IMG/VR virus record: IMGVR_UViG_3300042482_000462
Coordinates: 1 to 57,665 of that record
Reading direction: 5' to 3' (one strand)
Length of the DNA: 57,665 nt
Source of the DNA: a virus
Within the stretch, counting starts at the first letter, position 1, and each line of letters opens with the position of its first letter. Under the pieces are notes generated by a model that ran no database searches, had not been told where the DNA came from, and was given only the letters and a program-made list of their open reading frames with translations. The position numbers were made by a program, and so were the translations under genes. Below, in pieces: positions 1-57,665 of this stretch.

Positions 1-211
1 CGCTGGGCCGGCGCGTGTAGCCGGCTGCGCGCATGCGTTGGCCCCGGCTTGGTTCGCTGGTCAGCATGTACGGCTTTCCGCCGAGCCAGTGCACGCCCAG
101 CGGAGTTTCTGCACGCTTCGGCTCCAGACGCCCAACATCGCACTCAACCTCGGCCCAAGTGCGTGTGCTGGGTGCAGGTGCGGGGGTCCGCTTGGTGTCG
201 GGGGTGCTCAT
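1..211 (-). CDS. hypothetical protein, cut by the window edge
   Basis: The frame opens at ATG 211-209 and runs to the left edge with no stop, so at least 70 residues are seen and the C-terminus is missing. The start overlaps the stop of the upstream Gp157-like gene as ATGA, which supports translational coupling. The visible protein begins with a Pro/Thr-rich stretch followed by a mixed Trp/Gly/Arg segment with no motif I recognise. It is the last visible member of the leftward early operon. Confidence 0.6.
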   Translation of the reverse strand, partial: MSTPDTKRTPAPAPSTRTWAEVECDVGRLEPKRAETPLGVHWLGGKPYMLTSEPSRGQRMRAAGYTRRPS

Positions 212-705
212 TTGATTGCCAGCCTGTAACCGTGCACAAGCTCAGCCCCAGGAACAACGGCGCCGGTCTTGATCGCCGCTGCAATCGCCGTCTTGTCTGG
301 CGCTGGTGGTGGCGGTTCTGGTGTGCGCATGTAAGCCTGTGGAATCATGGCTTGATCCAGAATGCGCACGCTTGGCGGTTTCTTGGCCAGCTTTGCAGCC
401 CATTCGTCTGTGCTGACTTCTGGCAGGCCGGTGGCTTGCATCGTGTTGCGAGCGTAGTCGAGCAAAGATTCAGCCCGTGCGCCGGTTGCCTTGGCGCGCT
501 CAGACATGCGCTTTGCGGCAGCGGCTTGGCTTTCTGCGTCTGCGCCCAGTCCAAGGCCATAGGCGATCACAGCGCGCAGCTTGGCCTGTAGGTCGCCCTG
601 CATGCCTTCCAGCGTGTCGGCAACCGTCTGCGGGTCGAGGTCCAGGTCTGCCAGCGCGGCAAGGTCGGCGCGGTAGTCGGCGGCGATTTCGTACAGCGCA
701 GTCAT
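208..705 (-). CDS. Siphovirus Gp157-like protein
   Basis: This is a 165-residue protein. The start chosen is the ATG at 705, which overlaps the ERF stop as ATGA; the frame could extend further upstream, but only into ERF coding sequence. The N-terminal half is a long charged helix rich in Ala, Asp and Glu, with a DADAESQA-type helical core. This layout matches the phage Gp157 family, which is typically encoded next to single-strand annealing recombinases. Its biochemical role is not established. The ERF neighbour suggests a role in recombination or replication (inference). Confidence 0.7.
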   Translation of the reverse strand: MTALYEIAADYRADLAALADLDLDPQTVADTLEGMQGDLQAKLRAVIAYGLGLGADAESQAAAAKRMSERAKATGARAESLLDYARNTMQATGLPEVSTDEWAAKLAKKPPSVRILDQAMIPQAYMRTPEPPPPAPDKTAIAAAIKTGAVVPGAELVHGYRLAIK

Positions 706-1289
706 TTCACGTCCTTTGGCCAAGCTGCTGTCAAAGCATCCGCAGTGTCCGCCGCGAACAGCGCCCACACGGCATCAAGCTCCTGCTGTGGCAGCGTGGA
801 CAGAAACTCAGCAGCGCCAGCCGCATCGCCCTTTGTCACCCCTGCAGTGATGCGTTTGGCGCGTGCCTGCGGGCTGTCGTCAACGGATGGCTTGTTGCCT
901 TGTTGCGGCTTGCTGGCTGCGTTTCCGTCGTCGTCTTCGGGTGCAATGCCACATGCGGCCATGAGTGAATAGCGGCGCGCATACGTCAACGCAGAGCCGT
1001 AGCCTTGCGGGTCTTGCTTGGAAGCTGGGACATGCAACGGACCCGAAGCCCACTGCTCGCCAGACTCATGCAAAAACAGCGTTTCCACGGTCACGCCCGT
1101 GTTGTCTTCGCGGGTGCTTTGAACCAATGCGATGCCGTTGGCGTTTAGCGCATCCTGGACGGCTTCAATGCAAGCGCCAAGGTCAGCGTATTTGCTGCGG
1201 AAAGCCGGGTTTGTCTTGTCTTTCAAGGCCGGTGTAAAGGCGCGCTGCGCTTTGACCAGGGCCGAAAAGATCAACTTGTTGGTGCTCAT
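702..1289 (-). CDS. ERF-family single-strand annealing recombinase
   Basis: The protein has 195 residues. It shows the ERF signature: an N-terminal 'NPAFRSKYADLG' segment, a hydrophobic 'ALNANGIALVQ' strand, then 'GYGSALTYARRYSLMAACGI' around residues 90-110. ERF proteins anneal complementary ssDNA in phage recombination and genome circularisation (known for P22 Erf). The start at 1289 is preceded by an AGGA ribosome-binding site; the longer frame up to 1346 would overlap the upstream small gene. The C-terminal third is Lys/Gln-rich and probably flexible. The gene is coupled to the Gp157-like gene by ATGA. Confidence 0.88.
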   Translation of the reverse strand: MSTNKLIFSALVKAQRAFTPALKDKTNPAFRSKYADLGACIEAVQDALNANGIALVQSTREDNTGVTVETLFLHESGEQWASGPLHVPASKQDPQGYGSALTYARRYSLMAACGIAPEDDDGNAASKPQQGNKPSVDDSPQARAKRITAGVTKGDAAGAAEFLSTLPQQELDAVWALFAADTADALTAAWPKDVK

Positions 1290-1296
1290 GTGATCC

Positions 1297-1410
1297 TCAG
1301 AAGGGGATGCCTTGAATTGCAATGCGGTACGCACTGCGCAGCGCATAGGCGCGGTCGTGGTGGATTCGGTACAGCCGGTAAACGTCGATCAATTCGCGGA
1401 GTCGGTTCAT
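1297..1410 (-). CDS. small protein, 37 residues
   Basis: This short ATG-to-TGA frame lies 2 bp after the stop of the upstream gene and 8 bp before the ERF start, which fits the tight packing of the operon. The peptide is a basic amphipathic helix with a Tyr/Arg pattern ('YRLYRIHHDRAYALRSAYR'). I recall similar tiny proteins in proteobacterial phages, but the function is unknown. It is supported mainly by its fit in the operon. Confidence 0.5.
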   Translation of the reverse strand: MNRLRELIDVYRLYRIHHDRAYALRSAYRIAIQGIPF

Positions 1411-1411
1411 T

Positions 1412-1738
1412 TCATCCCCAAAAGCGAAAGTAAGCCCACACGCCACCAGTAATCACAACGATGGCGCAGAACACGCAGAGCATCCCGCCCAGCATTTCCA
1501 GCGCGCCGTCTTCGGTGCGGCAGCGCTCAGGGTGCGGGCAGGCATCGCCACCTTGCTGGCAGTCTCCAGCGCAGGACGGCATCGAGCGCAGCGCAGGGCC
1601 GTAAATCTCTTGGTTTGTCATGGTGCCCAACGGCGTGCGGCTTTTGCTTTGATCTGGCACGACAGCACCTCTGCGGTACGTGAAAAACGGGGTGGTATCG
1701 AACCATGCCGGTTCGCGGTTTTCGTGGCGGGCGCTCAT
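1412..1738 (-). CDS. small membrane-anchored protein, Cys-containing
   Basis: There are 108 residues if the ATG at 1738 is used, which lies 2 bp below the upstream stop. An alternative ATG at 1621 would give 69 residues, and neither has a strong ribosome-binding site. Four Cys residues in the middle ('CAGDCQQGGDACPHPERC') suggest a metal site or disulfides. The last 25 residues form one hydrophobic segment ('GGMLCVFCAIVVITGGVWAY'), so a single C-terminal membrane span is likely. The function is unknown. Confidence 0.5.
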   Translation of the reverse strand: MSARHENREPAWFDTTPFFTYRRGAVVPDQSKSRTPLGTMTNQEIYGPALRSMPSCAGDCQQGGDACPHPERCRTEDGALEMLGGMLCVFCAIVVITGGVWAYFRFWG

Positions 1739-1739
1739 G

Positions 1740-2108
1740 TCAGTCCATGCGCAGCAATTCAATGCCGCGTTCGTTCATGTGCGTGATGTACGAGCCATTG
1801 CCCCAGACCCGGCTGCACTCGCTTGCAATGGCAGAACGCAGGGCTTCGCGGGTTGACTTGTCGGTGTCGAATGGGCCGAATGGGACAACATGAGCAGACC
1901 CGGGGTTGATGGTCTTCAGGATCGGCTCGTAGTAGTCTTTCAGCGTGCCACGCTTGAACTTCGGTGCTGCGCGCTTGCGCTCAGGCTCTGGCGCTGCAAC
2001 TGCCAAAGTGCCGTGCTTGGTGCCGTCGCTGGTAACGATGGCGAATTGGCACCCGGCCGCTGTCAGCAGCTTAATGGCGCGCGAGATAGCTTCCAGTTGA
2101 ACGTGCAT
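1740..2108 (-). CDS. hypothetical protein, 122 residues
   Basis: The start at 2108 has a good AGGAGA site 5-7 bp upstream. The N-terminal 30 residues look like a small folded alpha/beta unit. A Pro/Lys-rich linker follows, then a 'RGTLKDYYEPILKTI' helix and a C-terminal helix with 'EALRSAIASECSRVWG'. The basic linker and helices would suit nucleic-acid binding, but no known motif is present. It is a member of the leftward operon. Confidence 0.6.
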   Translation of the reverse strand: MHVQLEAISRAIKLLTAAGCQFAIVTSDGTKHGTLAVAAPEPERKRAAPKFKRGTLKDYYEPILKTINPGSAHVVPFGPFDTDKSTREALRSAIASECSRVWGNGSYITHMNERGIELLRMD

Positions 2109-2120
2109 GATTTCTCCTTG

Positions 2121-2225
2121 TTAGGCCCATGGCCCCATCGCAAACAAGCCAACCACAAAGCCCATGATCGACACGGCCATCAGCCAGTCGCTGGCAGTCG
2201 CATCGCGTGATAGCAGGTGCATCAT
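2121..2225 (-). CDS. small single-span membrane peptide, 34 residues
   Basis: The ATG at 2225 overlaps the stop of the upstream gene as ATGA, and the frame ends with TAA 12 bp before the next gene's start. The second half is one hydrophobic stretch ('LMAVSIMGFVVGLFAMG'), so it is a likely one-span membrane peptide. Coupling and hydrophobicity are the only support. Confidence 0.5.
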   Translation of the reverse strand: MMHLLSRDATASDWLMAVSIMGFVVGLFAMGPWA

Positions 2226-2425
2226 TGCAAGCGCTCCTGCGGGTCAGCCAGCCAGCCCTTGGGGCTGCGACGGGCCAGCCACACAGCGCGCAGCCATGCG
2301 GCCCGGTTGTGGCGGCTGTAGTCCAGGGCATCGGGCCAGAGCTTGTCGGCCAGGGCTGCGAGCTTCGGGTCATCGCAGGCCGGCTGCGGGGCCGGCTGCG
2401 GTGCGGATTCGTGCAGGTGGACCAT
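2222..2425 (-). CDS. hypothetical protein, 67 residues
   Basis: The ATG at 2425 overlaps the upstream stop (TGATG). A GTG at 2428 is a second possibility. The peptide has a Pro/Gln-rich start, then a Trp-rich helical part ('RAAWLRAVWLARRSPKGWL'). I do not recognise a family. Confidence 0.5.
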   Translation of the reverse strand: MVHLHESAPQPAPQPACDDPKLAALADKLWPDALDYSRHNRAAWLRAVWLARRSPKGWLADPQERLQ

Positions 2426-2661
2426 CACGCCACCTCTGCTTCAACTTCGACAGTGCGGTGGGCCAGGTTGTCGGCCCAGGCGCCCATCATGGCGATCAGC
2501 TTGCGGCCAACGGCGTTGGGGTCGCCGGCCTGGATCAGCTTGACCAGATCCTTTGCCGCATCACCTTCGATTTCTCCGCTGAGGTCACCCTCGTCCATCT
2601 TGGCGATGAAATGCCGGCGCTGTTCTTCGAGCGCGACCTGGTACGCAGAGGGGTAGCTCAT
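2425..2661 (-). CDS. hypothetical acidic protein, 78 residues
   Basis: The start is well supported by an AGGAG site about 8 bp upstream. The protein is helical and acidic, with an 'EEQRRHFIAKMDEGDLSGEI' region and a C-terminal Glu/Val run. No motif is recognised. The adjacent genes on both sides are linked by overlap. Confidence 0.6.
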   Translation of the reverse strand: MSYPSAYQVALEEQRRHFIAKMDEGDLSGEIEGDAAKDLVKLIQAGDPNAVGRKLIAMMGAWADNLAHRTVEVEAEVA

Positions 2662-2732
2662 CTTGCGACTCCTTGCCCCGGTGCCGCGCCTTGTGGCGGG
2701 CTGTCTTCAGGGCATGTTTGTATTTTCGGCAT
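2658..2732 (-). CDS. possible 24-residue leader peptide
   Basis: A short frame (ATG 2732) ends with a TGA that overlaps the next ATG as ATGA, the coupling used throughout this operon. The peptide is rich in Pro, Gly and Gln, and no ribosome-binding site is evident. It may be chance or a translational coupler. Confidence 0.25.
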   Translation of the reverse strand: MPKIQTCPEDSPPQGAAPGQGVAR

Positions 2733-2750
2733 CCGGGCGCGGAAGTAAAT

Positions 2751-2764
2751 CCGGGAAAACCCGG
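2751..2764 (-). repeat. short inverted repeat in an operon gap
   Basis: CCGGG and CCCGG arms (5 bp) flank a 4-nt A/T loop in the gap between two leftward genes (2733-2771). On the minus strand no U tract follows, so it is at most a weak pause, attenuation or processing hairpin. Confidence 0.3.
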
Positions 2765-2771
2765 GGGTGCA

Positions 2772-2996
2772 TCACTTTCCGCAGTCCAGCCGCAGCGGTT
2801 GCCTCAGCTCGTCGGGCGGTGGCCTAAGCACGGACTCCACTGGCTCACCCGTGCCAGGGTCATAGGTGAGCACCTCGCGGCACTCATAGTCCCCCCGGGC
2901 GCGGTGCTGGATGCCCCAGCGCTCGCGCCAGTGGCACCAGGTGCCGTCGCGGAAGACGGCAATGAACCAGTCGTCGGGGGCGGGCTTGATGTTCAT
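2772..2996 (-). CDS. hypothetical protein, 74 residues
   Basis: The ATG at 2996 overlaps the stop of the 56-residue gene upstream as ATGA, which fixes the start; the frame itself is open further. The protein is aromatic and charged ('DWFIAVFRDGTWCHWRERWG'), with a small beta-rich look. The family is unknown. Confidence 0.55.
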   Translation of the reverse strand: MNIKPAPDDWFIAVFRDGTWCHWRERWGIQHRARGDYECREVLTYDPGTGEPVESVLRPPPDELRQPLRLDCGK

Positions 2997-3163
2997 GGCG
3001 CACGTTTTATCCGTGAGCGCTTGCGCTGCAGTTTGTCGGCGCACTCAGTCAGCGCCGGCACGTCGTCAGGGTGAACCCAGCGTTTCCAATGCACGCGGCC
3101 TGCTGCGATTTCGCGGGCCTTGCGCTCGGCCTGGCGCTGGGCTGCGGTCTTGGCTGCGTTCAT
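2993..3163 (-). CDS. small basic protein, 56 residues
   Basis: It is bounded by ATGA overlaps on both sides (start ATG 3163, stop TGA 2995-2993), which is the best evidence that it is real. The first half is a charged helix ('QRQAERKAREIAAGRVHW'), and the end is a Lys/Arg-rich tail. It could bind nucleic acid, but no motif is present. Confidence 0.5.
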   Translation of the reverse strand: MNAAKTAAQRQAERKAREIAAGRVHWKRWVHPDDVPALTECADKLQRKRSRIKRAP

Positions 3164-3381
3164 TTCCACGCCTGCGGGAAGTGCTGCGCAGGCAAGTGAT
3201 AGCGCAGCAAGTGCAAGATTTTTGCCCTTGCCTCATCCACTTCTGAGCGAACCGCTTTTTGTTTTCCAGGGTCGAGCCGATCAAGTCGCGCTTTGCACCA
3301 CATATCGACTTGGTTGTACGCTTCCATAAGGCCAGCGTGATAGCCCTTGTCAAACTCGCTTCGGTAGTCTTGCGTACTCAT
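3160..3381 (-). CDS. hypothetical helical protein, 73 residues
   Basis: A compact, mostly helical sequence with evenly spread charges and aromatics ('SEFDKGYHAGLMEAYNQVDM'). Its stop overlaps the next ATG as ATGA. No ribosome-binding site is obvious, so its translation may depend on the mRNA leader. No family is recognised. Confidence 0.55.
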   Translation of the reverse strand: MSTQDYRSEFDKGYHAGLMEAYNQVDMWCKARLDRLDPGKQKAVRSEVDEARAKILHLLRYHLPAQHFPQAWK

Positions 3382-3426
3382 GCTTATGCAGTCTTTGCAC
3401 TCGTAAAAATGGCTTGCGCCCTCTGT

Positions 3427-3576
3427 TTAGTTTTGGGTGACCCGCCAAATGCGGTTTGGGGTGGTCATAAGGATGTAGCCGCCGTAGGCAGCTTGGAAGG
3501 CCGAGGCATCGGCCTCGGTACGGAAGTAAGAATGGGTGCCGAGGTGATCGGCGGCAGAGTAAAAGGCGGTGGTCAT
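3427..3576 (-). CDS. small protein, first gene of the leftward operon
   Basis: A 49-residue protein from ATG 3576. It is aromatic-rich ('AFYSAADHLGTHSYF'), with a central Ala/Tyr segment, and is of unknown function. It is the first frame downstream of the leftward promoter near 3614-3642, which places it at the head of the operon. The longer frame to 3762 runs into the control region and is not credible. Confidence 0.5.
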   Translation of the reverse strand: MTTAFYSAADHLGTHSYFRTEADASAFQAAYGGYILMTTPNRIWRVTQN

Positions 3577-3613
3577 GGCGTTTGCTCTGGGTGGTGTGTT
3601 GCGATGTAGAGAA

Positions 3614-3642
3614 TGTATAGCATCGTGAGCACTCACGCAAGG
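3614..3642 (-). promoter_or_regulatory. leftward promoter with palindrome in the spacer
   Basis: On the minus strand there is an extended -10, TGCTATACA (hexamer at 3614-3619), and only a weak -35 (TTG-like at 3635-3642). Between them lies a perfect 6-bp inverted repeat CGTGAG-CA-CTCACG (3624-3637), placed where a repressor would block polymerase. Transcription would start near 3607 and lead into the 49-residue gene. Confidence 0.5.
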
Positions 3643-3657
3643 GATCGGCGCAAAGAC

Positions 3658-3686
3658 TTGCAACTGAAAACCCTTAAGGGTAAACT
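3658..3686 (+). promoter_or_regulatory. rightward promoter with palindromic operator
   Basis: TTGCAA (3658-3663), a spacer of exactly 17 bp and TAAACT (3681-3686) form a reasonable sigma70 promoter. The spacer contains the perfect 12-bp palindrome ACCCTTAAGGGT (3670-3681). A start near 3693 would transcribe the gene-free, highly structured stretch up to 4137 and then the early operon. Confidence 0.5.
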
Positions 3687-3692
3687 CTAGGT

Positions 3693-4076
3693 GCCAAAGC
3701 CTGACACGCTGGTAAGATTTTCCTCGAAGGCCCGTAGGTCTTTGATTCATCCTCGGCTTCATTGCCGGCTTGTCAGGCGCGGATGGGTTGAAGCAGCTTA
3801 CGGGCCTTCACCCTTTCCGGCCCGCAAGTGCGGCAGTGGGTGTGGCGTAACCGTAGTGGGCGCTAGCTGGCCCCACCGCAAAACAGGCGAGCGCTGTACT
3901 GACAAGCCCAGCGCGCGGACCTTGCAGAGGGACCGCAGGAACAGGGTAGCAAGGTGATGCACGTCTGGCCCCACGACACGGGCACCCTGGAAACCGAATC
4001 TGCCGCGCGAGCGAGTCAGGCCCCAAACAGCCTGAAAGCGAGGGACATCACCCCTCGGGCTTGTCCTATGGCTTGT
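3693..4076 (+). ncRNA. candidate structured leader or noncoding RNA
   Basis: There is no convincing gene between 3577 and 4137. The plus strand can form an 11-bp perfect helix (3726-3736 with 3799-3809). Nested inside it is a 13-bp helix (3740-3752 with 3781-3793) that includes four G-U pairs. Those pairs would be A-C mismatches on the other strand, so the fold favours plus-strand RNA. Further helices are 3699-3706 with 3771-3778 (pseudoknot to the hairpin apex), 3856-3860 with 3872-3876, 3891-3896 with 3909-3914, 3919-3925 with 3949-3955, and 4016-4021 with 4030-4035. There is also a 9-bp long-range pair, 3901-3909 with 4057-4065. I do not recognise a known RNA class. It may be the 5' leader of the early operon or a separate RNA. 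Confidence 0.5.
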
Positions 4077-4137
4077 GCACACGTCTAAGGGTTTTTACCA
4101 GTGCGCGCAACCACAAAACGCTGGCATCATTCCAGCC

Positions 4138-4338
4138 ATGGACAACACAGACACGCCAGCAACGGCACAAGACCTAGACCGAGTTCGTGCTGCTGCACAA
4201 GTGCGAGCGAACGAAATGCAATGGATTGCCCGTGAGATACGGCGACCAAACTGCTCAGCAGCTATCAGGAGCATTGCCGCATACTTTCTGGAATGGGCAG
4301 CATCGCCAGCCTGCGGCACCACCGAGCAGGCCGCATGA
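4138..4338 (+). CDS. hypothetical protein, first rightward early gene
   Basis: The start chosen is ATG 4138, giving 66 residues; the longer frame from 4075 begins inside the structured leader. No clear ribosome-binding site precedes it. The protein is helical and Ala-rich ('RVRAAAQVRANEMQWIAREI'). Its stop overlaps the next ATG as ATGA. The function is unknown. Confidence 0.5.
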   Translation: MDNTDTPATAQDLDRVRAAAQVRANEMQWIAREIRRPNCSAAIRSIAAYFLEWAASPACGTTEQAA

Positions 4339-4574
4339 ACAAGCAAGAGCTTGGACTTTTGGAGCGCGCCTTTGACGCCGAAATCGGCGCTGCACTTGAT
4401 GGCAAGCCACATGTGATGCAAACCAAGGCCATCACCTGCGCCGATGGTCTTGTGACGGCGGGCCTGCTGAACAAAGTCTCGACTGTCTGGCGTGGCATTG
4501 AGATTCATGGATATGAACTCACGCACGCCGGGCGCTTTGCGTACTGCGCAACTTGTGAGGATGAGCCCGAATGA
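4335..4574 (+). CDS. hypothetical protein, 79 residues
   Basis: The start is set by the ATGA overlap at 4335. An 'MNKQELGLLERAFDAEIG' helix at the start and a CATC pair near the end are visible. The middle resembles a small winged-helix arrangement, but this cannot be asserted. It is coupled downstream to the next gene by ATGA. Confidence 0.55.
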   Translation: MNKQELGLLERAFDAEIGAALDGKPHVMQTKAITCADGLVTAGLLNKVSTVWRGIEIHGYELTHAGRFAYCATCEDEPE

Positions 4575-4780
4575 CCACCCCGCAACTTACCGGCTGGATC
4601 AAGGGCCAGCCGCTGAAAAGCCGGCCCGGCTACTACGAAGTGGCCATTGAGTACGGCAGCGGCAAAAGCCGATTCCTGTTGACTTCCCGCAAGCGCCGTC
4701 TTTGGACGGGAGAGGAATGGGACCGTGCGATTTTCTTGCATTGCTGGACCCACTTTCGCGGCTTGGCAAAGAAGGCCTGA
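4571..4780 (+). CDS. hypothetical protein, 69 residues
   Basis: A beta-rich small protein ('GYYEVAIEYGSGKSRFLLTS') with several Trp residues near the end. The start is fixed by the ATGA overlap. The family is unknown. Confidence 0.55.
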   Translation: MTTPQLTGWIKGQPLKSRPGYYEVAIEYGSGKSRFLLTSRKRRLWTGEEWDRAIFLHCWTHFRGLAKKA

Positions 4781-4783
4781 CCG

Positions 4784-4876
4784 ATGACGAACACAACCGA
4801 GTCTCCTCGGGCGGATGTAATGCCCCCGCCCTTGCCCCAGGGCTCCGGCTCTGGGGCCTTTTCTTCCGAGGCCTGA
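4784..4876 (+). CDS. possible 30-residue peptide
   Basis: This short frame sits between two supported genes, 3 bp after one stop and directly abutting the next ATG (TGAATG). It is Pro/Gly/Ser-rich and probably disordered. Its fit in the operon is the only support. Confidence 0.35.
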   Translation: MTNTTESPRADVMPPPLPQGSGSGAFSSEA

Positions 4877-5155
4877 ATGCCAGCACCAATCATTGAAGAC
4901 GAGGGCATGGCCTGCGTTCAGCCGGCCGGCAGTGAAGACCAGTGCGCCGCGTGCGCCAGGCCTGCCCGCACGACCGCCGCCAAGATCATCCCGGCGATGT
5001 ACGTGACGTTCCTGCGCCTGGGCGGTGAGCCGGTTTGGGAGTGCGTGCATAGGGTGCATGTGGCGACTGTGGCACCTGCGGGCGATGCTGACAAACACCT
5101 AACCCGTGGGGGTGTCATTCATACCAGCCCCAGCAACAGGGTGGGTGCAGCATGA
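4877..5155 (+). CDS. hypothetical Cys-containing protein, 92 residues
   Basis: It contains 'DQCAACARPA' (a CxxC pair) plus two further Cys, so metal binding is possible. It starts immediately after the preceding TGA, and its own TGA overlaps the LuxR-type gene as ATGA. The function is unknown. Confidence 0.5.
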   Translation: MPAPIIEDEGMACVQPAGSEDQCAACARPARTTAAKIIPAMYVTFLRLGGEPVWECVHRVHVATVAPAGDADKHLTRGGVIHTSPSNRVGAA

Positions 5156-5352
5156 GCCTGCCCCTATCCCCGCGCGAAACAGAAGCTTTGCGCCACTACG
5201 CAGCCGGCCGGTGCGGCAAGCAAGTGGCATCTGCCATGGGCATCAGTCTGGAAACAGTCAAGAACTACAGCATGAAGCTGCGCCTGAAGCTGGGCGCGCG
5301 AACCGTCGCCCATGCCGTGGCTATTGGCCTGAAGTCTCGAATCATCAAGTGA
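5152..5352 (+). CDS. orphan LuxR/GerE-type helix-turn-helix regulator
   Basis: The 66-residue protein is essentially just the LuxR-type DNA-binding domain: 'LSPRETEALRHYAAGR' (helix 1), 'CGKQVASAMGISLETVKNYS' (helix-turn-helix, recognition helix from about residue 33) and a C-terminal 'LGARTVAHAVAIGL' helix. No receiver or autoinducer domain is attached. Family members bind DNA as dimers, so it is a likely transcription regulator of phage or host genes (inference). It is coupled by ATGA to the gene upstream. Confidence 0.85.
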   Translation: MSLPLSPRETEALRHYAAGRCGKQVASAMGISLETVKNYSMKLRLKLGARTVAHAVAIGLKSRIIK

Positions 5353-5360
5353 GCGCATAA

Positions 5361-5729
5361 ATGGCACGCAAAACATCCGCAAGCATCGTTGCAAGCATTA
5401 CCGCAGCCCTAGAAGCCGCTGGCGATGCTGGCGCCACATACACCGATCTGCAGCGCGATTGCAGCCTGTCGCAGATGACCGTGCGGCGCTTTTGCCGTAT
5501 TGGCGTGGACACAGGCGAATACGTGGCGCAGATTGAGCACCACGCGACGGGCGTGATGGGCACAAGACGGCTGCGGATTTGGATGAAGCGCTTTGCTCCT
5601 GCAGCAGCGATTGCCGCATCGTCAATCTCCAAGCCATCGCGCGAGGTCGCATACATGCCCAAGGTTTGCGGTGCGTTTGATCGGCCCTATGTCTCGCTGC
5701 TTGAAACCGCTTACCGGGACGCACGATGA
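5361..5729 (+). CDS. putative winged-HTH protein, 122 residues
   Basis: The first 60 residues ('ITAALEAAGDAGATYTDLQR' then 'LSQMTVRRFCRIGVDTGEYV') read like a winged helix with a recognition helix around residues 36-45. The second half is Ala/Arg-rich and of unknown fold. It follows the LuxR-type gene by 8 bp, so the two regulators may act together. The call rests on pattern reading only. Confidence 0.5.
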   Translation: MARKTSASIVASITAALEAAGDAGATYTDLQRDCSLSQMTVRRFCRIGVDTGEYVAQIEHHATGVMGTRRLRIWMKRFAPAAAIAASSISKPSREVAYMPKVCGAFDRPYVSLLETAYRDAR

Positions 5730-5911
5730 GCGTGATTCACAACGCCACGCGCGATTTGACCGGCAAGCAGCCAGCGCGCGGGCCTGGCATGGCCATCGAC
5801 AGGCTGTTCCTGTGCGGCCACAAAGGCCAGGCCAAGGGCGCTTTTGTCCGCGCTGGGATTGGGATGCGCTGCGCGAATTGCCAGCGCAAGGTTTTGGAGC
5901 GGGCAGCATGA
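5726..5911 (+). CDS. small CxxC protein, 61 residues
   Basis: It starts at an ATGA overlap and ends at a second one. A central Cys-Gly-His and a later 'CANCQRK' pair could form a zinc site. The function is unknown. Confidence 0.5.
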   Translation: MSVIHNATRDLTGKQPARGPGMAIDRLFLCGHKGQAKGAFVRAGIGMRCANCQRKVLERAA

Positions 5912-5952
5912 AACGCAACGTCTACGCCACTAGTAGCAAAACTGCGCTATGA
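5908..5952 (+). CDS. possible 14-residue peptide
   Basis: A tiny frame starts at an ATGA overlap and ends at another (TGA 5950-5952 against ATG 5949). It may serve only to keep ribosomes moving along the transcript. Confidence 0.2.
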   Translation: MKRNVYATSSKTAL

Positions 5953-6020
5953 TTTCTGCGACCCCGGATAGGTGCGAAGTCATGAGCGCACTGAAAAGCG
6001 AACCCAACGCCTGCCGGTAA
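5949..6020 (+). CDS. possible 23-residue peptide
   Basis: A short frame from an overlapping ATGA to TAA 6018-6020, in the gap before the 104-residue gene. It has no motif or ribosome-binding site, so it may be chance. Confidence 0.2.
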   Translation: MISATPDRCEVMSALKSEPNACR

Positions 6021-6050
6021 GTCTTTTCTATTGGGCGCATTGGGGATCTG

Positions 6051-6365
6051 ATGTTCAGTCAATCGGAAATCAATAGTCGCATGCTCCCTTGGGGCGACCG
6101 CGAGTTTTCGCGGTTTGCATTCCGTGTGGCGCTGTTTCGGCGCCGTTTCATGAGCGAAACCGAGGCGACAAAAATCGCTGATCGACTTGCGCTGATGGAT
6201 CAGGAACGCGACGACAGACGCATGTGCGTCGAGTGCGAAAACCTGCAACAAGACGGCGGATGCTTTGCTGCGGCGCAGGGCTGGATCGCGCAAACAACCA
6301 AAACTCACAAGCCCGTGCGCACGCTACAGCAGCGGTGTGAGGCATTCAAATTTTGCAAGCCATGA
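6051..6365 (+). CDS. hypothetical Cys-rich protein, 104 residues
   Basis: The N-terminal half is Arg/Phe-rich. The second half has 'RMCVECENLQQDGGCFAAAQ' and a final 'CEAFKFCKP', a spaced Cys pattern consistent with a zinc knuckle. I recall related small proteins next to phage and plasmid replication genes, but no function is known. The stop overlaps the next start as ATGA. Confidence 0.6.
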   Translation: MFSQSEINSRMLPWGDREFSRFAFRVALFRRRFMSETEATKIADRLALMDQERDDRRMCVECENLQQDGGCFAAAQGWIAQTTKTHKPVRTLQQRCEAFKFCKP

Positions 6366-7159
6366 CACACGCTCTTATCAAGTATGAGGCTGCCTGCCGC
6401 GCGCTGGCTGAGTGCAAGTCTATCGACGAAGCAAAGGCGTGGACGGACAAAGCCGCTGCGATGCAAGCCTACGGCCGCATGGCGAAGGATCGGACCCTTG
6501 AGGTTGACGCTGCCGAGATTCGTATTCGAGCAGAGCGCCGTCTTGGCGAAATGCTTGCCGAGTCTGAACTTCAGAAGGGCGGAAGGCCATCAGAGCAAAC
6601 CGGTCGTCAGCAACGACCGGTTTCTGCGCCAACGCTTGCGCAGGCTGGGATCAGCAAAGATTTATCAAGCCGCGCGCAGAAGTTGGCTGCGGTTCCTGCC
6701 ACTGAGTTTGAGGCCGAACTTGCTGCTAAGCGTGAGCGCGACCGTAAAGACGGCGCCCGGGTGTCTGCGAGGCTTGAAGAGTCTGGTTCACGTCATCTTG
6801 CCAAGCGGCCAAAAGCCCAGGAAGAGCAACAGCTAGAACGTGCAGCAGACGACCCAAACGGCGACTTTGACATGGTGGCTGAGCTTGAGTCTGCCGCCAA
6901 GGAAATAGAAGCGCTGACAGGGGAGATTAAGGCGGCGCAGGCCGATGACCTGAAAGCAGAGGCCATCAAGTGGCGCCGCGCGTATGACAACGCAGTCAGG
7001 CAGCAGTCGGAAGCCATGGACCGCGCCAAGGCATCTTCGGATCGTGAGGCCTGGGTCATGCGGCAATTGATGCGCTGCGGCAAGGCTGTTGGTCAGGAAG
7101 ACCCAACCAAGATAGCCGCTGCTGTTGAGGGCGCCATGCGCGCCAAGGCGGCGGCATGA
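6362..7159 (+). CDS. hypothetical coiled-coil protein near replication genes
   Basis: 265 residues from the ATGA-linked start at 6362; an ATG 9 bp upstream is also open. The N-terminal region 'ALIKYEAACRALAECKSIDE' is helical and followed by a charged 'EIRIRAERRLGEM' helix. The segment around residues 70-110 is Gly/Pro-rich, and residues about 165-230 are a heptad-like coiled coil. I recall similar phage proteins with a ParB-like context, but I see no nuclease or ParB box. A role in replication is inferred from position. Confidence 0.6.
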   Translation: MTHALIKYEAACRALAECKSIDEAKAWTDKAAAMQAYGRMAKDRTLEVDAAEIRIRAERRLGEMLAESELQKGGRPSEQTGRQQRPVSAPTLAQAGISKDLSSRAQKLAAVPATEFEAELAAKRERDRKDGARVSARLEESGSRHLAKRPKAQEEQQLERAADDPNGDFDMVAELESAAKEIEALTGEIKAAQADDLKAEAIKWRRAYDNAVRQQSEAMDRAKASSDREAWVMRQLMRCGKAVGQEDPTKIAAAVEGAMRAKAAA

Positions 7160-7446
7160 AGGCTTACTTTTTTCGTTTTTTAGACGCGGAGTTGGTTTTT
7201 ACAGGCTGGCTAGGGCTTGCGATTGGCGAAGATCATGCCGCTATCAGAGAGCAGATTGATTCGCACGGCGACATTGAGGCCGCGCAGGTAATGCAGGCCA
7301 CGCGACCCGCGTCGTTTGCGGTTCTTTACACACCTACTGGCGATGGTCCTAACGAGGTAGCGGAAAGCGAAACAAGCGGGTGGGAGTTCCCATACAGCGA
7401 CAAAGGCTGGTCTAGGCCTGATTGGCTTGCAGGAGTGCCGTTTTGA
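7156..7446 (+). CDS. hypothetical protein, 96 residues
   Basis: A small alpha/beta-looking protein with aromatic ends ('AYFFRFLDAELVFTGWLG', 'GWSRPDWLAGVPF'). The start overlaps the gene upstream as ATGA, and the stop overlaps the helicase TTG as TTGA. No motif is recognised. Confidence 0.55.
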   Translation: MKAYFFRFLDAELVFTGWLGLAIGEDHAAIREQIDSHGDIEAAQVMQATRPASFAVLYTPTGDGPNEVAESETSGWEFPYSDKGWSRPDWLAGVPF

Positions 7447-8969
7447 AGGTCGCCCTGCGTGATTACCAAGCAAGAGCTTTTGACCTGGCGCGTGATGCCG
7501 TTCGCCAAGGCCACAAGCGCATTTTGATCGTGGCTCCAACTGGTGGCGGCAAGACCGTACTTGCGTCGGCCTTGATGGAAATGGTCCGGGAAAAAGGCAA
7601 GCGAGCCAGCTTTGTGGTGGACCGGCTTAGCCTGATACAGCAAACGAGCGATACGTTCGACCGGTATGGCTTGGACCATGGGGTGATTCAGGGTGGGCAC
7701 ACGCGCTGGCGTCCGTCGATGGAACTTCAGTTGTGCAGCGTGCAGACCTTGGCTCGTCGTCGGTGGCCTGAAACGCATGTTGACGTGTTTGATGAGGCGC
7801 ACGTACTGCACGCTTGCCACAAGGCGCGGCTTCAAAGCGCGGAGTCTATTGTCATCGGGCTGACTGCCACGCCATTTACCAAAGGCCTGGGAAAGTGGTT
7901 CGATTGCGTTATTAACGTGACGACGACTCGCGCATTGATTGAGCAGCAGTGGCTTGCTCCCTACAGAGTATTTTCGTGCGTTGAGCCGGACATGAGCGGC
8001 GTTGCCGTCAAGAGCACGGGCGAATGGGACGACAAGCAGGCCAGCAAGAAGGCGTTGGAAGTTGTTGGTGATGTGGTTGCTGAGTACCTGAAGCACGGCG
8101 AAAATCGCAAGTTTATTTGTTCGGGCGTGGACACGGCGCATGTCGAGGAATTGCAGCGCCAGTTTCTTGCGGCTGGAATCAACGCTGCCACGTACACGTA
8201 CAAAGACAAAGAGGAAGACCGCGCAGATGTCACGCTTGAGTTTCGCAAGCCTGACAGCGCAATCAAGGGGCTGATTACCGTTACCGCTGCATCGCGTGGA
8301 TTCGACATCCCAGATGTGTCGTGCATCATCATGGCGCGCCCATTGCGCAAGAGCTTGGCCGAACACATCCAGCTACTGGGGCGCGGCCTTCGCATTGCAG
8401 ACGGCAAGAAGGATTGTTTGGTGCTTTGCCATAGCGGGAACATGGCGCGTTTCTGGGCAGACACCGAAGGCTTTTTTGATTTCGGTCTTGATGAGCTTGA
8501 TGACGGGAAGCCAAAAGAGAAGAAAAAGGCTGAGAAGAAGCCAGAGGCTGAGCCAGTCAAGTGCAGCGCCTGCGGCCATCTTCACCGGCCGATGCCGTTT
8601 TGCCCCGCCTGCGGGCATGAGTACCCGAAAAAGGTTTCCGTCCAGCATGTGCCTGGCACGCTGAAGGAACTGATCGCGCACGGCGACCGTGAACTGATGC
8701 GCAAGAAGCTATGGCCGCAGATCGTGTCTTACGTGCTTGAAGGCACACAGGACATGGACAAAGCGCAACGCAAAGCCCAGGCGATGTATCACGAACTGAC
8801 GGGTGAGTTCGCCAAGGCCCGCGTCGAAAACACGACGCCGGAGCCATGCACATCAGAAGTTCGCAGCCGCATTCGCGCCAACACCATCCGCTGGGCCAAG
8901 GGCCGGCAAAAGGCATCGCGGCCGATGCCTGAATCGTGGGGCGAGACTCGCGCAGGGGCGCCAGCATGA
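7443..8969 (+). CDS. superfamily 2 DNA helicase with C-terminal zinc ribbon
   Basis: 508 residues with TTG 7443 as the start. AGGAG lies 7 bp upstream and the TTG overlaps the previous stop; the upstream TTG at 7422 is poorly placed. Motifs are the Q-like 'LRDYQARAF' (5-13), Walker A 'APTGGGKT' (31-38), DEAH (117-120), 'GLTATP' near 140 and motif VI 'QLLGRGLR' (310-317). A four-Cys zinc site (C374, C377, C387, C390) precedes a helical tail. SF2 helicases of this kind unwind or translocate on duplex DNA using ATP. Together with the primase immediately downstream, it probably serves replication initiation or recombination. Confidence 0.88.
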   Translation: MKVALRDYQARAFDLARDAVRQGHKRILIVAPTGGGKTVLASALMEMVREKGKRASFVVDRLSLIQQTSDTFDRYGLDHGVIQGGHTRWRPSMELQLCSVQTLARRRWPETHVDVFDEAHVLHACHKARLQSAESIVIGLTATPFTKGLGKWFDCVINVTTTRALIEQQWLAPYRVFSCVEPDMSGVAVKSTGEWDDKQASKKALEVVGDVVAEYLKHGENRKFICSGVDTAHVEELQRQFLAAGINAATYTYKDKEEDRADVTLEFRKPDSAIKGLITVTAASRGFDIPDVSCIIMARPLRKSLAEHIQLLGRGLRIADGKKDCLVLCHSGNMARFWADTEGFFDFGLDELDDGKPKEKKKAEKKPEAEPVKCSACGHLHRPMPFCPACGHEYPKKVSVQHVPGTLKELIAHGDRELMRKKLWPQIVSYVLEGTQDMDKAQRKAQAMYHELTGEFAKARVENTTPEPCTSEVRSRIRANTIRWAKGRQKASRPMPESWGETRAGAPA

Positions 8970-9859
8970 CGAGTTTCCATCAAGCCCTTGTCAGTGCTGG
9001 TTTGCGCCCGCGCGACATCGTTGCAGATGGCTTGTGGCGACGTTGCTCTACCGATGACAAACCAGGCAAGAAGAACGGCGCATACAAGCTATCTCTTGGC
9101 GGCGGTCGCGGCTGGTTTCGCAACTGGGCAACCCACGACGAGCTTTGTGTTTGGGATGACGACCGCGAACACGAAGTAAAGCCAATTGACGAAAACAGGC
9201 TGCGGGCATCGCGTGAGCGAGAGCGCAACTATCGAATCGAGGCCATGAAAGATGCGCGCCGCTTTTGGGAGTCATCGAAGCAGTCGAGAAGCCCGCATCC
9301 TTACATTGCCAACAAGGGGCTTTCCGCGCTTGGTTGCTCAGGACTTCGGGTGTCTGGTGACCTGCTTGTTGTGCCCGTGTGGCATGGAGACTGGATCACA
9401 AGTCTTCAGACGATCAACCCCAAAGGGGACAAACGATTTTGGACTGGCGCACCGGTCAAGGCGGGGGCATATATCATGGACCGCCCATCGGCTGCTGTGA
9501 CGGCTGTGTGCGAGGGTTTGGCGACAGGGATGGCGGTGTACCAGTCCGTGCGCAATGCGCGCGTCATAGTCGCGTTTGACGCTGGCAATTTGCTGCCAGT
9601 AGTGCAGCGCCTGAAGCTGCACGGGTCGGTCTTGATTGCCGCAGACAACGACCACGGTACGCAAGCTAGGACAGGCATCAATCCAGGGCTGGAGAAGGCT
9701 CGCAACGCTGCTGAACTGATCGGGTGCGGGGTGGCATACCCATCGGGTATTGAAGGGACCGACTGGGCAGACTTTCTGAAGGAACGCGGGCATGGTGCAT
9801 CCAAGGCATTGGAGCGAGAGATTTTGAAAGGGGCGCGGTATGTCGCAACCCCAGAGTAG
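8966..9859 (+). CDS. TOPRIM-domain DNA primase
   Basis: 297 residues, coupled to the helicase by ATGA. The N-terminal part has the aromatic 'GAYKLSLGGGRGWFRNW' pattern seen in phage primases without a full zinc finger. The TOPRIM core shows the catalytic Glu in 'CEGLATGMA' (E183) and the metal-binding 'DND' (227-229). The length suits a primase-only protein, because no DnaB-type helicase domain follows. It would make RNA primers for phage replication, with the SF2 helicase as a plausible partner. Confidence 0.85.
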   Translation: MTSFHQALVSAGLRPRDIVADGLWRRCSTDDKPGKKNGAYKLSLGGGRGWFRNWATHDELCVWDDDREHEVKPIDENRLRASRERERNYRIEAMKDARRFWESSKQSRSPHPYIANKGLSALGCSGLRVSGDLLVVPVWHGDWITSLQTINPKGDKRFWTGAPVKAGAYIMDRPSAAVTAVCEGLATGMAVYQSVRNARVIVAFDAGNLLPVVQRLKLHGSVLIAADNDHGTQARTGINPGLEKARNAAELIGCGVAYPSGIEGTDWADFLKERGHGASKALEREILKGARYVATPE

Positions 9860-10139
9860 TAGATCAACCCTGAGCCTCGGGGAATCGCAAGCACCTGGAT
9901 GGGTGAGCAGGGCCAGAAACACCGGGGGTAGTCGTCGCCCCGAAGAAAACGACACCGAGCGCGGCGAATGCCAAGGGTGCAACTCCCTCAACGACTCGGC
10001 GGCTGGCGCAAGTCCCACGGCCGGGGGCTCTACCAGGAGCACGGTGGGAATCCCGCAAGGGGGTGACGCACAACACCTTCCCTACCCCCCCTATGGGGTA
10101 GGGGGGCGTTTGGGTGAAATGTTAACTACAGGTGCCATC
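9860..10139 (+). other. 280-bp gene-poor stretch with many hairpins
   Basis: The only frame covering it (from 9840) reads as low-information Ser/Gly/Pro/Arg sequence, so I do not call a gene. Visible inverted repeats are CGGGG/CCCCG near 9933-9951, AGGG/CCCT near 9974-9988, GCTC/GAGC (10027-10030 with 10037-10040) and TCCCAC/GTGGGA (10013-10018 with 10044-10049). A strong CCTACCCC/GGGGTAGG hairpin lies at 10081-10102. It may be a structured mRNA segment between primase and downstream genes. Confidence 0.35.
10081..10102 (+). repeat. 8-bp perfect hairpin
   Basis: CCTACCCC (10081-10088) and GGGGTAGG (10095-10102) flank a 6-nt loop. No T run follows (GGGGCGTTTGGG), so it is not a standard terminator. 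It sits 37 bp before the next start codon and could pause transcription or mask translation. Confidence 0.5.
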
Positions 10140-10313
10140 ATGACCACAGAAACCAAACTTCGCGAAGCGCTCAAGGAAATCCGCGACCGCATTGCTGAGC
10201 ATCCTGAATATCAGGAGCTTACCGAGAAAGAAGAAATGGAAATTGGCGGAGATACCGCAGAGTTTTCGTATCTGGTGCGTTTGGCTGACGAAGCGCTGGC
10301 GGCAAAGCCATGA
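10140..10313 (+). CDS. small acidic helical protein, 57 residues
   Basis: The ATG at 10140 has a modest AGGTG site, and the sequence changes to a typical charged helix ('TKLREALKEIRDRIAEH') exactly here, so the longer frame from 9840 is rejected. The stop overlaps the next start as ATGA. The function is unknown. Confidence 0.55.
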   Translation: MTTETKLREALKEIRDRIAEHPEYQELTEKEEMEIGGDTAEFSYLVRLADEALAAKP

Positions 10314-10711
10314 CCCAGCTATTCCAAAAGATTGGCCGCAGGTACGTCCCATGGGGCGACGGCAGGAACTACGACAGCGACATGATGCGTGCGGGGCAGT
10401 TTCGGCTGACGTATTGCGACCGAGAAGGCTCTGGTCGCTACGAGTACGACGTCAAGCCAGACACGGCCGGTTTTGTTGCCGCGTCGATGATCGCCCGTGG
10501 CGCGATGGAGCATTGGATGCGCGAAGCCGCAATTGGCCAGCCTGAGCTTGGCACGCCGATCCGATACACCAAGCGGCAATTGGAGATTCTGGAGCGCTTC
10601 CGGGCTGAAATGTCCGTGGCTGGAGGTCTTTGGCCAAGCTGGTGGACAGTAAGCAGCCCGCGTGAGATATCCCAGGCCGGTATTGATGCGGTTAGGAATT
10701 GGGCGCCATGA
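10310..10711 (+). CDS. hypothetical protein, 133 residues
   Basis: ATGA-linked at both ends. It is rich in Arg, Tyr and Trp, with 'FAVAASMIARGAME'-like helices in the centre and a C-terminal 'GGLWPSWWTVSSPREIS'. No recognised motif. It lies between the primase and NinB, so it is probably early. Confidence 0.55.
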   Translation: MTQLFQKIGRRYVPWGDGRNYDSDMMRAGQFRLTYCDREGSGRYEYDVKPDTAGFVAASMIARGAMEHWMREAAIGQPELGTPIRYTKRQLEILERFRAEMSVAGGLWPSWWTVSSPREISQAGIDAVRNWAP

Positions 10712-10743
10712 CAAACTATCTTTTTCAGGATAGGAAAGGATAA
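10708..10743 (+). CDS. possible 11-residue leader peptide
   Basis: The frame starts in an ATGA overlap with the upstream stop and ends with TAA directly abutting ATG 10744 (TAAATG). Its last codons carry the AGGAAAGGA ribosome-binding site of the next gene, so it may only bridge translation. Confidence 0.25.
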   Translation: MTNYLFQDRKG

Positions 10744-10959
10744 ATGGGCGCGCACCTAGACCTTGACGACTTGGCCGCTGACTGGCCGCTGGCAAAAACT
10801 GAACTGGCGCAGTTGCGGCAAAACGATGCCGCTTACCGATGGCTGCGCGCAAACACGACCGGAATCATTGAATTGCGCTTCGGTCACGGATTTAGCGCAG
10901 CCGGGACAACGGCAGATTTTGACGCTCAGGTGGCGGCAGAAATGCGGCGGAACCCATGA
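10744..10959 (+). CDS. hypothetical protein, 71 residues
   Basis: The ATG follows an AGGAAAGGATAA segment with strong ribosome-binding character. It is an acidic, helical protein ('HLDLDDLAADWPLAKTELAQ') of unknown function. The stop overlaps NinB's ATG as ATGA. Confidence 0.6.
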   Translation: MGAHLDLDDLAADWPLAKTELAQLRQNDAAYRWLRANTTGIIELRFGHGFSAAGTTADFDAQVAAEMRRNP

Positions 10960-11342
10960 GCGACAAGCGCAGTTACACCCTTGCCGATGAGGCAGTGCGC
11001 CGCCGCGCCATGGCTGCTGTGGCTGATGCGCCGCTGACGTACCGGGTAACCGTGGAGCCGGCCCGCAGGAACGCCGACATCAATGCAGCCCTGCACGCCA
11101 AGTTGGGCGAGATTGCCGACATCCGCAAGTGGGCCGGCAAGCGGTGGGACATCGAAACGTGGAAGCGCCTGCTAGTCGCGGCATGGAGCCGAGCCACGGG
11201 TCAAGCGCTGGTGATGCTGCCTGCGCTGGATGGGGCAGGGGTGGACATCGTATTCCGCCGCACATCGCAGATGACGCAGGCCGAGGTGCGCGACTTGCTT
11301 GCGTTTATCGAGTGCTGGGAAGCTGAGACGGAGACAGCATGA
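10956..11342 (+). CDS. ninB: NinB-like recombination protein
   Basis: 128 residues, close to the usual NinB length. It shows the family pattern: N-terminal beta strands ('TYRVTVEPARRNADINAALH'), then 'IRKWAGKRWDIETWKRLLVA', a mid 'GVDIVFRRTSQMTQAEVRDL' and a final helical 'FIECWEAE'. Lambda NinB (Orf) binds ssDNA and SSB and helps RecA loading. It is coupled to the gene upstream by ATGA. Downstream genes are on the opposite strand. Confidence 0.85.
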   Translation: MSDKRSYTLADEAVRRRAMAAVADAPLTYRVTVEPARRNADINAALHAKLGEIADIRKWAGKRWDIETWKRLLVAAWSRATGQALVMLPALDGAGVDIVFRRTSQMTQAEVRDLLAFIECWEAETETA

Positions 11343-11345
11343 GCG

Positions 11346-11522
11346 CTACGCGGCAGCCTTTGGCCTTCCAACTGGCTTTGCGGGCACGCCGGCAGCGCGT
11401 AGCCGCATTGCAAGGGCTCGCACGCTACACCCGGCCGCGCGTGCAGCCTGGGCCTGCGTGTGTGACCCGGCCAGGACCAGGCGCACGGCCTGGAGTACGT
11501 GGGGGGCTGGTTTGCCGCTCAT
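11346..11522 (-). CDS. small helix-turn-helix protein
   Basis: 58 residues from ATG 11522, which overlaps the 50-residue gene's stop as ATGA. The helix-turn-helix reads 'VLAGSHTQAQAARAAGCSVRALAMRLRAAG' in two parts, with Ala-rich first helix and Arg-rich second helix, followed by a 'GRPK' AT-hook-like tail. Probably a DNA-binding regulator. It is the last gene of a leftward island inside the rightward operon. Confidence 0.6.
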   Translation of the reverse strand: MSGKPAPHVLQAVRLVLAGSHTQAQAARAAGCSVRALAMRLRAAGVPAKPVGRPKAAA

Positions 11523-11671
11523 TCCGCGCAAACGTCCCATTCGTCAGCCGGGCCAAAGAATTCGGGTCGCGTGTAGTCGTCGCCTGCATCTTCGAGGACT
11601 TGGCGCAGCGTTTCCGGCGTCACGATTTGCCGCATTACGCCGTTTTCGTCAGGTTGGTGGGTAATTTGCAT
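11519..11671 (-). CDS. acidic protein, 50 residues
   Basis: ATG 11671 to TGA 11521-11519, with the stop overlapping the HTH gene as ATGA. Very acidic, with 'EDAGDDYTRPEFFGPADEWD' in its second half. Unknown function; an acidic partner or DNA mimic of the HTH protein is only a guess. Confidence 0.5.
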   Translation of the reverse strand: MQITHQPDENGVMRQIVTPETLRQVLEDAGDDYTRPEFFGPADEWDVCAE

Positions 11672-11695
11672 GATGTTGCTTCCGGCGTTGGTGGG

Positions 11696-11914
11696 TCAGT
11701 TGTCGTCGCTGAAATAGGCGGCAGCGCCGTCGCGCTGGATGACGCCCATAGTCAGCGTACCGTCGTTGTTGCGGCGCGAGGCGTTCACGAAATCCCGCAG
11801 TTTGGCGGCTTCGGTGTGCGCCTTGAGCGCGCGCAGCGCGGACAGCGGAGTGTGGCCCTTGACTACGTTGGTGGTGCCGCTGCTGTTGGTGACTGCGATC
11901 TGGTAGGTAGTCAT
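11696..11914 (-). CDS. hypothetical protein, first gene of the leftward island
   Basis: 72 residues. The ATG 11914 has a perfect AGGAGA site, which fixes the start. Its compact alpha/beta sequence has 'YQIAVTNSSGTTNVVKGHTP' at the N-terminus. It is directly downstream of a near-consensus promoter. The function is unknown. Confidence 0.65.
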   Translation of the reverse strand: MTTYQIAVTNSSGTTNVVKGHTPLSALRALKAHTEAAKLRDFVNASRRNNDGTLTMGVIQRDGAAAYFSDDN

Positions 11915-11963
11915 TCTGTTTCTCCTGTTGCGAGCCCCGCGACATGCAGAACCCATGACCTGC

Positions 11964-11992
11964 ATAATAGGCATGTTTGCCTGTTAAATCAA
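11964..11992 (-). promoter_or_regulatory. near-consensus sigma70 promoter of the leftward island
   Basis: On the minus strand, TTGATT (11987-11992), a 17-bp spacer and TATTAT (11964-11969) make the best promoter in the window. An inverted repeat AGGCA-TGTT-TGCCT (11969-11982) sits in the spacer and overlaps the -10, a classic operator position. It drives the three-gene leftward island. Confidence 0.75.
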
Positions 11993-12045
11993 GGGGGTTT
12001 TGTAGCTAGAAACCCTAAGTTTGCGCATTTTGTTGGGTTGCCGGC

Positions 12046-12417
12046 ATGAGCGCAGCACACATCATTTGTGCCAACGTACCCCTGAAGCTCATCAGTGAAG
12101 CCAACGCACACACCCACTGGCGCGAACGGCAGCGCAGGGCGAAGCTGCATCGAAAAGCGGCCCGCGAAGCCCTTGGGCCGGACATCAAGGGGCCGCCACC
12201 GCCATACGTCATCACTATTACTCGCATAGGTCCGCGCACACTTGACAGCGACAACTTGTCTGGAGCCGCGAAGCATGTACGCGATGGAGTCGCCGATTGG
12301 CTGGGCATCGATGATGGTGACAAACGGCTGACCTGGCTTTACGATCAGCGCAGTGGCGGGCCTGGTGTGTACGGGTGCGAGATATCCATACGAGCAGAAA
12401 TGCAGGGGCCGGCATGA
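12046..12417 (+). CDS. RusA-like Holliday junction resolvase
   Basis: 123 residues. The RusA pattern is visible: basic N-terminal segment ('HWRERQRRAKLHRKAAREAL'), a 'YVITITRIGPR' strand, then 'LDSDNLSGAAKHVRDGVADW' with the conserved Asp pair (D67, D69) and downstream acidic 'IDDGDK'. RusA-family enzymes cleave four-way DNA junctions as dimers using these Asp residues and Mg2+. Resolving branched replication or packaging intermediates fits the neighbouring NinB. Confidence 0.75.
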   Translation: MSAAHIICANVPLKLISEANAHTHWRERQRRAKLHRKAAREALGPDIKGPPPPYVITITRIGPRTLDSDNLSGAAKHVRDGVADWLGIDDGDKRLTWLYDQRSGGPGVYGCEISIRAEMQGPA

Positions 12418-12632
12418 CACCGCGCTGCATCGAATGCGGGCGCTGCCTGACAGCCGCAGCAAGCCAGCGCGTCGGCATCGGCCCGACTTGCCTGGAGTCG
12501 ATGCGCGCCCGGGGTCTGGTGGTTGGCGCCAGGCCGCGCACAAAGCGGCCACGGCTGTTTGCCGGGATGCGTCAGGGCCGAGTTTGGGCAAGCGATCTAC
12601 AGCGGGATTGGGTCAGGGAGATAGGCGCATGA
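12414..12632 (+). CDS. DUF6011-like zinc-binding protein
   Basis: 72 residues, coupled by ATGA. The first 30 residues read 'CIECGRCLTAAASQRVGIGP' followed by TC, a Cys pattern typical of the DUF6011 zinc knuckle that is frequent in phage and mobile proteins. The remainder is basic. It could bind nucleic acid, but the function is unknown. Confidence 0.6.
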   Translation: MTPRCIECGRCLTAAASQRVGIGPTCLESMRARGLVVGARPRTKRPRLFAGMRQGRVWASDLQRDWVREIGA

Positions 12633-12874
12633 CAGCAGATCAAATGCAGGTAGGCGTCCGCTACATCGTGACGCATCCGAGCAACGACATGGAGTTTCAG
12701 GCCGGCGACAAGATCATGCTGTGCGCGGACGGCAGCATTGAAAACGTCCAGGCCGAAGGCTGGATGGAGGCACATGACGTGCCAGAGGCAACGCGCGGGA
12801 TGCACTGTGAGATTGACACCGCCTACATCGAGCGCAAGCGGGCAAGGTTGCTCGCAGAACTGGCGCGGCTATGA
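12629..12874 (+). CDS. hypothetical protein, 81 residues
   Basis: An SH3-like beta pattern at the N-terminus ('VGVRYIVTHPSNDMEFQAGD') is followed by a basic C-terminal helix. ATGA-linked to the gene before. No function can be assigned. Confidence 0.5.
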   Translation: MTADQMQVGVRYIVTHPSNDMEFQAGDKIMLCADGSIENVQAEGWMEAHDVPEATRGMHCEIDTAYIERKRARLLAELARL

Positions 12875-12894
12875 CCCTGCAATCCCGCCCATGA
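12871..12894 (+). CDS. possible 7-residue coupling peptide
   Basis: A seven-codon frame starts in an ATGA overlap and ends in another ATGA overlap with the peptidase gene at 12891. It may pass ribosomes between genes; it is too short to support by sequence. Confidence 0.2.
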   Translation: MTLQSRP

Positions 12895-13301
12895 CCCGAA
12901 CCGCCGTCAAATGGCTGGATCGCCGCATCGCCGCGCCTGGCCCGTACCTCGCGCTGTGCCTGTCCGAAGCGGAGTATCTGGCCGCAGCGAAGCACCTTGG
13001 CGTGCGCGACCCCGGTCCGTGGATCAAGAACGAGCGCAGCCACGCTACGGCCAACTTCTTCAGCTTTCCCGACAAGCCCACGGCCGTAATTGTGTCGATG
13101 CGGGACTGGCAAGGCCGCGAGCCTGTCGAGGTGGCTGGACTGCTGATCCACGAGGCCGTGCATATCTGGCAGCGGTACACCGACGACATTGGCGAGCACA
13201 ACCCGGGCAGCGAGCAGGAGGCCTACGCGGTTCAGTCAATCGCGCAGGAACTGATGGCCGAGTTCGCCATGAGGATGGCATGCGCCGCACCAAGCCCCTA
13301 A
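12891..13301 (+). CDS. HExxH-type metallopeptidase-like protein
   Basis: 136 residues. The zinc-binding motif HEAVH is at residues 87-91 ('LLIHEAVHIWQRYTDDIG'), with a later 'EQEAYAVQSIAQELMAEF' helix supplying a plausible third ligand, which is the normal zincin arrangement. No signal peptide. Such small phage zincins are common, but their substrates are unknown. It overlaps the next gene by 22 bp in another frame. Confidence 0.65.
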   Translation: MTRTAVKWLDRRIAAPGPYLALCLSEAEYLAAAKHLGVRDPGPWIKNERSHATANFFSFPDKPTAVIVSMRDWQGREPVEVAGLLIHEAVHIWQRYTDDIGEHNPGSEQEAYAVQSIAQELMAEFAMRMACAAPSP

Positions 13302-13786
13302 CACGCACCGGCTTCGCCCCCAAGCTCCCGCCGCGACCGGTGAAGACCATCGGCGACGGGTACACCCCGCGCCCGCGCGCTGCTGCTGTCGCGGTGGCCG
13401 ATGGGAAAGCCAGGATGGTGGTGCAGATCCCAAAGCGCCCAGCAGTCCGCAACCAGGCGCTGCGTGAGGCCTACCGAATGCTGCCGTGCCAATTCCAGTG
13501 GCCAGGCATGCTCACCATCTGCGGCGCAGAAGACGGCACCGTAGCGTGCTGTCACGCCAACTGGGCAGCCTACGGCAAAGGCATGGCGCGCAAGGCCGAC
13601 GACACGGCCGGCGCCAGTGGGTGCATCTACTGCCACCGTAAGCTCGACCAAGGCAAGACCTACAGCGTCGAGGAAAAGCGGCAGGCCTGGGAAGCGGCGC
13701 ACGCCCGGTCTGTGGCGCTGCTGACGTTTATGGGGCTGTGGCCGGATGCAGCCAAGAACAGCGAAGCCCTGAAGTCCGCACGATGA
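13280..13786 (+). CDS. DUF1364 (YbcO-like) putative nuclease
   Basis: 168 residues from ATG 13280. A Pro/Arg-rich N-terminal arm precedes the DUF1364 core: 'LPCQFQWPGMLTICG', then 'VACCHANWAAYGKGMARKAD' and 'GCIYCHRKLDQGK'. The Cys/His spacing resembles the His-Me-finger-like fold proposed for YbcO and other lambdoid proteins near ninB. A nuclease role is inferred. The stop overlaps the next ATG as ATGA. Confidence 0.7.
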   Translation: MRRTKPLTRTGFAPKLPPRPVKTIGDGYTPRPRAAAVAVADGKARMVVQIPKRPAVRNQALREAYRMLPCQFQWPGMLTICGAEDGTVACCHANWAAYGKGMARKADDTAGASGCIYCHRKLDQGKTYSVEEKRQAWEAAHARSVALLTFMGLWPDAAKNSEALKSAR

Positions 13787-14226
13787 CAGACTTTTTCCGC
13801 ATCGTCACCGAAGACGTGGCAAGAAACCCGGTAGCCAAAGCCATCGCAAAGGCGCACCTGGATTCGGCAATGCGCACATTCCAAATCCAGCTATATCAAC
13901 TTGAAGACGGAACCGAGCAGGCCGCAAACCTCGAAGCAGCAAAGCAAGTGCTTCAAGTGGCGAAGCTGGCAATCCAGCAACACGAACCGCCGATAACGCT
14001 TTCCGTCATCCGTGGGGCACTTAGTGCAGTGCAGCAAATGATAGACGGCGGCTATCGCTGGAAATCAATCAACGCTATAGCTGTTGACTACGGTATGCAC
14101 TGCGCCCGGATGACTCTCAACCGGGCATCATCGCAGAAGGTCAAGGAGGCGTGGAATCAAGCGCAGATCTTTGGAGGCGAAAGTCTCTGGCTTGATGGTC
14201 CGGAAACCACGGAGGAAGCATCATGA
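13783..14226 (+). CDS. hypothetical protein, 147 residues
   Basis: Mostly helical. The first half has 'AIAKAHLDSAMRTFQIQLYQ' and the middle 'AAKQVLQVAKLAIQQHEPPI'. Its position at the end of the early region, just before TerS, is where lambdoid phages keep a late regulator (Q), but I see no Q signature. ATGA overlaps link both sides. Confidence 0.5.
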   Translation: MTDFFRIVTEDVARNPVAKAIAKAHLDSAMRTFQIQLYQLEDGTEQAANLEAAKQVLQVAKLAIQQHEPPITLSVIRGALSAVQQMIDGGYRWKSINAIAVDYGMHCARMTLNRASSQKVKEAWNQAQIFGGESLWLDGPETTEEAS

Positions 14227-14510
14227 CAACCCGCGCCGAACTGGTGGCCGAGCTGGCCCCACAAGCCCCGCCCTGCTACGACAGCCAACGGGATTGGATC
14301 TCCTACCTGCAAACCACCGTCCAGTCCCGCGGCCCATCCGTCAAACGCATAGGCGTCATCGACGCCCGCACAAACCCCCCAAAGTTCAACCGAGACTTCA
14401 ACTTCTGCCGCGAGTGCCTCGCAAGCCACGCCCTGAAGATGATCGCGCAAGGCCGATGCAACCCGCGGGCTCTCAAAGAGCAGCCGCACCCTGATGTTGC
14501 GGTGAGTTGA
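14223..14510 (+). CDS. hypothetical Cys-containing protein, 95 residues
   Basis: The second half has 'FNRDFNFCRECLASHALKMI' and one later Cys; the CxxC suggests metal binding. Its stop lies within the GTGAGTTGAC element shared by two other block boundaries. It is the last gene before packaging genes; a regulatory role is possible but unproven. Confidence 0.5.
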   Translation: MTTRAELVAELAPQAPPCYDSQRDWISYLQTTVQSRGPSVKRIGVIDARTNPPKFNRDFNFCRECLASHALKMIAQGRCNPRALKEQPHPDVAVS

Positions 14511-14535
14511 CTTTCTCCCGGATGCTAAGAGCATG
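14502..14535 (+). promoter_or_regulatory. copy A of repeated GTGAGTTGAC element
   Basis: GTGAGTTGAC at 14502-14511 contains a good -35-like TTGACT (14507-14512). The 13 nt GGTGAGTTGACTT is identical in the copy at 46639. A convincing -10 at normal distance is missing here. It sits 30 bp before the terminase start, as expected for a late promoter or activator site. Confidence 0.45.
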
Positions 14536-14540
14536 ACCGG

Positions 14541-15008
14541 ATGACGAAACTGTCAAAGTCACCATCGCCTGCCTGGAACAAGTTCATCGCGCAACCTGAT
14601 GCTGTCGATCAACTGTGCGCCTGGATCGAAAACGGCGAAACGCTGACCGCAATCACGGATTCGCTCAATGTCGGACGGATGACTCTGGCTGGCTGGATTG
14701 CAGCAGATTCTTCCCGTTCCGCGCGTGTGAATGAATCTCGCAAAGCCGCTTCAGCGAGCTACGTGGACCAGGCCCAGGACGAAATCAGCAAAGCCGCCGA
14801 CCCGTTTGAACTGGCCAAGGCCAAGGAACTGGCCCACCACCTGCGCTGGAAAGCCAGCAAGGCAAACCCCCGTCAATACGGCGACAAGCTGGAGCTATCC
14901 GGCGAAGTAGCCATCAAGACGGTATCTGACGACGTTCTGCTGGCTGAATTGGCCAAGAACGGCATTGCAGCGAAGATCGGCCCGGCGCAAGAAGATGGAG
15001 CCGGTTGA
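14541..15008 (+). CDS. terS: terminase small subunit
   Basis: 155 residues. An N-terminal helix-turn-helix ('LCAWIENGETLTAITDSLNV' with 'GRMTLAGWIAAD') is followed by a helical oligomerisation region and an 'HHLRWKASKANPRQYGDKLE' segment typical of small terminases of this type. It recognises the packaging site and stimulates TerL. Immediately upstream of TerL, with a 14-bp overlap. Confidence 0.82.
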   Translation: MTKLSKSPSPAWNKFIAQPDAVDQLCAWIENGETLTAITDSLNVGRMTLAGWIAADSSRSARVNESRKAASASYVDQAQDEISKAADPFELAKAKELAHHLRWKASKANPRQYGDKLELSGEVAIKTVSDDVLLAELAKNGIAAKIGPAQEDGAG

Positions 15009-15756
15009 TCTGTCGAAGATGACCCAGGCCGAGAAGGTCCGGGTCTTCGAGCTGCTGCAGGAAGTATCCCGCCGCAGCAGTATGCGCAAGCTCGACCGGT
15101 TTTACCCAGACCTGGGTGTCTACCGACGCGAGTTGTACCAAAAGCACCTGGAATTCTTTGATGCTGGTGCGAAGTACAGAGAACGGTGTTTCCTGGCCGC
15201 GAACCGCATCGGCAAAACCGAGGGTGCAGGCGGATACGAAACAGCCCTGCACTTGACCGGGTGTTACCCGCCGTGGTGGACCGGCCGTCGCTTTGACCGC
15301 CCGGTGAAGGGGTGGGCCGCAGGAAAGACGAACGAAACAACCCGCGACATCGTGCAGGCAAAGCTGTTTGGCGAAATATCGCACGCCAGCGGCGAAAAGG
15401 GATTTACCGGAACTGGTCTGGTTTACGGCATGTGCTTGGGCAAAACAACTTGGAAACAGGGTGTTGCTGACTTAGCCGACACTGTGTCTGTGAAACACGT
15501 CAGTGGCGGATGGTCAAAACTGGGGCTGAAGAGCTACCAGCAAGGGCGGGGAAGTTTTGAGGGAACGGAACAAGACTTCATATGGCTTGATGAAGAACCA
15601 CCGTTGGATATATATGGCGAGTGCCTTATCCGCACGGCCACAACCCAGGGCATTGTCTACATCACGTTCACGCCGCTGGAAGGGCTTTCTGAAACGGTGT
15701 TGTCGTTCTTGCCGGGCGGCAAACTTGGTTCGGCATCGGAGATGGTGCATGCCTGA
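14995..15756 (+). CDS. terL: terminase large subunit, ATPase part
   Basis: 253 residues. The start chosen is ATG 14995. Walker A-like 'AANRIGKT' (68-75) and Walker B 'FIWLDEE' (195-201, with the catalytic Glu next to D199) mark the packaging motor ATPase, followed by a 'GIVYITFTPLEGLSE' coupling segment. The frame ends with TGA at 15754-15756 just where the family normally continues into the nuclease domain. The nuclease lies in the +1 frame. This is either a true split gene or one nucleotide change. Confidence 0.85.
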   Translation: MEPVDLSKMTQAEKVRVFELLQEVSRRSSMRKLDRFYPDLGVYRRELYQKHLEFFDAGAKYRERCFLAANRIGKTEGAGGYETALHLTGCYPPWWTGRRFDRPVKGWAAGKTNETTRDIVQAKLFGEISHASGEKGFTGTGLVYGMCLGKTTWKQGVADLADTVSVKHVSGGWSKLGLKSYQQGRGSFEGTEQDFIWLDEEPPLDIYGECLIRTATTQGIVYITFTPLEGLSETVLSFLPGGKLGSASEMVHA

Positions 15757-16495
15757 AATAAGCCCATCAAAGTATCTTGTGACGGCGGGCTGGTCTGATG
15801 TTCCACATTTGGACGCCAAGACGCAAGCCGAATTGCTTGCCAGCACGCCGCCGCACCTACGAGACGCAAGATCAAAGGGCATTCCTGCGCTTGGCGCAGG
15901 GGCCATTTACCCCGTGCCTGAATCTGAAATCCTGGTAGACGACTTCCAGATACCCGCTTACTGGCCGCGCGCATACGGCCTTGACGTTGGCTGGAACAAA
16001 ACCGCTGCCGTCTGGGGCGCCCACAACCGCGAAACCGATGTGCTGTATCTCTACAGCGAGTATTACCGTGGCCAGGCTGAGCCTTCAATCCACGCCGCAG
16101 CGATCAAAGCCCGCGGCGAATGGATACCCGGCGCGATTGATCCAGCAAGCCGCGGTCGAAGCCAGGCAGACGGACAGCAACTGTGGCAGTTGTACTGCGA
16201 TCTGGGCCTATTGCTGACGAAAGCAGACAACAAGGTCGAAGGCAATGGACCAGAATCAGGTATATACACGGTATGGGAGCGATTGAGCACCGGCCGGCTG
16301 AAGGTATTCAAGAGCCTGCAGAACTGGCTCAGTGAATACCGTATCTACAGGCGCGACTTGAACGGCAAAATCGTCAAGGAAAACGACCATTTGCAAGACG
16401 CCGCACGCTACCTGTGCAAAACCGGCATCAGTCTCGCATGTGTGCAGCCAAGATTGACGCAGCGCAAGGCCGCAACGAATTGGAGAACGGTATGA
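15749..16495 (+). CDS. terL: terminase large subunit, nuclease part
   Basis: 248 residues in the frame one nucleotide ahead of the ATPase part. ATG 15749 has GGAG (15738-15741) exactly 7 bp upstream and overlaps the ATPase stop by 8 bp. The RNase H-like nuclease acids are visible: D79 in 'GLDVGWNKT', D131 in 'GAIDPASRG' and D213/D217 near 'DHLQDAARY'. The protein cuts concatemers during headful packaging. A +1 slip skipping the T of TGA would give one continuous terminase. Confidence 0.82.
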   Translation: MPEISPSKYLVTAGWSDVPHLDAKTQAELLASTPPHLRDARSKGIPALGAGAIYPVPESEILVDDFQIPAYWPRAYGLDVGWNKTAAVWGAHNRETDVLYLYSEYYRGQAEPSIHAAAIKARGEWIPGAIDPASRGRSQADGQQLWQLYCDLGLLLTKADNKVEGNGPESGIYTVWERLSTGRLKVFKSLQNWLSEYRIYRRDLNGKIVKENDHLQDAARYLCKTGISLACVQPRLTQRKAATNWRTV

Positions 16496-16956
16496 GTGGA
16501 TCAATTCTTGGCCCCAGCGGCGGCAAGTTCGTGGAGTTGGGCGGCGAACGCGCCTGGCTCACCCGCAACATCGGTGAGTTCGTGTGCTCGTTCCAATGGA
16601 TCGACTTGGACGACGGCGAAGACCCGCACCCGTGCATGTGCATCTTCAAGGCCAACAGAGCGTTTGATGTGGTGCCGTATGTGATCCCGCAGCGCAACGC
16701 CTACGCTTTCGCCAGCAAGACGGGCGGCCCATCGCCACACGCCATCGGAGCGGCATTCAAGGCCTGCGTGACCATGGGCACATTCCCGGCGCAGGACACC
16801 ATCCGCAAGCTGGTGGACATCATCGTTGAAGGCATCCCGGACCTGATTCGGATGCCAAGCGAGCAAGACAAGGCGCTCGATCTGGTGCGCACGTTCTACG
16901 GCATGGAAGCGACCGCGAAAATCAACGGCAAAGTTGTCCGAGAAGAGGTGCTGTGA
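16492..16956 (+). CDS. hypothetical protein, 154 residues
   Basis: Compact alpha/beta protein between TerL and portal. 'GEFVCSFQWIDLDDGEDPHP' is followed by a Pro/Tyr-rich segment and long helices at the C-terminus. ATGA-linked to TerL. It may be an assembly factor; I do not recognise a family. Confidence 0.6.
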   Translation: MSGSILGPSGGKFVELGGERAWLTRNIGEFVCSFQWIDLDDGEDPHPCMCIFKANRAFDVVPYVIPQRNAYAFASKTGGPSPHAIGAAFKACVTMGTFPAQDTIRKLVDIIVEGIPDLIRMPSEQDKALDLVRTFYGMEATAKINGKVVREEVL

Positions 16957-19193
16957 TGTTTGGCATTGAGCACCGCAAGACAAACACCCAGGCGCCTGGG
17001 GACACGCCGTTCATTGACGAGAAGCTGGCCAAGTCTGACCCTGAAGCCGAACGCGACCGCCGCCACAGCATACTGATGGAGTGTCTGACCGACGAGCGCG
17101 ACCGCCAGCAGGAAGAACGGCTCCAGGCGTCGATTGACGAAGACTTCTACGATCACCTGCAGTGGCGCCAAGATGAGGCCATCATGTTGATCGACCGCGG
17201 CCAGGCCCCGCTGGTGTTCAACGAGGCCCGCCAGACCATCGACTGGCTGTCTGGCATGGAAAAGCGCATGCGCAAGGACTACAAGATCCTGCCGCGCGAA
17301 AAGAACGACGAGCAAGGCGCTGAAATCAAGACCCAGGTAGTCAAGTACACCGATGAGGTCAACCTGACGCAATGGCATCGCAGCCGGGCCTTCAAGCAGG
17401 CGGCACTGTCTGGCCTGGGCTGGCTGGAGGAAGGCGTCAACGTTGACCCGGAAGCGGAAATCATCTTCAGCGGATCCGAGGACTGGCGCAACGTCTACCG
17501 CGACAGCCGGTGCCGAAACTTCGCTCTTGAGGATGCCCGCTATCTGTTCCGCCGCAAGGTGACCGACCTTGACTATGCGCTCGCACTGCTGCCAAAAGCC
17601 AAGGAACACCTGCGGGCAATCGCCAGCACCGACGATACGTCGCTTGACGAGGAAGACACCTGGTATCTGGGCGAGAAGCTGACCGGTGCGAGCGACATAT
17701 CCGCAACCGATGGCCTGCCTGGTGGTTGGCGGGATCGCCGCGGGTATCTGGGCAACGACTACACCGACAAGGGCAGGCGCACCAGCGTGGAACTGCTGGA
17801 ATGCTGGTATCGCGTGCCAGAAACCGTGAAGGTGTTCGACAGCGGCCCGCTGGCAGGAAAGGTCTTCAACCCTGCCGAAAACGCTCACATGCAGCTGCAG
17901 CAAGACGGCCACAAGATGTACGAGGCCGTGAAGATGCGGATGCGCGTCATGGTGGCCACAAAGGACCAGCCGCTATGGGATGGACCAAGCCCATTCCGCC
18001 ACGGCCGGTTTCTGCTGGTTCCCATGTGGGGCTATCGCAGGTATCGGGATGGCATGGCCTATGGGGTCATGCGCGGGATGCGGGATCTGCAGGAAGACGT
18101 GAACAAGCGGGCGTCAAAGGCCCTTTGGCTGTTGTCGTCCAACCGCGTGGTGGCCGAAGAAAACGCAGTCGCCGACGTGGAAGAAGCCCGCCAGGAAGCT
18201 GCCAGGGCTGACGGCTGGATCTCAGTGCGAGCAGGCAAGAGCCTGAAGTTTGAGAAGCCCACCGCTGAAATCGCCGGCAACCTCGAGATGATGGACCGCA
18301 ACGTCCAGTTCATGCGCGATGTTGGTGGAGTCACTTCTGCCAACCTTGGCCGCGGCGCCAACCAGCAGAGCGGCATCGCCATCGAGCGACAGCAGGATCA
18401 AGGGTCGCTGACATCGAGCGAGCTGTTCGACAACAAGCTGCTGGCCACCAAAATTGCCGGGCAACTGCGCGTGTCGCACATCGAGCAGTTCATGACGCGC
18501 GAGAAGGCCATCCGCATCATGGGCGACGGCAAACCCATCGAGTGGCTGGAGGTCAACAAAGTCAACCCGGACACGGGCGAAGTCGTCAACGACCTGACCG
18601 CGCAGCAGGCTGACTTCACGGTCAGCGAGCAGGACTACCGCGAATCCTACGCACGGGCCGCCCTTGAACAGATGATGGAACTGCTGGGCCAGATCGCCAC
18701 CTACGCACCGCAAGTGGTCATGAGCGTGCTAGACCTTGTGGTTGACAGCGCCGAGATCAAGAACAAGGACGAGTGGGTGTCTCGCATCCGCAAACTCAAC
18801 GGGCAGCGCGACCCGACCAAGCAGGTTACCGAAGAAGAACAGCAGAAGGCGTTTGCCGACGCACAGAAGCAGGCCCTGACAGACCAGATGGCCATGAAGC
18901 AGATGCACCTGCAACTCAAGAAGCTGGAGGGCGAAATCGGCAAGATGGATTCCGACGCCATTCTCAAGCGCGTGCAGGGAATGATGAGCGCCCTGCAGGC
19001 CGCCCAGCAGGTGGCAATCACCCCAGCCATCGCCCCGGTGGCAGACGAAATCATGCGCGGCGCAGGTTTTGAGGACCAGAAGGGGCAAGACCCGAACATC
19101 CAGACTGTGCAGCCAGCGCAGCAAATCCCAGCACAGGCGGCGCCACAGCCGCCAACGATGCAACAACCCACGATCCAACCCATGGAGCAATGA
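16956..19193 (+). CDS. P22-like portal protein
   Basis: 745 residues. The start is ATG 16956 (TGATG with the previous stop). Family features include an acidic N-terminal 'HLQWRQDEAIMLIDRGQ' segment, the clip/stem region 'GVMRGMRDLQEDVNKRASKA', 'GGVTSANLGRGANQQSGIAI' and a long Gln/Lys-rich C-terminal coiled barrel. Portals form the dodecameric DNA channel at one capsid vertex and dock TerL. The Gln/Pro-rich last 60 residues resemble the P22 barrel extension (inference). Confidence 0.88.
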   Translation: MFGIEHRKTNTQAPGDTPFIDEKLAKSDPEAERDRRHSILMECLTDERDRQQEERLQASIDEDFYDHLQWRQDEAIMLIDRGQAPLVFNEARQTIDWLSGMEKRMRKDYKILPREKNDEQGAEIKTQVVKYTDEVNLTQWHRSRAFKQAALSGLGWLEEGVNVDPEAEIIFSGSEDWRNVYRDSRCRNFALEDARYLFRRKVTDLDYALALLPKAKEHLRAIASTDDTSLDEEDTWYLGEKLTGASDISATDGLPGGWRDRRGYLGNDYTDKGRRTSVELLECWYRVPETVKVFDSGPLAGKVFNPAENAHMQLQQDGHKMYEAVKMRMRVMVATKDQPLWDGPSPFRHGRFLLVPMWGYRRYRDGMAYGVMRGMRDLQEDVNKRASKALWLLSSNRVVAEENAVADVEEARQEAARADGWISVRAGKSLKFEKPTAEIAGNLEMMDRNVQFMRDVGGVTSANLGRGANQQSGIAIERQQDQGSLTSSELFDNKLLATKIAGQLRVSHIEQFMTREKAIRIMGDGKPIEWLEVNKVNPDTGEVVNDLTAQQADFTVSEQDYRESYARAALEQMMELLGQIATYAPQVVMSVLDLVVDSAEIKNKDEWVSRIRKLNGQRDPTKQVTEEEQQKAFADAQKQALTDQMAMKQMHLQLKKLEGEIGKMDSDAILKRVQGMMSALQAAQQVAITPAIAPVADEIMRGAGFEDQKGQDPNIQTVQPAQQIPAQAAPQPPTMQQPTIQPMEQ

Positions 19194-20092
19194 TGCAACT
19201 GACCGAACTTGAACGCCAAGGCCTGAGCGAAGACGAGATTGCCCTGCTGGCCGATGGCCTGGAAGAAGACGGCACGCCAGTCGAGGAAGGCAGCGCTACC
19301 GCGGCGCCAGACGATGAGCTCGACGAAGACCCGGCCGATGAACCCCAGGCCGCCGAAGCCAAGCCGGTTGCGAAGCCGCAGGAGCCCGAGCCTGCAGCCG
19401 ACGAACAGACACAGGAAGAAACGACCGCAGCTCAGCCGGTGTTCGTTCCGCAGTACAGCGCCGAAGTCCCCGCCGACGCAAAAGAGCAGATGGCGTTGCT
19501 GCGCGCCGAGGAACGAGCCGCTTTCGCCAAGCTCATGGACGGCGAAGAAGGCATGGACACCGAGGCCTACAACGCCATCCGTGACCGCACCGATGCCGCA
19601 ATTGACGACCTGAAGACCAGGGCGTTGACCGCAAGCATCTTCCGCCAGGCCACCGAACAGGCCGCCACACAGCGCGCCCGCGAGGAATGGGATTCCGCCA
19701 AAACCCAGTGCTTCGCGCAGTTCAAGGCCGATGGGCAGGATTACACCGACTCCACCAAGCCAGGCCTGCTGGCAGCCTACAACCACCACCTCAAGGCGTT
19801 GGGTGCAAACCCGGCAAACGAAGACAAGAACAGCGACTGGTTTCTGCGTGAAGCGCACAGGCTTACACGCGCCGACCTTGGCATTACGTCGAAACCGAGC
19901 GCCAATACAGTGCAAATGGCGCGCGGAGTTGACAAATCGTCAATTCCTCCGACACTTTCCCGTGTGCCACCGGCCGCTGATGCGTCAATTGCCGGTGATG
20001 AGTTTGCGCACTTGGCCAACATGAGCGGCGCGGCATTGGAAAAGGCCATCGCCGGCATGACGCCAGAGCAGCTTGATCGTTACCTGAGCTGA
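19190..20092 (+). CDS. scaffolding protein
   Basis: 300 residues, directly after the portal (ATGA overlap). Strongly acidic and Ala/Pro/Glu-rich over residues 20-90, then helical, with a Leu/Met-rich C-terminal helix ('GAALEKAIAGMTPEQLDRYL'). This composition and gene order (portal, scaffold, capsid) match P22-type internal scaffolds, which direct capsid assembly and exit before packaging. Confidence 0.75.
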   Translation: MMQLTELERQGLSEDEIALLADGLEEDGTPVEEGSATAAPDDELDEDPADEPQAAEAKPVAKPQEPEPAADEQTQEETTAAQPVFVPQYSAEVPADAKEQMALLRAEERAAFAKLMDGEEGMDTEAYNAIRDRTDAAIDDLKTRALTASIFRQATEQAATQRAREEWDSAKTQCFAQFKADGQDYTDSTKPGLLAAYNHHLKALGANPANEDKNSDWFLREAHRLTRADLGITSKPSANTVQMARGVDKSSIPPTLSRVPPAADASIAGDEFAHLANMSGAALEKAIAGMTPEQLDRYLS

Positions 20093-20283
20093 TGAGCGAG
20101 AAACATACGCTCACGGTCGAGGTCAGGGTCGGTGAGGCTCTGTCGATTGACCGAGGGCGCATTGTGCTGAAGGTGGAAGAGAAGTCCGGTCAAAGAGCGC
20201 GTCTGAGGTTTGAATTTCAGGCGCCAACAGAAGTACGGAAGATCATCCCGGGCGCGGCCATGCTGGCGCGTCAGGGGGTTTGA
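20092..20283 (+). CDS. CsrA/RsmA-like small RNA-binding protein
   Basis: 63 residues, the size of CsrA. The family's 'RVGE' (12-15) is followed by strand-turn-strand segments, and 'FEFQAPTEV' (40-48) matches the conserved 'APxxV' of CsrA. CsrA binds GGA motifs in mRNA leaders. The gene sits between scaffold and capsid. The next leader has a GGA hairpin at 20277-20290 and an AAGGAG site before the capsid ATG, so translational control of capsid is plausible. The homology is by eye. Confidence 0.5.
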   Translation: MSEKHTLTVEVRVGEALSIDRGRIVLKVEEKSGQRARLRFEFQAPTEVRKIIPGAAMLARQGV

Positions 20284-20290
20284 GGAAGCC
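20277..20290 (+). promoter_or_regulatory. possible CsrA-type hairpin before capsid gene
   Basis: GGTTT and AAGCC can pair (one G-U) around a GAGG loop that, with the next A, displays GGA. It overlaps the stop of the CsrA-like gene and is 70 bp before the capsid ATG. Support is structural only. Confidence 0.25.
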
Positions 20291-20360
20291 TGGCGAGGCA
20301 AAACGCACAGTCTGGCCGCGCAGTAGTGCAGCCCTATCAACCTAAGTTGAAGGAGCGCAC

Positions 20361-21485
20361 ATGCGTACCGTGATCGGGGTCAACGACCCGCAAACCGTCA
20401 AGAAGTGGTCATCCGCCCTGGGCGTGGCCGTCAACAAGCAGTCCTACTTTGCGTCCAAGATGATGGGCATGGGCAAGGACTCGCGCCTTCCCATCCAGCG
20501 CATGGACGAGCTGGAGAAGGACGCAGGCGATGAAGTCACCTATGACCTGTTGATGCCCATGAACATGGAGCCCATCATCGGCGATGAGGCTCTGGACGGC
20601 CGCGAGCAGCAGCTCAAGTACTACACCGACAAGATGCGCATCGACCAAGTGCGCGGCGGTGTGGATCTGGGCTCGCGCATGACCCGCAAGCGCACGTTGC
20701 GCAACATCCGCACCGATGCCAAGCGTGTCCAGGCCGACTGGTGGAAGCGCCTCTACGACGAACTGTTCTTCATCTACCTGTCCGGCAGCCGCGGTACTCA
20801 AACCGGCTACGTCTGGCCGACGAGCAGCCCGTTCTTCTCGGTCAACACCTTGACGGCGCCTGATTCCATGCACCAGATGTATGGCGGCACCGCAACCAGC
20901 AAGGCGACGGTTGCCAACACCGACAACTTTGATCTGCGGTTGATCGACAAGGCGGTGGCCAAGGCCGAAACGATGGGCGGTGACGGAAGCGACGAAATCA
21001 GCATGTTGCCCTGCCAAGTGGAAGGCGGCGAGTACTACGTCGCCCTGATGCACACCTTCCAGTACGACAGCATGAAGTCGAACACTTCAACCGGTCAGTG
21101 GCTGGACATCCAGAAGGCAGCGGCTGCTGCTGAAGGCACCAAGGCCCCGTTGTTCAAGAACAGCGGCGGCATGTACGCCGATGTGGTCTTGCACAAGCAC
21201 CGCAACGTGGTCGGCTGGACGGACTACGGCGCTGGTGGCAACCTGCCCGCTCGTCGCGCGCTGTTCCTGGGCGCGCAGGCCGCTGCGATCTGCTTTGGCT
21301 CGCCTGGCGATGGCATGCGGTTTGACTGGACCGAGGAAATCAAGGACCACGGCAACTCGATCAAGATCGGCAGCAACAGCATCATGGGTGTGAAGAAGGT
21401 CACCTACAAGTCCAAGGACACCCTGGTGTCCCGCGACTTCGGCGTGATCGCGCTCGACACGCACGCCAAAGACCCCAACACCTGA
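20361..21485 (+). CDS. N4-gp56 family major capsid protein
   Basis: 374 residues. The N-terminal 'VIGVNDPQTVKKWSSALGVA' and 'SRLPIQRMDELEKDAGDEVT', and the mid 'DWWKRLYDELFFIYLSGSRG', are typical of the N4-gp56-type HK97-fold coat proteins. A strong GAAGGAG site lies 6-8 bp before ATG 20361. A terminator-like hairpin follows the stop. It builds the icosahedral shell. Confidence 0.9.
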   Translation: MRTVIGVNDPQTVKKWSSALGVAVNKQSYFASKMMGMGKDSRLPIQRMDELEKDAGDEVTYDLLMPMNMEPIIGDEALDGREQQLKYYTDKMRIDQVRGGVDLGSRMTRKRTLRNIRTDAKRVQADWWKRLYDELFFIYLSGSRGTQTGYVWPTSSPFFSVNTLTAPDSMHQMYGGTATSKATVANTDNFDLRLIDKAVAKAETMGGDGSDEISMLPCQVEGGEYYVALMHTFQYDSMKSNTSTGQWLDIQKAAAAAEGTKAPLFKNSGGMYADVVLHKHRNVVGWTDYGAGGNLPARRALFLGAQAAAICFGSPGDGMRFDWTEEIKDHGNSIKIGSNSIMGVKKVTYKSKDTLVSRDFGVIALDTHAKDPNT

Positions 21486-21490
21486 TTGAC

Positions 21491-21509
21491 GGCCCTTCGG
21501 GGCCTTCTT
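21491..21509 (+). terminator. weak intrinsic terminator after capsid gene
   Basis: GGCCC (21491-21495), TTCG tetraloop and GGGCC (21500-21504) are followed by TTCTTC. The T tract is interrupted, so it may attenuate rather than stop, or protect the 3' end of the capsid message. Confidence 0.5.
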
Positions 21510-21534
21510 CTCACCACCTTTCAAGGAGCACAAA

Positions 21535-21975
21535 GTGCCAAACGTTTCTACCCGAGTTTTTACCGGTGCGCGCAACATCCCGCAGCCGGATGAGGGCGCG
21601 CTGAAGCCAGTCGTCATCCAAGTTGACTTTCCTTCAACCGCTTTCGCTGCCAATGACCTGGTGTTTCTGACCCGCATCCCCATCGGGGTTGCGGTGCAGG
21701 ACTACGAGTTCCACTTCCCGGACATCGACACCGGCACCCCGGCGTTTGCGTTCAGTTTCGGCGTGTGCAATGCCGGCCTGACCGACCTGGCCACGGTGTA
21801 TGCGTCTGGCCTGACGGCCGGTCAATCCACCGCCATCGTTCGCGCCACCACCACCGTCGCAGCCCAAGACGCGACTACGGCCGAGCGCGTGCTGGCGCTG
21901 AAGATCACCACCATCGCCGCGACCTACGCAGGGTCCGGTGCTGTTGGTCAAGTCGTGCTGCATCTGCGCGGCTAA
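21535..21975 (+). CDS. putative capsid decoration or head-stabilising protein
   Basis: 146 residues from GTG 21535, which has AAGGAG with correct spacing. Its sequence is almost all beta strands with many Thr, Val and Ala, consistent with a small jelly-roll or beta-sandwich. Placement directly after the capsid, between two terminators, is typical of abundant decoration proteins. Function inferred from context. Confidence 0.5.
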   Translation: MPNVSTRVFTGARNIPQPDEGALKPVVIQVDFPSTAFAANDLVFLTRIPIGVAVQDYEFHFPDIDTGTPAFAFSFGVCNAGLTDLATVYASGLTAGQSTAIVRATTTVAAQDATTAERVLALKITTIAATYAGSGAVGQVVLHLRG

Positions 21976-21996
21976 AAGGTTCTTTGCAGTGGGTTT

Positions 21997-22025
21997 GGGC
22001 CAGCTGCAAAGGCTGGCCCGTTTTT
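21997..22025 (+). terminator. strong intrinsic terminator
   Basis: GGGCCAGC (21997-22004) pairs perfectly with GCTGGCCC (22012-22019) over a 7-nt loop and is followed by GTTTTT. This is the clearest terminator in the window and separates head genes from neck and tail genes. Confidence 0.85.
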
Positions 22026-22038
22026 GAAAGCACGACAC

Positions 22039-22428
22039 ATGGCTCTTGTCCACGCATACCGGCGCGACGCCCCGCACCAACTTGATTTTGGGGCGCTCAA
22101 GTTCGACTTTGCCGCCAACGATGCAGGGCATCAGGTGTGCGAGGTGCCAGACGGGCCTGAGCTTGCCAGGCTGCTGGAGATCACCGAGGGCTATGTCCTG
22201 TACGGTAACGTGCCAAATGCGCCAAGTGCGGCAGAAGACGACGACGCGATGGCGTCGAAGTTCATCATCACCAGCGGTGACGATGACCAGGCCGTGGATC
22301 TGCGCAAGCTGGACCGCGCCGGGCTCTTGGCCTTCATCGAAGAACAGGAACTGGACTACAAGCCGCACCACCGCGCTGGTGACGACACCATTCGGCACAA
22401 GATCGTTGAACTGCTGATCGGCGGCTAA
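22039..22428 (+). CDS. hypothetical head/neck protein, 129 residues
   Basis: ATG 22039 gives the sensible start; the track before it overlaps the terminator. A small beta-rich N-terminus ('HQLDFGALKFDF') and 'AVDLRKLDRAGLLAFIEEQE' near the C-terminus, which resembles a short HeH/LEM-type helix pair. It probably joins capsid and neck (inference). Confidence 0.5.
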   Translation: MALVHAYRRDAPHQLDFGALKFDFAANDAGHQVCEVPDGPELARLLEITEGYVLYGNVPNAPSAAEDDDAMASKFIITSGDDDQAVDLRKLDRAGLLAFIEEQELDYKPHHRAGDDTIRHKIVELLIGG

Positions 22429-22430
22429 GT

Positions 22431-23219
22431 GTGCCTGCAACCACCATCACTGTCCGCGAGGTACTGCGCCAAGCCAGCACCCTGCTAGCCGACATTGCGC
22501 CGCAGTACGACCGTCAACCAGAGCATGAGATGGTCGGCTGGCTCAACGAGGGCCAGTTGTGGATCTCCAGCCTGCTGCCGCTGTCCACGTCGCGCATCGA
22601 CGCGATCAAGCTAAAGGCAGGATCGTTGCAAAGCATTGAGTCCATCGCCACGACAGACATCAAGCCAAGCGACGGCACGACACCCGCAGCCACGGTGCTG
22701 GGGACGCAGTTGCTGCGTGTGATGTGCAACATGGGGTCGGATGGGTTGACAGAAGGGCGCGCAATCCGCCTGACCGTGCAAGAAGCCAAGGACATGCAAA
22801 ACAGCATGTGGCGCACCAACACCGGCTTAGAGGTCAAGGAATACTGCCACGATCCAGTGACGCCGCGGCAGTTCGAGGTGTGGCCTGCCGTTACCGGCAA
22901 CGTCTGGGTGCGTGTTTCCATGAATGCCCAGCCGGCCATCATCCCCAACTCAACGTTCGGCGGCTCTACGCTGTACCCGGCATCTGGATCTGCATCGCTC
23001 AAGATCAGCCTGGCCGACGAATACGCCCAGATGCTGGTGAACTTCATCGTGGCCCGGTCCCTGATGCGCGAAACCGAGTGGGCTGACGCTGCAAAAGCTC
23101 AGTTCTTCTCCGGTTTGGTGGTCAACGGACTGAATGCCAAAGTGGCTGCGGTGACCGGCGCCAATCCGAACCTTAAGTCTTTGCCGTTTGCCCCGAACCC
23201 GGTGGGTCAGGCGGGGTAA
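22431..23219 (+). CDS. DUF6682-like neck/adaptor protein
   Basis: 262 residues from GTG 22431. The N-terminal 'VREVLRQASTLLADIAPQYD' and 'EMVGWLNEGQLWISSLLP' helices, and a late 'SLADEYAQMLVNFIVARSLM', match the podoviral adaptor-type proteins I recall as DUF6682. These form the ring between portal and tail. The position after the head genes agrees. Confidence 0.6.
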   Translation: MPATTITVREVLRQASTLLADIAPQYDRQPEHEMVGWLNEGQLWISSLLPLSTSRIDAIKLKAGSLQSIESIATTDIKPSDGTTPAATVLGTQLLRVMCNMGSDGLTEGRAIRLTVQEAKDMQNSMWRTNTGLEVKEYCHDPVTPRQFEVWPAVTGNVWVRVSMNAQPAIIPNSTFGGSTLYPASGSASLKISLADEYAQMLVNFIVARSLMRETEWADAAKAQFFSGLVVNGLNAKVAAVTGANPNLKSLPFAPNPVGQAG

Positions 23220-23221
23220 CC

Positions 23222-24883
23222 ATGACGCCCATCCGGCTCGCTGGATTTGCAGGCTGCAACGTGTCAATGCAGCCGCGCGTGCTGCCGCCAGAAGTGGGAG
23301 CGTTCTGCGAGAACCAACGGCCTGGCCGCGGCGACTTCCGCCCATGGCGTGTCCCGCTGAACGTGGCCACCGTGCCATCGGGTAGAAAGGCAATCTATCG
23401 GTTCAACCGTGATACGCGCAGTGACGTAAACCACTGGTTCAGCCTGACCACGTTCGGGCATTTTGTCCGTGCATTCCTGGCCGAAGACCCGACAGAGCGG
23501 ACCTACTTTGCTGCCGAGACTGGCGGCCTCAAGGTCACAGACAACACCATTGCGCTGGCTGGGACACCGTACCCAACAGCATCGCGCGCAGTGGGTGTTC
23601 CTGCCCCCGTTGGCCTGCCGATTGTCACGCAGACAACTGCCGGAACTGGGGCCGACGAAACTCGCTTCTACATCTACGTGTACGTCAACGACTGGGGTGA
23701 AGTCAGCGCACCAAGCCCAGTCAGCGCGGCGGTGACGTGTAAGCCTGGCGCAATCCTGGACATCACGGGGCTGTCTACCGTGCCGGGCGGTACGCACGGG
23801 ATCAACAAGATCCGCATCTACCGGACGGTTGCAGGAACCACCAACGCCGACTTCTTTTTTCTGCGCGAGATCACACCTGCAACGTCAACGACAGACGATG
23901 CGCGTGCAGTCGGAACCGATGTGCTGGAAAGCGCCGGGCCGGCCGGCACGCTTGGTTTGCAGTGGGAAGTGCCACCGGCTGACCTGACGTGCCCGACGCG
24001 CATGTGGAACGGCATGATGGCCGGCATTTCCGACAAGTCAGTGCGAATCTGCGAGCCGTACAAGCCCTACGCCTGGCCACCTGCGTATGAGGTCTTGACG
24101 GACGACAGGCCTGTTGCGCTCGCATCCTTTGGCAGCAACGTGGTGATCCTGACCACGGGCACGCCATACATCATGTACGGCGCGTCGCCAGAGGCAATCG
24201 ACTCCAAGCCAGCCCAAAAGGTGATGTCGTGCGAATCCAGGGCCAGTGTCGTGTCGTTTGAGCACGGCGTTGTCTGGGCCAGTGCTGACGGACTTGCGTA
24301 TGTCGGCGCATCTGGGTCGCCAAAGATGCTCACAGAGGGGGTGGTCACCAAAGAGCAGTGGCGCACCTTCAGCCCGGCAACCATGGTCGCGGCGCAGTTC
24401 GATGGCATGTACGTGGGGTTCTATGAGTACCTGGGCGTGTGGAAAGGGTTTGCCATAGACCCGCTGTCGCCAAGCACGGTGTTCCCCATCGACGTTGGAT
24501 ACCCGGCCTGCTACTACGACCAGTTGCAGGGGTTCCTGTACGTGCTGTCAGGCGAGAACATCGCCAAGTGGGATGCTGGCGCTACGTTCATGACTGCCCA
24601 GCACCGCAGCAAGATATTCCGGGTGCCAAGGCCTTCCAACCCGGCCGTGGCAGAGGTCATCGCTGACGGGTATCCGGTGACATTCAAGCTGTACGCTGGG
24701 CGTTTCAGCGTGGACGGATGGTCTGCTGGAGCGCTCAAGACAACCAAGACCGTCACCAGCCGCGCGCCGTTTTGGCTGCCATCCGGGTATCTGGCCGAGG
24801 ACATTCAAATCGAGCTGAGCAGCGCATCACCGATCACTGGTGTGGCGGTTGCCGGCAGCATTCTTGACCTTCGAGAGACGTAA
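23222..24883 (+). CDS. tail nozzle-like or tail hub protein
   Basis: 553 residues. Strand-rich throughout, with repeated Gly/Asp turns and an internal FN3-like 'YIYVYVNDWGEVSAPSPVSA' segment. Later repeats such as 'ALASFGSNVVILTTGTPYIM' and 'VVSFEHGVVWASADGLAYVG' look like beta-propeller blades, as in T7-type nozzle proteins. It follows the adaptor gene. Probably part of the short tail tube. Confidence 0.55.
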   Translation: MTPIRLAGFAGCNVSMQPRVLPPEVGAFCENQRPGRGDFRPWRVPLNVATVPSGRKAIYRFNRDTRSDVNHWFSLTTFGHFVRAFLAEDPTERTYFAAETGGLKVTDNTIALAGTPYPTASRAVGVPAPVGLPIVTQTTAGTGADETRFYIYVYVNDWGEVSAPSPVSAAVTCKPGAILDITGLSTVPGGTHGINKIRIYRTVAGTTNADFFFLREITPATSTTDDARAVGTDVLESAGPAGTLGLQWEVPPADLTCPTRMWNGMMAGISDKSVRICEPYKPYAWPPAYEVLTDDRPVALASFGSNVVILTTGTPYIMYGASPEAIDSKPAQKVMSCESRASVVSFEHGVVWASADGLAYVGASGSPKMLTEGVVTKEQWRTFSPATMVAAQFDGMYVGFYEYLGVWKGFAIDPLSPSTVFPIDVGYPACYYDQLQGFLYVLSGENIAKWDAGATFMTAQHRSKIFRVPRPSNPAVAEVIADGYPVTFKLYAGRFSVDGWSAGALKTTKTVTSRAPFWLPSGYLAEDIQIELSSASPITGVAVAGSILDLRET

Positions 24884-24895
24884 CGAAAGACAGCC

Positions 24896-25174
24896 ATGGC
24901 AAACATTCTTGCAGCCGGTACAACCGCAACCTCGTCGTCAACGTTCACTCTTGACGGCACCACCGAAACAACGCTGAAGGTCATCGGCGCTACAGGCGGG
25001 TCATTCCTGCCCGACGATGAACTGATGTTCATTGAATACCAAGGGTCAGACAATGGCTGGGTGCCGTTCAGCATGTTGACGACCGCCGCACCCATAGTGG
25101 TACTCAAGGCCGCAGGAACATTCCGCGTGCGCAGGGTGGCGCTGCTGGCGGACGTAGGGTGCGACCGGGACTGA
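24896..25174 (+). CDS. small beta-rich tail protein, 92 residues
   Basis: Begins 'MANILAAGTTATSSSTFTLD' and is beta-rich and Thr/Val-rich. It lies between the nozzle-like protein and the large fibre, so it is a likely minor tail component. No family is assigned. Confidence 0.5.
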   Translation: MANILAAGTTATSSSTFTLDGTTETTLKVIGATGGSFLPDDELMFIEYQGSDNGWVPFSMLTTAAPIVVLKAAGTFRVRRVALLADVGCDRD

Positions 25175-25175
25175 C

Positions 25176-27980
25176 ATGACGGTTCCGTTCGCGCCGCCAT
25201 GGGCGGTCAACCGGACGGCGCTTGACCGTCTGGCCGACATCCCAGACCTACAAGATGACAACTCCAACCTTGTGGACTGGGCGCGTTCGGTGCGCGAGGC
25301 GCTGCAAACGCTTCGCGGCCAGCGTGGGGATGTTCTAGACCGGGCGATCACAGCGCGCACAGCAATCGAGCTTGGCCTGGTGGATAACCTTGGCCGGGCG
25401 CGAACTGGGGACGTGACCTACGTCACAAACCCGCCCGGCGCCCCCGGGCCTGGCACGCCACCGGATCTGACCCCGCCGCCGACAGCGACCGGGTTGGTGG
25501 TGACGGCTGGCATCAGCCACCTGTTTGTGTCGCACGATACGCCCGTCTACACAACTGGCGCGGGCCACGACAGAACCGTGGTCTACGGGGCAAAGTGGCC
25601 ATTGTCAACGCCAACGGCCCCGACGTTTGCCGCTGCTGTGCCCTTGTTCCAGTTCACGGGCACATTTGGAGCCTACCCGGTTGACCCGGCGACACGCTGG
25701 TGCATCTGGATCAAGTGGCAGTCCATTGACGGGGTGTTGTCGGTCAGCCCGGCCGGCGGAACAAACGGCGTCCAGGCAACTACTGGTCAGGATGTCAGGC
25801 TGTTGCTGGACGCATTGACCGCGGCGGCCGAAGACCCGCTATCCCCGTACAGCAAGCTCACGCTACGCGGCGACCTGATAAGCGTTGCAGACAACGACGG
25901 CAACGCCACGGACCTGTTCAATATCGTCACGACGCCGATCACGCAAAACGGCGTGACAGTCCCCACTGGCGTCTACATGGCAAACGCCATGATTGCCAAC
26001 GGCACGATCACCAATGCCATGATTGGCAACGCGATGATTGACGACGCCAAGATCGCAACGCTGTCGGCCGCGAAGTTCACAGGCGGCGAGATGCGGGTCG
26101 GTTCGTTTCTTGAGAGCACGAACTACACATCAGGCACAAACGGCGACGGTTTCAGGCTCAACGCGGACGGCACTGCGGAGTTGCAAGCGGCCTACATCCG
26201 TGGCGCGCTCACAGCAGGACAGATCAACAGCCGCGGGCTGACGATTCTGGATCCGTCTGGTGCTGTGCTTCTGAATGCCGGGGCTTCGCCCAGCATCGCC
26301 CCAGGCATCGTCATCGGCGGGACGGGTGGAACAACCATTGGCGACTTGACCGCCGCCACCAGCGCCCCGCCGATGGTCACACTGACGGCCACGGCGCAGA
26401 TCTTTGTCCACAAAAGCGGCCTGCCCGTGTCGCCGGCAACCATAACGGTGACCGCCACGGCAAAGAACATCCCATCGACGGCCTATACATGGTCGATTGA
26501 TGGTGTTGTTGTGCCTGGCGAAACCGGACCGACACTGACCGTGCAGCCGTTTCCAACCACGGCACCTGCTTATCGAGCTGTCCGGTGCGATGCGAGCGGC
26601 GGCGCAGTGTCTGCATTCGATGTCATCACGCTGTACGCACTGCAAGAAGGCGGGGAGTCATACAACGCGGGCCTTGACCCGGAAAACGCCTTCATCGTTA
26701 CAAACTCCACCGGGTTTGTGGATGGCGGGCAGTTGCCCATCACGTCGCGGCTTGTCATGGCGCGTGGTGCTGAGTTGCTGTCAACTGGAGTGACCTACTC
26801 AGTTGTTGCTGGGTCGAACATCGGGTTTGTGTCGCCAACGATTGACGCCAACACCGGCCAGATTGTCATCCCAGGCATCAACACAGACGTGGCTCAAGTG
26901 GTGTTCCGTGCGACCACTGGCCCGGGTGGGTCAATCACCAGAGACGCGATTTTCAGGGGCTACAAGATACGCCGCGGCGCGGACGGGACAGCAGTTCCTG
27001 GCCCGCCTGGCGCTCGTGGAACTGTGAAACGTTACCTGTCAGGCTACAGCGCGTGGAGCAACGCAGCGGCAACCGCTTCAGTTCCTGATGGGATTCCCAT
27101 CGTTGGCGACGAGGTGGTTCAGTACAACAACACAAACTTTGCCGAGACACGGGTGTGGAATGGTTCGTGGAACCTGCCTGGTGTCGTGATTGACGGGTCG
27201 CTGCTGGTGCGCAAGACCGTCACGGCGTCTGCCATCGACGTCATCAGTCTGGCGGCACTTTCGGCTGACCTTGGTACGGTCACGGCCGGAAACATCACCG
27301 GAACAGCGAACATTGACATTGCAGGGTCAGGGCGGATAAGGGGCACCACGCCCATCGGATTGACTGACCCGCTAACCCCATTCGGCGGCATCACAACGTG
27401 TTCGTTTGTGGGCAACGAAAGCGGCACGGCAATGGTCGGCGTGGTCGGCATGACATCAGCGGCGAACTTTGGCGCAGGTGTGTACGGCTACAGCAGCTCA
27501 TTCGGCAGCCCAGCAACAATTTCGTACAACGCTGCTTCAGCCATTGGGGGTAAAGCGCTGCGAGCAGTCTCAGACAACGGCACAGCAGTTGAGGCTCGCG
27601 GTAGGTTTTACGGTGTTGAGGGCTCAGCCTGGGCCGTCAACGGTGTCGGTGTTGCTGGCACCGCTGCAAGTACCGGTGGCAGCGGCATATACGGTGAAGC
27701 AGGGCACCCGGGCGGGTTTGGTGTCTATGCCAGAAACATCGCCGGGGGCACAGCGCTGCTTGCGCAAGGCGCGACAGACCTGCAAGGCCCTGTCATCGCC
27801 CGTTCTACAGTTTCCGTGAGCATGGCCCCAAACGCTGCCGCAGCACTTGTGTTGCCGGTAGTGACGGGGGCATTCCCGCCGCCAATCTATGGCGGTGTCG
27901 CTTTGCACAACGTTTACGGCATCATCTTGAGTGAAGGAACGGGCTGGTTCAAGTTCAACGTTGGGCTCACGCCTGTGTGA
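25176..27980 (+). CDS. tail fibre with lambda-J-like central segment
   Basis: 934 residues. Order: N-terminal helical attachment segment (1-70), Pro/Gly-rich linker with 'GAPGPGTPP' (about 85-100), beta domain, then a central region with repeated 'AMIANGTITNAMIGNAMIDD' and 'FRLNADGTAELQAAYIRGAL' as in lambda J/DUF1983 tip proteins. A second 'GPPGAR' collagen-like turn is near residue 610, then a Gly/Ala beta-rich receptor-binding end. It binds the host surface. Podoviral placement of a siphoviral tip module suggests exchange. Confidence 0.75.
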   Translation: MTVPFAPPWAVNRTALDRLADIPDLQDDNSNLVDWARSVREALQTLRGQRGDVLDRAITARTAIELGLVDNLGRARTGDVTYVTNPPGAPGPGTPPDLTPPPTATGLVVTAGISHLFVSHDTPVYTTGAGHDRTVVYGAKWPLSTPTAPTFAAAVPLFQFTGTFGAYPVDPATRWCIWIKWQSIDGVLSVSPAGGTNGVQATTGQDVRLLLDALTAAAEDPLSPYSKLTLRGDLISVADNDGNATDLFNIVTTPITQNGVTVPTGVYMANAMIANGTITNAMIGNAMIDDAKIATLSAAKFTGGEMRVGSFLESTNYTSGTNGDGFRLNADGTAELQAAYIRGALTAGQINSRGLTILDPSGAVLLNAGASPSIAPGIVIGGTGGTTIGDLTAATSAPPMVTLTATAQIFVHKSGLPVSPATITVTATAKNIPSTAYTWSIDGVVVPGETGPTLTVQPFPTTAPAYRAVRCDASGGAVSAFDVITLYALQEGGESYNAGLDPENAFIVTNSTGFVDGGQLPITSRLVMARGAELLSTGVTYSVVAGSNIGFVSPTIDANTGQIVIPGINTDVAQVVFRATTGPGGSITRDAIFRGYKIRRGADGTAVPGPPGARGTVKRYLSGYSAWSNAAATASVPDGIPIVGDEVVQYNNTNFAETRVWNGSWNLPGVVIDGSLLVRKTVTASAIDVISLAALSADLGTVTAGNITGTANIDIAGSGRIRGTTPIGLTDPLTPFGGITTCSFVGNESGTAMVGVVGMTSAANFGAGVYGYSSSFGSPATISYNAASAIGGKALRAVSDNGTAVEARGRFYGVEGSAWAVNGVGVAGTAASTGGSGIYGEAGHPGGFGVYARNIAGGTALLAQGATDLQGPVIARSTVSVSMAPNAAAALVLPVVTGAFPPPIYGGVALHNVYGIILSEGTGWFKFNVGLTPV

Positions 27981-28024
27981 GTTGACGGTATCGCCTGCGG
28001 GTGTAAGGTGCGCCACACGCCCGC
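27977..28024 (+). promoter_or_regulatory. copy B of repeated GTGAGTTGAC element
   Basis: GTGAGTTGAC (27977-27986) overlaps the stop of the fibre gene. A -10-like TAAGGT (28004-28009) follows with a 16-bp spacer from TTGACG. The early transcript would begin with GTGT...ACACGCC that can pair. The same layout, with GTGT at the same 14-nt distance, appears in copy C. It precedes the ejection-protein block. Confidence 0.5.
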
Positions 28025-28051
28025 CGTGGGTGCTTTATTGCCTGAAACGCC

Positions 28052-29998
28052 ATGCCATCAAACGCCGCCGCCATTGCATCGCAGGGAATTGAAGACCCTT
28101 ACGCTCCCATCCGGCGCCTTCGCGTAAACCGCCAGACCGGCCGCCAGCAACTGATCGAGCGCGGCGAAGGCGGCAGTTCAGTCCCAGAGTACGAAGCGCT
28201 GCCCGACCAGTTGATGCTGGCCGACGACACCATTGCGAACATGGGTCAGTTCCAGAGCAAGTACAACGGGCTGACAGAACTGCCCGATGGTCGGGTTCAG
28301 ATGACCGTACAGCGCCCCGGGATGCACAAGTACGACACGCAGGAGTTGGTCTACAAAGTGGACCCGGCGACTGGCGAATACGTGCTTGATGATTCTGTTG
28401 CCCCGGTGGATTCGCGGCAGACCAGCAGCAACAACCGCATCCGCGACGGCCTTGAACATGGCATCGGGTTTGTTGGCACCGGGTTGGCGGCGGCCTACGG
28501 TGGCGCGCAATTGATGGGCCTGAATGCTGCAGGTGGGGCTGGTGCGGCCGGCGCTGCCGGTGGCGCTGCTGAAGGCATCGGAACGCTTGGCACCATTGCA
28601 GCAAGCCCCGCGACGGCGGCGGTAGCGCCACTGTCGGCTACTGGCGCAGCTACTGGCATCGGTGCGTTGCCCAGCATTCCAGCCCTCGGCACGGTGGGCA
28701 CAGGTATCGGCACCTTGGGCGCCATCGGCCAGGGCGCTTCTGCTGGGGGCGCTGCGGCAGGCAGTGCCGGCACAACTGCAGCCGGTGGTACGGCGGCTAC
28801 TGCTGGCGGCGGCAGTTTGTTGAGCCGCGCTGGCGATGCAGTAACCAGCGCAGTCACCAACGCACGTCCGGCAGATTGGGTTCAGTTGGCAACCGCTGGC
28901 GCGGGCGCAGTCCTGGCCAACAACGCCCAGAACGACGCAAACGCCGCGGCAACCAGAACAGCCGACGACGCAGCTGCAGCGCGGGCCTTCACAGAGCGGC
29001 AGTACAACGACAACCTGCCGTATGTGCGCCAGGCCCAAGAGCGCAGCATCCAGGTGGCCGACGCGCAACTGGCCTCTATGCGTCAGCAAGACGAGCTCGC
29101 ACGAGAGTACGCGGACTACAACCGCACCACGTTCCGCCCGCTTGAGCAGGGGATTGTCAGAAGCGCGCAGGAATACGACACACCCGAAAAGCGCCAAGCC
29201 GCGGCCGGAACAGCGCTTGCGGACGTTGATATGCGCTTTGCTGCCCAGAACCAAGCAGCGGCACGCCAGATGGCCGCCAACGGCGTCAACCCGGGCAGCG
29301 CGCGGTCCATGGCTGTCATGGGCAGTCAAGGTGTCGAGCAGGCCCGTGCAGGTGCAGGCGCTGCAGCACAAGCACGCAAAGGCGTGGAAACCACCGGGTT
29401 CGCACGGCAGATGGACGCCGCAAGCCTGGGCCGCAACCTGCCAAGCTCACAGGCCACCAGCGCAAGCCTGGGGATCAACGCCGGCAACAGCGCGGTGAAC
29501 GCAGGTCAAGCAGCGGCAAACGTGGCAATCCCAACGAACAGCCTTGCGCAGCAGGGGTTCAACGCAGCCAACAACCTGAATCTGGCGGCATCGAACCTGC
29601 AGCAGCGCGCCACGGACTCGTCCAATCAGCTATGGGGCCAACTTGGGCAGACCGCGGGGCGGTTCATCACGTCCGATGTAAACATGAAACAAGACATCGA
29701 GCCGGCTGATAGCGACGAAGCGCTGGAGCAGGTGACGTCAACCCCGGTCAGCAATTTCCGCTACAACCCGGCCAAGATGGCGCAGGCCGGCATCCCGATG
29801 GAGCGCCCGGCTGAAGAAGTCCAGACCGGACCCATGGCTCAGGACGTGAACGCGACCATGGGCGACAAGGCCGCACCTGGCGGAAAGAAAATCAACGTCG
29901 CCACGCTTCTGGGCAAGGCCATGCTGTCTATCCAGGCGCTGGACAAGAAGGTGGACGCGCTCACGCAGCAAGTGGGCGGCAAAGGAGCATACGCATGA
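28052..29998 (+). CDS. internal virion/ejection protein with S74-like C-terminus
   Basis: 648 residues. Residues about 140-280 are Gly/Ala-rich, predicted to be membrane-active or flexible, then a long helical part. The C-terminal 110 residues resemble the peptidase S74 intramolecular chaperone: 'SDVNMKQDI' at 541-549 (catalytic Ser541 with Lys546/Asp548 region), 'GPMAQDVNATMG' and a final coiled coil. In fibres this domain assists trimer folding and may be cleaved. Here it ends an ejection-type protein. Confidence 0.6.
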   Translation: MPSNAAAIASQGIEDPYAPIRRLRVNRQTGRQQLIERGEGGSSVPEYEALPDQLMLADDTIANMGQFQSKYNGLTELPDGRVQMTVQRPGMHKYDTQELVYKVDPATGEYVLDDSVAPVDSRQTSSNNRIRDGLEHGIGFVGTGLAAAYGGAQLMGLNAAGGAGAAGAAGGAAEGIGTLGTIAASPATAAVAPLSATGAATGIGALPSIPALGTVGTGIGTLGAIGQGASAGGAAAGSAGTTAAGGTAATAGGGSLLSRAGDAVTSAVTNARPADWVQLATAGAGAVLANNAQNDANAAATRTADDAAAARAFTERQYNDNLPYVRQAQERSIQVADAQLASMRQQDELAREYADYNRTTFRPLEQGIVRSAQEYDTPEKRQAAAGTALADVDMRFAAQNQAAARQMAANGVNPGSARSMAVMGSQGVEQARAGAGAAAQARKGVETTGFARQMDAASLGRNLPSSQATSASLGINAGNSAVNAGQAAANVAIPTNSLAQQGFNAANNLNLAASNLQQRATDSSNQLWGQLGQTAGRFITSDVNMKQDIEPADSDEALEQVTSTPVSNFRYNPAKMAQAGIPMERPAEEVQTGPMAQDVNATMGDKAAPGGKKINVATLLGKAMLSIQALDKKVDALTQQVGGKGAYA

Positions 29999-31446
29999 GC
30001 GGAGCGGTTGCATTCCTGGCCGGGCTTGGCACCGGCTACCTGAACGAGCGCGACCGGAAAGACGAGCGCTTTCGTCTGGATGAGCGTGAGCGCCGGGAAA
30101 TCGAGCGCGAAAGCAGGCGGATGGCCCGCGAAGACACGGCCGACGCTCGCGCCACCGAGAACTACAACTTCCAGCTGGGCGAACGGCAGCGTGCCGTTGA
30201 ACAGCGCACGGCCCTGGAGCGTGCAGCCACGCCAGATGCTGTCACAAGCGGTGAGGTGTATCAGCCTGCGGTTGACGACGAGGGCAATTCGATGCCTGCC
30301 AACCCAACGATTGGCACGGCAAAGGTTGGTGCAAGCCGGTTTGCGTCGCAGGGTTTGGCGCAGGAAGCCGCATTGCAGCAGGCCAACCAGCGCGTGCAGC
30401 AGTTCATGGACGTGCAAGACCCGGCCGGACGCCAGAGGCGGCAGACCGAGGCCACCCAGGCGAAAGCAGCGCAGGTTCAACTGAGCGCGGCAGAGGCGCA
30501 ACTGAAGGAAAACGCCAGGAAGGCCATGAACGAGGGGGTGTTGGAAGCCCTGCAAGCGGCGGCGGGGGGTGCGTCACCTGAGCAGGTCAAGGCAATCTAC
30601 AACCGCAACGGCGACAACCGCGTGGTGGACCTTCAGATCGAGCCATTCGAGTTCGACCACCCAACCCTTGGCAAGCAGCGCAGTGCGCGCATCGTGGGCA
30701 AGTTTGAAAACGGTGCACCGCTGCAAGTGCAGGACGCTTTTGCTTCTGCGCTGGACCTGTTCGGAGCGGCCAAGAAGTTTGACCTGTTGGGCCAGTGGGC
30801 CAGGGACAAGGCGGCCAAGGACGACCGCAAGGAAGACAACGTGCTGGCCCGTGATCGGTTCAACCAACAGATGGACCTGCAGAAGCAGGGCATCCAGGCC
30901 CAGCGCGCACAACTTGGCATGCAGATGCAGGCCTTCCGTGCGCAGCAGAAAGCCGCAGAAGCCGACGCTCGCATCCCGCCAGCGGTGAAGATGCAACACC
31001 AGATGATGGGCGAAGAACTGAAGCAGATCGGCGCCGCAATCACCAAGGCCATGGCCGAGGACACCTACAAGGCCGACTCGCAAAATTCGCAGATGCTGAT
31101 GCTGCGCCAACGCGAACTGACCACGAAAGCCAGCCAACTGCTGGCACCGTACCTGAGCGGCGGGTCGGCACCTGCTGCAGCAAGCGGCGGCGACCCGCTG
31201 GGGCTATTCAAACCGCCGCCACAAGCGGCGCAGACAGCACGTCAAGCCGCACCGCCTGGCGCAGCGCGCATGGCCGCAGCCGGCGTGCCGCAGCCTATCC
31301 TGCCGCAGCAACTGGCCATGTTCGACAAGATGCCAGACGCTGAATTGCAGGCCTACGTGAAGGCTGGAAACCAGATCGCCGCAGAAGTGGCTCGCCGCCG
31401 CGCTGCTGTGCAGGTGCAAGTCCCTGTCGGCATGGTTCAGGACTGA
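29995..31446 (+). CDS. internal virion (ejection) coiled-coil protein
   Basis: 483 residues, ATGA-linked to the gene before. After a short hydrophobic N-terminus, it is almost wholly helical and rich in Gln, Arg, Glu and Ala ('LDERERREIERESRRMARED', later Gln-rich helices). This composition is typical of podoviral ejection proteins that enter the cell with DNA. The Ala/Pro-rich stretch near residues 390-420 is probably a linker. Confidence 0.6.
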   Translation: MSGAVAFLAGLGTGYLNERDRKDERFRLDERERREIERESRRMAREDTADARATENYNFQLGERQRAVEQRTALERAATPDAVTSGEVYQPAVDDEGNSMPANPTIGTAKVGASRFASQGLAQEAALQQANQRVQQFMDVQDPAGRQRRQTEATQAKAAQVQLSAAEAQLKENARKAMNEGVLEALQAAAGGASPEQVKAIYNRNGDNRVVDLQIEPFEFDHPTLGKQRSARIVGKFENGAPLQVQDAFASALDLFGAAKKFDLLGQWARDKAAKDDRKEDNVLARDRFNQQMDLQKQGIQAQRAQLGMQMQAFRAQQKAAEADARIPPAVKMQHQMMGEELKQIGAAITKAMAEDTYKADSQNSQMLMLRQRELTTKASQLLAPYLSGGSAPAAASGGDPLGLFKPPPQAAQTARQAAPPGAARMAAAGVPQPILPQQLAMFDKMPDAELQAYVKAGNQIAAEVARRRAAVQVQVPVGMVQD

Positions 31447-31455
31447 AGACACAGC

Positions 31456-34400
31456 ATGCCAACACTTCAAGAACTGCGCACCAGCATTCCAGAGCTTACC
31501 GGCCTGGACGACAGCACCGCCGTCGAGTACATCCGGCGCATTCACTACCCTGACCGGACAGCCGCAGAAATCGGCTCACGGCTGGGCGTGAAGCCGGCTG
31601 CGCCTTCCGTGAAGCCGCGCAGTATCCCGGCCGCCGTCAACGACACGGTGATCGACTTCAGCAACGCCGTTGCCGGTGGTGTCGCGTCCATCGGCAACTT
31701 TGTGTCGCCCGGCAACCGGGTTTCCAAGTTCATTCAGGACGACATCATCCAGGCTGGCCGGGCAAACCAGTCCGATGCCACCCAGGCAGAAGATGCCCGC
31801 TACGGCCAGGAAATGGAAGCCGCGCAGGGCATTGGCGACGAGGTTGCATCGACGCTTGGCTACGTGGCGCGCAATCCAATCCGGTCGCTGGCCACCGCCG
31901 CAGGTTCGTTCGTCGGCCCTGCTGCCGGCGTCAAGGCCGCACAGTTGGCTGCGCGCGGTGTCGGCGTGTCTGCTGGCGGCGTTGGTGCTGCGCGTGCAGG
32001 CATGGCCGGTGGTGCGTTGACCGGTGCAGCCCTGGCCGGTGGTGACGCTGGCGGAACGGCTTACGACCTGGTGATAAAGGCGGGCGGCACGCCTGAGCAG
32101 GCCACAGAAGCGGCCCGCAACGCATCCGTGATCCCGGCTGCCGTTGGTGGCGTGGGCGGCATGGTTGGTGCCGAACGTCTGCTGGCTGGCGCCAAAGGCT
32201 TCAGCGGCGGCAGGTTGGCGCAGATCGGCAAGACAGCAGCCGTGGAAGGCGGGCAAGAGTTCATTGAGGAAGGCGTCACCCAGTACGAAGGCCGGCGCGC
32301 TGCGATGCCGTATGACCCAACCATCGACCCCATGAAGGGTGTGGCAGGCGCCGCAACGATGGGCGCTGTGTTGGGTGCTGCTACAGGTGGTGCGATGGCA
32401 GCGCTGAAGCCGCAGGTTCCAGAGCTTGGCCCGTTGAGCCGTGCGGCAAACATCGCACCAGACACAACGCCAGAACCGCCGCCGCCACCCGTACCGCTGA
32501 CGCCAGAGCAGGACGCAACGCTCAAGGCCCACGCCAACGCCCGCAACGCCGAGTTGACCGAAAAGGCCAAGGGCACCAAGGACGTGAAAACGCCAGAGGG
32601 CACGATCCCTGGCAAGCAGCCCGAGTTTCTGACGCCTGCAGAGAAGGAAGAACAGGCATTCCTGCAGCAGAACGGCGGCGACACTCAGGCGCTGGCCAAG
32701 GCTTACCCTGGACTGACCGCAGAGCAAGAGCAGCGGGCGCTCGCCAACATTCAAGACTTCGCCAACGAAGGCCAGGACCGGATGCGCACGTTCGCGCCCG
32801 CGCCGCAGCCGGCCCCGCCGCGCCAGCCGGCAACGGTCATCAGGGCAGAGCCTGAGCCGCGCCCACAGCCGCCGTCATTCGAGCCTGACCTGACCACACC
32901 GGCAGCGATCTATGAATCGCTGAACGAGATCGAGCAGCGCAACGACCAGACGCGCCGCATGTATGCGCAGCAGCCAGGTGACCGGCTGAACAAGCAAGGA
33001 AAGCCGTTCAGCAACAAGGCCGCGGCGAAGATCGACCAGAAGAAGGCCGGCGACGGGTTTGCGATTGTTCCAGCCGACAATGGTTTTGTGGTGCGTCCGG
33101 TGGTGGGCGTATCTGCGGAAATTCCGCAGATGGACGCAGACCTGCCGACGCTGAAGAAAGCATGGAGCGACGCCGCAGCGGCCGGGCGCACCGAAGACGC
33201 CAAGGTCATCAACGACCGCATCCTGGCACTGAAGGCTCCAAAAAATGCACCAGAACGGCAAGCACCAGCCCAAGCCGAAGGAACTCAAGCGCCAGCGCCG
33301 GCAGCAGTTGCAGGAGCGGCAGCACCAGAAGCCGATTTTTCCGCAACCGGACAGCCTGCCGTTCAAGCGGGAGGGGTAGATCAGAAAGCGCGCTGGTTGA
33401 AGAACGTCGCCGACAGCAACAGACTGGCAGGCCCCACGGGCGCGCAGATCACCGGTATCGAGAACGGTCGGCTCAACTATGCAGGCGACCCGCGCACAAG
33501 CAAGCAGGGCAAGTCTCTGATAGCCAGCGTGGACGAGGCGCTCAAGGCTGGCGCCACGCTTGCGGAGATTGCGCAGGCAGCGGCACCCAAGCCTACTTCC
33601 ACCAATGCCGCGGCCCCGAAAGTACAACCCCCCGCGCAAGTCGCCGGGGATCGGGTAGCCGCGGCGCCACGTCAAGGACAGGTTGGCGACAAGTTTGCGG
33701 CCGGCGAGGTGGCGCTGACGGCCAGCGGGCGAACCACAACGCCATTTCCAAAGGTCGCGCTGGACACAAATCGCAAGGCAGCGGCCACCATCAAGGCCGT
33801 TGACCAGTGGCTGATGTCGAACGCGCTGGCTGAGGCCGAGTCGCGTGGTGACGATTTCAACGCCAGACAGTTTCGAGCGAATCAGACCAAGCCGCAGCAG
33901 GCAGACAAGGACAGCGCCGAGGAATACCTTTTTGGCGATCAGCCGCGCGTGCTGCCGTCCATTACCAGGCCGCTGATTTCAACCGCTGCCGCCCCACCCC
34001 CACAAGCACAACCCGCTGCCACAGCAGTGGCCCGCCCAAACCGCCGCACCAAGGCCGTGGAAGCCAAGGCAAAAGAGGCAGAGTCCAAGCGCGCGGACTA
34101 CTTCAGCCCAGGAAACATCGTCAAGAGCTTTGGCGGCCACGACGAGGTTTTGTCCTACACGCCCACCGCTGGTGGCGGGTTCACCGTCAAGGTGCATGAG
34201 GTCAAGAAGAACGACCAAGGCGAGTGGGTTCGACTTGGCAAACCGCAGGACGCCCGCCAGCACGCCACCAACCCCGATGCACGCGAACTGGCAGCCGGCC
34301 CCGTTGCAAGGCTGAACCCGCAGCCGGGCGCCGAGGTTAAGTACAGCGAGCCACGGGCAGATGGGGCGCCGTTCCAAAACGCCCCAGGCCGTGGCAGGGC

Positions 34401-37400
34401 ACCAGTACAGGACCAGGCCAATCCCGCTGCACCAGAGCCCGCACCCAAGACGCTGAAAGAGCGCCGGGAGCAGGCCAAGGCAACGCCAGGACGCAACGGC
34501 CCGAACGTCATCATCAACCGCCTGGGCCCGGATGGGCTGACCGACGCCGAGCGCGCGGCAGGCAAGAAGCCGTACAACGACCCGCCAGCGCCACCTGCTG
34601 ACGACAAGACAGTCAAGAGTTTGTTTGGAAACGCCCCTCTCAAGGGAGCATCCGGCAAGATGGATACTCTGGGTGGCTTCTCTGCCGGCGACCGCGTGAA
34701 GGTCAGTGGCCGCACCATCGGCGACTCGACCGTCGAGTTCCTGTTTACGCGCGACATGGCAGGGTTCAGTGAGCCAGGCCAGATGGCGCAAATTGTGAAT
34801 GCCGACGGCAAAAGGCTTCAGGTGCTCACGTCTGAGTTGCAGCGCATCGACGCCGCGCCCGACCTGCAGACCAGCGTGGCAGTGCGGGAACTGGCTGCAC
34901 GCGCAGCGGCATTGCAGACCCCACCGGCCGCGGCACCGGCCCCGAGCGCCAACACCGTCTTCACCGAAGACGCCGCCGCAGCCGCCCGTGCCCGCCTGAA
35001 GGCCAAGCTGGGCCGCCTGAGTTCCGGCATCGACCCCGAGACGATGATGGACGGCATCACGCTGGCCGGCTACCACGTCGAGAAGGGCGCCCGCACGTTT
35101 GCCGCCTACGCCCGCGCGATGGTCGACGACCTGGGCGATGCGGTGAAGCCGTACCTTCAATCCTGGTACATGGCCTTGCGCGCCGACCCGAAGGCAGCCG
35201 CTTTCAAGGCCGACATGGACAAGGCCAGCGCCATTGAAGATCTGACGCCCCCCCAGATTGAAGCGCTGCTGGCGCCAAATGACGCCAACCAGACGGCTCA
35301 AAAAGCGCAGAATGAGGCGCCAAAGGAGAACCCAGATGATTCCCCCACTTCAGGATCTGCGCCTGCGGTCAATCAGCCGCTGGCTCAAAGACCAGAGCCC
35401 AGCACTGCCCGCCGCGGTGCTCAACAGCCGCGCAAGCGAGCTGGACGAGCAGATGATCGAGTCGTTCGAGGAACGGGAGGACTCGTTGAAAGCGCAGCGG
35501 ATGAAGGAGCGCCGCTGGGGGACGGAGGAAAGCCTGACACGGTTCCCGCTGGAGCGGATGGAACTGTGGCAGGAGGTGTGCAGCGAGTTCCTACCCGTGA
35601 CTTCCGACCAGCCGCAGGAGACCTGAAGCGCGAGGGTTCGTGGTTTGCCACGGCTGCACGCAACATTGACCTGATTGAACTGGCTCTGCGCATCCAGGCC
35701 GAAAAGCGAGTGGCCACGCCGCAGGAACAGGCTCAACTTGCGAAGTACGTGGGCTTTGGCGCCAGCGAGATCAGGAACAACCTGTTCCCGGTGCCGTCGC
35801 AGTGGGCCCGCCAGCAAGACCCCAAGCGCCTGATCTGGCCAGACTTGGTGCGTGAAGCGCGCTGGAAGCCGCTGGCCGAGCGCATGGCCGCGTTGCCAGA
35901 AGAGTGGCAGCGTTCGGTGCTTCAGTCAACGCAGTATGCCCACTACACCAGCGAAGGCGTGATCCGTTCCGTGTGGAGCGGCCTGCAGCGCCTGGGCTTT
36001 ACCGGCGGCAAGGTGCTGGAGCCAGGCATGGGCATCGGCAGCTTCAACATGCTGATGCCAGACACGGTGCACGCCACCAGCCGTTACACCGGTGTGGAGT
36101 TCGACGGACCGACCGCGCTGATTGCGCAGATGCTGTCTCCCGACCAGAACATGCTGCACGAGGACTTCATCAAGCGGAAGTTCCCGCGTGACTTCTTCGA
36201 CCTGGCGGTAGGCAACCCGCCTTTCTCGCAGACCAAGATTCTTGGCGACCCGGACTACGAAAAGTTTGGGTTCATGCTTCACGACTTCTTCTTTGCCAAG
36301 AGCCTGGATCGCGTGCGGCCAGGTGGCCTGCTGGTGTTTGTCACCAGCAAGGGCACGATGGACAAGCAAAGCGACAAGGCCCGGAAGTATCTGGCCGAGC
36401 GCGCCGACTTGCTGGGCGCCATCCGGCTGCCGTCTACCGCCTTTGAGGACAACGCCGGCACCAGCGTTGTCACCGACGTTCTGTTCCTGCGCAAGCGCGC
36501 CCCTGGCCAGGAGCCGGCAGGCCCGGCGTGGACCGGCGTGCAAACCATCGACACCAAGGATGGCCCCGTCGTAGTGAACGAGTATTTTGCGGCGAACCCC
36601 GGTATGGTGCTGGGCGAGCAGCGCATCAACGGCAACGTGGACGACTTCGGCCGGCGCATCAACAGCAATGGCATGGGCGGCGCCAAGTACACGGTGGTGA
36701 GCTACGACTCCACGCCTGAGCAACTGGACGAGCGTTTTGCCAAAGCCATCGAAAGCCTGCCAGAAAACGTGTATTCGCCCCTGAGCGCCAACAGCGAGCA
36801 GGTGAAGCGCGAAACGGCCAAGGTGGACTTTGACCCGTCGATCAAGCGCGAGGGTGTTGTGTACCTTGGCGCCGACGGCAAGCTGCGCCGCGTGCAGAGC
36901 GGTGTTGGCGTGGCCCTGGCCGATGGCATGAAGTTGTCGGCCAAAGACGAAGCCTGGTTCAAGGGGTACGTGGGTGTGCGCGACATGGTGCAGGCCGCAC
37001 GGCTTGCCCAGGTGCAGGACGGCGATTGGGAGAAGGCGCTGAAGGCGCTAAACAAGGCTTACGACGCATTCCGCAAAGAACACGGCCCAATCAACGACTT
37101 CCGCACGCAGACCCGCCGCGGCACCGACGAAGAAGGCAACGAGGTCACGACCGAGATCCGCATCTTCAAGAACCGGCGCCTGTTCCGCGAAGACTACGAC
37201 AGCGCCGTCATGACGCAACTGGAGGTCATCAACGAAACCGGCGAGATCATCAAAGCCCCGTTCCTGCTTGGCCGCACCATCGGCAAGCCTGTGGTGCGCG
37301 AGGTCAAGACCGTGGGTGACGCGCTGGCCGTGTCGTTGGATGAAACCGGTCGGCTGGACCTGGACGACATTGCGCGCCGCATGAGCTTGAGGCGCGACGA

Positions 37401-40400
37401 AGTGGTCGACGCGCTGGGCACTCAGATCTACAAGGCCCCTGGCGGCCAGTGGCAACTGTCGGACGAGTACCTGTCCGGTGACGTGGTGGCCAAACTTGAG
37501 GAAGCCGAGCTTGCCGCGCGCCTTGACCCAAGCCTCGCGCGCAACGTGCAAGCTCTGAAGGAAGTTCAACCCGAGAAACTTGGCCCGTCGCAAATCAGCG
37601 TGAAGGCCGGCGCATCATGGGTTCCTGCGGAGTACGTCAATGACTTTGCCAAGGAAATCGGCGCAGGCGCTGTGACGTTCGATTCCAAGACCGAATCTTG
37701 GCAAGTCCAGGGCGGCAACGAGCGCAGCGCGCGCCGGGCTGGCGCTGAGTACGGCACCGCCGATCGTTCGCCTTCGGAGTTGCTGGAGTCTGTGCTGAAC
37801 AGCCAGAGCATCACGATCAAGCGCACCGATGCCGACAAGAAGGTTTACACCGACGCGGCGGCAACCACGGCGGCCAACGAAATGGCACGCAAGATCAAGG
37901 AGAAGTTCAAGGGGTGGGTGTGGACTGACGCCGACCGCGCAAGCAACCTGGTGGAGATCTACAACAAGCGCTTCAACAACATCGCGCCGCGCCGTTTCGA
38001 CGGCTCGCACATGACGCTGCCTGGGGTGAGCCTGCGGTTTAGCCTGCATCCGCACCAGAAGCGCGCGATCTGGCGCCAGGTGCAGACCGGCGACACCTAC
38101 CTTGCGCACGCGGTGGGCGCCGGCAAGACCATCGAAATGATTGCCGGCGGCATGGAGCAAAAGCGCCTTGGGCTCATCAGCAAGCCCATGTACGCCGTGC
38201 CAAACCACATGCTGGAGCAGTTCGCCAACGAGTTCATGGAGCTCTACCCGCTGGCCAACATCATGGTGGCCGACGACGAAAACTTCTCAGCCGAGCGCCG
38301 CAAGGCTTTTGTGGCCGCCGCCACCTTGAACGCCCCTGACGCCATTGTCATCACTCACAGCGCGTTTGAGCGCATTGGTGTGAAGGAGGAAACCGTCGCT
38401 CCCATCCGCGATGAGATTCTGGACGACCTTCAAACCGAACTGGAGGACAGCGACAAAGGCGACCGCGTGCGCCGGGCGCAGCTGCAGCAGCAGATCGAGG
38501 CTGTGGAACAGCGGTTTGACAGCATCGTCGGTGCCGGCAAGAAGGACTCGACCATCAAGTTCGAGGACATCGGCGCCGATTTTGTCTACGTGGATGAGGC
38601 CCACGCTTTCCGCAAGCTGGACTTCACGACGAACCAGAAGATCAAGGGCATTGACCCCAACGGGTCACGCAGGGCCCTGGATATGTACGTCAAGACCCGC
38701 TACCTGGGCCGCAAGAAGCCAGGTCGCGCAATGGTGTTTGCGTCTGGCACGCCGGTGACCAACACCATGGGCGAGCTTTACACCATCATGCGGTTCTTCT
38801 CACCCCAAGAGTTGAGCCGGGGTGGCATTGCAACCTTCGACGCTTGGGCGCGGCAGTTCGGCGAGGCAGTGCCTGCACTGGAAGCCAACGCCGCCGGCCG
38901 GTACGAGGTAGTGGAGCGCTTCGCCAAGTTTGACAACGTGCCCGAACTGATGTCACGAGTGCGGCAGTTCATGGACGTGCTGACGTCGGAACACCTGGGC
39001 GCCTTGGTCAAGCGGCCAGACATTGAGGGCGGCAAGCCTGACCTTATCACGGTAGATCCTACCGAGGCCCTGAAGAAGTACATGAAGGGCGTGCTTCTGC
39101 CGCGCCTGGAGCAGTCGCGCAAGTGGAAGCCGACGAAAGATCAGCCGTTCAACCCCGACCCCGTGATCGCCATCACCAGTGACGGCCGTTTTGCCGCGCT
39201 GGACCCGCGTTTTGTTGGGGAAAAGATCGACGAGAACGCAACCCCGACCAAGCTCACGCGCATGGCCGACGAGGTGGCGCAGATCTACAAGGCCAGCGCT
39301 GGCAACGAATACTTGGACAAGCAGGGCAAGCCAGAGCCTGTCAAGGGCAGCACGCAGATCGTGTTCTACAACCTGGGCTTTGGGGCGCAGTCGATGCAGA
39401 ACCGCGGCTTCGATGCGCGCGGCACTCTGACCAAGCGTCTGGTGGCGCAGGGCGTGAAGCGCGACCACATCCTGTGGTTTGATGATGCGGACACCGACTC
39501 CAAGAAGGAGACGATGTTCAAGGCCATGCGCAATGGCCAGGCCCGTGTGCTGATTGGCAGCGCCAAGAAGATGGGCACTGGTGTGAACGTGCAGAAACGC
39601 CTGCTGGCTCTGCACTACTTCGACCCGCCCTGGTATCCCAGCGACGTGGAGCAGCCGCACGGCCGCATCATCCGCCAGGGCAACCAAAACACACTGGCCA
39701 CCATCAAGTGGTACGCCACCAAGGGCACCTACGACAGCACCATGTGGCAGATGGTGGCACGCAAGCAGCGCTTTATCGACCAAGCGTTCAGCGGCGACAA
39801 GTCGCTGCGCACGATGGAGGACATGAGCGAAGCCAGCATGTTCGAGCAGGCCGCCGCGGTGGCCAGCGGAGACCCGAGGGCTTTGCAGTTGGCCGGGTTG
39901 CGCCAAGACGTGGAGCGACTGGAACGGCTGCAGGCGGCGCACGCCAGCGAGCAGATTGCACTGCGCAGCGGCCTGCGCAGTGCCGAGTGGAACATTGAGA
40001 GCTACGCCAAGCGGGTGAAGACCTACGGCGACGCATTCAAGGCCATCGGCGGCGGGTACTACAGCTTCAGCAGTGCAACGGTTGGCGGCAAGACATTCGA
40101 CAAGGTAGGTGAGTTCGGCCAGGCGCTGAAGGATGCTTTCAACCAGAAGGCCGCCGATGCAGTCATGGAACCGGGCACCAAGACGCGCGCCCTTGCCACG
40201 CTGCCATCTGGCATCACAGTCCGCATGGAGGCCAACGAAGACCGCGAAGGCAAGCCAACCGGCGAACATGAACTGGTGCTGCGTGCCGGGTCCGTCGACA
40301 TTCAGTTGACCGGCTACGCTGCCGCGCTGGGCGAGAAGGTTGACGCCGTGGGCCTTGGCCGGCGCGTCATCAACGCCGTCAACGGCATCGAGGCAGACTT

Positions 40401-43400
40401 GAACCGCGCCAAGTCGTCGCTGGCCAACGAGGAAACCGACGCGACGCGGCTGCGCAAGAAACTGGGCGCGCCTTTTGAGTATCAACAAGAACTGGCCGAG
40501 AAGATCGGCGACCTGAAGCGCCTGGAAGAAGAACTTCGCGCCGAAGGAGAGGCAGAAGCCCGCGCCGCGGCGGCAGAGGTGGTGATTGACGCCACGGGCG
40601 CCAGTGAAGCAGGACAGCCGCGCGCCGACGGCGCCGCGCAGTTCAGCCGCGCCACCGGCCAGTCCACCACCCCCGCCCAGCTTCGCACCGCCCTTGAAAC
40701 CGAGTTCAGCCCTGAAACCATCGGCGCCCTTGAGCGCGCTGGCCTGCTGACCATTGGCGACCGCCCGACCGCTGGCATGCCTTCAGACGCAGCTGGTGTG
40801 AGCCAGGGCGGCAGGATTGGCCTGTTCGCCGGCAACACCCGGCCGGGCTCGACAGCCGTCGCGTACCACGAAGCCCTTCACGCCACGCTCAAGACCAGCA
40901 TCGGCGAGCAGACCTACGCTGCGCTGCTGGACCGCCTGGCGGCCATCGACAGCAAGGCCATGGCCGGTGGGGCTACGCAGAAGTTCTTTGCCCAGGCGCG
41001 GGGTCGCATCCCTGCCGACCTGACGGGCACTGAGCGGCTGGAAGAACTTGCCGCGTACTCGGTCGAGGCCGTGCAAGCCGAACGCGAAGGCACGCCGCTG
41101 GCCATCAAGCGCTGGGTGAGCGACTTCCTGGCAGCGCTGCGCGCGGGGCTTTCCAAGGCACTGCAAGCGGCAGGTGTGGGCCTGCGCATCCGGGCGCGGC
41201 TGCTGGCCGACCCGGCAACGCTGCGGAAGATCGCGCGCGACGGGCTGCAGGCAATGGCAAGGCAGGGGATGCAGGGCGATGCTGCAATGGCGTTCAGCCA
41301 GCCAGCAGCCGGCCCGAAGTGGTACAGCGCACTGAAGCAGTCCATCGCAGGCCTGAGCATGGGCGCAGCGCCGGCCCAGGGTTGGAAGGACAGTATCAAG
41401 GGGCTGGTGGCCAAGGGCGCCGTGAAAGCTGATGAAATCGAATGGACCGGCATCAACGAGTTCTTGGACCTGCAGCAAGGCAAGGTCACCAAGGCCCAAG
41501 TGATGGCATTCATGGATGCCAACGGGGTGCAGGTAACCGAGACGGTGCTGTCTGACGAAGTAGCGCGTTCGCTGCCCGCTGGTTGGCAGGTTCTGCGCGG
41601 CTACGACGACACGTTCACTGTTTCTGATGGCGACGGCAACATCATGGGAGAGGGCGAAACGGCGGCAGAAGCCGTGGCCAACGCGCAAGACGAAGACGCA
41701 GCGGCGGACACGCCGTCAATGACCAAGTACGGCCGGTACACCCTGCCTGGCGGCACCAACTACCGCGAGGTGCTGCTGACGCTGCCCACCAAGTCGTCGG
41801 GAAAGTATTGGGCCGAAGACGTAGGCACTGTTCCCGGGGTCCAGAACTGGATGGTCGCATCAACGCGCGAATCAGATGGGGAAACCGTGTATCGCGGCAA
41901 GAGCCACGGTTCACGCCAATCAGCAGAGCGAGCCATTGCGGAACTTGAAGGCGCGAAGAACTACAAGTCCAGCCACTGGGACCAGCCCAACGTCCTGGCC
42001 CACATCCGCCTGAACGACCGCACGGATGCAGACGGCAACCGGGTGCTGTTTGTGGAAGAGGCCCAATCCGACTGGGGCCAGGATGGCAAGAAGAAGGGGT
42101 TTGCCAACCCTTCAATGAAGCCGCTCACCAACAAGGAGTACCAGGCCTATCTCGACGGCCTGGTGGATGAGTACGCAGACAAGTTTGCCAAAGAGGCTGG
42201 CAGCCGTAGGGATGCTGAACGCAACGCCATCAACATGCCTATGCGTGCACTCGCTGAGGCACTTGGCAAGGCCGACGAGCTCGCCACCATGAGGGCTCGC
42301 CGACAAATGGACATTGATGGCGTGGCCGCCGTCCCGCTTGCCCCATTCGTTGGCGCCACCGACAAGTGGCTCACACTGGCCCTGAAGCGCGTCATCAAGA
42401 TGGCCGTCGATGGCAGCTACGACAAGGTGGCCTTTGTCACGGGCGAGCAAAGCGCGGATCGGTATGACCTGAGCAAGCAGGTGGACTCCATCCGCATCAC
42501 ACGAGTGGGCGCCGATGAGTTTGATGTGGCCGCCGCCGTGAAGGGTGGCGGGCGGGGCATCAGCGAAACCGGCCTGTCACTTGCACGGCTTGAAGAAACT
42601 GTCGGCAAGGAGTTGGCAAAGCGCGGCGCTGCATTGCCCGAGGGCGTCGGCGAAACCTACACCGACACGGACCTGAAAGTCGGCGGCGAAGGCATGAAAG
42701 CCTTCTATGACCAGATCGTCCCTGCCGCTACCAAGGCCCTGCTGAAGAAGCTGGGCGGCGGGCAGATGGAGGCTGTACCAATCGCGGCAGTTGAACAAGG
42801 GTTGCGAGTCAAGCCGGTTGACAGCCCGTTTGGCAAATTTGTTCTTGTCGATGGAAGCGGCAAAGAAGTAGGACTATTTGAAACGGAAGCCGAGGCAAAG
42901 GCTTACATTCGCCAAGCGGCGAAGCCGCAGCCCGGATTCGCCATCACCCCCCAGATGCGCGAGAAGGCCAGCGGTGGAATGCCGCTGTTCAGCCGCACCG
43001 ACCAGACCGCCACCGAAGCATTCAAGCGCTGGTTGTCAGCGTCATTGGCATTCGACGGCCGGCCGGATGCCTTTGCGGCGGAACATGGCGGCGACAGCTT
43101 GGCGAGTGACGCCGCATTCGTGCGCAATTTCTTTGATACGCGAACCGTTCAAGAATTTGGACTTGGCGGCTTCGACATCCCAAGTCGGCGCGTTGTGATG
43201 CGTCGAGTGCTCGGAGTGCTTGAAGATTTCAAGATTCGCCAATCTGTTGTCCAACTTATCCCCGTTGATGTGGTGAACATCCTCGGAGCGAAGCAGCTTA
43301 CGCCCAAGATGCTTTTCAACGACATGGCGATGCTCACGGATTTGCTTGCCGGCAACCGTAATGATTCGATACCCCTTGCGGTCGATGAAACCGCAAAGGT

Positions 43401-46400
43401 TGCTGACGCTGTAGCAGCGGTGACTGCAGAACATCTTGCCGCGAACCCCAAGCTCGGAAGATCGTCTGGTAACGACGGTGCCGCATTGGGCGCAGGGCAT
43501 CGTGATGCTGCCGCCCTTCGCCAAAGCGGAGCAGGCGTGCTTGCAGTAGACATTCCCGCTGGGCGAAACGGCAGACGGGAACCGGAGAACGGGCGTGGAG
43601 CACTGAGCGCAAGAGTAGAGACTTTTCATGACAGGCAACGCATTAAACATGCGATAGCCTACAACGCAGAGTCCGGCACGTCAACAATAAAGACGTTCAA
43701 CCCCGCAAGCCCTGACATCAGATTTAGCCGCACCATGGGCGAGACTCTGCGCGAGGCCGTGCCATCCGCCGCACAAGAGTGGATTGCCGACCGCGCCACC
43801 TCACAGCGCGGGTTCAACCGCCCGTGGCACCGCACCGTGGGCACCCAACTGCACAAGGCCAAGATCAACAAGGACTTCGGCCGGGTGTACTACGCTGCCC
43901 AGGACTTCATGAAGGACGTAAGCCGGATTGCCACCCTGGCATCCGACCGCGCGCCCGACATGCTTCCCCAGATCGAAACCCTGTCTGACATGGCAAAGTT
44001 GGCGCCGAGCCTGGCAAGCCCCGCAGCCTACAAGCAGCGTAAGGCCGACATCAAGGGTGCGAGTGATGCGCTGTTTGACGGCACGCTGCGCTACACCCGA
44101 AACGACGACGGCGAAGCTGTGGCCGTGGATCCTGACAGCAATGAACTGGGCGGGCTGGTGTGGACAGACGCCGAACTGCGCGACCGTGGCATGAGCGAGC
44201 GGGCCATCAAGATGTACCGGCAAAGCCGTGAGGCCATCGACCAGAGCCTGGACAGTATGCTGGCGGCAGACCTGTTCCGCCAAGCCGGTGTACTGAAGCC
44301 TGAAATGCTGGCCGACACCCCGAGCGCGCACCAGGCGCTGCTGGACGGCATGCGCAAGGCCGCTGCGTCCGACAACCCAGCGCAGGTCGGGCAGATGCTG
44401 CGCGAGGCCATTCGCGGACAACTTGAATCGTTGGGCACGGCCCTGGAAGGTCAGCCCAACCAGTACACAGACGGCCTGAAGCAGCGCCAGCAGGAACTGC
44501 GCGACCTGCAGGTGGCCATTGGCGAGAAGATCGAGCGCATCGGTTCGCTGAAGGCATCCGGCTACGCTCCGTTGATGCGTTTCGGACCTTACGCCGTGGA
44601 CGTGATCGACGCTGACGGACAGCGCATTTTCTTTGGCCTGTACGAGGGCCAGGCCGCCGCCAACCAGGCCGCGCGCAACTTCCGTGGCCAAGGACTGCAG
44701 GTCAGCCAAAGCGTGATGCCGCAAAGCGACTTTGAAGCGCTGAAGGGTGTCAGCCCTGAAACGGCCATGCTGTTTGCTGAAATGCTGGGCGTGGAGAAGA
44801 ACGAGGCCATGCAGACGTGGTTGAAGAACGCGGTGGCCGAGCAGTCGGCCCTGAAGCGCCACATCCGCCGCAAGGGCATTGAAGGGTTTGACGAGGACGG
44901 CAGCCGCGTGCTGGCCGCTTTTGTGACCAGCAACGCCCGCGCCGCATCGCGCGCCCTGCACGCTACCCGCATGGCTGACGCTGTGGAGAACGTGCGCCAG
45001 GGTGACGTGAAGGACGAGGCCCGCGCGCTGGTTGAGTACATCAACAACCCCAAGGAAGAAGCGCAGGCCATCCGTTCGCTGCTGTTCGTGCAGTACATCG
45101 GCGGCAGCGTGGCGTCAGCGCTGGTGAACCTGACCCAGACCCTGGTGCAGACGCTGCCCTACCTGAGCCAGTACGGCGGGGCTGTGAAAGCCGGGCAGCG
45201 CCTTTCCGGGGCTATGAAACTGGCCCTGGCCGACAAGATCACAGACACGGAACTGTCCGACGCTGTGAAGCGCGCCGAGAAGGATGGCGTCATCAAGCCG
45301 CAGGAAGTTTTCCAGCTGCAGGCCGAGGCCAGCCGCAGCCTGGGGTCCAACCTGTACGTGCGATCACTGCTTTCGGCCTGGGGATCAATGTTCCAGATGG
45401 CCGAGGTGTTCAACCGCCGCGTGGCCTTCATCGGCGCCTACAACACCGCCAAGGAACAGGGGATTGCGGACCCGTTCGCTTTCGCGGAAAACGCGGTGGA
45501 TGAAACGCAGTCCGTGTTCAACAAGGGCAACCGGCCAAACTGGAGCCGCGGCGCCGTGGGTGCCACCTTGTTCACCTTCAAGACCTTCACCATCCAGTAC
45601 GTGGAATTCCTGAAGCGCCTTTCGACCGCTGGCGAGCCTGGCTCACCTGAGCGCAAGCAGGGTCAGCGCGCCGCTGCCGTGGCGCTGATGATGCTGATGA
45701 TCCTGTCGGGCATGAAAGGCATTCCGTTTGCTGATGATGCAGAGGATTTGGTTGACACCGTGGCGCAGGCCCTGGGCTACAACTGGGTGACCGATGCGCA
45801 GCGCGACCGCTGGCTGGACAAGATGCTGGGCGAAACCATGTCAGACATCGTGCAGCATGGCCTGAGCGGCGTGCCCGGTGTGCCGTTCGACGTGTCGCAG
45901 CGCCTTGGCATGGCAAACCTGCTGCCCGGCACCGGGCTGCTGAAGCAGTCGGAAACCAACAAGCAGAACCAGGTGCTGGAAGTATTTGGCGTGGCCGGGT
46001 CAGCGGTAAAGGATGCCACCCAAGGCCAGGTGCTTCCGTTGGCCATCCGCAACCTGATGAAAGGCCTGGACACCTACCAGACCGGCATGTACCGCGACAG
46101 CAGGGGGCGCAACGTGGTTGAGTCTGACGGCTTGGGCGCGGCATTGAAGGCCATAGGCCTGCAGCCTTCGCGGGTGGCCAGCGCCCAACGCGACATTGGC
46201 CGGCAGATCGAGGAACGCAACCTGTACAGTGCGGTGAAGGAAGAAATCACCGACGCCATGGCGCAAGCCCGCTTCGACAAAGACGCAAACGCCGCCAAAC
46301 AGGCTGCTGCTGCGCTGAATAAGTGGAACGACACCAACCCCGAGGCGCCCATCATCATCAAGTCCCACACCATTCAGGCCCGCGTGCGGCAGATGATGCG

Positions 46401-46473
46401 CAGCAAGGCAGAGCGCACCATTGCCAACGCGCCCCGGCCGCTGCGGGCCGCCACGGCAGAGGCCTTGCAGTGA
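31456..46473 (+). CDS. giant polyvalent virion protein, 5005 residues
   Basis: A single frame of 15,018 bp. Visible order: Gly-zipper hydrophobic segments (about 150-318); disordered Pro/Ala region; polyvalent-associated domain 'GIDPETMMDGITLAGYHVEK' (about 1180-1270); N6-adenine methylase with SAM motif 'EPGMGIGSF' (1522-1530) and NPPF (1587-1590); SF2/SNF2-type helicase with GAGKT (2221-2225), DEAH (2380-2383), SGTPVTNT (2430-2437) and 'QPHGRIIRQGNQN' (2733-2745); zincin HEALH (3138-3142); further polyvalent modules separated by FSR/FSQ tags; and a helical C-terminus with a hydrophobic patch. The methylase-helicase pair resembles P1 DarB, an injected antirestriction protein. Probably packaged and ejected, protecting DNA on entry. 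Confidence 0.85.
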   Translation: MPTLQELRTSIPELTGLDDSTAVEYIRRIHYPDRTAAEIGSRLGVKPAAPSVKPRSIPAAVNDTVIDFSNAVAGGVASIGNFVSPGNRVSKFIQDDIIQAGRANQSDATQAEDARYGQEMEAAQGIGDEVASTLGYVARNPIRSLATAAGSFVGPAAGVKAAQLAARGVGVSAGGVGAARAGMAGGALTGAALAGGDAGGTAYDLVIKAGGTPEQATEAARNASVIPAAVGGVGGMVGAERLLAGAKGFSGGRLAQIGKTAAVEGGQEFIEEGVTQYEGRRAAMPYDPTIDPMKGVAGAATMGAVLGAATGGAMAALKPQVPELGPLSRAANIAPDTTPEPPPPPVPLTPEQDATLKAHANARNAELTEKAKGTKDVKTPEGTIPGKQPEFLTPAEKEEQAFLQQNGGDTQALAKAYPGLTAEQEQRALANIQDFANEGQDRMRTFAPAPQPAPPRQPATVIRAEPEPRPQPPSFEPDLTTPAAIYESLNEIEQRNDQTRRMYAQQPGDRLNKQGKPFSNKAAAKIDQKKAGDGFAIVPADNGFVVRPVVGVSAEIPQMDADLPTLKKAWSDAAAAGRTEDAKVINDRILALKAPKNAPERQAPAQAEGTQAPAPAAVAGAAAPEADFSATGQPAVQAGGVDQKARWLKNVADSNRLAGPTGAQITGIENGRLNYAGDPRTSKQGKSLIASVDEALKAGATLAEIAQAAAPKPTSTNAAAPKVQPPAQVAGDRVAAAPRQGQVGDKFAAGEVALTASGRTTTPFPKVALDTNRKAAATIKAVDQWLMSNALAEAESRGDDFNARQFRANQTKPQQADKDSAEEYLFGDQPRVLPSITRPLISTAAAPPPQAQPAATAVARPNRRTKAVEAKAKEAESKRADYFSPGNIVKSFGGHDEVLSYTPTAGGGFTVKVHEVKKNDQGEWVRLGKPQDARQHATNPDARELAAGPVARLNPQPGAEVKYSEPRADGAPFQNAPGRGRAPVQDQANPAAPEPAPKTLKERREQAKATPGRNGPNVIINRLGPDGLTDAERAAGKKPYNDPPAPPADDKTVKSLFGNAPLKGASGKMDTLGGFSAGDRVKVSGRTIGDSTVEFLFTRDMAGFSEPGQMAQIVNADGKRLQVLTSELQRIDAAPDLQTSVAVRELAARAAALQTPPAAAPAPSANTVFTEDAAAAARARLKAKLGRLSSGIDPETMMDGITLAGYHVEKGARTFAAYARAMVDDLGDAVKPYLQSWYMALRADPKAAAFKADMDKASAIEDLTPPQIEALLAPNDANQTAQKAQNEAPKENPDDSPTSGSAPAVNQPLAQRPEPSTARRGAQQPRKRAGRADDRVVRGTGGLVESAADEGAPLGDGGKPDTVPAGADGTVAGGVQRVPTRDFRPAAGDLKREGSWFATAARNIDLIELALRIQAEKRVATPQEQAQLAKYVGFGASEIRNNLFPVPSQWARQQDPKRLIWPDLVREARWKPLAERMAALPEEWQRSVLQSTQYAHYTSEGVIRSVWSGLQRLGFTGGKVLEPGMGIGSFNMLMPDTVHATSRYTGVEFDGPTALIAQMLSPDQNMLHEDFIKRKFPRDFFDLAVGNPPFSQTKILGDPDYEKFGFMLHDFFFAKSLDRVRPGGLLVFVTSKGTMDKQSDKARKYLAERADLLGAIRLPSTAFEDNAGTSVVTDVLFLRKRAPGQEPAGPAWTGVQTIDTKDGPVVVNEYFAANPGMVLGEQRINGNVDDFGRRINSNGMGGAKYTVVSYDSTPEQLDERFAKAIESLPENVYSPLSANSEQVKRETAKVDFDPSIKREGVVYLGADGKLRRVQSGVGVALADGMKLSAKDEAWFKGYVGVRDMVQAARLAQVQDGDWEKALKALNKAYDAFRKEHGPINDFRTQTRRGTDEEGNEVTTEIRIFKNRRLFREDYDSAVMTQLEVINETGEIIKAPFLLGRTIGKPVVREVKTVGDALAVSLDETGRLDLDDIARRMSLRRDEVVDALGTQIYKAPGGQWQLSDEYLSGDVVAKLEEAELAARLDPSLARNVQALKEVQPEKLGPSQISVKAGASWVPAEYVNDFAKEIGAGAVTFDSKTESWQVQGGNERSARRAGAEYGTADRSPSELLESVLNSQSITIKRTDADKKVYTDAAATTAANEMARKIKEKFKGWVWTDADRASNLVEIYNKRFNNIAPRRFDGSHMTLPGVSLRFSLHPHQKRAIWRQVQTGDTYLAHAVGAGKTIEMIAGGMEQKRLGLISKPMYAVPNHMLEQFANEFMELYPLANIMVADDENFSAERRKAFVAAATLNAPDAIVITHSAFERIGVKEETVAPIRDEILDDLQTELEDSDKGDRVRRAQLQQQIEAVEQRFDSIVGAGKKDSTIKFEDIGADFVYVDEAHAFRKLDFTTNQKIKGIDPNGSRRALDMYVKTRYLGRKKPGRAMVFASGTPVTNTMGELYTIMRFFSPQELSRGGIATFDAWARQFGEAVPALEANAAGRYEVVERFAKFDNVPELMSRVRQFMDVLTSEHLGALVKRPDIEGGKPDLITVDPTEALKKYMKGVLLPRLEQSRKWKPTKDQPFNPDPVIAITSDGRFAALDPRFVGEKIDENATPTKLTRMADEVAQIYKASAGNEYLDKQGKPEPVKGSTQIVFYNLGFGAQSMQNRGFDARGTLTKRLVAQGVKRDHILWFDDADTDSKKETMFKAMRNGQARVLIGSAKKMGTGVNVQKRLLALHYFDPPWYPSDVEQPHGRIIRQGNQNTLATIKWYATKGTYDSTMWQMVARKQRFIDQAFSGDKSLRTMEDMSEASMFEQAAAVASGDPRALQLAGLRQDVERLERLQAAHASEQIALRSGLRSAEWNIESYAKRVKTYGDAFKAIGGGYYSFSSATVGGKTFDKVGEFGQALKDAFNQKAADAVMEPGTKTRALATLPSGITVRMEANEDREGKPTGEHELVLRAGSVDIQLTGYAAALGEKVDAVGLGRRVINAVNGIEADLNRAKSSLANEETDATRLRKKLGAPFEYQQELAEKIGDLKRLEEELRAEGEAEARAAAAEVVIDATGASEAGQPRADGAAQFSRATGQSTTPAQLRTALETEFSPETIGALERAGLLTIGDRPTAGMPSDAAGVSQGGRIGLFAGNTRPGSTAVAYHEALHATLKTSIGEQTYAALLDRLAAIDSKAMAGGATQKFFAQARGRIPADLTGTERLEELAAYSVEAVQAEREGTPLAIKRWVSDFLAALRAGLSKALQAAGVGLRIRARLLADPATLRKIARDGLQAMARQGMQGDAAMAFSQPAAGPKWYSALKQSIAGLSMGAAPAQGWKDSIKGLVAKGAVKADEIEWTGINEFLDLQQGKVTKAQVMAFMDANGVQVTETVLSDEVARSLPAGWQVLRGYDDTFTVSDGDGNIMGEGETAAEAVANAQDEDAAADTPSMTKYGRYTLPGGTNYREVLLTLPTKSSGKYWAEDVGTVPGVQNWMVASTRESDGETVYRGKSHGSRQSAERAIAELEGAKNYKSSHWDQPNVLAHIRLNDRTDADGNRVLFVEEAQSDWGQDGKKKGFANPSMKPLTNKEYQAYLDGLVDEYADKFAKEAGSRRDAERNAINMPMRALAEALGKADELATMRARRQMDIDGVAAVPLAPFVGATDKWLTLALKRVIKMAVDGSYDKVAFVTGEQSADRYDLSKQVDSIRITRVGADEFDVAAAVKGGGRGISETGLSLARLEETVGKELAKRGAALPEGVGETYTDTDLKVGGEGMKAFYDQIVPAATKALLKKLGGGQMEAVPIAAVEQGLRVKPVDSPFGKFVLVDGSGKEVGLFETEAEAKAYIRQAAKPQPGFAITPQMREKASGGMPLFSRTDQTATEAFKRWLSASLAFDGRPDAFAAEHGGDSLASDAAFVRNFFDTRTVQEFGLGGFDIPSRRVVMRRVLGVLEDFKIRQSVVQLIPVDVVNILGAKQLTPKMLFNDMAMLTDLLAGNRNDSIPLAVDETAKVADAVAAVTAEHLAANPKLGRSSGNDGAALGAGHRDAAALRQSGAGVLAVDIPAGRNGRREPENGRGALSARVETFHDRQRIKHAIAYNAESGTSTIKTFNPASPDIRFSRTMGETLREAVPSAAQEWIADRATSQRGFNRPWHRTVGTQLHKAKINKDFGRVYYAAQDFMKDVSRIATLASDRAPDMLPQIETLSDMAKLAPSLASPAAYKQRKADIKGASDALFDGTLRYTRNDDGEAVAVDPDSNELGGLVWTDAELRDRGMSERAIKMYRQSREAIDQSLDSMLAADLFRQAGVLKPEMLADTPSAHQALLDGMRKAAASDNPAQVGQMLREAIRGQLESLGTALEGQPNQYTDGLKQRQQELRDLQVAIGEKIERIGSLKASGYAPLMRFGPYAVDVIDADGQRIFFGLYEGQAAANQAARNFRGQGLQVSQSVMPQSDFEALKGVSPETAMLFAEMLGVEKNEAMQTWLKNAVAEQSALKRHIRRKGIEGFDEDGSRVLAAFVTSNARAASRALHATRMADAVENVRQGDVKDEARALVEYINNPKEEAQAIRSLLFVQYIGGSVASALVNLTQTLVQTLPYLSQYGGAVKAGQRLSGAMKLALADKITDTELSDAVKRAEKDGVIKPQEVFQLQAEASRSLGSNLYVRSLLSAWGSMFQMAEVFNRRVAFIGAYNTAKEQGIADPFAFAENAVDETQSVFNKGNRPNWSRGAVGATLFTFKTFTIQYVEFLKRLSTAGEPGSPERKQGQRAAAVALMMLMILSGMKGIPFADDAEDLVDTVAQALGYNWVTDAQRDRWLDKMLGETMSDIVQHGLSGVPGVPFDVSQRLGMANLLPGTGLLKQSETNKQNQVLEVFGVAGSAVKDATQGQVLPLAIRNLMKGLDTYQTGMYRDSRGRNVVESDGLGAALKAIGLQPSRVASAQRDIGRQIEERNLYSAVKEEITDAMAQARFDKDANAAKQAAAALNKWNDTNPEAPIIIKSHTIQARVRQMMRSKAERTIANAPRPLRAATAEALQ
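35336..35626 (+). CDS. 96-residue gene overprinted in the giant gene
   Basis: ATG 35336, in the +1 frame relative to the giant gene, has AAAGGAG (35322-35328) 7 bp upstream, a near-ideal ribosome-binding site. Its product is balanced and helical, with 'SRASELDEQMIESFEERED' and 'GTEESLTRFPLERMELWQEV'. The giant protein's own sequence over the same DNA (residues about 1294-1390) is low-complexity Arg/Pro/Gly/Ala. That contrast suggests the small frame is the constrained one. The function is unknown. It lies exactly between the polyvalent and methylase-helicase modules. Confidence 0.6.
   Translation: MIPPLQDLRLRSISRWLKDQSPALPAAVLNSRASELDEQMIESFEEREDSLKAQRMKERRWGTEESLTRFPLERMELWQEVCSEFLPVTSDQPQET
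43042..43650 (-). CDS. HNH homing endonuclease antisense within the giant gene
   Basis: 202 residues from ATG 43650 (AGG 7 bp upstream) or 195 from ATG 43629. Two zinc-ribbon Cys sets ('CAQCSTPV' ... 'CKHAC' and 'CAQCGTVV' ... 'CSHRC') are followed by the HNH_3-type core 'EHRHVVEKHLGRKLLRSEDV' and 'HHINGDKLDNRLANLEIFKH'. A C-terminal helix-turn-helix with 'EIAHECGVTRQAVAAMFRRK' would read the target. Homing endonucleases spread by cutting uninterrupted alleles. Its codons align with those of the giant frame, which stays open through it. Confidence 0.85.
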   Translation of the reverse strand: MFNALPVMKSLYSCAQCSTPVLRFPSAVSPSGNVYCKHACSALAKGGSITMPCAQCGTVVTRRSSELGVRGKMFCSHRCYSVSNLCGFIDRKGYRIITVAGKQIREHRHVVEKHLGRKLLRSEDVHHINGDKLDNRLANLEIFKHSEHSTHHNAPTWDVEAAKSKFLNGSRIKEIAHECGVTRQAVAAMFRRKGIRPAVECQ

Positions 46474-46595
46474 TCGGCGCTGGGCTGATTGTTGCTGGGT
46501 ATCTGACCGTGGTATTCACATTCGGCTGGCCGGGCCTGTTGGTTGCGGCCGTGCATCTGGGAGTGCTGGCGCTTGGGCTGAAAAGCAAGAAGTGA
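46470..46595 (+). CDS. small membrane protein, 41 residues
   Basis: GTG 46470 overlaps the giant gene's stop as GTGA. Two short hydrophobic runs ('AGLIVAGYLTVVFTFGW' and 'LLVAAVHLGVLALGL') with a Pro-Gly turn indicate a membrane hairpin, ending in a Lys tail. Unknown function. Confidence 0.5.
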   Translation: MIGAGLIVAGYLTVVFTFGWPGLLVAAVHLGVLALGLKSKK

Positions 46596-46639
46596 CTCGT
46601 ACCGGCTGACAATTTAGGCCAACCCAGCATCAAACTAGG

Positions 46640-46690
46640 GTGAGTTGACTTCGCATAGGTGTCGTGTTCAATGTGGACACGCCTGCGGAT
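46640..46690 (+). promoter_or_regulatory. copy C of repeated GTGAGTTGAC element
   Basis: GTGAGTTGAC (46640-46649) gives TTGACT (46645-46650), a 16-bp spacer and TTCAAT (46667-46672). As in copy B, GTGT follows 14 nt after the element and can pair with ACACGCC. It lies in a true intergenic gap, 71 bp before the first gene of the fibre block. The best promoter candidate of the three. Confidence 0.55.
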
Positions 46691-46720
46691 GTGTGTCTGC
46701 GTCAGGCGGATGGAGCGCCT

Positions 46721-47164
46721 GTGAGCAAGACAAACCAGTGGAGCAACGAGTTTCTGTTGCTGGCATTCAACAACCAGGCGACGGGCCTGGACGGCGATTC
46801 AACCGGGTTGCGCGGCAGTGCTACTGCTGGCGTCTATTGGATCAGTCTTCACACGGCTGACCCGGGTGAACTGGGCGCCCAAAACACATCTGAAGTCGGC
46901 TATACGGGGTACGCGCGCGTCAGCGTAAATCGTGCCGCTGGTGCAGGTGGCTTTACCGTTGCGGATGGCGTTGCATCCTTTGCGTCAAACGTCGAGTTTC
47001 CGCTTGGTGTTGGAGGTACTGGAACCGCAACACACTGGGGCATTGGAACAGGCCAAACGGGCGCCGGCAAACTTCGTTGGAAAGGGGCGCTAGACCCCGC
47101 CGTGGTGTGCGGTAACGGGGTCCGACCGCTGATTTTGGCCGGGCAGGTAGTCACAGAAACCTGA
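46721..47164 (+). CDS. putative tail-associated protein, 147 residues
   Basis: The GTG at 46721 is chosen because GGAG precedes it and the codons before it fall in the promoter region. 'TNQWSNEFLLLAFNN' begins a beta-rich protein with many Gly/Thr and 'YWISLHTADPGELGAQNTSE'. I recall this short fold in phage minor tail proteins. It heads the second fibre block. Confidence 0.6.
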   Translation: MSKTNQWSNEFLLLAFNNQATGLDGDSTGLRGSATAGVYWISLHTADPGELGAQNTSEVGYTGYARVSVNRAAGAGGFTVADGVASFASNVEFPLGVGGTGTATHWGIGTGQTGAGKLRWKGALDPAVVCGNGVRPLILAGQVVTET

Positions 47165-47166
47165 CC

Positions 47167-50100
47167 ATGCCGATAGCCGCTGCAGACCTATACACAGCGC
47201 CGTTGGGGACCGCAGTAGTGCGGTTTGGCAATGGGCTGGGTGTTCCGCAATTTACGCAACAGCCGGTGAGCGTTGTTGCCAATGCGCCAGCAGCGGCCAC
47301 ATTCACGGCCACGGTAATCGGGGCAACATCGCTCCAATGGCAGCGGACAGCGCCAGGCGGCGGGGCGTTTTCCGACATCAGCGGCGCCACTTCAAGCAGC
47401 TATACAACCGCAGCTACCGATGACATTCATGACAGCGGAAGGCAGTACCGGTTACTTGCCTCAAACCCTGCCGGGGAGACGTTCAGCAATGTCGTGACGC
47501 TGACAGTACTGCGCAGTGTGGCGCCAGTCACAGGAACCATACCGCAGTACCTGACAAGCGATGGCGGCATTGCTGCAGCCGGCATGAACTACTCTGGTCC
47601 TACACGAACCAAGTGGCACAACAGGCTTGGTTTCGACTGGATCAGGCCCAACACCATGGGCAACTGGCGTGATTCTGCACAGGTGGCTGAGGGCGCGACG
47701 CCGTTTGCATCGTCGGCTGCAGTTACGACAGTGGGCCAGGTGGTAAGCATCACAGCCACGGCTCTGCTCAATCGCTGGATCAGCACAGGCCACAACAGGG
47801 GTGCTTATCTGGCTGTCACCAGCGGCAGTCTCTTCCCTGTCGTATTCCATGGGCGGACTGACCCAACGCCAGCGCTGCGCCCGAGGCTGACGGTGGTCAC
47901 GTCAACGGGAACGTTCGTATTGACGGCGCAGTGCAATGCCTGGTGGTCAATCAGCTCGTTCACGGCCGCTGGCAGCGCTGCTGAATGGCGCCTGTCACGG
48001 GACCAATCGCCCGGCGTGCTACGTTTTGACTTGAGCACACTGACCGGAACGGTGACCAGCGCCACGCTGGCATTCACCGTGAAGAGTTTCCCGAACGGCG
48101 GCAGCACGGGCCAGGTGATCGGTTTGTTTGAGCTGGACCCGCCAGGCATCATTGACCCCACGGGCGTGCAATCCCCGGTAGCTGGCCTGCTTACCGGGTA
48201 CTCCACATTCAATGCCTTCAAGTCGGCCGGCCTGTCGTCTGTGCTTTTGGCTGATGACTTCGAGTCACCAGGCCCATTCGATGCTGGCTTTACGCCACCT
48301 GCCACGCGCGCCCTGAACCAGGGCACTGGCACCACCTATGCGCGCGGCACCATCGCAAGCGGCGGCGCCCCAGATTCCGGCACCCCCAGTGCAGACAACA
48401 ACAAGGCGGTCAGTTCAGGAACTGGGCTTCGCGGGGCGCCGAACGTGGTGTATGAGGAGTTGTTCGGCCACTACGCCTGGTACATGGAGTCAACCTTCGG
48501 CACGACGCAGGAAGACGCCATCAAGATCCCGGCAATGGGCGTGCAGTTTGGCATATGGAATCCGGTGGGCTACTGGCAGCAAACCACCGGGAATGGCGGC
48601 TCCCGCGGCACCGGCTTGAAGGTAGACCGAGGCGGATCAACAAACTTTGAATACCAGGGCCACAGCATTCGACTGCTGACCGGTACGTCACCAAAGGCAG
48701 GGGACGACGACCCCTACAACGGGCTGTTCGGTCTGGGCGTGTACCCGTACAACCTGGACCAAGTGGATGACAACCCGGCCGGCGAAGCAGTGCCATACGT
48801 GGCACTGAAACGCGAAACGTGGTACGACATCGACATTAGGGTCAAGCAAAACACCGTTACAGGCGCGCAAGACGTGCTTGGCAACTACGCAACCGCCAAC
48901 GCTGACGGCATTTACCAGATCTGGATCAATGGTCTGCTGGTCTACAGCAAGACGACATTCCGCTGGCGCCGTCATCTGGAATTTGGCGTGCAAGGGTTGT
49001 GGATTGATGTGTACCACGGCGGCAAAACTCCTGCGCTTGTTGACATGCACTACCGTGTTGACCGGGCGGCCATCGCCACTGCTTACATCGGCCCGCCGCT
49101 GAACGCTATTCCAGTCTGGGTCACGTCAATCACACCGGGGGAAATGGCGACGTACACAGGTGGCGGTTCGGTGGTCACCAACAACTTCAGGTCGGTGGTG
49201 TCGCCCCTGTACGACGAGTTTTACTCGGTCAAGATCGTCAATGACTTCTCCGGTGCCGCGGCCAATCCTTGGTGGGGCACGCTGGGCGCCAAGATGTTCA
49301 AGGGCGCTGGGCATTCTGCGTCAAACGACAACAGCACGATGGTTCTGGAGTATGGCCAGACAACGATGACGTGGAAGCGGGTTGTAGACCCCAGTCCGTG
49401 GACCTATTCAGGTACAGGGGCTCCGCGCGACACCAGCGCAGAGTACACAAACCAGATGAACTACACCTGGGGCGAGTACCTGGTTGATGGCAAGCCGATG
49501 TCTTTGCACAGCTACGGGATGCTATGTGTGCAAGGCCCAGACGCTGGCGGCGCAGCCAACGGAACGATGTTGCTGCCCGCAATACTTGCCGGGCAGGTGG
49601 GCAGCTTCAAAGCGCAAGCAGCGCACGCTCTGCCTCTGACGAGCACCACTACGGCGCCGGTCTGGGCGCGTGCCAGTACAACCGCTCCCACAATCAGCGG
49701 TGACCCGGTTGGCCTTGCCGCTTACGTGCCGGCTCAGCGCCGTGTGTACCTGACCTACGGCAACGACTCCGGGGTGGTCCGGTGGCTTGACACTGTGACT
49801 CAATCATGGGTCACCGGGTCAGGGACAGGTTTTGCCCTGGCGCAGCACCTGTACGCAGCCGGCGAGTTCTACGCCACGATGGTCGCGGTGCCGGAACGAG
49901 ACTTGCTGCTCGTACTGGGCCGTTCAAACACAACTGGCAACCTAGTCATCCAATGGATGGCTGTCGGCGCCGCAGTCAATCAGCCAACCCTTGGCGGCAC
50001 AGCCGCGCTGTCGGCTGCGCTGACGCTTGAAACGCCGTGGACATCAGCGACATGGTGCCCGGACAACGGGAAGTTGCTGATCATCGGCGTGGCTGGCGAC

Positions 50101-50331
50101 TTGGGCGCGGTCCACGAAGTGGCCATACCAACGCTTCCGGCGTCGCAGACATGGCAGGTCACGCGCGTGCCATTGGGCGCCGGGCAAACGCTCAGCAACA
50201 CGATGGCTGGCTCTGTCGGCAACGTGTTCGGCAAGTGGGGCTATGACCGCAGGATCAAAGCGGTGGTGTTTGTGCCCGTGGTCAGTCTGTCGAACGACCA
50301 GGTGTACGTTTACCGACCGCTCAATACCTAA
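47167..50331 (+). CDS. large tail fibre or receptor-binding protein with Ig-like domain
   Basis: 1054 residues. Residues about 30-115 form an Ig-like domain ('FTQQPVSVVANAPAAATFTA', then 'SLQWQRTAPGG' and 'SDISGATSSSYTTAA'). The rest is a very long beta-rich chain with 'WYDIDIRVKQNTVTGAQDVL'-type strands resembling a polysaccharide-lyase or LamG-like part in the centre and propeller-like repeats at the end. It probably binds, and may cut, surface glycans. No catalytic residue can be named. Confidence 0.6.
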   Translation: MPIAAADLYTAPLGTAVVRFGNGLGVPQFTQQPVSVVANAPAAATFTATVIGATSLQWQRTAPGGGAFSDISGATSSSYTTAATDDIHDSGRQYRLLASNPAGETFSNVVTLTVLRSVAPVTGTIPQYLTSDGGIAAAGMNYSGPTRTKWHNRLGFDWIRPNTMGNWRDSAQVAEGATPFASSAAVTTVGQVVSITATALLNRWISTGHNRGAYLAVTSGSLFPVVFHGRTDPTPALRPRLTVVTSTGTFVLTAQCNAWWSISSFTAAGSAAEWRLSRDQSPGVLRFDLSTLTGTVTSATLAFTVKSFPNGGSTGQVIGLFELDPPGIIDPTGVQSPVAGLLTGYSTFNAFKSAGLSSVLLADDFESPGPFDAGFTPPATRALNQGTGTTYARGTIASGGAPDSGTPSADNNKAVSSGTGLRGAPNVVYEELFGHYAWYMESTFGTTQEDAIKIPAMGVQFGIWNPVGYWQQTTGNGGSRGTGLKVDRGGSTNFEYQGHSIRLLTGTSPKAGDDDPYNGLFGLGVYPYNLDQVDDNPAGEAVPYVALKRETWYDIDIRVKQNTVTGAQDVLGNYATANADGIYQIWINGLLVYSKTTFRWRRHLEFGVQGLWIDVYHGGKTPALVDMHYRVDRAAIATAYIGPPLNAIPVWVTSITPGEMATYTGGGSVVTNNFRSVVSPLYDEFYSVKIVNDFSGAAANPWWGTLGAKMFKGAGHSASNDNSTMVLEYGQTTMTWKRVVDPSPWTYSGTGAPRDTSAEYTNQMNYTWGEYLVDGKPMSLHSYGMLCVQGPDAGGAANGTMLLPAILAGQVGSFKAQAAHALPLTSTTTAPVWARASTTAPTISGDPVGLAAYVPAQRRVYLTYGNDSGVVRWLDTVTQSWVTGSGTGFALAQHLYAAGEFYATMVAVPERDLLLVLGRSNTTGNLVIQWMAVGAAVNQPTLGGTAALSAALTLETPWTSATWCPDNGKLLIIGVAGDLGAVHEVAIPTLPASQTWQVTRVPLGAGQTLSNTMAGSVGNVFGKWGYDRRIKAVVFVPVVSLSNDQVYVYRPLNT

Positions 50332-50343
50332 CCGAAAACAGCC

Positions 50344-51828
50344 ATGGCAGTCACTCATATCTCCAGCTTCAGCGGCGGCACAAACTTTTCCGCTACGCAC
50401 AGTGAAGCAGGCGTTGCTTGCGGCACTGGATCGAATCGGGTTGCATACGTTCTGCTGGGGCGCATCAACAACAGCACCCCTGAGCCCACGACTTGCAGCG
50501 TAGGGTCTGACACGCTTACAGCCAGTGGTGCTGGGCCGTTCACGGACAGCACAGGGCGCAAGTGGCGCCTGTTCTCTGGCGCCCTGACAGTCACGGGAAC
50601 ACAGACCGTTTCCGGGGCCTGGAGCACCGATGACGGTTTTGCTCTGATGTCCGGTGTGATCTTGCAAGTGGCAGACAGCGCAACCCACATTGCCGATCTG
50701 GTTACGGGCGCTGCTGTGAGCAGCACGGCCATGGATCTGACGGTGGCCGCCAGCGGTGCAGGCGACGCCGTGCTTCTGAGCTACCAAAATGACGGCCACC
50801 TAGTCACGACTGGCGCTGGTACAACAGCACTTCCCGCCCAGGACGGCGTAAACGGCACGCCGGCTCCTATCTACTTCCAGGCGCTCACAGAAGCCATTTC
50901 CGGCGCGGGCAACGTAGTCATCGGCGGTACGACAGCAACGCCCGCAGAGTGGCGCGCGGTTGCGTTCCGTGTCCCTTCTGATTCAGGCGGTACGCCGCCG
51001 ACGATCACGTTGCAGCCGACCAATCAAACGGTAACGGCGCCTGCAACGGCAACGTTTACCGCGTCGGCAACCGGTTCGCCAACACCGACAGTACAGTGGC
51101 AGCGCAACGGCACCAACATCAGCGGGGCGACATCCTCCAGTTACACGACGCCGTCCACGGCAGTGACGGGCGGCTCAGCCAACAACGGTGACGTTTACTC
51201 GGCGCGCTTTACAAACGCTTTAGGGTTTGTGCAGACATTGAATGTGACGCTGACGGTCAGTGCTTCCGGCACAGCTCCCAGCATTGCGGTACAGCCAGCT
51301 AGCCAATCTGTGTTTTCTGGGGCTACTGCGACTTTCACGGTTTCGGCTGCGGGCAGCGGCACGCTTACCTACCAGTGGCGCCGCAATGGGTCGAACATCA
51401 GCGGGGCCACATCAGCCAGCTACACCACACCGGCAACGACAGTGGCTGGTGGATCAGCCAACAGCGGCGATGTCTACAGCGTGGTGGTGACTGGCGACAC
51501 GTCGCCGGCCGCGACGAGCAGCAACGCGACGCTTACGGTCACCGCGGCGGCCACCTTCAGCATGACCTTCGGGCCATTTGCCCTGAATACAGGTGCTGGC
51601 CAGCGGGTTGCTGGTGAGGCTTTTGACTGGTGGGCATTTTCTGGGGTGGTGATCGGCGGCGACATCGACGCAGCGACACGGCGCAGGGGATCTGGCACTT
51701 TGAACGCATCTGGCCTTGCAGTCATTGCCGGCTTGCCTTCGGCCGGAAGTTGGGAGGTGCAGGTGCGGTTCCCGGGTGATGCAGAGCCCGAAAAGGGCAC
51801 CATGCGCGACACCTTGACGGCGGCCTGA
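50344..51828 (+). CDS. tail protein with two tandem Ig-like domains
   Basis: 494 residues. An N-terminal beta domain (1-215) is followed by two closely similar Ig-like repeats (about 219-305 and 306-395): each has 'QWxRNGxNISGATSxSYTTP' and 'GGSANxGDVYS'. A short C-terminal domain follows. Ig-like modules in phage virions bind weakly to surface carbohydrates. The same module, in another order, is present in the 1054-residue protein upstream. Confidence 0.65.
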   Translation: MAVTHISSFSGGTNFSATHSEAGVACGTGSNRVAYVLLGRINNSTPEPTTCSVGSDTLTASGAGPFTDSTGRKWRLFSGALTVTGTQTVSGAWSTDDGFALMSGVILQVADSATHIADLVTGAAVSSTAMDLTVAASGAGDAVLLSYQNDGHLVTTGAGTTALPAQDGVNGTPAPIYFQALTEAISGAGNVVIGGTTATPAEWRAVAFRVPSDSGGTPPTITLQPTNQTVTAPATATFTASATGSPTPTVQWQRNGTNISGATSSSYTTPSTAVTGGSANNGDVYSARFTNALGFVQTLNVTLTVSASGTAPSIAVQPASQSVFSGATATFTVSAAGSGTLTYQWRRNGSNISGATSASYTTPATTVAGGSANSGDVYSVVVTGDTSPAATSSNATLTVTAAATFSMTFGPFALNTGAGQRVAGEAFDWWAFSGVVIGGDIDAATRRRGSGTLNASGLAVIAGLPSAGSWEVQVRFPGDAEPEKGTMRDTLTAA

Positions 51829-51829
51829 T

Positions 51830-52927
51830 ATGTACCGCAATTGGTCAGCCCGCATCCCTGCAGGCCCATCGCTTGGGCGCTACATCAGCGGCACCTGCAG
51901 GGTCGGCTGGTTGGGCGCTGACATTTTGTCGGCCACGGCATCAGGAGCTTTTGGCGCCGGCATATTCAACAACGATCAGATCGACCCGCTGAAGCGGTAC
52001 AGCGCAAGACTTGCGAGCAGTACGTTCCCTGCTGGCGCGTTTACTCTGAGAGAGCGCGGCGATGGAGAGTTCACCGCGAATGGGTTTGCCACCTTTGTGC
52101 TGTTTGAGAACGGCGCACAGTACGGCAACTCATCGTTCAGCGGCGTCATAGGTGGTCAAACACCGACATCTGCAATACCTGCGGTCGGATCGTCGCAAAC
52201 TGGGATGCTGATAGGGTCGGCCACCATTACCCCATTCATCAGGGCGACGCGCGCCCGTGTCGCGTCCGGGTTGTCTTCTGTGTCTGCCATTGGCGCGGCG
52301 TTGGGCGTTGCAGTGACGCCAAGGCCGCGCGTGTCGCTTGACCGCTGGCTTCCATTTGTCATGCCATACGTTACCGGCTGCCCAGAAGATGCCGCCATTC
52401 ACAACATCAGACAGTCGGCGATAGAGTTTCTTGATAAGACGGGCGTGTGGCAAGAAACACTGCCAGCAAAACTGACAATCTCTGGCGATTCGCTATACAC
52501 GCTTGATATTCCGGCCGCGTCGGCTCCAGTCAAGATTCTTGAATACAAGCTCGATGATGTGTATGGGAAAGTAAGTGATGGCAGCGCAGTGGCATCGGCT
52601 GTCGCATCTGCGAAATTGGTTGATCGAGAGACTGTCGAACTGACGCCAACCCCGCAAAAGACGGGGCAGCAAATGGTGTTTGTCGTCACGCTGAAGCTAA
52701 CGCAAGCAGCGACGGATGTCACGAACGAGGTTTTTGAGCACTACGCGCAAGACATCGCGGATGGGGCGGTTGCAAGGATCTTGAAAATCGCCGGGCAGTC
52801 ATGGACTAATCTGCCCGAAAGCAAGATACGCGAAGCTGCGTTCAATGCTGCCGTCGATAAAGCGCAGTGGCTCAGACAAAAGGGCTTTGGTCGGACGACG
52901 CAACGAGTCAAAGCCGTATGGTTCTGA
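51830..52927 (+). CDS. tail protein with adaptor-like C-terminal half
   Basis: 365 residues. The first 150 are Gly/Ser/Ala-rich beta sequence. Residues about 165-365 ('FVMPYVTGCPEDAAIHNIRQ', 'YAQDIADGAVARILKIAGQ', 'KAQWLRQKGFGRTTQRVKAV') match the helical podoviral adaptor/minor structural proteins I recall. Having this in the fibre block, far from the neck genes, suggests a fibre-attachment ring or a fused, moved adaptor. Confidence 0.5.
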   Translation: MYRNWSARIPAGPSLGRYISGTCRVGWLGADILSATASGAFGAGIFNNDQIDPLKRYSARLASSTFPAGAFTLRERGDGEFTANGFATFVLFENGAQYGNSSFSGVIGGQTPTSAIPAVGSSQTGMLIGSATITPFIRATRARVASGLSSVSAIGAALGVAVTPRPRVSLDRWLPFVMPYVTGCPEDAAIHNIRQSAIEFLDKTGVWQETLPAKLTISGDSLYTLDIPAASAPVKILEYKLDDVYGKVSDGSAVASAVASAKLVDRETVELTPTPQKTGQQMVFVVTLKLTQAATDVTNEVFEHYAQDIADGAVARILKIAGQSWTNLPESKIREAAFNAAVDKAQWLRQKGFGRTTQRVKAVWF

Positions 52928-52935
52928 AGACTGAC

Positions 52936-54696
52936 ATGCTCCGCTCCCCCCTTCGCCCCGCGCTCTCCCCCGCACTGCGGCACCCGCTTGAGCCTGGGGT
53001 TGGGGGTGCGCCTCTGTCGCTCACAGCGCAAACCCAGGCCATAGCCCAAATATCAGGCCGCGTTGCTGGGGTTTACGACACGCAAGACCTGACGACGATG
53101 TATTCGTCGCGCACCGGGTCTACGCTAATCGGCACGCCTGGGAACGGCACCGCGCAGTTTGTGGGGCGGTGGGAGGATATTTCCCAGGGGCGGGTGCTTG
53201 GGTCAGATCGCCTGTCGGGTGCCGGGTCTTTCCCATCCACGTCTGGGTGGGTTCCTGACAGCGGGTGCACGCTGTCTGCCTCAGGTGGTGTGCTGACTGT
53301 TACGACCACGGGAGACAACACTTTTGCAGTGCAGCGGACGGGTGTCTATGTCATTGGCGAATCGTTCCTGGTTGAGTTCACCTATTCTGCAAATGCCGCG
53401 ACAACGATTCGTTTGCGTGACTCTGGCACTACGTTCTGGTCAGAGACGGCGTCGCTGACGCCCAAATTCATTAGCGTCGTAGTCACACCCCTCAGTAGCA
53501 CGACCTTTGAATTTGGGGTGACGGGCGGCACGGTCACAGCATTCACCGTGTCGGGGCTGACCGTAAAAAAGAACCCCGGCCACCACGCCCTAGCCCCGAA
53601 CGACACCACCGGCCGGCCGCAGTTGTCGGCGCGGGTGAATCTGCTGACGTATTCTGAGGATTTGTCGAATGCGGCTTGGCCGAAGACTCGGCTAGCCACC
53701 GTGGTCAGTAATACTTTGATTGCCACGGCAGTTTCAGACACGCATTTTGCGCAACAAAGCACAATGGATACTGGCGTATCCTATAGCTGGTATGCTGAAG
53801 TCGAGGATGTGGGCGCGAGGTATTTTGCAATTGGTCAGGGCGTTACTCTCACTCGCTCGCTAATCGTTGACCTGCAAACTGGATTGGCAACCTATACCGG
53901 CGCAACAGTTACTGGCGTTTCTATCGTTGCACGAACTGGTGGTGGGTGGGTAATCCGCGCCAGCTATGCTGCAGCAGCGACGGCAGTGCTCACAATTGGC
54001 CCGTCTGCCAGTGGTTCGTGGACTGTTTTAGGCGATGGAGTCGCCGGGGTTCGCGTTCATCGAATTGACAGCCGCCCCACAAACATTCACGCAGCCGGTT
54101 CAATCCCCGCATACCAGCGCGTCGTTGATGCAGAAACCTACGACTCCGTAGGCTTCCCCTACCGCTTCATCCCCAACGGCACCGGGCAGGCTTTCCAGAC
54201 GAGCACGATTACTCCGGGGAGTGATACGGTTACGGTGGTTTCTGGGTTGCGGAAACTGAGTGATGCGTCAAGGCAAATTGTGCTGGAACACGGAAACTGG
54301 GGAACTCCGTTGTCCGGGTCGCTTACCCTAAATGCGCCGACCTCAGGCCCGGCACAATATGTATTCTCGTCTGGCGGCACCACTGCGGTTAACTCATCGA
54401 CTGCTGTGATTGCGGCGCCCGATACGGCGGTCATGACGCTACACGGTTCCATAAGCGCACCAAGCGCGAGCATAAATCGCAACAACGGCACTCCCGTTGT
54501 AGTGACTACAACGCAAGGCACCGGAAACTATCTTGCCTACTCGCTCAACATCTTCGGCCGCAGTGTTGCATCAGGCGGCTCACTCTGGTTTGGTGGCCAA
54601 GGTTTCCGTCAATTCGTCTGCTTCGGCCCGGCCCTAAGCGCTGGTGAAACCGCCACGGTTGAATCCTGGGTCAACGAATCCGCAAAGGCGTACTGA
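52936..54696 (+). CDS. tail fibre protein, putative carbohydrate-binding
   Basis: 586 residues from ATG 52936, 8 bp past the previous stop; ATG 52918 overlaps that gene. The N-terminal 'MLRSPLRPALSPALR' leads into a beta-rich sequence with two lectin-like halves ('ATTIRLRDSGTTFWSETASL' and 'YSWYAEVEDVGARYFAIGQG'). The end ('GGQGFRQFVCFGPALSAGET') resembles a concanavalin/LamG end. Probably a receptor-binding fibre. Confidence 0.55.
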   Translation: MLRSPLRPALSPALRHPLEPGVGGAPLSLTAQTQAIAQISGRVAGVYDTQDLTTMYSSRTGSTLIGTPGNGTAQFVGRWEDISQGRVLGSDRLSGAGSFPSTSGWVPDSGCTLSASGGVLTVTTTGDNTFAVQRTGVYVIGESFLVEFTYSANAATTIRLRDSGTTFWSETASLTPKFISVVVTPLSSTTFEFGVTGGTVTAFTVSGLTVKKNPGHHALAPNDTTGRPQLSARVNLLTYSEDLSNAAWPKTRLATVVSNTLIATAVSDTHFAQQSTMDTGVSYSWYAEVEDVGARYFAIGQGVTLTRSLIVDLQTGLATYTGATVTGVSIVARTGGGWVIRASYAAAATAVLTIGPSASGSWTVLGDGVAGVRVHRIDSRPTNIHAAGSIPAYQRVVDAETYDSVGFPYRFIPNGTGQAFQTSTITPGSDTVTVVSGLRKLSDASRQIVLEHGNWGTPLSGSLTLNAPTSGPAQYVFSSGGTTAVNSSTAVIAAPDTAVMTLHGSISAPSASINRNNGTPVVVTTTQGTGNYLAYSLNIFGRSVASGGSLWFGGQGFRQFVCFGPALSAGETATVESWVNESAKAY

Positions 54697-54697
54697 C

Positions 54698-54955
54698 ATG
54701 CCAATCGTTACCCTTTATGTCGCCGCAGCAGATGCACAAGCCGCGCACGAATACGCGCAGATTCTGGCCGCAGAAAACGGCACTCCTGACGATGTGCTGG
54801 GATTCTTCCAGCGCGTCAAGTGCTACTCCGAAAACGCCTACGACGAAGACATCGAAAACGGCACAGAACGCGTCGTCGGCTACATCGAATCCGGCGACTG
54901 CCCGCAGTACCTGATTGATGGCTTTGATCTTGTCAGCTACGTGGAGACTTTGTAA
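54698..54955 (+). CDS. hypothetical acidic protein, 85 residues
   Basis: Small alpha/beta sequence ('LYVAAADAQAAHEYAQILAA') with an acidic C-terminal half. The stop overlaps the next start as TAATG. It may be a fibre chaperone by position, but no family is known. Confidence 0.5.
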   Translation: MPIVTLYVAAADAQAAHEYAQILAAENGTPDDVLGFFQRVKCYSENAYDEDIENGTERVVGYIESGDCPQYLIDGFDLVSYVETL

Positions 54956-55218
54956 TGCCAAGCGTCAAAGCCCCAAAAGAACCGAAGCCGCCGAAGCCGC
55001 CAAAGAATCCGCGTACCAAACCAATCGGCAAGCCTGAAAAGCCAAAGAAGCCGGCAAAGGACAAACCTGCCAAGGCCGAGCGGGTTGCAAAGGTGCGCGC
55101 GGCCAGCAAAGGCAAGTACAAGAACAACGCCGAGGTCCGCGCTGTCATTGCAAAGGTCGAAGCCACCAATGACCCGCTTGAAGACGTGCTTACAAACCTT
55201 GGCTTGAGGGTGGCATGA
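54955..55218 (+). CDS. Lys/Pro-rich basic protein, 87 residues
   Basis: Residues 1-45 are almost entirely Lys, Pro and Ala, with repeated KPPK/KPEKPKK-like units, giving a strongly basic tail resembling histone-like tails. The second half has 'VAKVRAASKGKYKNNAEVRA' and a helical end. It may bind DNA or RNA. Virion or regulatory role unknown. Confidence 0.5.
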   Translation: MPSVKAPKEPKPPKPPKNPRTKPIGKPEKPKKPAKDKPAKAERVAKVRAASKGKYKNNAEVRAVIAKVEATNDPLEDVLTNLGLRVA

Positions 55219-55499
55219 CCCCATCCGGCCCCATCCGCGTCAAGACCGGCGAGACGTTGCACGACGTGTGGGCGGTCGGTGACGGCGGGCCTACTTTTCT
55301 GCCAGACCCTGGCGCCACCGGCTGGACCGTTGACCGCTTTCATTTTGAGTCGCCCGCCCCGGCTGCGGGCGATCCACGCGAGGCATACCGCGCGGTCAGC
55401 ATCTACATCCGGGGCGGCAGCGGCACCATCCGCAACGGCCACTTTCGGGACACGGCCGCTGCGGTGCAAGCTGCGCGCGGTGCTTTCCGGGCACATTGA
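55215..55499 (+). CDS. hypothetical protein, 94 residues
   Basis: Coupled to the previous gene by ATGA. Beta-rich ('VWAVGDGGPTFLPDPGATGW'), ending in Arg/Ala-rich sequence. Last gene of the fibre block. No function assigned. Confidence 0.5.
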   Translation: MTPSGPIRVKTGETLHDVWAVGDGGPTFLPDPGATGWTVDRFHFESPAPAAGDPREAYRAVSIYIRGGSGTIRNGHFRDTAAAVQAARGAFRAH

Positions 55500-55542
55500 A
55501 TTCGCTGTCAACCCCCAAAGGTTTGTAGGGTAGCAAAGCACG

Positions 55543-55566
55543 ACGCGCAAGGAAAATAGCGCGCGT
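55543..55566 (+). repeat. inverted repeat before the lysis genes
   Basis: ACGCGC (55543-55548) pairs with GCGCGT (55561-55566) over a 12-nt A-rich loop that itself holds AAGGAAAA. No T tract follows, so it is not a plain terminator; it may shape the start of the lysis message. No other feature is evident in 55500-55600. Confidence 0.35.
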
Positions 55567-55600
55567 GCGATATGAAATTTCAACGCACAAGGATCAACAC

Positions 55601-55690
55601 ATGACCGCCTTTCGACAATGGCTTGCAGACAAGCTCCAGCGCCTTGCAGAAATCCTGCGCGGCGGTGTGGGCGGCCCTGGCGAAGAATGA
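55601..55690 (+). CDS. small amphipathic peptide, 29 residues
   Basis: ATG 55601 has AAGGA 6 bp upstream, and the stop overlaps the next ATG as ATGA. 'FRQWLADKLQRLAEILRGG' would form an amphipathic helix. As first gene of the lysis block it could act on the membrane, but this is unproven. Confidence 0.5.
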   Translation: MTAFRQWLADKLQRLAEILRGGVGGPGEE

Positions 55691-56100
55691 ACGACCGTGC
55701 CGCCACCGCTGCAGGCGCTGCCTTGCTTTTGCTGGTGGTTGTGACGCACTTTCGCTATCACGACATAGCCGCATGGCTGTACCCGGAGCGTGCTGAGTAC
55801 GCATCCCGGGCGCTGTTCTACGTGCTGCGTGGCGTGTCTGGTGCGCTTGTCTTCGCTGCCCTGATGCTGTTTGCTCCCCCCGCAATCCTGCTACGCATCG
55901 CTTGCTCAGTCGGCATGTTTGCCGAGGGCGCGACTGCTTTTTGCCGGGCTTCGTATCCGCTGGATCAGCCGATTCCAGCCGGTGCAAACGCTGGTGGTTT
56001 GTGTGACGCGGCTACGCGCGAGCCGGTCACTGCAATGCTTGCGGGTGGGGTAGCGGTATCGCTGCTGTGGCTGGGGCGACAAAAGAAGGGCGCGCGATGA
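55687..56100 (+). CDS. multi-span membrane protein, lysis-associated
   Basis: 137 residues from ATG 55687 (ATGA overlap). Hydrophobic runs at about 8-24, 46-80 and 118-130 suggest three to four spans; a Cys-rich loop ('CSVGMFAEGATAFCRASYP') lies between. Candidate holin or antiholin by location next to lysozyme. Confidence 0.5.
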   Translation: MNDRAATAAGAALLLLVVVTHFRYHDIAAWLYPERAEYASRALFYVLRGVSGALVFAALMLFAPPAILLRIACSVGMFAEGATAFCRASYPLDQPIPAGANAGGLCDAATREPVTAMLAGGVAVSLLWLGRQKKGAR

Positions 56101-56456
56101 TCGAAGAATCCGGTACCAAGTTGCTGGCCACTGCTGTGCTCGCAGGCATTGCCGTGGCGCTGGACACCTACGGCTGGACAGTCGCCTGTGCGACTGCTGG
56201 GGCCTATTGGGCTGTCAGCGGAATGGAAACCAAGACCAAGGGCCATGCCGCCGCCTGCATGTTGCGCTGGGTGCTTGTGTCCGTGATCTTCAGTGAGCTT
56301 GTGGTCGCCCTGTCGGCGCAGCACATGGGCGTGAAGGCCGAACTGATGCAGGGGCCTATCGCTTTCCTGCTCGCATTTTGGGGCGACCGCTGGCGCGATG
56401 TCCCGGGTCTTTTGTCACGCGCCGTTGAGCGCATATTCCCCAGGAAGCAGCCATGA
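56097..56456 (+). CDS. holin-like membrane protein, 119 residues
   Basis: ATGA-linked. Hydrophobic runs 'LLATAVLAGIAVALDTYG', 'VACATAGAYWAVSG', 'MLRWVLVSVIFSELVVALSA' and 'GPIAFLLAFWGD' give three to four spans with a basic C-terminus ('RAVERIFPRKQP'), a common holin layout. Holins make lesions that release lysozyme. Confidence 0.55.
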   Translation: MIEESGTKLLATAVLAGIAVALDTYGWTVACATAGAYWAVSGMETKTKGHAAACMLRWVLVSVIFSELVVALSAQHMGVKAELMQGPIAFLLAFWGDRWRDVPGLLSRAVERIFPRKQP

Positions 56457-56755
56457 GTGATGTAGAGCTGTTGCGCGTGTGGCTGTACGCAATCGGGTGC
56501 GTCGTCATCGCCGTGACGATGTTTTGCAGGGCGGTGCACATGGATCGTCACCGGGCGGTGCTGCCGATCCGAATCGCGGTGACGTGCGGCGGCAGCGCTG
56601 CGGTGTGGTGCTTGTACAGCCTGACGGACGGCCATGTGCCAAGTTGGCCGGACCTTGCGATGGTGGCGGCTTGGGGCGTTATGCTGGTGACGACTTCACG
56701 CCTGTGGGAATACGGCCTGCCAAACGAGTTTGAGCAGTCGGTTCAGTTTGATTAG
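56453..56755 (+). CDS. three-span membrane protein, 100 residues
   Basis: ATGA-linked to the gene before. Spans near 8-30, 38-58 and 67-88 with short charged loops and an acidic end. It could be a holin or accessory lysis protein; which of the three membrane genes is the true holin cannot be decided from sequence. Confidence 0.5.
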   Translation: MSDVELLRVWLYAIGCVVIAVTMFCRAVHMDRHRAVLPIRIAVTCGGSAAVWCLYSLTDGHVPSWPDLAMVAAWGVMLVTTSRLWEYGLPNEFEQSVQFD

Positions 56756-56763
56756 GTGAAACC

Positions 56764-57665
56764 GTGACAACCCGCGAACAGGGCATTGCAGCCATCAAGG
56801 CCCACGAAGGGCTGCGGCTGCAGGCGTACCCTGACCCTGGCAGCGGCGGTGAGCCTTGGACCATCGGGTGGGGTCGAGCGCACGGCGTCAAGCGTGGCGA
56901 CATCGTTACGATTGAGCAAGCCGAGCAGTTCCTGGCCGAAGACATCGAGACAGCGCAGGCCGGCATCCGTGAACTAGTCAAGGTGCCGCTGACGGATGGC
57001 CAGCTATGGGCGCTGACCAGCTTTGTCTTCAACCTCGGGGCGGGCGCTCTGCGCAAATCCACGCTGCTGAAGCGGCTCAACGCTGGCGACTATGCCGGTG
57101 CTGCTGGGCAGTTCGGGCTGTGGGTCAACGCAGCCGGTAAGCCAATGCCGGGCCTGGTGCGCAGGCGCGCGGAAGAAAAGGCCATGTTTCTTTCTGGCGG
57201 TTCTTTGAACACGTCGCCGGAACCTGTACAGAAAACGCCCGAAACCGAACACGTCAAGGAGGCCCACGTGGCACTACCCGCAATCCTCGCAGCGCTGCTG
57301 CCGTCGCTGATCCAGGTGGTCCCAAAGCTGGGCAAGATGTTCGGCAGCGGATCTGATGTGTCAGAGCGCAACGTCGCCGCCGTGACCATGGCAATGGATG
57401 TCGCCAAAGAGGCGTTGGGCGCCAAGAGCGCGCAAGAGGCCATCGAGACGGCGCTGGCTGATCCTGAGGCCGCGCAGCAAGTGCGCCAGGCCGTCGAGTC
57501 GCGTTGGCTGGAATTGTCGGAAGCCGGCGGTGACGGCATCGCCGGGGCGCGCAAAGCCGATGCCGAGGCGCGAGCGTCCGCTGAAAGCGTATGGAAAAGC
57601 CCGAGTTTCTGGTTTCTGGTGTTCGCCATGCCGCTGGTCTACATGATCGTTGGCAGTGTCGTTGG
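56764..57665 (+). CDS. T4-type (GH24) lysozyme fused to holin-like segment, cut by edge
   Basis: GTG 56764 with AGGTGA upstream opens a frame of over 300 residues to the edge. Residues 1-145 are a GH24 lysozyme: catalytic E15 in 'KAHEGLRLQAYPD', D24 and T33 in 'WTIGWG', then 'FNLGAGALRKSTLLKRLN' and 'GLVRRRAEEKAMF'. It cleaves the glycan backbone of peptidoglycan. A 20-residue linker leads to a second part with an Ala-rich helix and the membrane span 'FWFLVFAMPLVYMIVGS'. The second part begins at a possible internal start. Confidence 0.8.
   Translation, partial: MTTREQGIAAIKAHEGLRLQAYPDPGSGGEPWTIGWGRAHGVKRGDIVTIEQAEQFLAEDIETAQAGIRELVKVPLTDGQLWALTSFVFNLGAGALRKSTLLKRLNAGDYAGAAGQFGLWVNAAGKPMPGLVRRRAEEKAMFLSGGSLNTSPEPVQKTPETEHVKEAHVALPAILAALLPSLIQVVPKLGKMFGSGSDVSERNVAAVTMAMDVAKEALGAKSAQEAIETALADPEAAQQVRQAVESRWLELSEAGGDGIAGARKADAEARASAESVWKSPSFWFLVFAMPLVYMIVGSVV
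57256..57270 (+). promoter_or_regulatory. internal ribosome-binding site and GTG start
   Basis: AAGGAGG (57256-57262) lies 5 bp before GTG 57268, in frame with the lysozyme (codon 169). A product starting here would be only the holin-like part, beginning 'VALPAILAALLPSLIQVV'. The site is the strongest ribosome-binding site in the lysis block. Confidence 0.5.

What the first reader, a model, noticed from the sequence alone, without database searches (positions are those of the whole stretch)
35336..35626. A small gene overprinted in a second frame of the giant gene
A near-perfect ribosome-binding site and balanced helical product on one frame; low-complexity residue use on the giant frame. Suggests that two genes (polyvalent part and methylase-helicase part) became fused across a pre-existing small gene, which is still read. 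Such overlapping genes are rarely annotated.
Basis: partly seen in the sequence, partly recalled or inferred. Interest (0 to 1): 0.82.

Follow-up and report, generated by a model that had tools for sequence, protein, structure and literature searches.

The report
Hidden gene nested in antirestriction giant
A small, never-annotated helical protein is encoded in a second reading frame inside the giant DNA-methylase/helicase (DarB-like) gene of this phage, and the same nested gene turns up at the same spot in almost every related phage checked, so it is a real, old and widespread gene, probably a partner of the antirestriction protein that surrounds it.

Summary
ORF 35336-35626 (96 aa, +1 frame, AAAGGAGA ribosome site) lies wholly inside the 5005-aa DarB-like ORF 31456-46473. 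ORF length alone is not significant; conservation is. Seven relatives encode it at about 49-56% identity without stops. In an unbiased survey of 78 methylase-bearing phage loci, 77 have an ATG ORF in the +1 frame just before the methylase, only 5 in +2. An iterative profile started from three window-type sequences recovers the small ORF in 87 of 93 loci, no decoy better than E=0.4. Substitutions inside the overlap fall mostly on giant codon position 1 (small position 3), but on giant position 3 in nearly all flanks. The giant frame stays open in 48/48 representative lineages against 5 expected. Both frames are maintained; the small one carries the amino-acid constraint, the giant one is a low-complexity linker. 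AlphaFold gives a confident three-helix protein (pLDDT 93.7) with no solved counterpart. Most likely role (inferred): a dedicated partner, escort or packaging factor of the DarB-like methylase-helicase, working like but unrelated to P1 Ulx.

The parts
35336..35626 (+). nested small gene, 96 aa, +1 frame, acidic (pI 4.7), three-helix protein
35322..35330 (+). ribosome-binding site AAAGGAGAA, 5 nt before the ATG
31456..46473 (+). giant DarB-like/PLxRFG polyvalent ORF, 5005 aa, that contains the small gene
35335..35626 (+). giant-frame linker overprinted on the small gene: low complexity, kept free of stops but with little amino-acid constraint
35608..36798 (+). N6-adenine methylase module of the giant frame (Pfam Eco57I/N6_Mtase), starting at the end of the small gene
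38728..38853 (+). SNF2-related helicase match in the giant frame

Best explanation
35336-35626 is a genuine protein-coding gene nested out of frame in the giant DarB-like antirestriction gene. It is translated by internal initiation at its own ATG and Shine-Dalgarno site on the message of the giant (inferred from sequence). Its product is an about 100-aa acidic helical protein of one family, found at the same place in nearly all giant DarB-like genes surveyed. The giant frame passes through it as an unstructured linker in front of the methylase. Because it is made from the same message and sits next to the methylase-helicase module, the protein most likely acts as a dedicated partner of that module (inferred): it binds the linker or the methylase and escorts it, or keeps it competent, for packaging into the head and action on incoming DNA, as P1 does with separate small proteins (Ulx, DdrA, Hdf). 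That it is a real conserved gene: about 0.95. That its role is partner or escort of the DarB-like module: about 0.5.
For: Nested +1 ORF in 85 of 93 loci that encode the TnpV-like branch, never +2, and in 77 of 78 loci chosen only by their methylase. One family by iterative profile with decoys. Start and SD: 83 of 87 ATG as picked by the script; SD energy <= -5 in 66 of 87 against 15% of control ATGs; most Lessievirus copies have GAAGGAGGT 8 nt before the ATG. Codon-position constraint switches frame inside the overlap in all six clades compared. Giant frame open 48/48 against 5.1 expected; T-ending codons before AA/AG/GA codons 0/1547 against 242/3377 elsewhere. AF2 pLDDT 93.7 for the window protein. 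Partner role: co-occurrence with the methylase module; the giant is in virions of JC1, where no Ulx/Hdf/DdrA/DdrB homologue was found (PMC9144972); P1 Ulx is listed as aiding DarB localisation (PMC9024508).
Against: No translation or protein evidence here. Some copies have a weak SD (L002 -3.5, L023 about 0). The partner role is argued from position and analogy only; no sequence relation to Ulx, whose gene lies downstream of darB. P1 DarB itself, a Microvirga plasmid homologue (L011) and L186 lack the nested gene, so a methylase-helicase can do without it. The openness test used loci kept because they are nested (8 of 93 were dropped), and pairs are not phylogenetically independent.
Confidence: 0.55

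Rival explanations
1. The small frame is the tail of a programmed frameshift product: ribosomes reading the giant slip and end at the small stop, making 'upstream module + small domain'.
For: In PBC5 the upstream module is in the small frame and runs into it (orf33, 2185 aa); PHROG 938, whose profile is as long as orf33, ends with this domain.
Against: In-frame stops lie 2-5 codons before the ATG in L010, L012, L013, L015 and L020-L022, leaving almost no room to slip; ATG and SD are conserved; standalone genes of the family start at the same point.
Confidence: 0.04
2. Chance ORF in a GC-rich gene.
For: ORF length alone is not unusual.
Against:: conservation, frame-specific constraint and one protein family across more than 80 loci.
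Confidence: 0.01
3. The giant is not one protein: upstream module, small gene and methylase-helicase are expressed separately and the open giant frame is incidental.
For: The giant frame over the overlap has almost no amino-acid constraint.
Against: The giant frame is stop-free in 48/48 lineages where 5 are expected. The giant is detected in JC1 virions with 51 unique peptides (PMC9144972), although that does not prove continuity across the linker.
Confidence: 0.07
4. The small protein is an effector in its own right that touches the host's restriction system (antirestriction, or inhibitor/regulator of N6-adenine methylases), not an escort for packaging.
For: Standalone relatives sit beside type I R-M (L113), McrBC/hsdM (L110) and XRE-type regulators (L097, L204); small acidic protein.
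Against: Few standalone examples, with no control for how common such neighbours are; no binding data; no fold match.
Confidence: 0.25
5. A homing endonuclease insertion like the ShiLan element, hidden out of frame in a phage methylase gene.
For: Same geometry: stop-free in the host frame, real protein in the other (PMC11855218).
Against: No HNH match; near-universal presence at one site rather than sporadic; predicted fold is three helices.
Confidence: 0.01

Closest known systems
Out-of-frame nested phage genes (lambda Rz1 in Rz, phiX174 E in D; own knowledge) and the ShiLan hidden HNH (PMC11855218)
   Same: A complete small gene inside a larger gene in another frame with its own start
   Different: Nested in the linker of a giant antirestriction polyprotein, conserved at one site across many phage genera, and not a lysis or homing gene
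P1 Ulx / DdrA / Hdf (helpers of DarB packaging)
   Same: Small proteins tied to a DarB methylase-helicase; proposed same job
   Different: No sequence relation to Ulx; ulx is a separate 146-aa gene downstream of darB; DdrA and Hdf were not compared
Pfam TnpV (PF14198)
   Same: 11 of 47 family members match at E<=0.01, best 2.5e-7
   Different: The window protein itself does not match; TnpV is named as a transposon-encoded protein
DarB-like polyvalent proteins (Iyer et al. 2017, PMC5512222; Lessievirus DarB-like giants)
   Same: The surrounding giant gene is one
   Different: The second-frame gene did not turn up in a term search of that paper, nor is it annotated as a gene of its own in the phage records read

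Membership tests
out-of-frame nested gene | complete ORF inside another gene, other frame | tested here: met
out-of-frame nested gene | own start and ribosome-binding site | tested here: met
out-of-frame nested gene | selection on the nested frame while the host frame stays open | tested here: met
out-of-frame nested gene | translation shown | not testable with these tools
   needs ribosome profiling or mass spectrometry
TnpV (PF14198) | match of the window protein at the curated cut-off (27 bits) | tested here: not met
   no match for the window protein; relatives L012/L013 score 20.7 and 18 bits
TnpV (PF14198) | sequence continuity with TnpV-matching relatives | tested here: met
   iterative profile from window-type sequences reaches L012, L013, L015, L016
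P1 Ulx | sequence homology | tested here: not met
   no significant profile match
P1 Ulx | separate gene immediately downstream of darB | tested here: not met
P1 Ulx | aids DarB localisation to the head | not testable with these tools
   experiment needed
ShiLan-type hidden HNH insertion | HNH endonuclease in the second frame | tested here: not met
   no HNH match

The most novel reading that the evidence does not exclude
A near-universal hidden partner gene: giant DarB-like antirestriction genes across tailed phages carry, overprinted in the linker before the methylase, a small helical protein that licenses the methylase-helicase for packaging and injection, or controls it. TnpV-like standalone proteins in bacterial genomes would be its cellular relatives, acting with type I R-M methylases.
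Probability: 0.3. Interest if true: 0.9.

Novelty: new variant of a known kind. Interest (0 to 1): 0.82.

Why it matters
Overlapping genes are rarely annotated, and this one is missing as a gene of its own from all the phage records read here, including Burkholderia, Klebsiella, Erwinia and Pseudomonas phages. It adds a conserved protein to the antirestriction module of many phages and offers a candidate for the P1-type helper proteins not found in Lessieviruses (PMC9144972). It is also a clean natural case where a multi-domain fusion seems to keep an older gene inside its linker, and existing virion mass-spectrometry data could test it at once.

Tried and rejected
Exact-peptide scans of IMG/VR and genome contigs with the single window protein found nothing, as did tblastn in phages; relatives came through one plasmid hit and through the methylase. 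Direct profile comparison of two window-type sequences with the TnpV-like set gave no signal until intermediates were found. Ulx by position or sequence rejected. Frameshift product judged unlikely. Homing insertion rejected. PDB sequence and fold searches gave nothing above what a helical bundle gives by chance; BFVD neither. Burkholderiales genome samples: no true window-type copy (one E=9e-4 match with two stops), three TnpV-type copies. LASTA-type copies in plasmids: none. Near DNA match of the window to phages: none. Literature searches found no report of this nested gene; many subscription papers are not in the library.

Full report
What is there. The window is an IMG/VR virus record. 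Its 5005-aa ORF 31456-46473 is a DarB-like/PLxRFG polyvalent gene with an N6-adenine methylase and an SNF2-type helicase. The small ORF 35336-35626 lies entirely inside it in the +1 frame, with AAAGGAGAA 5 nt before the ATG. By length alone it is not remarkable: 49 of 300 synonymous shuffles of the giant have a comparable +1 ORF there.

Conservation. A tblastn hit in a Massilia plasmid (59% identity) lies in the same frame of a 5555-aa giant. Homology of the two giants starts at aa 1290, where the small gene starts (aa 1293); upstream they differ, apart from a weak match at the extreme N-terminus. A third sequence came from IMG/VR. Relatives found through the methylase showed an ATG ORF of about 90-130 aa at the same place and in the same frame in Lessievirus, Lastavirus, Pavtokvirus, Ittyvirus, Roslyckyvirus and Namazuvirus, and in Vibrio, Microcystis and Pseudoalteromonas phages. 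A scan with the TnpV-like branch gave 93 loci, 85 of them nested in +1 and none in +2. A scan by methylase alone gave 77 of 78 loci with a +1 ORF of at least 60 aa, against 5 of 78 with a +2 ORF; in a few of the 77 the longest +1 ORF picked there was a different one (e.g. L141), and the true one was found by profile.

One family. Starting from the window, Massilia and L119 proteins only, iterative hmmsearch on 140 candidate ORFs, 3357 other-frame or other-place ORFs and 1400 shuffled sequences converged on 87 of 93 loci at E<=1e-3, best decoy 0.4. The common pattern is an N-terminal helix, a near-invariant proline and an invariant leucine, and a C-terminal AWE....LEF motif. Eleven of 47 members match Pfam TnpV, the window not.

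Selection. In every clade compared, substitutions inside the overlap are most frequent at giant position 1 (= small position 3). In the downstream giant-only flank they are most frequent at giant position 3; upstream flanks follow the same pattern except in one poorly aligned wide set. Over 693 pairs mean identity is 0.60 in the small frame, 0.447 in the giant frame and 0.459 in the third frame, so the giant amino acids there are hardly constrained. Yet the giant frame is open in 48 of 48 representatives, where recoding the small protein with each phage's codon use predicts 5.1; the third frame is open in none. These sequences had been kept because they are nested, but only 8 of 93 were dropped for not being so, two of them cut by contig ends. 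Hence both frames are maintained.

Expression. 83 of 87 start codons as picked are ATG; the three GTG picks (L002, L119, L123) are script artefacts, since the conserved MIPP start lies a few codons upstream. SD energy is <= -5 kcal/mol in 66 of 87, against 15% of control ATGs. In several phages an in-frame stop lies 2-5 codons before the ATG, which speaks for internal initiation and against frameshifting. Translation itself is inferred.

Structure. AlphaFold2 with 44 family sequences gives a three-helix protein (pLDDT 93.7, pTM 0.82); a TnpV-like member is also all-helical but less certain (81.6). No solved or viral model matches convincingly.

Function. Inferred only. P1 uses small virion proteins with DarB; Ulx is listed as aiding DarB localisation (PMC9024508), and in Thermus Lalka phages a Ulx homologue follows the DarB-like gene (PMC11437467). 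For Lessieviruses no homologues of DdrA, DdrB, Hdf or Ulx were found, while their giant is in the virion (PMC9144972). The nested gene is unrelated in sequence to Ulx but is a natural candidate for a similar job. Standalone copies beside type I R-M (L113), McrBC/hsdM (L110) and XRE-type regulators (L097, L204) make a more direct role in restriction possible.

Origin. P1 DarB, whose methylase begins near its N-terminus, has no such ORF.

Noticed in passing
L017 (Sinorhizobium phage PBC5) 4733-5309: The upstream module is in the frame of the small gene and runs into it (orf33, 2185 aa, same length as the PHROG 938 'endolysin' profile); a single-base indel, real or a sequencing error, would explain it.
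   Followed up: partly
L113 4884-5306, L110 4974-5762, L097 5001-5300, L204 1429-1737: Standalone copies of the family in bacterial genomes, beside type I R-M, McrBC/hsdM or XRE-type regulators; in L110 extended by a probable membrane part.
   Followed up: partly
L004 5213-5530: The +1 ORF before the methylase region resembles DUF3848 weakly (E 0.016), perhaps a further branch of the same kind.
   Followed up: no
window 33162-33803: A 213-aa ATG ORF in the +2 frame of the giant with weak hits in relatives that mostly contain stops; probably a shadow of the giant frame.
   Followed up: partly
L165 5431-7302 and L173 5005-7302: DarB-like genes with short N-terminal parts still carry the nested gene.
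   Followed up: partly

What the first reader, a model, noticed from the sequence alone, without database searches (positions are those of the whole stretch)
43042..43650. Homing endonuclease gene hidden antisense, codon-aligned, in an open giant gene
The HNH gene is complete on the minus strand, and the plus frame stays open through it. Because codon boundaries coincide, the endonuclease must avoid TTA, CTA and TCA codons over about 200 positions. Thus a mobile gene has entered a coding gene without breaking it, adding about 200 residues between two FSR tags. I know no common example of this arrangement.
Basis: partly seen in the sequence, partly recalled or inferred. Interest (0 to 1): 0.86.

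Follow-up and report, generated by a model that had tools for sequence, protein, structure and literature searches.

The report
Endonuclease clade hidden antisense in genes
A self-spreading DNA-cutting gene sits backwards inside a giant phage gene, and it belongs to a family that has lost every codon that would read as a stop on the other strand, so the phage genes that carry it can apparently still be translated straight through it.

Summary
A complete HNH_3 endonuclease (202 aa, minus strand, 43042-43650) lies antisense and codon-aligned inside an uninterrupted 5005-codon polyvalent-type gene (31456-46473). In this window alone that could be chance: 23% of 203-codon gene stretches here lack TTA, CTA and TCA. 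It is not chance in the family. The nine closest homologues, ranked by similarity only, all have 0 forbidden codons. Eight of them, plus one more HNH in the same records, lie codon-aligned antisense inside open frames of 645-3021 codons, one in a 33%-GC phage; the ninth (L006) lies just past the end of its host gene. In all, 0 of 301 Leu+Ser codons are forbidden, against 359 of 1260 in 55 non-nested relatives. These 11 form one clade (support 98/90). The HNH reading is the constrained one. The giant protein beyond the insert is under purifying selection, so read-through is probably needed. 'Inserted without breaking' needs qualifying: here the HNH replaces most of an ART-PolyVal-like module. 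The closest known case is the ShiLan domain (PMC11855218), an HNH insert read through on the same strand in a shifted frame. The antisense codon-aligned clade looks new; homing and expression are inferred.

The parts
43042..43650 (-). HNH_3 homing-type endonuclease gene (202 aa; alternative ATG at 43629 gives 195 aa), zinc-ribbon Cys pairs, HNH core, C-terminal helices
   Evidence: ORF and translation; Pfam PF13392 E 3e-11; invariant C53 C56 C75 C79 D124 H126 H127 N135 N139 H148 H152
31456..46473 (+). Giant polyvalent-type gene (5005 aa) with Eco57I-type methylase and SNF2-type helicase, open through the HNH
   Evidence: downstream part 78.5% and 66% identical to G001 and G002
43042..43650 (+). 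Antisense read-through segment of the giant gene (residues 3863-4065), stop-free but otherwise weakly constrained
   Evidence: 0 stops in this frame against 2-12 in the others; no Pfam, tblastn or PDB fold match
42988..42996 (+). First FSR tag (GMPLFSR), residues 3845-3847
43006..43032 (+). Remnant of the start of an ART-PolyVal-like module (TATEAFKRW)
   Evidence: Compared with the intact ART-PolyVal of G003 (TETEAFKKWFGKSKVV; PF18760 E 6e-31)
43687..43731 (+). Remnant of the end of an ART-PolyVal-like module with the second FSR tag (IKTFNPASPDIRFSR)
   Evidence: Compared with G003 (QIKSATGNNGDFDGNNPDIRFS)
43747..46470 (+). C-terminal part of the giant gene beyond the HNH, under purifying selection
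   Evidence: dN/dS 0.23 against G001 and 0.29 against G002

Best explanation
This is a homing-type HNH endonuclease gene from a distinct phage lineage that lives inside protein-coding genes on the opposite strand, codon boundary against codon boundary. The lineage has eliminated TTA, CTA and TCA, so its complementary strand is a stop-free reading frame. It can therefore sit in linkers or module slots of giant polyvalent genes without intron or intein splicing: ribosomes on the host mRNA read straight through it and add about 160-220 extra residues. The endonuclease is made from its own minus-strand transcript. It presumably spreads by cutting alleles that lack it and being copied in by repair, carrying nearby sequence along, which fits the replacement of an ART-PolyVal-like core here. 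Shown: arrangement, clade, codon exclusion, constraint on the HNH reading, purifying selection downstream. Inferred: expression of the HNH, DNA cleavage and homing, and translation of the read-through segment.
For: HNH_3 match and conserved motif. The closest homologues by E-value (L039-L046, L006) all have zero forbidden codons and the drop is abrupt at the next one, L047, with 10 of 32. A second nested HNH sits in the same giant ORF of G004. 0/301 against 359/1260; GC-adjusted log10 P -24 (binomial) or -14 (beta-binomial), ignoring shared ancestry. In 33%-GC G006 the other genes use forbidden codons for 37-46% of Leu+Ser, the nested HNH for 0 of 26. One clade, 98/90, and 100/99 with ShiLan and other phage HNHs added. 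Only the codon-aligned antisense frame is stop-free in all 11. Host contexts differ, so several insertions kept the same register. HNH codon position 2 is the best conserved in every pair and position 3 usually the least; dN/dS 0.42 in the HNH frame, 0.85 antisense. Host dN/dS downstream 0.23-0.29. HNH-less allele L153, with closely similar flanks, has a shorter loop where L041 has the HNH. L042 and L044 share a sharply bounded element in dissimilar flanking DNA.
Against: No transcript, peptide or cleavage data. No sigma-70-like promoter near the window HNH, and Shine-Dalgarno sequences are clear only in some members. No clean empty site for the window itself: G002 carries a different module and G001 nothing equivalent. 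An internal start after the HNH could in principle make the C-terminal part separately. Nesting was defined by openness, so the codon count is unbiased only for members ranked by similarity.
Confidence: 0.8

Rival explanations
1. Chance: in a GC-rich phage the codon-aligned antisense frame of an HNH gene is often open, and the HNH merely happens to lie opposite a long ORF.
For: 23% of 203-codon gene stretches in this window are open in that sense.
Against: All 11 clade members including an AT-rich one (G006, 0 of 26 against 37-46% in other genes), 0/301 against 359/1260, and open frames extending at least 170 codons beyond both ends in the window and L039-L046.
Confidence: 0.04
2. The plus-strand segment is a genuine, selected domain of the polyvalent protein and the HNH reading is a by-product or was overprinted on it.
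For: AF2 gives a moderately confident helical stretch in the plus frame; plus-frame peptides look alike across members.
Against: HNH homologues exist widely outside this arrangement; conservation follows HNH codon positions; antisense dN/dS is 0.85; no plus-frame homologue in phages and no fold match.
Confidence: 0.04
3. The HNH disrupts the giant gene in practice: the protein is made in two pieces (termination or poor translation at the insert, internal start after it), and openness is a relic of common ancestry.
For: An ATG lies just after the second FSR tag; no proteomic data; part of an ART-PolyVal-like module is lost.
Against: Stop avoidance persists over a clade with 31-66% pairwise identity and across different host sites, which needs continuing selection for openness.
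Confidence: 0.1
4. The insert is removed by splicing as an unrecognised intron or intein.
For: HNH genes are typical passengers of introns and inteins.
Against: No Rfam match at E up to 0.1, no intein domain in the plus frame; an intron would not need an open frame.
Confidence: 0.03

Closest known systems
ShiLan domain: hidden out-of-frame HNH insertions in mycobacteriophage DNA methylases (Arsenault, Gosselin and Gogarten 2025, PMC11855218)
   Same: An HNH homing-type gene inserted in a phage coding gene, no stop in the host frame, no detectable intron or intein, read-through proposed.
   Different: There the HNH is on the same strand in a shifted frame (checked here for ShiLan and Cr-LKS3) and the hosts are methylases. 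Here it is on the opposite strand, codon-aligned, in giant polyvalent genes, and in a separate clade. The paper's text does not use the words antisense, reverse or opposite strand.
Phage HNH homing endonucleases, free-standing or intron-borne (I-HmuI-like; T4 mobile elements, PMC2988022)
   Same: Same motif class and fold type (PF13392; I-HmuI best PDB match).
   Different: Non-nested relatives scanned here use TTA/CTA/TCA freely (359/1260) and do not lie in a long antisense host frame.
Antisense homing endonuclease genes in nuclear rDNA group I introns (PMC9548176)
   Same: Homing endonuclease gene encoded antisense to its host gene.
   Different: Those lie in group I introns of rRNA genes, so there is no protein read-through constraint.
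Polyvalent proteins of phages and conjugative elements (Iyer et al. 2017, PMC5512222)
   Same: The host gene type: long multidomain proteins; ART-PolyVal, LPD and InPase families are found in nested hosts.
   Different: That paper contains no mention of homing or antisense genes.

Membership tests
HNH_3 endonuclease (PF13392) | Profile match above the curated cut-off | tested here: met
   43.1 bits against cut-off 24.8
HNH_3 endonuclease (PF13392) | Catalytic His and Asn residues intact | tested here: met
   DVHH, N135, N139, H148 and H152 columns invariant in 10 homologues
Homing endonuclease gene | Site-specific cleavage of the allele that lacks it, and copying into it | not testable with these tools
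   Only indirect: HNH-less allele L153, bounded element shared by L042 and L044
ShiLan-type hidden HNH | HNH on the same strand as the host gene, shifted frame | tested here: not met
   HNH is antisense and codon-aligned; ShiLan lies outside the clade
ShiLan-type hidden HNH | No stop in the host frame through the insertion | tested here: met
   0 stops in the host frame in all 11
Group I or II intron | Conserved intron RNA structure | tested here: not met
   No Rfam match at E up to 0.1 in the window region, L037 and L044
Intein | Splicing domains in the host frame | tested here: not met
   No Pfam match and no PDB fold match for the plus-frame translation
Polyvalent protein (host gene) | Very long multidomain protein with PolyVal or LPD modules | tested here: inconclusive
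   Window: Eco57I and SNF2 only; PolyVal, LPD or InPase families hit in G003, G008 and G009 hosts

The most novel reading that the evidence does not exclude
A dedicated lineage of mobile elements that moves through coding genes without any splicing, because it has purged antisense stops and persists only in the codon-aligned antisense register: each copy codes for a nuclease on one strand and for a tolerated linker of the host protein on the other.
Probability: 0.6. Interest if true: 0.85.

Novelty: new variant of a known kind. Interest (0 to 1): 0.74.

Why it matters
Mobile endonuclease genes in coding sequence are usually thought to need introns or inteins to spare their host. A clade that instead carries a stop-free complementary strand is another solution, and it can be recognised from codon usage alone. 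It gives a clear natural case of two reading frames sharing the same codons on opposite strands, with evidence for which one is selected. It also bears on how modules of giant phage polyvalent proteins are swapped, and it warns that antisense stretches of such proteins can pass for domains of unknown function.

Tried and rejected
Plus-frame module as the real gene: rejected on codon-position conservation, dN/dS and absence of homologues. Intron or intein: no Rfam match and no splicing features. Clean empty site for the window: not found; G002 has another module there (weak GNAT resemblance, E 0.05), G001 has none in that slot. Empty site for G004 #1: relatives L150/L151 carry a phosphoribosyltransferase-like module instead. 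Conserved leader of L042/L044 searched in phages, plasmids and viral contigs: only those two contigs. Prokaryote genomes: 7 distant HNHs, none nested; none in 398 Pseudomonadota genomes at E 1e-25, but that search had no positive control. Plasmids: 4 partial matches. Promoter and terminator scan around the HNH: nothing.

Full report
OBSERVATION. The HNH gene at 43042-43650 (minus strand, 202 aa) and the plus-strand ORF 31456-46473 (5005 aa) are both there and share codon boundaries. The HNH matches HNH_3 with E 3e-11; its AF2 model has mean pLDDT 80 and its best solved match is the phage homing endonuclease I-HmuI (E 0.01, prob 0.94). The window record is a virus of 57,665 bases with head and internal virion proteins of phage type.

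CHANCE IN THE WINDOW. 23% of 203-codon stretches in this phage's genes lack TTA, CTA and TCA. One open antisense frame of this length is therefore not remarkable by itself.

THE FAMILY. Scans of IMG/VR with the HNH or its alignment returned 33 and 60 loci. Ranked by similarity alone, the nine closest (L039-L046 and L006) have no forbidden codon; the next, L047, has 10 of 32. Eight of the nine lie codon-aligned antisense in open frames of 645-3021 codons that extend at least 170 codons beyond both ends of the HNH. L006 lies just beyond the stop codon of its host gene, before a second copy of that gene's C-terminal tail. A further nested HNH sits in the same giant ORF as L040 (L108:1411-2028). 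In all 11 the codon-aligned antisense frame has no stop, while the other four non-HNH frames have 1 to 27 each. Over the clade 0 of 301 Leu+Ser codons are forbidden, against 359 of 1260 in 55 non-nested relatives; adjusted for GC about 50 were expected, log10 P -24 or, allowing overdispersion, -14, without correction for shared ancestry. The AT-rich case G006 is the clearest: other genes there use forbidden codons for 37-46% of Leu+Ser, the nested HNH for 0 of 26.

ONE CLADE. A maximum-likelihood tree puts the 11 on one side of a branch with 98/90 support, and 100/99 after adding ShiLan and other phage HNHs and removing five long-branch rows. The program notes that the bootstraps had not fully settled.

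WHICH FRAME IS SELECTED. In every pair HNH codon position 2 is the best conserved, and position 3 is usually the least. For L042/L044 dN/dS is 0.42 in the HNH frame and 0.85 in the antisense frame. The antisense peptide is kept open but otherwise drifts. AF2 of the plus frame is poor overall (pLDDT 56), with a helical middle and no PDB match.

IS THE HOST GENE STILL USED. Downstream of the HNH the window's giant protein is 78.5% identical to G001 and 66% to G002 over about 900 residues, with dN/dS 0.23 and 0.29. Together with the absence of stops through the insert across the whole clade, this argues that ribosomes do read through. It does not exclude an internal start after the HNH.

WHERE IT SITS. 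G003 carries an intact ART-PolyVal module (PF18760, E 6e-31) that begins TETEAFKKWFGKSKVV and ends QIKSATGNNGDFDGNNPDIRFS. The window has TATEAFKRWL before the HNH and IKTFNPASPDIRFSR after it; G004 #1 has TDTPAFKAWFGSS and GIGNRGTLDQNNPNILFSR. In both the ART core is missing, so the HNH occupies the module and is not simply added beside it. This rests on short flanks and is an inference. G002 has another module in the window's slot and G001 none; relatives of G004 have a phosphoribosyltransferase-like module. L041 gives the best HNH-less comparison: L153, with closely similar flanking DNA and no HNH at this site, has a much shorter loop between LSEQPE and GIRYLDG. Other members lie in quite different contexts, for instance directly before an InPase domain in G009, so the register has been kept through several insertions.

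ELEMENT ENDS. L042 and L044 share about 70 nt of almost identical leader with a GGAG plus the HNH, and identity falls to about 50% on both sides. L108 #2 shares TTTGATACARTAGGCGG with L042 at the same distance from its start. No Rfam family fits.

KNOWN WORK. The ShiLan paper describes an HNH insertion read through on the same strand in a shifted frame (PMC11855218); ShiLan and Cr-LKS3 were checked here and are of that type. Searches of the open literature found no antisense, codon-aligned case, but most subscription papers were not searchable.

LIMITS. Expression, cleavage and homing are inferred. The members come from metagenomic contigs, and counts across them are not independent. Borders in the window are known only to within a few codons.

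Noticed in passing
L108 (G004) 511-987 and 1411-2028: Two nested HNH genes lie one after the other, both antisense and codon-aligned, in one 1493-codon frame.
   Followed up: partly
upstream of the HNH start in L042 (5986), L044 (6001) and L108 (1411): Conserved 5' leader (TACARTAGGCGG ... GGAG) of about 70-77 nt, with a CGTCATTGG/CCGATGACG inverted repeat in L042 and L044; promoter, RNA element or target-site remnant unknown.
   Followed up: partly
L006 2014-2469: A clade member just after the stop codon of its host gene, followed by a second copy of the host's C-terminal tail (IIRRYG..); may show how the element leaves genes or duplicates their ends.
   Followed up: no
L171 (Cylindrospermopsis phage Cr-LKS3) 1477-3327: A same-strand, shifted-frame HNH in a DNA methylase, sister to ShiLan in the tree, in a cyanophage; extends the ShiLan type beyond mycobacteriophages.
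   Followed up: partly
L067 5791-6441 and L049 5695-6426: HNHs outside the clade with 0 forbidden codons among 31-32 Leu+Ser but not inside a long host frame; possibly former or marginal nested cases.
   Followed up: no
window 31456-46473: Giant gene with Eco57I-type methylase and SNF2-type helicase, an architecture that recalls virion-packaged anti-restriction proteins such as P1 DarB (from memory, not tested).
   Followed up: no

What the first reader, a model, noticed from the sequence alone, without database searches (positions are those of the whole stretch)
56764..57665. Lysozyme and holin-like part in one frame with an internal start site
GH24 lysozyme with intact E-D-T residues runs into a membrane-spanning part. 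AAGGAGG-5-GTG at 57256-57270 could start the second part alone. One gene may make both a membrane-tethered lysozyme and a separate holin-like protein, an economical lysis timer.
Basis: partly seen in the sequence, partly recalled or inferred. Interest (0 to 1): 0.74.

Follow-up and report, generated by a model that had tools for sequence, protein, structure and literature searches.

The report
Two-start lysozyme–membrane protein lysis gene
One phage gene appears to make both a wall-cutting enzyme tethered to the cell membrane and, from a second start site inside the same frame, the membrane part alone; the same membrane part with its own start signal sits behind three unrelated kinds of wall-cutting enzyme in many related phages, so the inner start is very probably real.

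Summary
At 56764-57665 a GH24 lysozyme (PF00959, E=2.7e-42; E15/D24/T33) runs in frame into a membrane module with AAGGAGG-5-GTG at 57256-57270. The contig ends inside the module (about 43 residues missing).

Searching with the module alone found 36 viral contigs and several Burkholderiales prophages. All window-type modules whose upstream flank was held are fused in frame behind an endolysin: GH24, GH19 or lambda-R-like. In 37 non-redundant fusions a Shine-Dalgarno match of >=5 nt lies just upstream of an ATG/GTG at the module boundary in 33 (>=4 nt in 37), versus 31 of 644 other in-frame ATG/GTG codons of the same genes (Fisher P=6e-34) and 0 of 14 control two-domain endolysins. Flanking residues vary while GGAG persists. 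Distant stand-alone relatives sit beside endolysin genes in other prophages.

Most likely the gene makes a cytoplasm-facing, membrane-tethered endolysin plus a separate two-TM membrane protein. 'Holin' is plausible but unproven: the module is unnamed (phrog_1544), linked only remotely to GTA holins, and other holin candidates lie upstream. This is a new variant of the 'two-polypeptide endolysin gene', known in phages of Gram-positive and mycobacterial hosts.

The parts
56764..57665 (+). Fused lysis gene (endolysin + membrane module), 300 codons held, truncated by the record end
56754..56759 (+). AGGTGA, Shine-Dalgarno of the full-length start GTG 56764
   Evidence: duplex -3.7 kcal/mol
56764..57192 (+). 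GH24 lysozyme domain, E15/D24/T33 intact
   Evidence: PF00959 2.7e-42; 9kbq 1.9e-33
57193..57267 (+). Linker carrying the internal RBS; closely similar linker DNA in L143 behind a lambda-R-like enzyme, and in L002 behind the same GH24 enzyme but before a different module
   Evidence: the corresponding linker of L159 is low-confidence (pLDDT about 50) in the model
57256..57262 (+). Internal Shine-Dalgarno AAGGAGG
57268..57270 (+). Internal start codon GTG
   Evidence: ATG/GTG at this place in all 37 non-redundant fusions
57268..57665 (+). Membrane module (phrog_1544-like), first 132 of about 175 residues
   Evidence: 66% identical to the L145 module; MOD HMM 1.7e-55, built without the window
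57598..57663 (+). First transmembrane helix of the C-terminal hairpin (second lies beyond the record)
56097..56456 (+). Small multi-TM protein, holin candidate; homologue upstream of the fused gene in L173
   Evidence: 29% identity, pairwise E 4e-10; phrog_198 holin only 0.048 for the L173 homologue
56453..56755 (+). Small hydrophobic (about 3 TM by eye) protein between holin candidate and lysozyme
   Evidence: weak
55618..56100 (+). Hydrophobic protein at the head of the presumed lysis cassette; overlaps the next gene

Best explanation
A two-product lysis gene. Translation from GTG 56764 gives a GH24 endolysin whose C-terminus is a membrane module (amphipathic helix, helical bundle, two-TM hairpin), which by charge leaves the enzyme on the cytoplasmic face of the inner membrane. 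Translation from the strong internal site AAGGAGG-5-GTG 57268 gives the module alone. The two products probably assemble together, so the enzyme is docked on patches of a holin-like membrane protein and reaches the wall when the membrane opens. Shown by comparison: the fused open frame, its swapping between three enzyme types, and a conserved internal RBS. Inferred: that both proteins are made, their co-assembly, topology, and holin-like action of the short form.
For: Search with module sequences only returned window-type modules that, wherever the upstream flank was held, are in-frame fusions: 23 lambda-R-like, 17 GH19, 5 GH24 including the window (R-like = lambda lysozyme 1am7 4e-23; GH19 endolysins). 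SD>=5 nt at the boundary in 33/37 versus 31/644 other in-frame starts, Fisher 6e-34; 0/14 controls. Pairing energy median -7.7 versus -2.2 kcal/mol (P 2e-22). Residues K/Q/P/T before and A/K/Q/S/P after the Glu vary while GGAG stays; synonymous-codon null expects 21.4 SD sites, 32 seen, P=6e-8. Mosaic joints: window and L002 share enzyme plus linker but not module; window and L143 share linker plus module but not enzyme. Stand-alone relatives sit beside endolysin genes, e.g. L109 GH19 stop, 1 nt, ATG. Tail more positive than loop in 33/33, so N-in/C-in.
Against: No protein product measured. No direct holin-family match for the module; structure searches insignificant (best E 0.13). Other holin candidates upstream. 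Four of 37 sites have only a 4-nt SD. The window copy is truncated. Known C-terminal-TM endolysins LysAP and M4Lys have no comparable internal start, so tethering does not require a second product. Related sequences inflate the P values.
Confidence: 0.75

Rival explanations
1. Only the fused protein matters; the internal SD/start is a relic of the time when the module was a separate downstream gene, and makes little or nothing.
For: Stand-alone relatives placed directly after endolysin genes with their RBS inside the endolysin end (L109, L099, L101) give a route by loss of a stop. Endolysins with C-terminal TM domains work without an internal start (LysAP, M4Lys; PMC8879335, PMC7143992).
Against: A relic should decay: GGAG plus ATG/GTG kept in nearly all of 37 divergent fusions across three enzyme classes while neighbouring residues change.
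Confidence: 0.15
2. The short product is an antiholin or lysis regulator rather than the hole-former; the holin is the small TM protein upstream.
For: Recognised holin upstream in L149 (phrog_2359 3.4e-13); small TM genes upstream in the window and most inspected relatives.
Against: Remote link of the module family to GTA holins (L113 to PF11351, 3.6e-5, just below cut-off); top weak fold matches include a GTA-type holin. In M4Lys the TM part alone stops growth (PMC7143992).
Confidence: 0.3
3. Membrane-tethered endolysin acting without a holin, as proposed for Enc34/M4Lys/LysAP endolysins: the C-terminal membrane part itself brings the enzyme to the wall.
For: Same order of parts, enzyme then two-helix TM domain (PMC8943055); full-length M4Lys lyses alone (PMC7143992).
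Against: Charge pattern predicts the N-terminal enzyme on the cytoplasmic side; no internal start in LysAP or M4Lys.
Confidence: 0.2
4. Assembly or reading error joined two genes.
For: The gene lies at the contig end.
Against: 44 other fusions from other contigs/genomes, including complete ones.
Confidence: 0.01

Closest known systems
Two-polypeptide (iTSS type II) endolysin genes of phages of Gram-positive and mycobacterial hosts (PMC9430671; CTP1L, LysIME-EF1 as cited in PMC12203907)
   Same: In-frame internal RBS/start between enzyme and C-terminal part; both products share the stop codon
   Different: There the short product is a cell-wall-binding domain; here it is a membrane module, apparently in Gram-negative phages. 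The 2022 survey left Gram-negative phages out, judging internal starts unlikely in them
C-terminal-TM endolysins: Enc34 ORF39, BSPM4 M4Lys, Acidovorax AP1 LysAP (PMC8943055, PMC7143992, PMC8879335)
   Same: N-terminal peptidoglycan hydrolase, C-terminal TM helices, upstream holin-like gene; LysAP is GH24
   Different: Short TM tail, no SD-plus-start at the boundary in LysAP or M4Lys; here a 175-215 aa module shared by three enzyme folds
PHROG phrog_1544 (unknown function) and PF11351 GTA_holin_3TM
   Same: Module relatives match phrog_1544 (3.9e-7 to 1.8e-5); stand-alone member L113 borderline PF11351
   Different: Stand-alone genes; window module itself matches neither above cut-off
Lambda S dual-start motif holin/antiholin
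   Same: Two starts in one lysis gene give two membrane proteins
   Different: From general knowledge; starts two codons apart, no enzyme domain

Membership tests
GH24 phage lysozyme | PF00959 domain above cut-off | tested here: met
   144.5 bits vs 22.3
GH24 phage lysozyme | E-D-T catalytic residues | tested here: met
   E15, D24, T33 aligned to solved lysozyme 9kbq
Two-polypeptide (iTSS) endolysin gene | In-frame internal RBS and start between domains | tested here: met
Two-polypeptide (iTSS) endolysin gene | C-terminal part is a cell-wall-binding domain (type II) or enzyme plus CBD (type I) | tested here: not met
   C-terminal part is a membrane module
Two-polypeptide (iTSS) endolysin gene | Both polypeptides shown to be made | not testable with these tools
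   needs expression or mass spectrometry
C-terminal-TM endolysin (Enc34/M4Lys/LysAP type) | Enzyme domain followed by C-terminal TM helices | tested here: met
   one helix seen in the window, two in complete homologues
C-terminal-TM endolysin (Enc34/M4Lys/LysAP type) | Homology of the TM part to those proteins | tested here: inconclusive
   tblastn of modules against INPHARED, which holds AP1 and BSPM4, found nothing
Holin (GTA_holin_3TM, PF11351) | Profile match above cut-off | tested here: not met
   No match for the window or fused modules tested; only remote stand-alone L113 at 24.7 vs 24.8 bits
Holin | Makes the membrane permeable to endolysin | not testable with these tools
   needs expression assay
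SAR endolysin | N-terminal signal-arrest-release helix | tested here: not met
   lysozyme domain begins at residue 12, no N-terminal hydrophobic stretch

The most novel reading that the evidence does not exclude
Hole-former and endolysin come from one frame: the short product is a true holin and the full-length form a holin-endolysin hybrid built into the same membrane patches, so the ratio of two starts sets lysis timing and places the enzyme at the hole. The module with its own RBS is a transferable lysis unit that has captured at least three unrelated endolysin folds.
Probability: 0.35. Interest if true: 0.8.

Novelty: new variant of a known kind. Interest (0 to 1): 0.64.

Why it matters
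Endolysins of Gram-negative phages are usually taken to be single products, and the 2022 survey of internal starts left them out for that reason. Here a conserved internal start separates enzyme from membrane module in at least 37 divergent genes with three enzyme folds. It gives a concrete system for asking whether holin and endolysin can be made from one gene in a fixed ratio, and points to an unnamed family (phrog_1544) as a lysis component. Annotation pipelines would call these simply 'lysozyme' and miss the second product.

Tried and rejected
Searches with the window's own truncated module as a single sequence found nothing in phage isolates, viral contigs or genomes; the L002 module, then phrog_1544 hits, then alignment A5 were needed. 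Pfam, NCBIfam and PHROG scans gave no name to the window module or its closest relatives. PDB sequence search and fold searches gave no significant relative; the top two viral fold hits (VHML ORF20, a GTA-type holin) are suggestive only. Considered and rejected: SAR endolysin (no N-terminal TM), sequencing error (44 other fusions). L149's holin is not similar to the window's upstream gene; L173's is. In one search L158's start was mis-set; corrected. The paper searches found no description of this arrangement; the library is partial.

Full report
Observation. The window is a complete IMG/VR record of 57,665 bases, a linear fragment. Its last gene, 56764-57665, is open to the end. Residues 12-138 are a GH24 lysozyme (PF00959, E=2.7e-42), with E15, D24 and T33 matching the E-D-T of solved lysozymes. 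The frame continues without a stop through a linker and into a hydrophobic part. Pairing with the 16S tail is -11.4 kcal/mol there, against -3.7 at the gene's own start.

Relatives. Protein searches with the whole gene mostly find lysozymes alone. One contig, L002, carries a complete 383-aa fusion. DNA identity between window and L002 is 87% over 56765-57297 only, that is enzyme, linker and internal start, and falls beyond it. The L002 module led to L085 and L086, where a similar module sits behind a GH19 endolysin. The phrog_1544 family gave Burkholderiales prophage loci, some fused and some stand-alone. An alignment of the window-type module (A5) then found 36 viral contigs and further genome loci. 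In every one of the 36, the module is in frame behind an endolysin; in two genome loci (L119, L125) the upstream part lies outside the contig. The query was the module alone, so fusion was not selected for.

Enzymes. Of 45 fusions, 23 carry a lambda-R-like enzyme, 17 a GH19 and 5 a GH24 enzyme. The R-like group matches lambda lysozyme 1am7 (4e-23), GH19 matches solved phage endolysins. The window's module is 66% identical to that of L145, which has a GH19 enzyme. The linker and module start of L143, behind an R-like enzyme, are closely similar in DNA to the window's. So the window shares enzyme plus linker with L002, and linker plus module with L143: parts are exchanged at the linker.

Internal start. 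At the module boundary all 37 non-redundant fusions have an ATG or GTG with a Shine-Dalgarno match of at least 4 nt, 33 of at least 5 nt. Other in-frame ATG/GTG codons of the same genes: 31 of 644 at >=5 nt (Fisher 6e-34). Fourteen two-domain endolysins with other C-terminal domains: none in the linker zone. Residues around the site vary (TKE, SQE, PKE, APE, STE, PEK) while the nucleotides GGAG stay in nearly all. With the amino acids held fixed and codons resampled, 21.4 sites are expected and 32 seen (P=6e-8; one start in that run was mis-set and lowers the count by one). Four fusions use GTG; no other valine codon occurs there. Sequences are related, so P values overstate independence; the spread over three enzyme folds and 27-66% module identity to the window is the stronger argument.

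The module. In a 32-sequence alignment AlphaFold gives an all-helical model (mean pLDDT 74): helix 5-25, a bundle 30-78, helix 90-103, then two long helices 111-131 and 140-169. In the L159 full-length model the lysozyme is confident, the linker is not, and the internal Met lies at the end of the linker just before the first module helix (Met position from coordinates). Net charge is -1.1 in the loop between the TM helices and +2.1 in the tail, tail above loop in 33 of 33, so N and C termini are probably cytoplasmic, and the enzyme is held on the cytoplasmic face. This is inference from the positive-inside rule.

Function. The module matches phrog_1544 (unknown function; 3.9e-7 to 1.8e-5). Stand-alone relatives sit beside cell-wall enzymes: after a GH19 gene with stop, 1 nt, ATG in L109; right after what look like GH108-type genes in L099 and L101 and near a transglycosylase-like gene in L091; before an M15-type peptidase in L113 (the GH108, transglycosylase and M15 calls are by eye). 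L113 reaches PF11351 GTA_holin_3TM at 24.7 bits against a cut-off of 24.8. So the module is a lysis-cassette membrane protein, holin-like at the level of remote similarity and context. Other small TM genes lie upstream: in the window 56097-56456, related to L173's, and 56453-56755; L149 has a recognised holin. The short product could therefore be holin, antiholin or dock.

Comparison. Gram-positive phages often make two polypeptides from one endolysin gene; the survey of Pinto et al. excluded phages of Gram-negative hosts because single-domain enzymes made internal starts unlikely (PMC9430671). There the short product is a wall-binding or enzyme-plus-binding part (PMC12203907). Enzyme-then-TM endolysins are known (Enc34, M4Lys, LysAP; PMC8943055, PMC7143992, PMC8879335), but LysAP and M4Lys show no SD-plus-start at the boundary. 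No isolate in INPHARED carries the module at tblastn sensitivity. I found no paper describing the combination, in a partial library. I file it as a new variant of a known kind.

Limits. No expression data; window copy truncated; host of the window not established (relatives point to Burkholderiales); genomes were sampled only in that order and family, and fusions occur in roughly 7 of 399 genomes of the family (with L086).

Noticed in passing
window 31456-46473: A single 5,005-codon ORF; its end matches DarB-like antirestriction (phrog_10089, 7e-29) and phrog_11358 (7e-199), unknown function.
   Followed up: partly
window 23222-24883: Internal virion protein family phrog_511 (1e-115), with phrog_8003 structural protein at 28052-29998.
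   Followed up: no
window 47167-51828: Two neighbouring genes with tail/Hoc-like decoration domains (phrog_3995, phrog_4069) a few genes before the lysis region.
   Followed up: no
L011:2246-3181: GH24 lysozyme with a single C-terminal TM helix of the LysAP type, different in layout from the two-TM module.
   Followed up: no
L101, L123, L126 and a fourth place in genome G513: Four stand-alone phrog_1544 modules in one genome; L101, the one read closely, follows directly on what looks like a GH108-type endolysin end.
   Followed up: partly
L151 and L152: Identical fused genes in two contigs whose enzyme and linker resemble L141 but whose TM hairpin differs, suggesting exchange inside the module too.
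   Followed up: no
L086:2829-3173, L145:1894-2160, L167:2099-2347, L117 (minus strand, upstream gene): Recurrent one-TM coiled-coil protein directly or nearly directly upstream of the fused gene; weak spanin/hemolysin-like matches only.
   Followed up: partly
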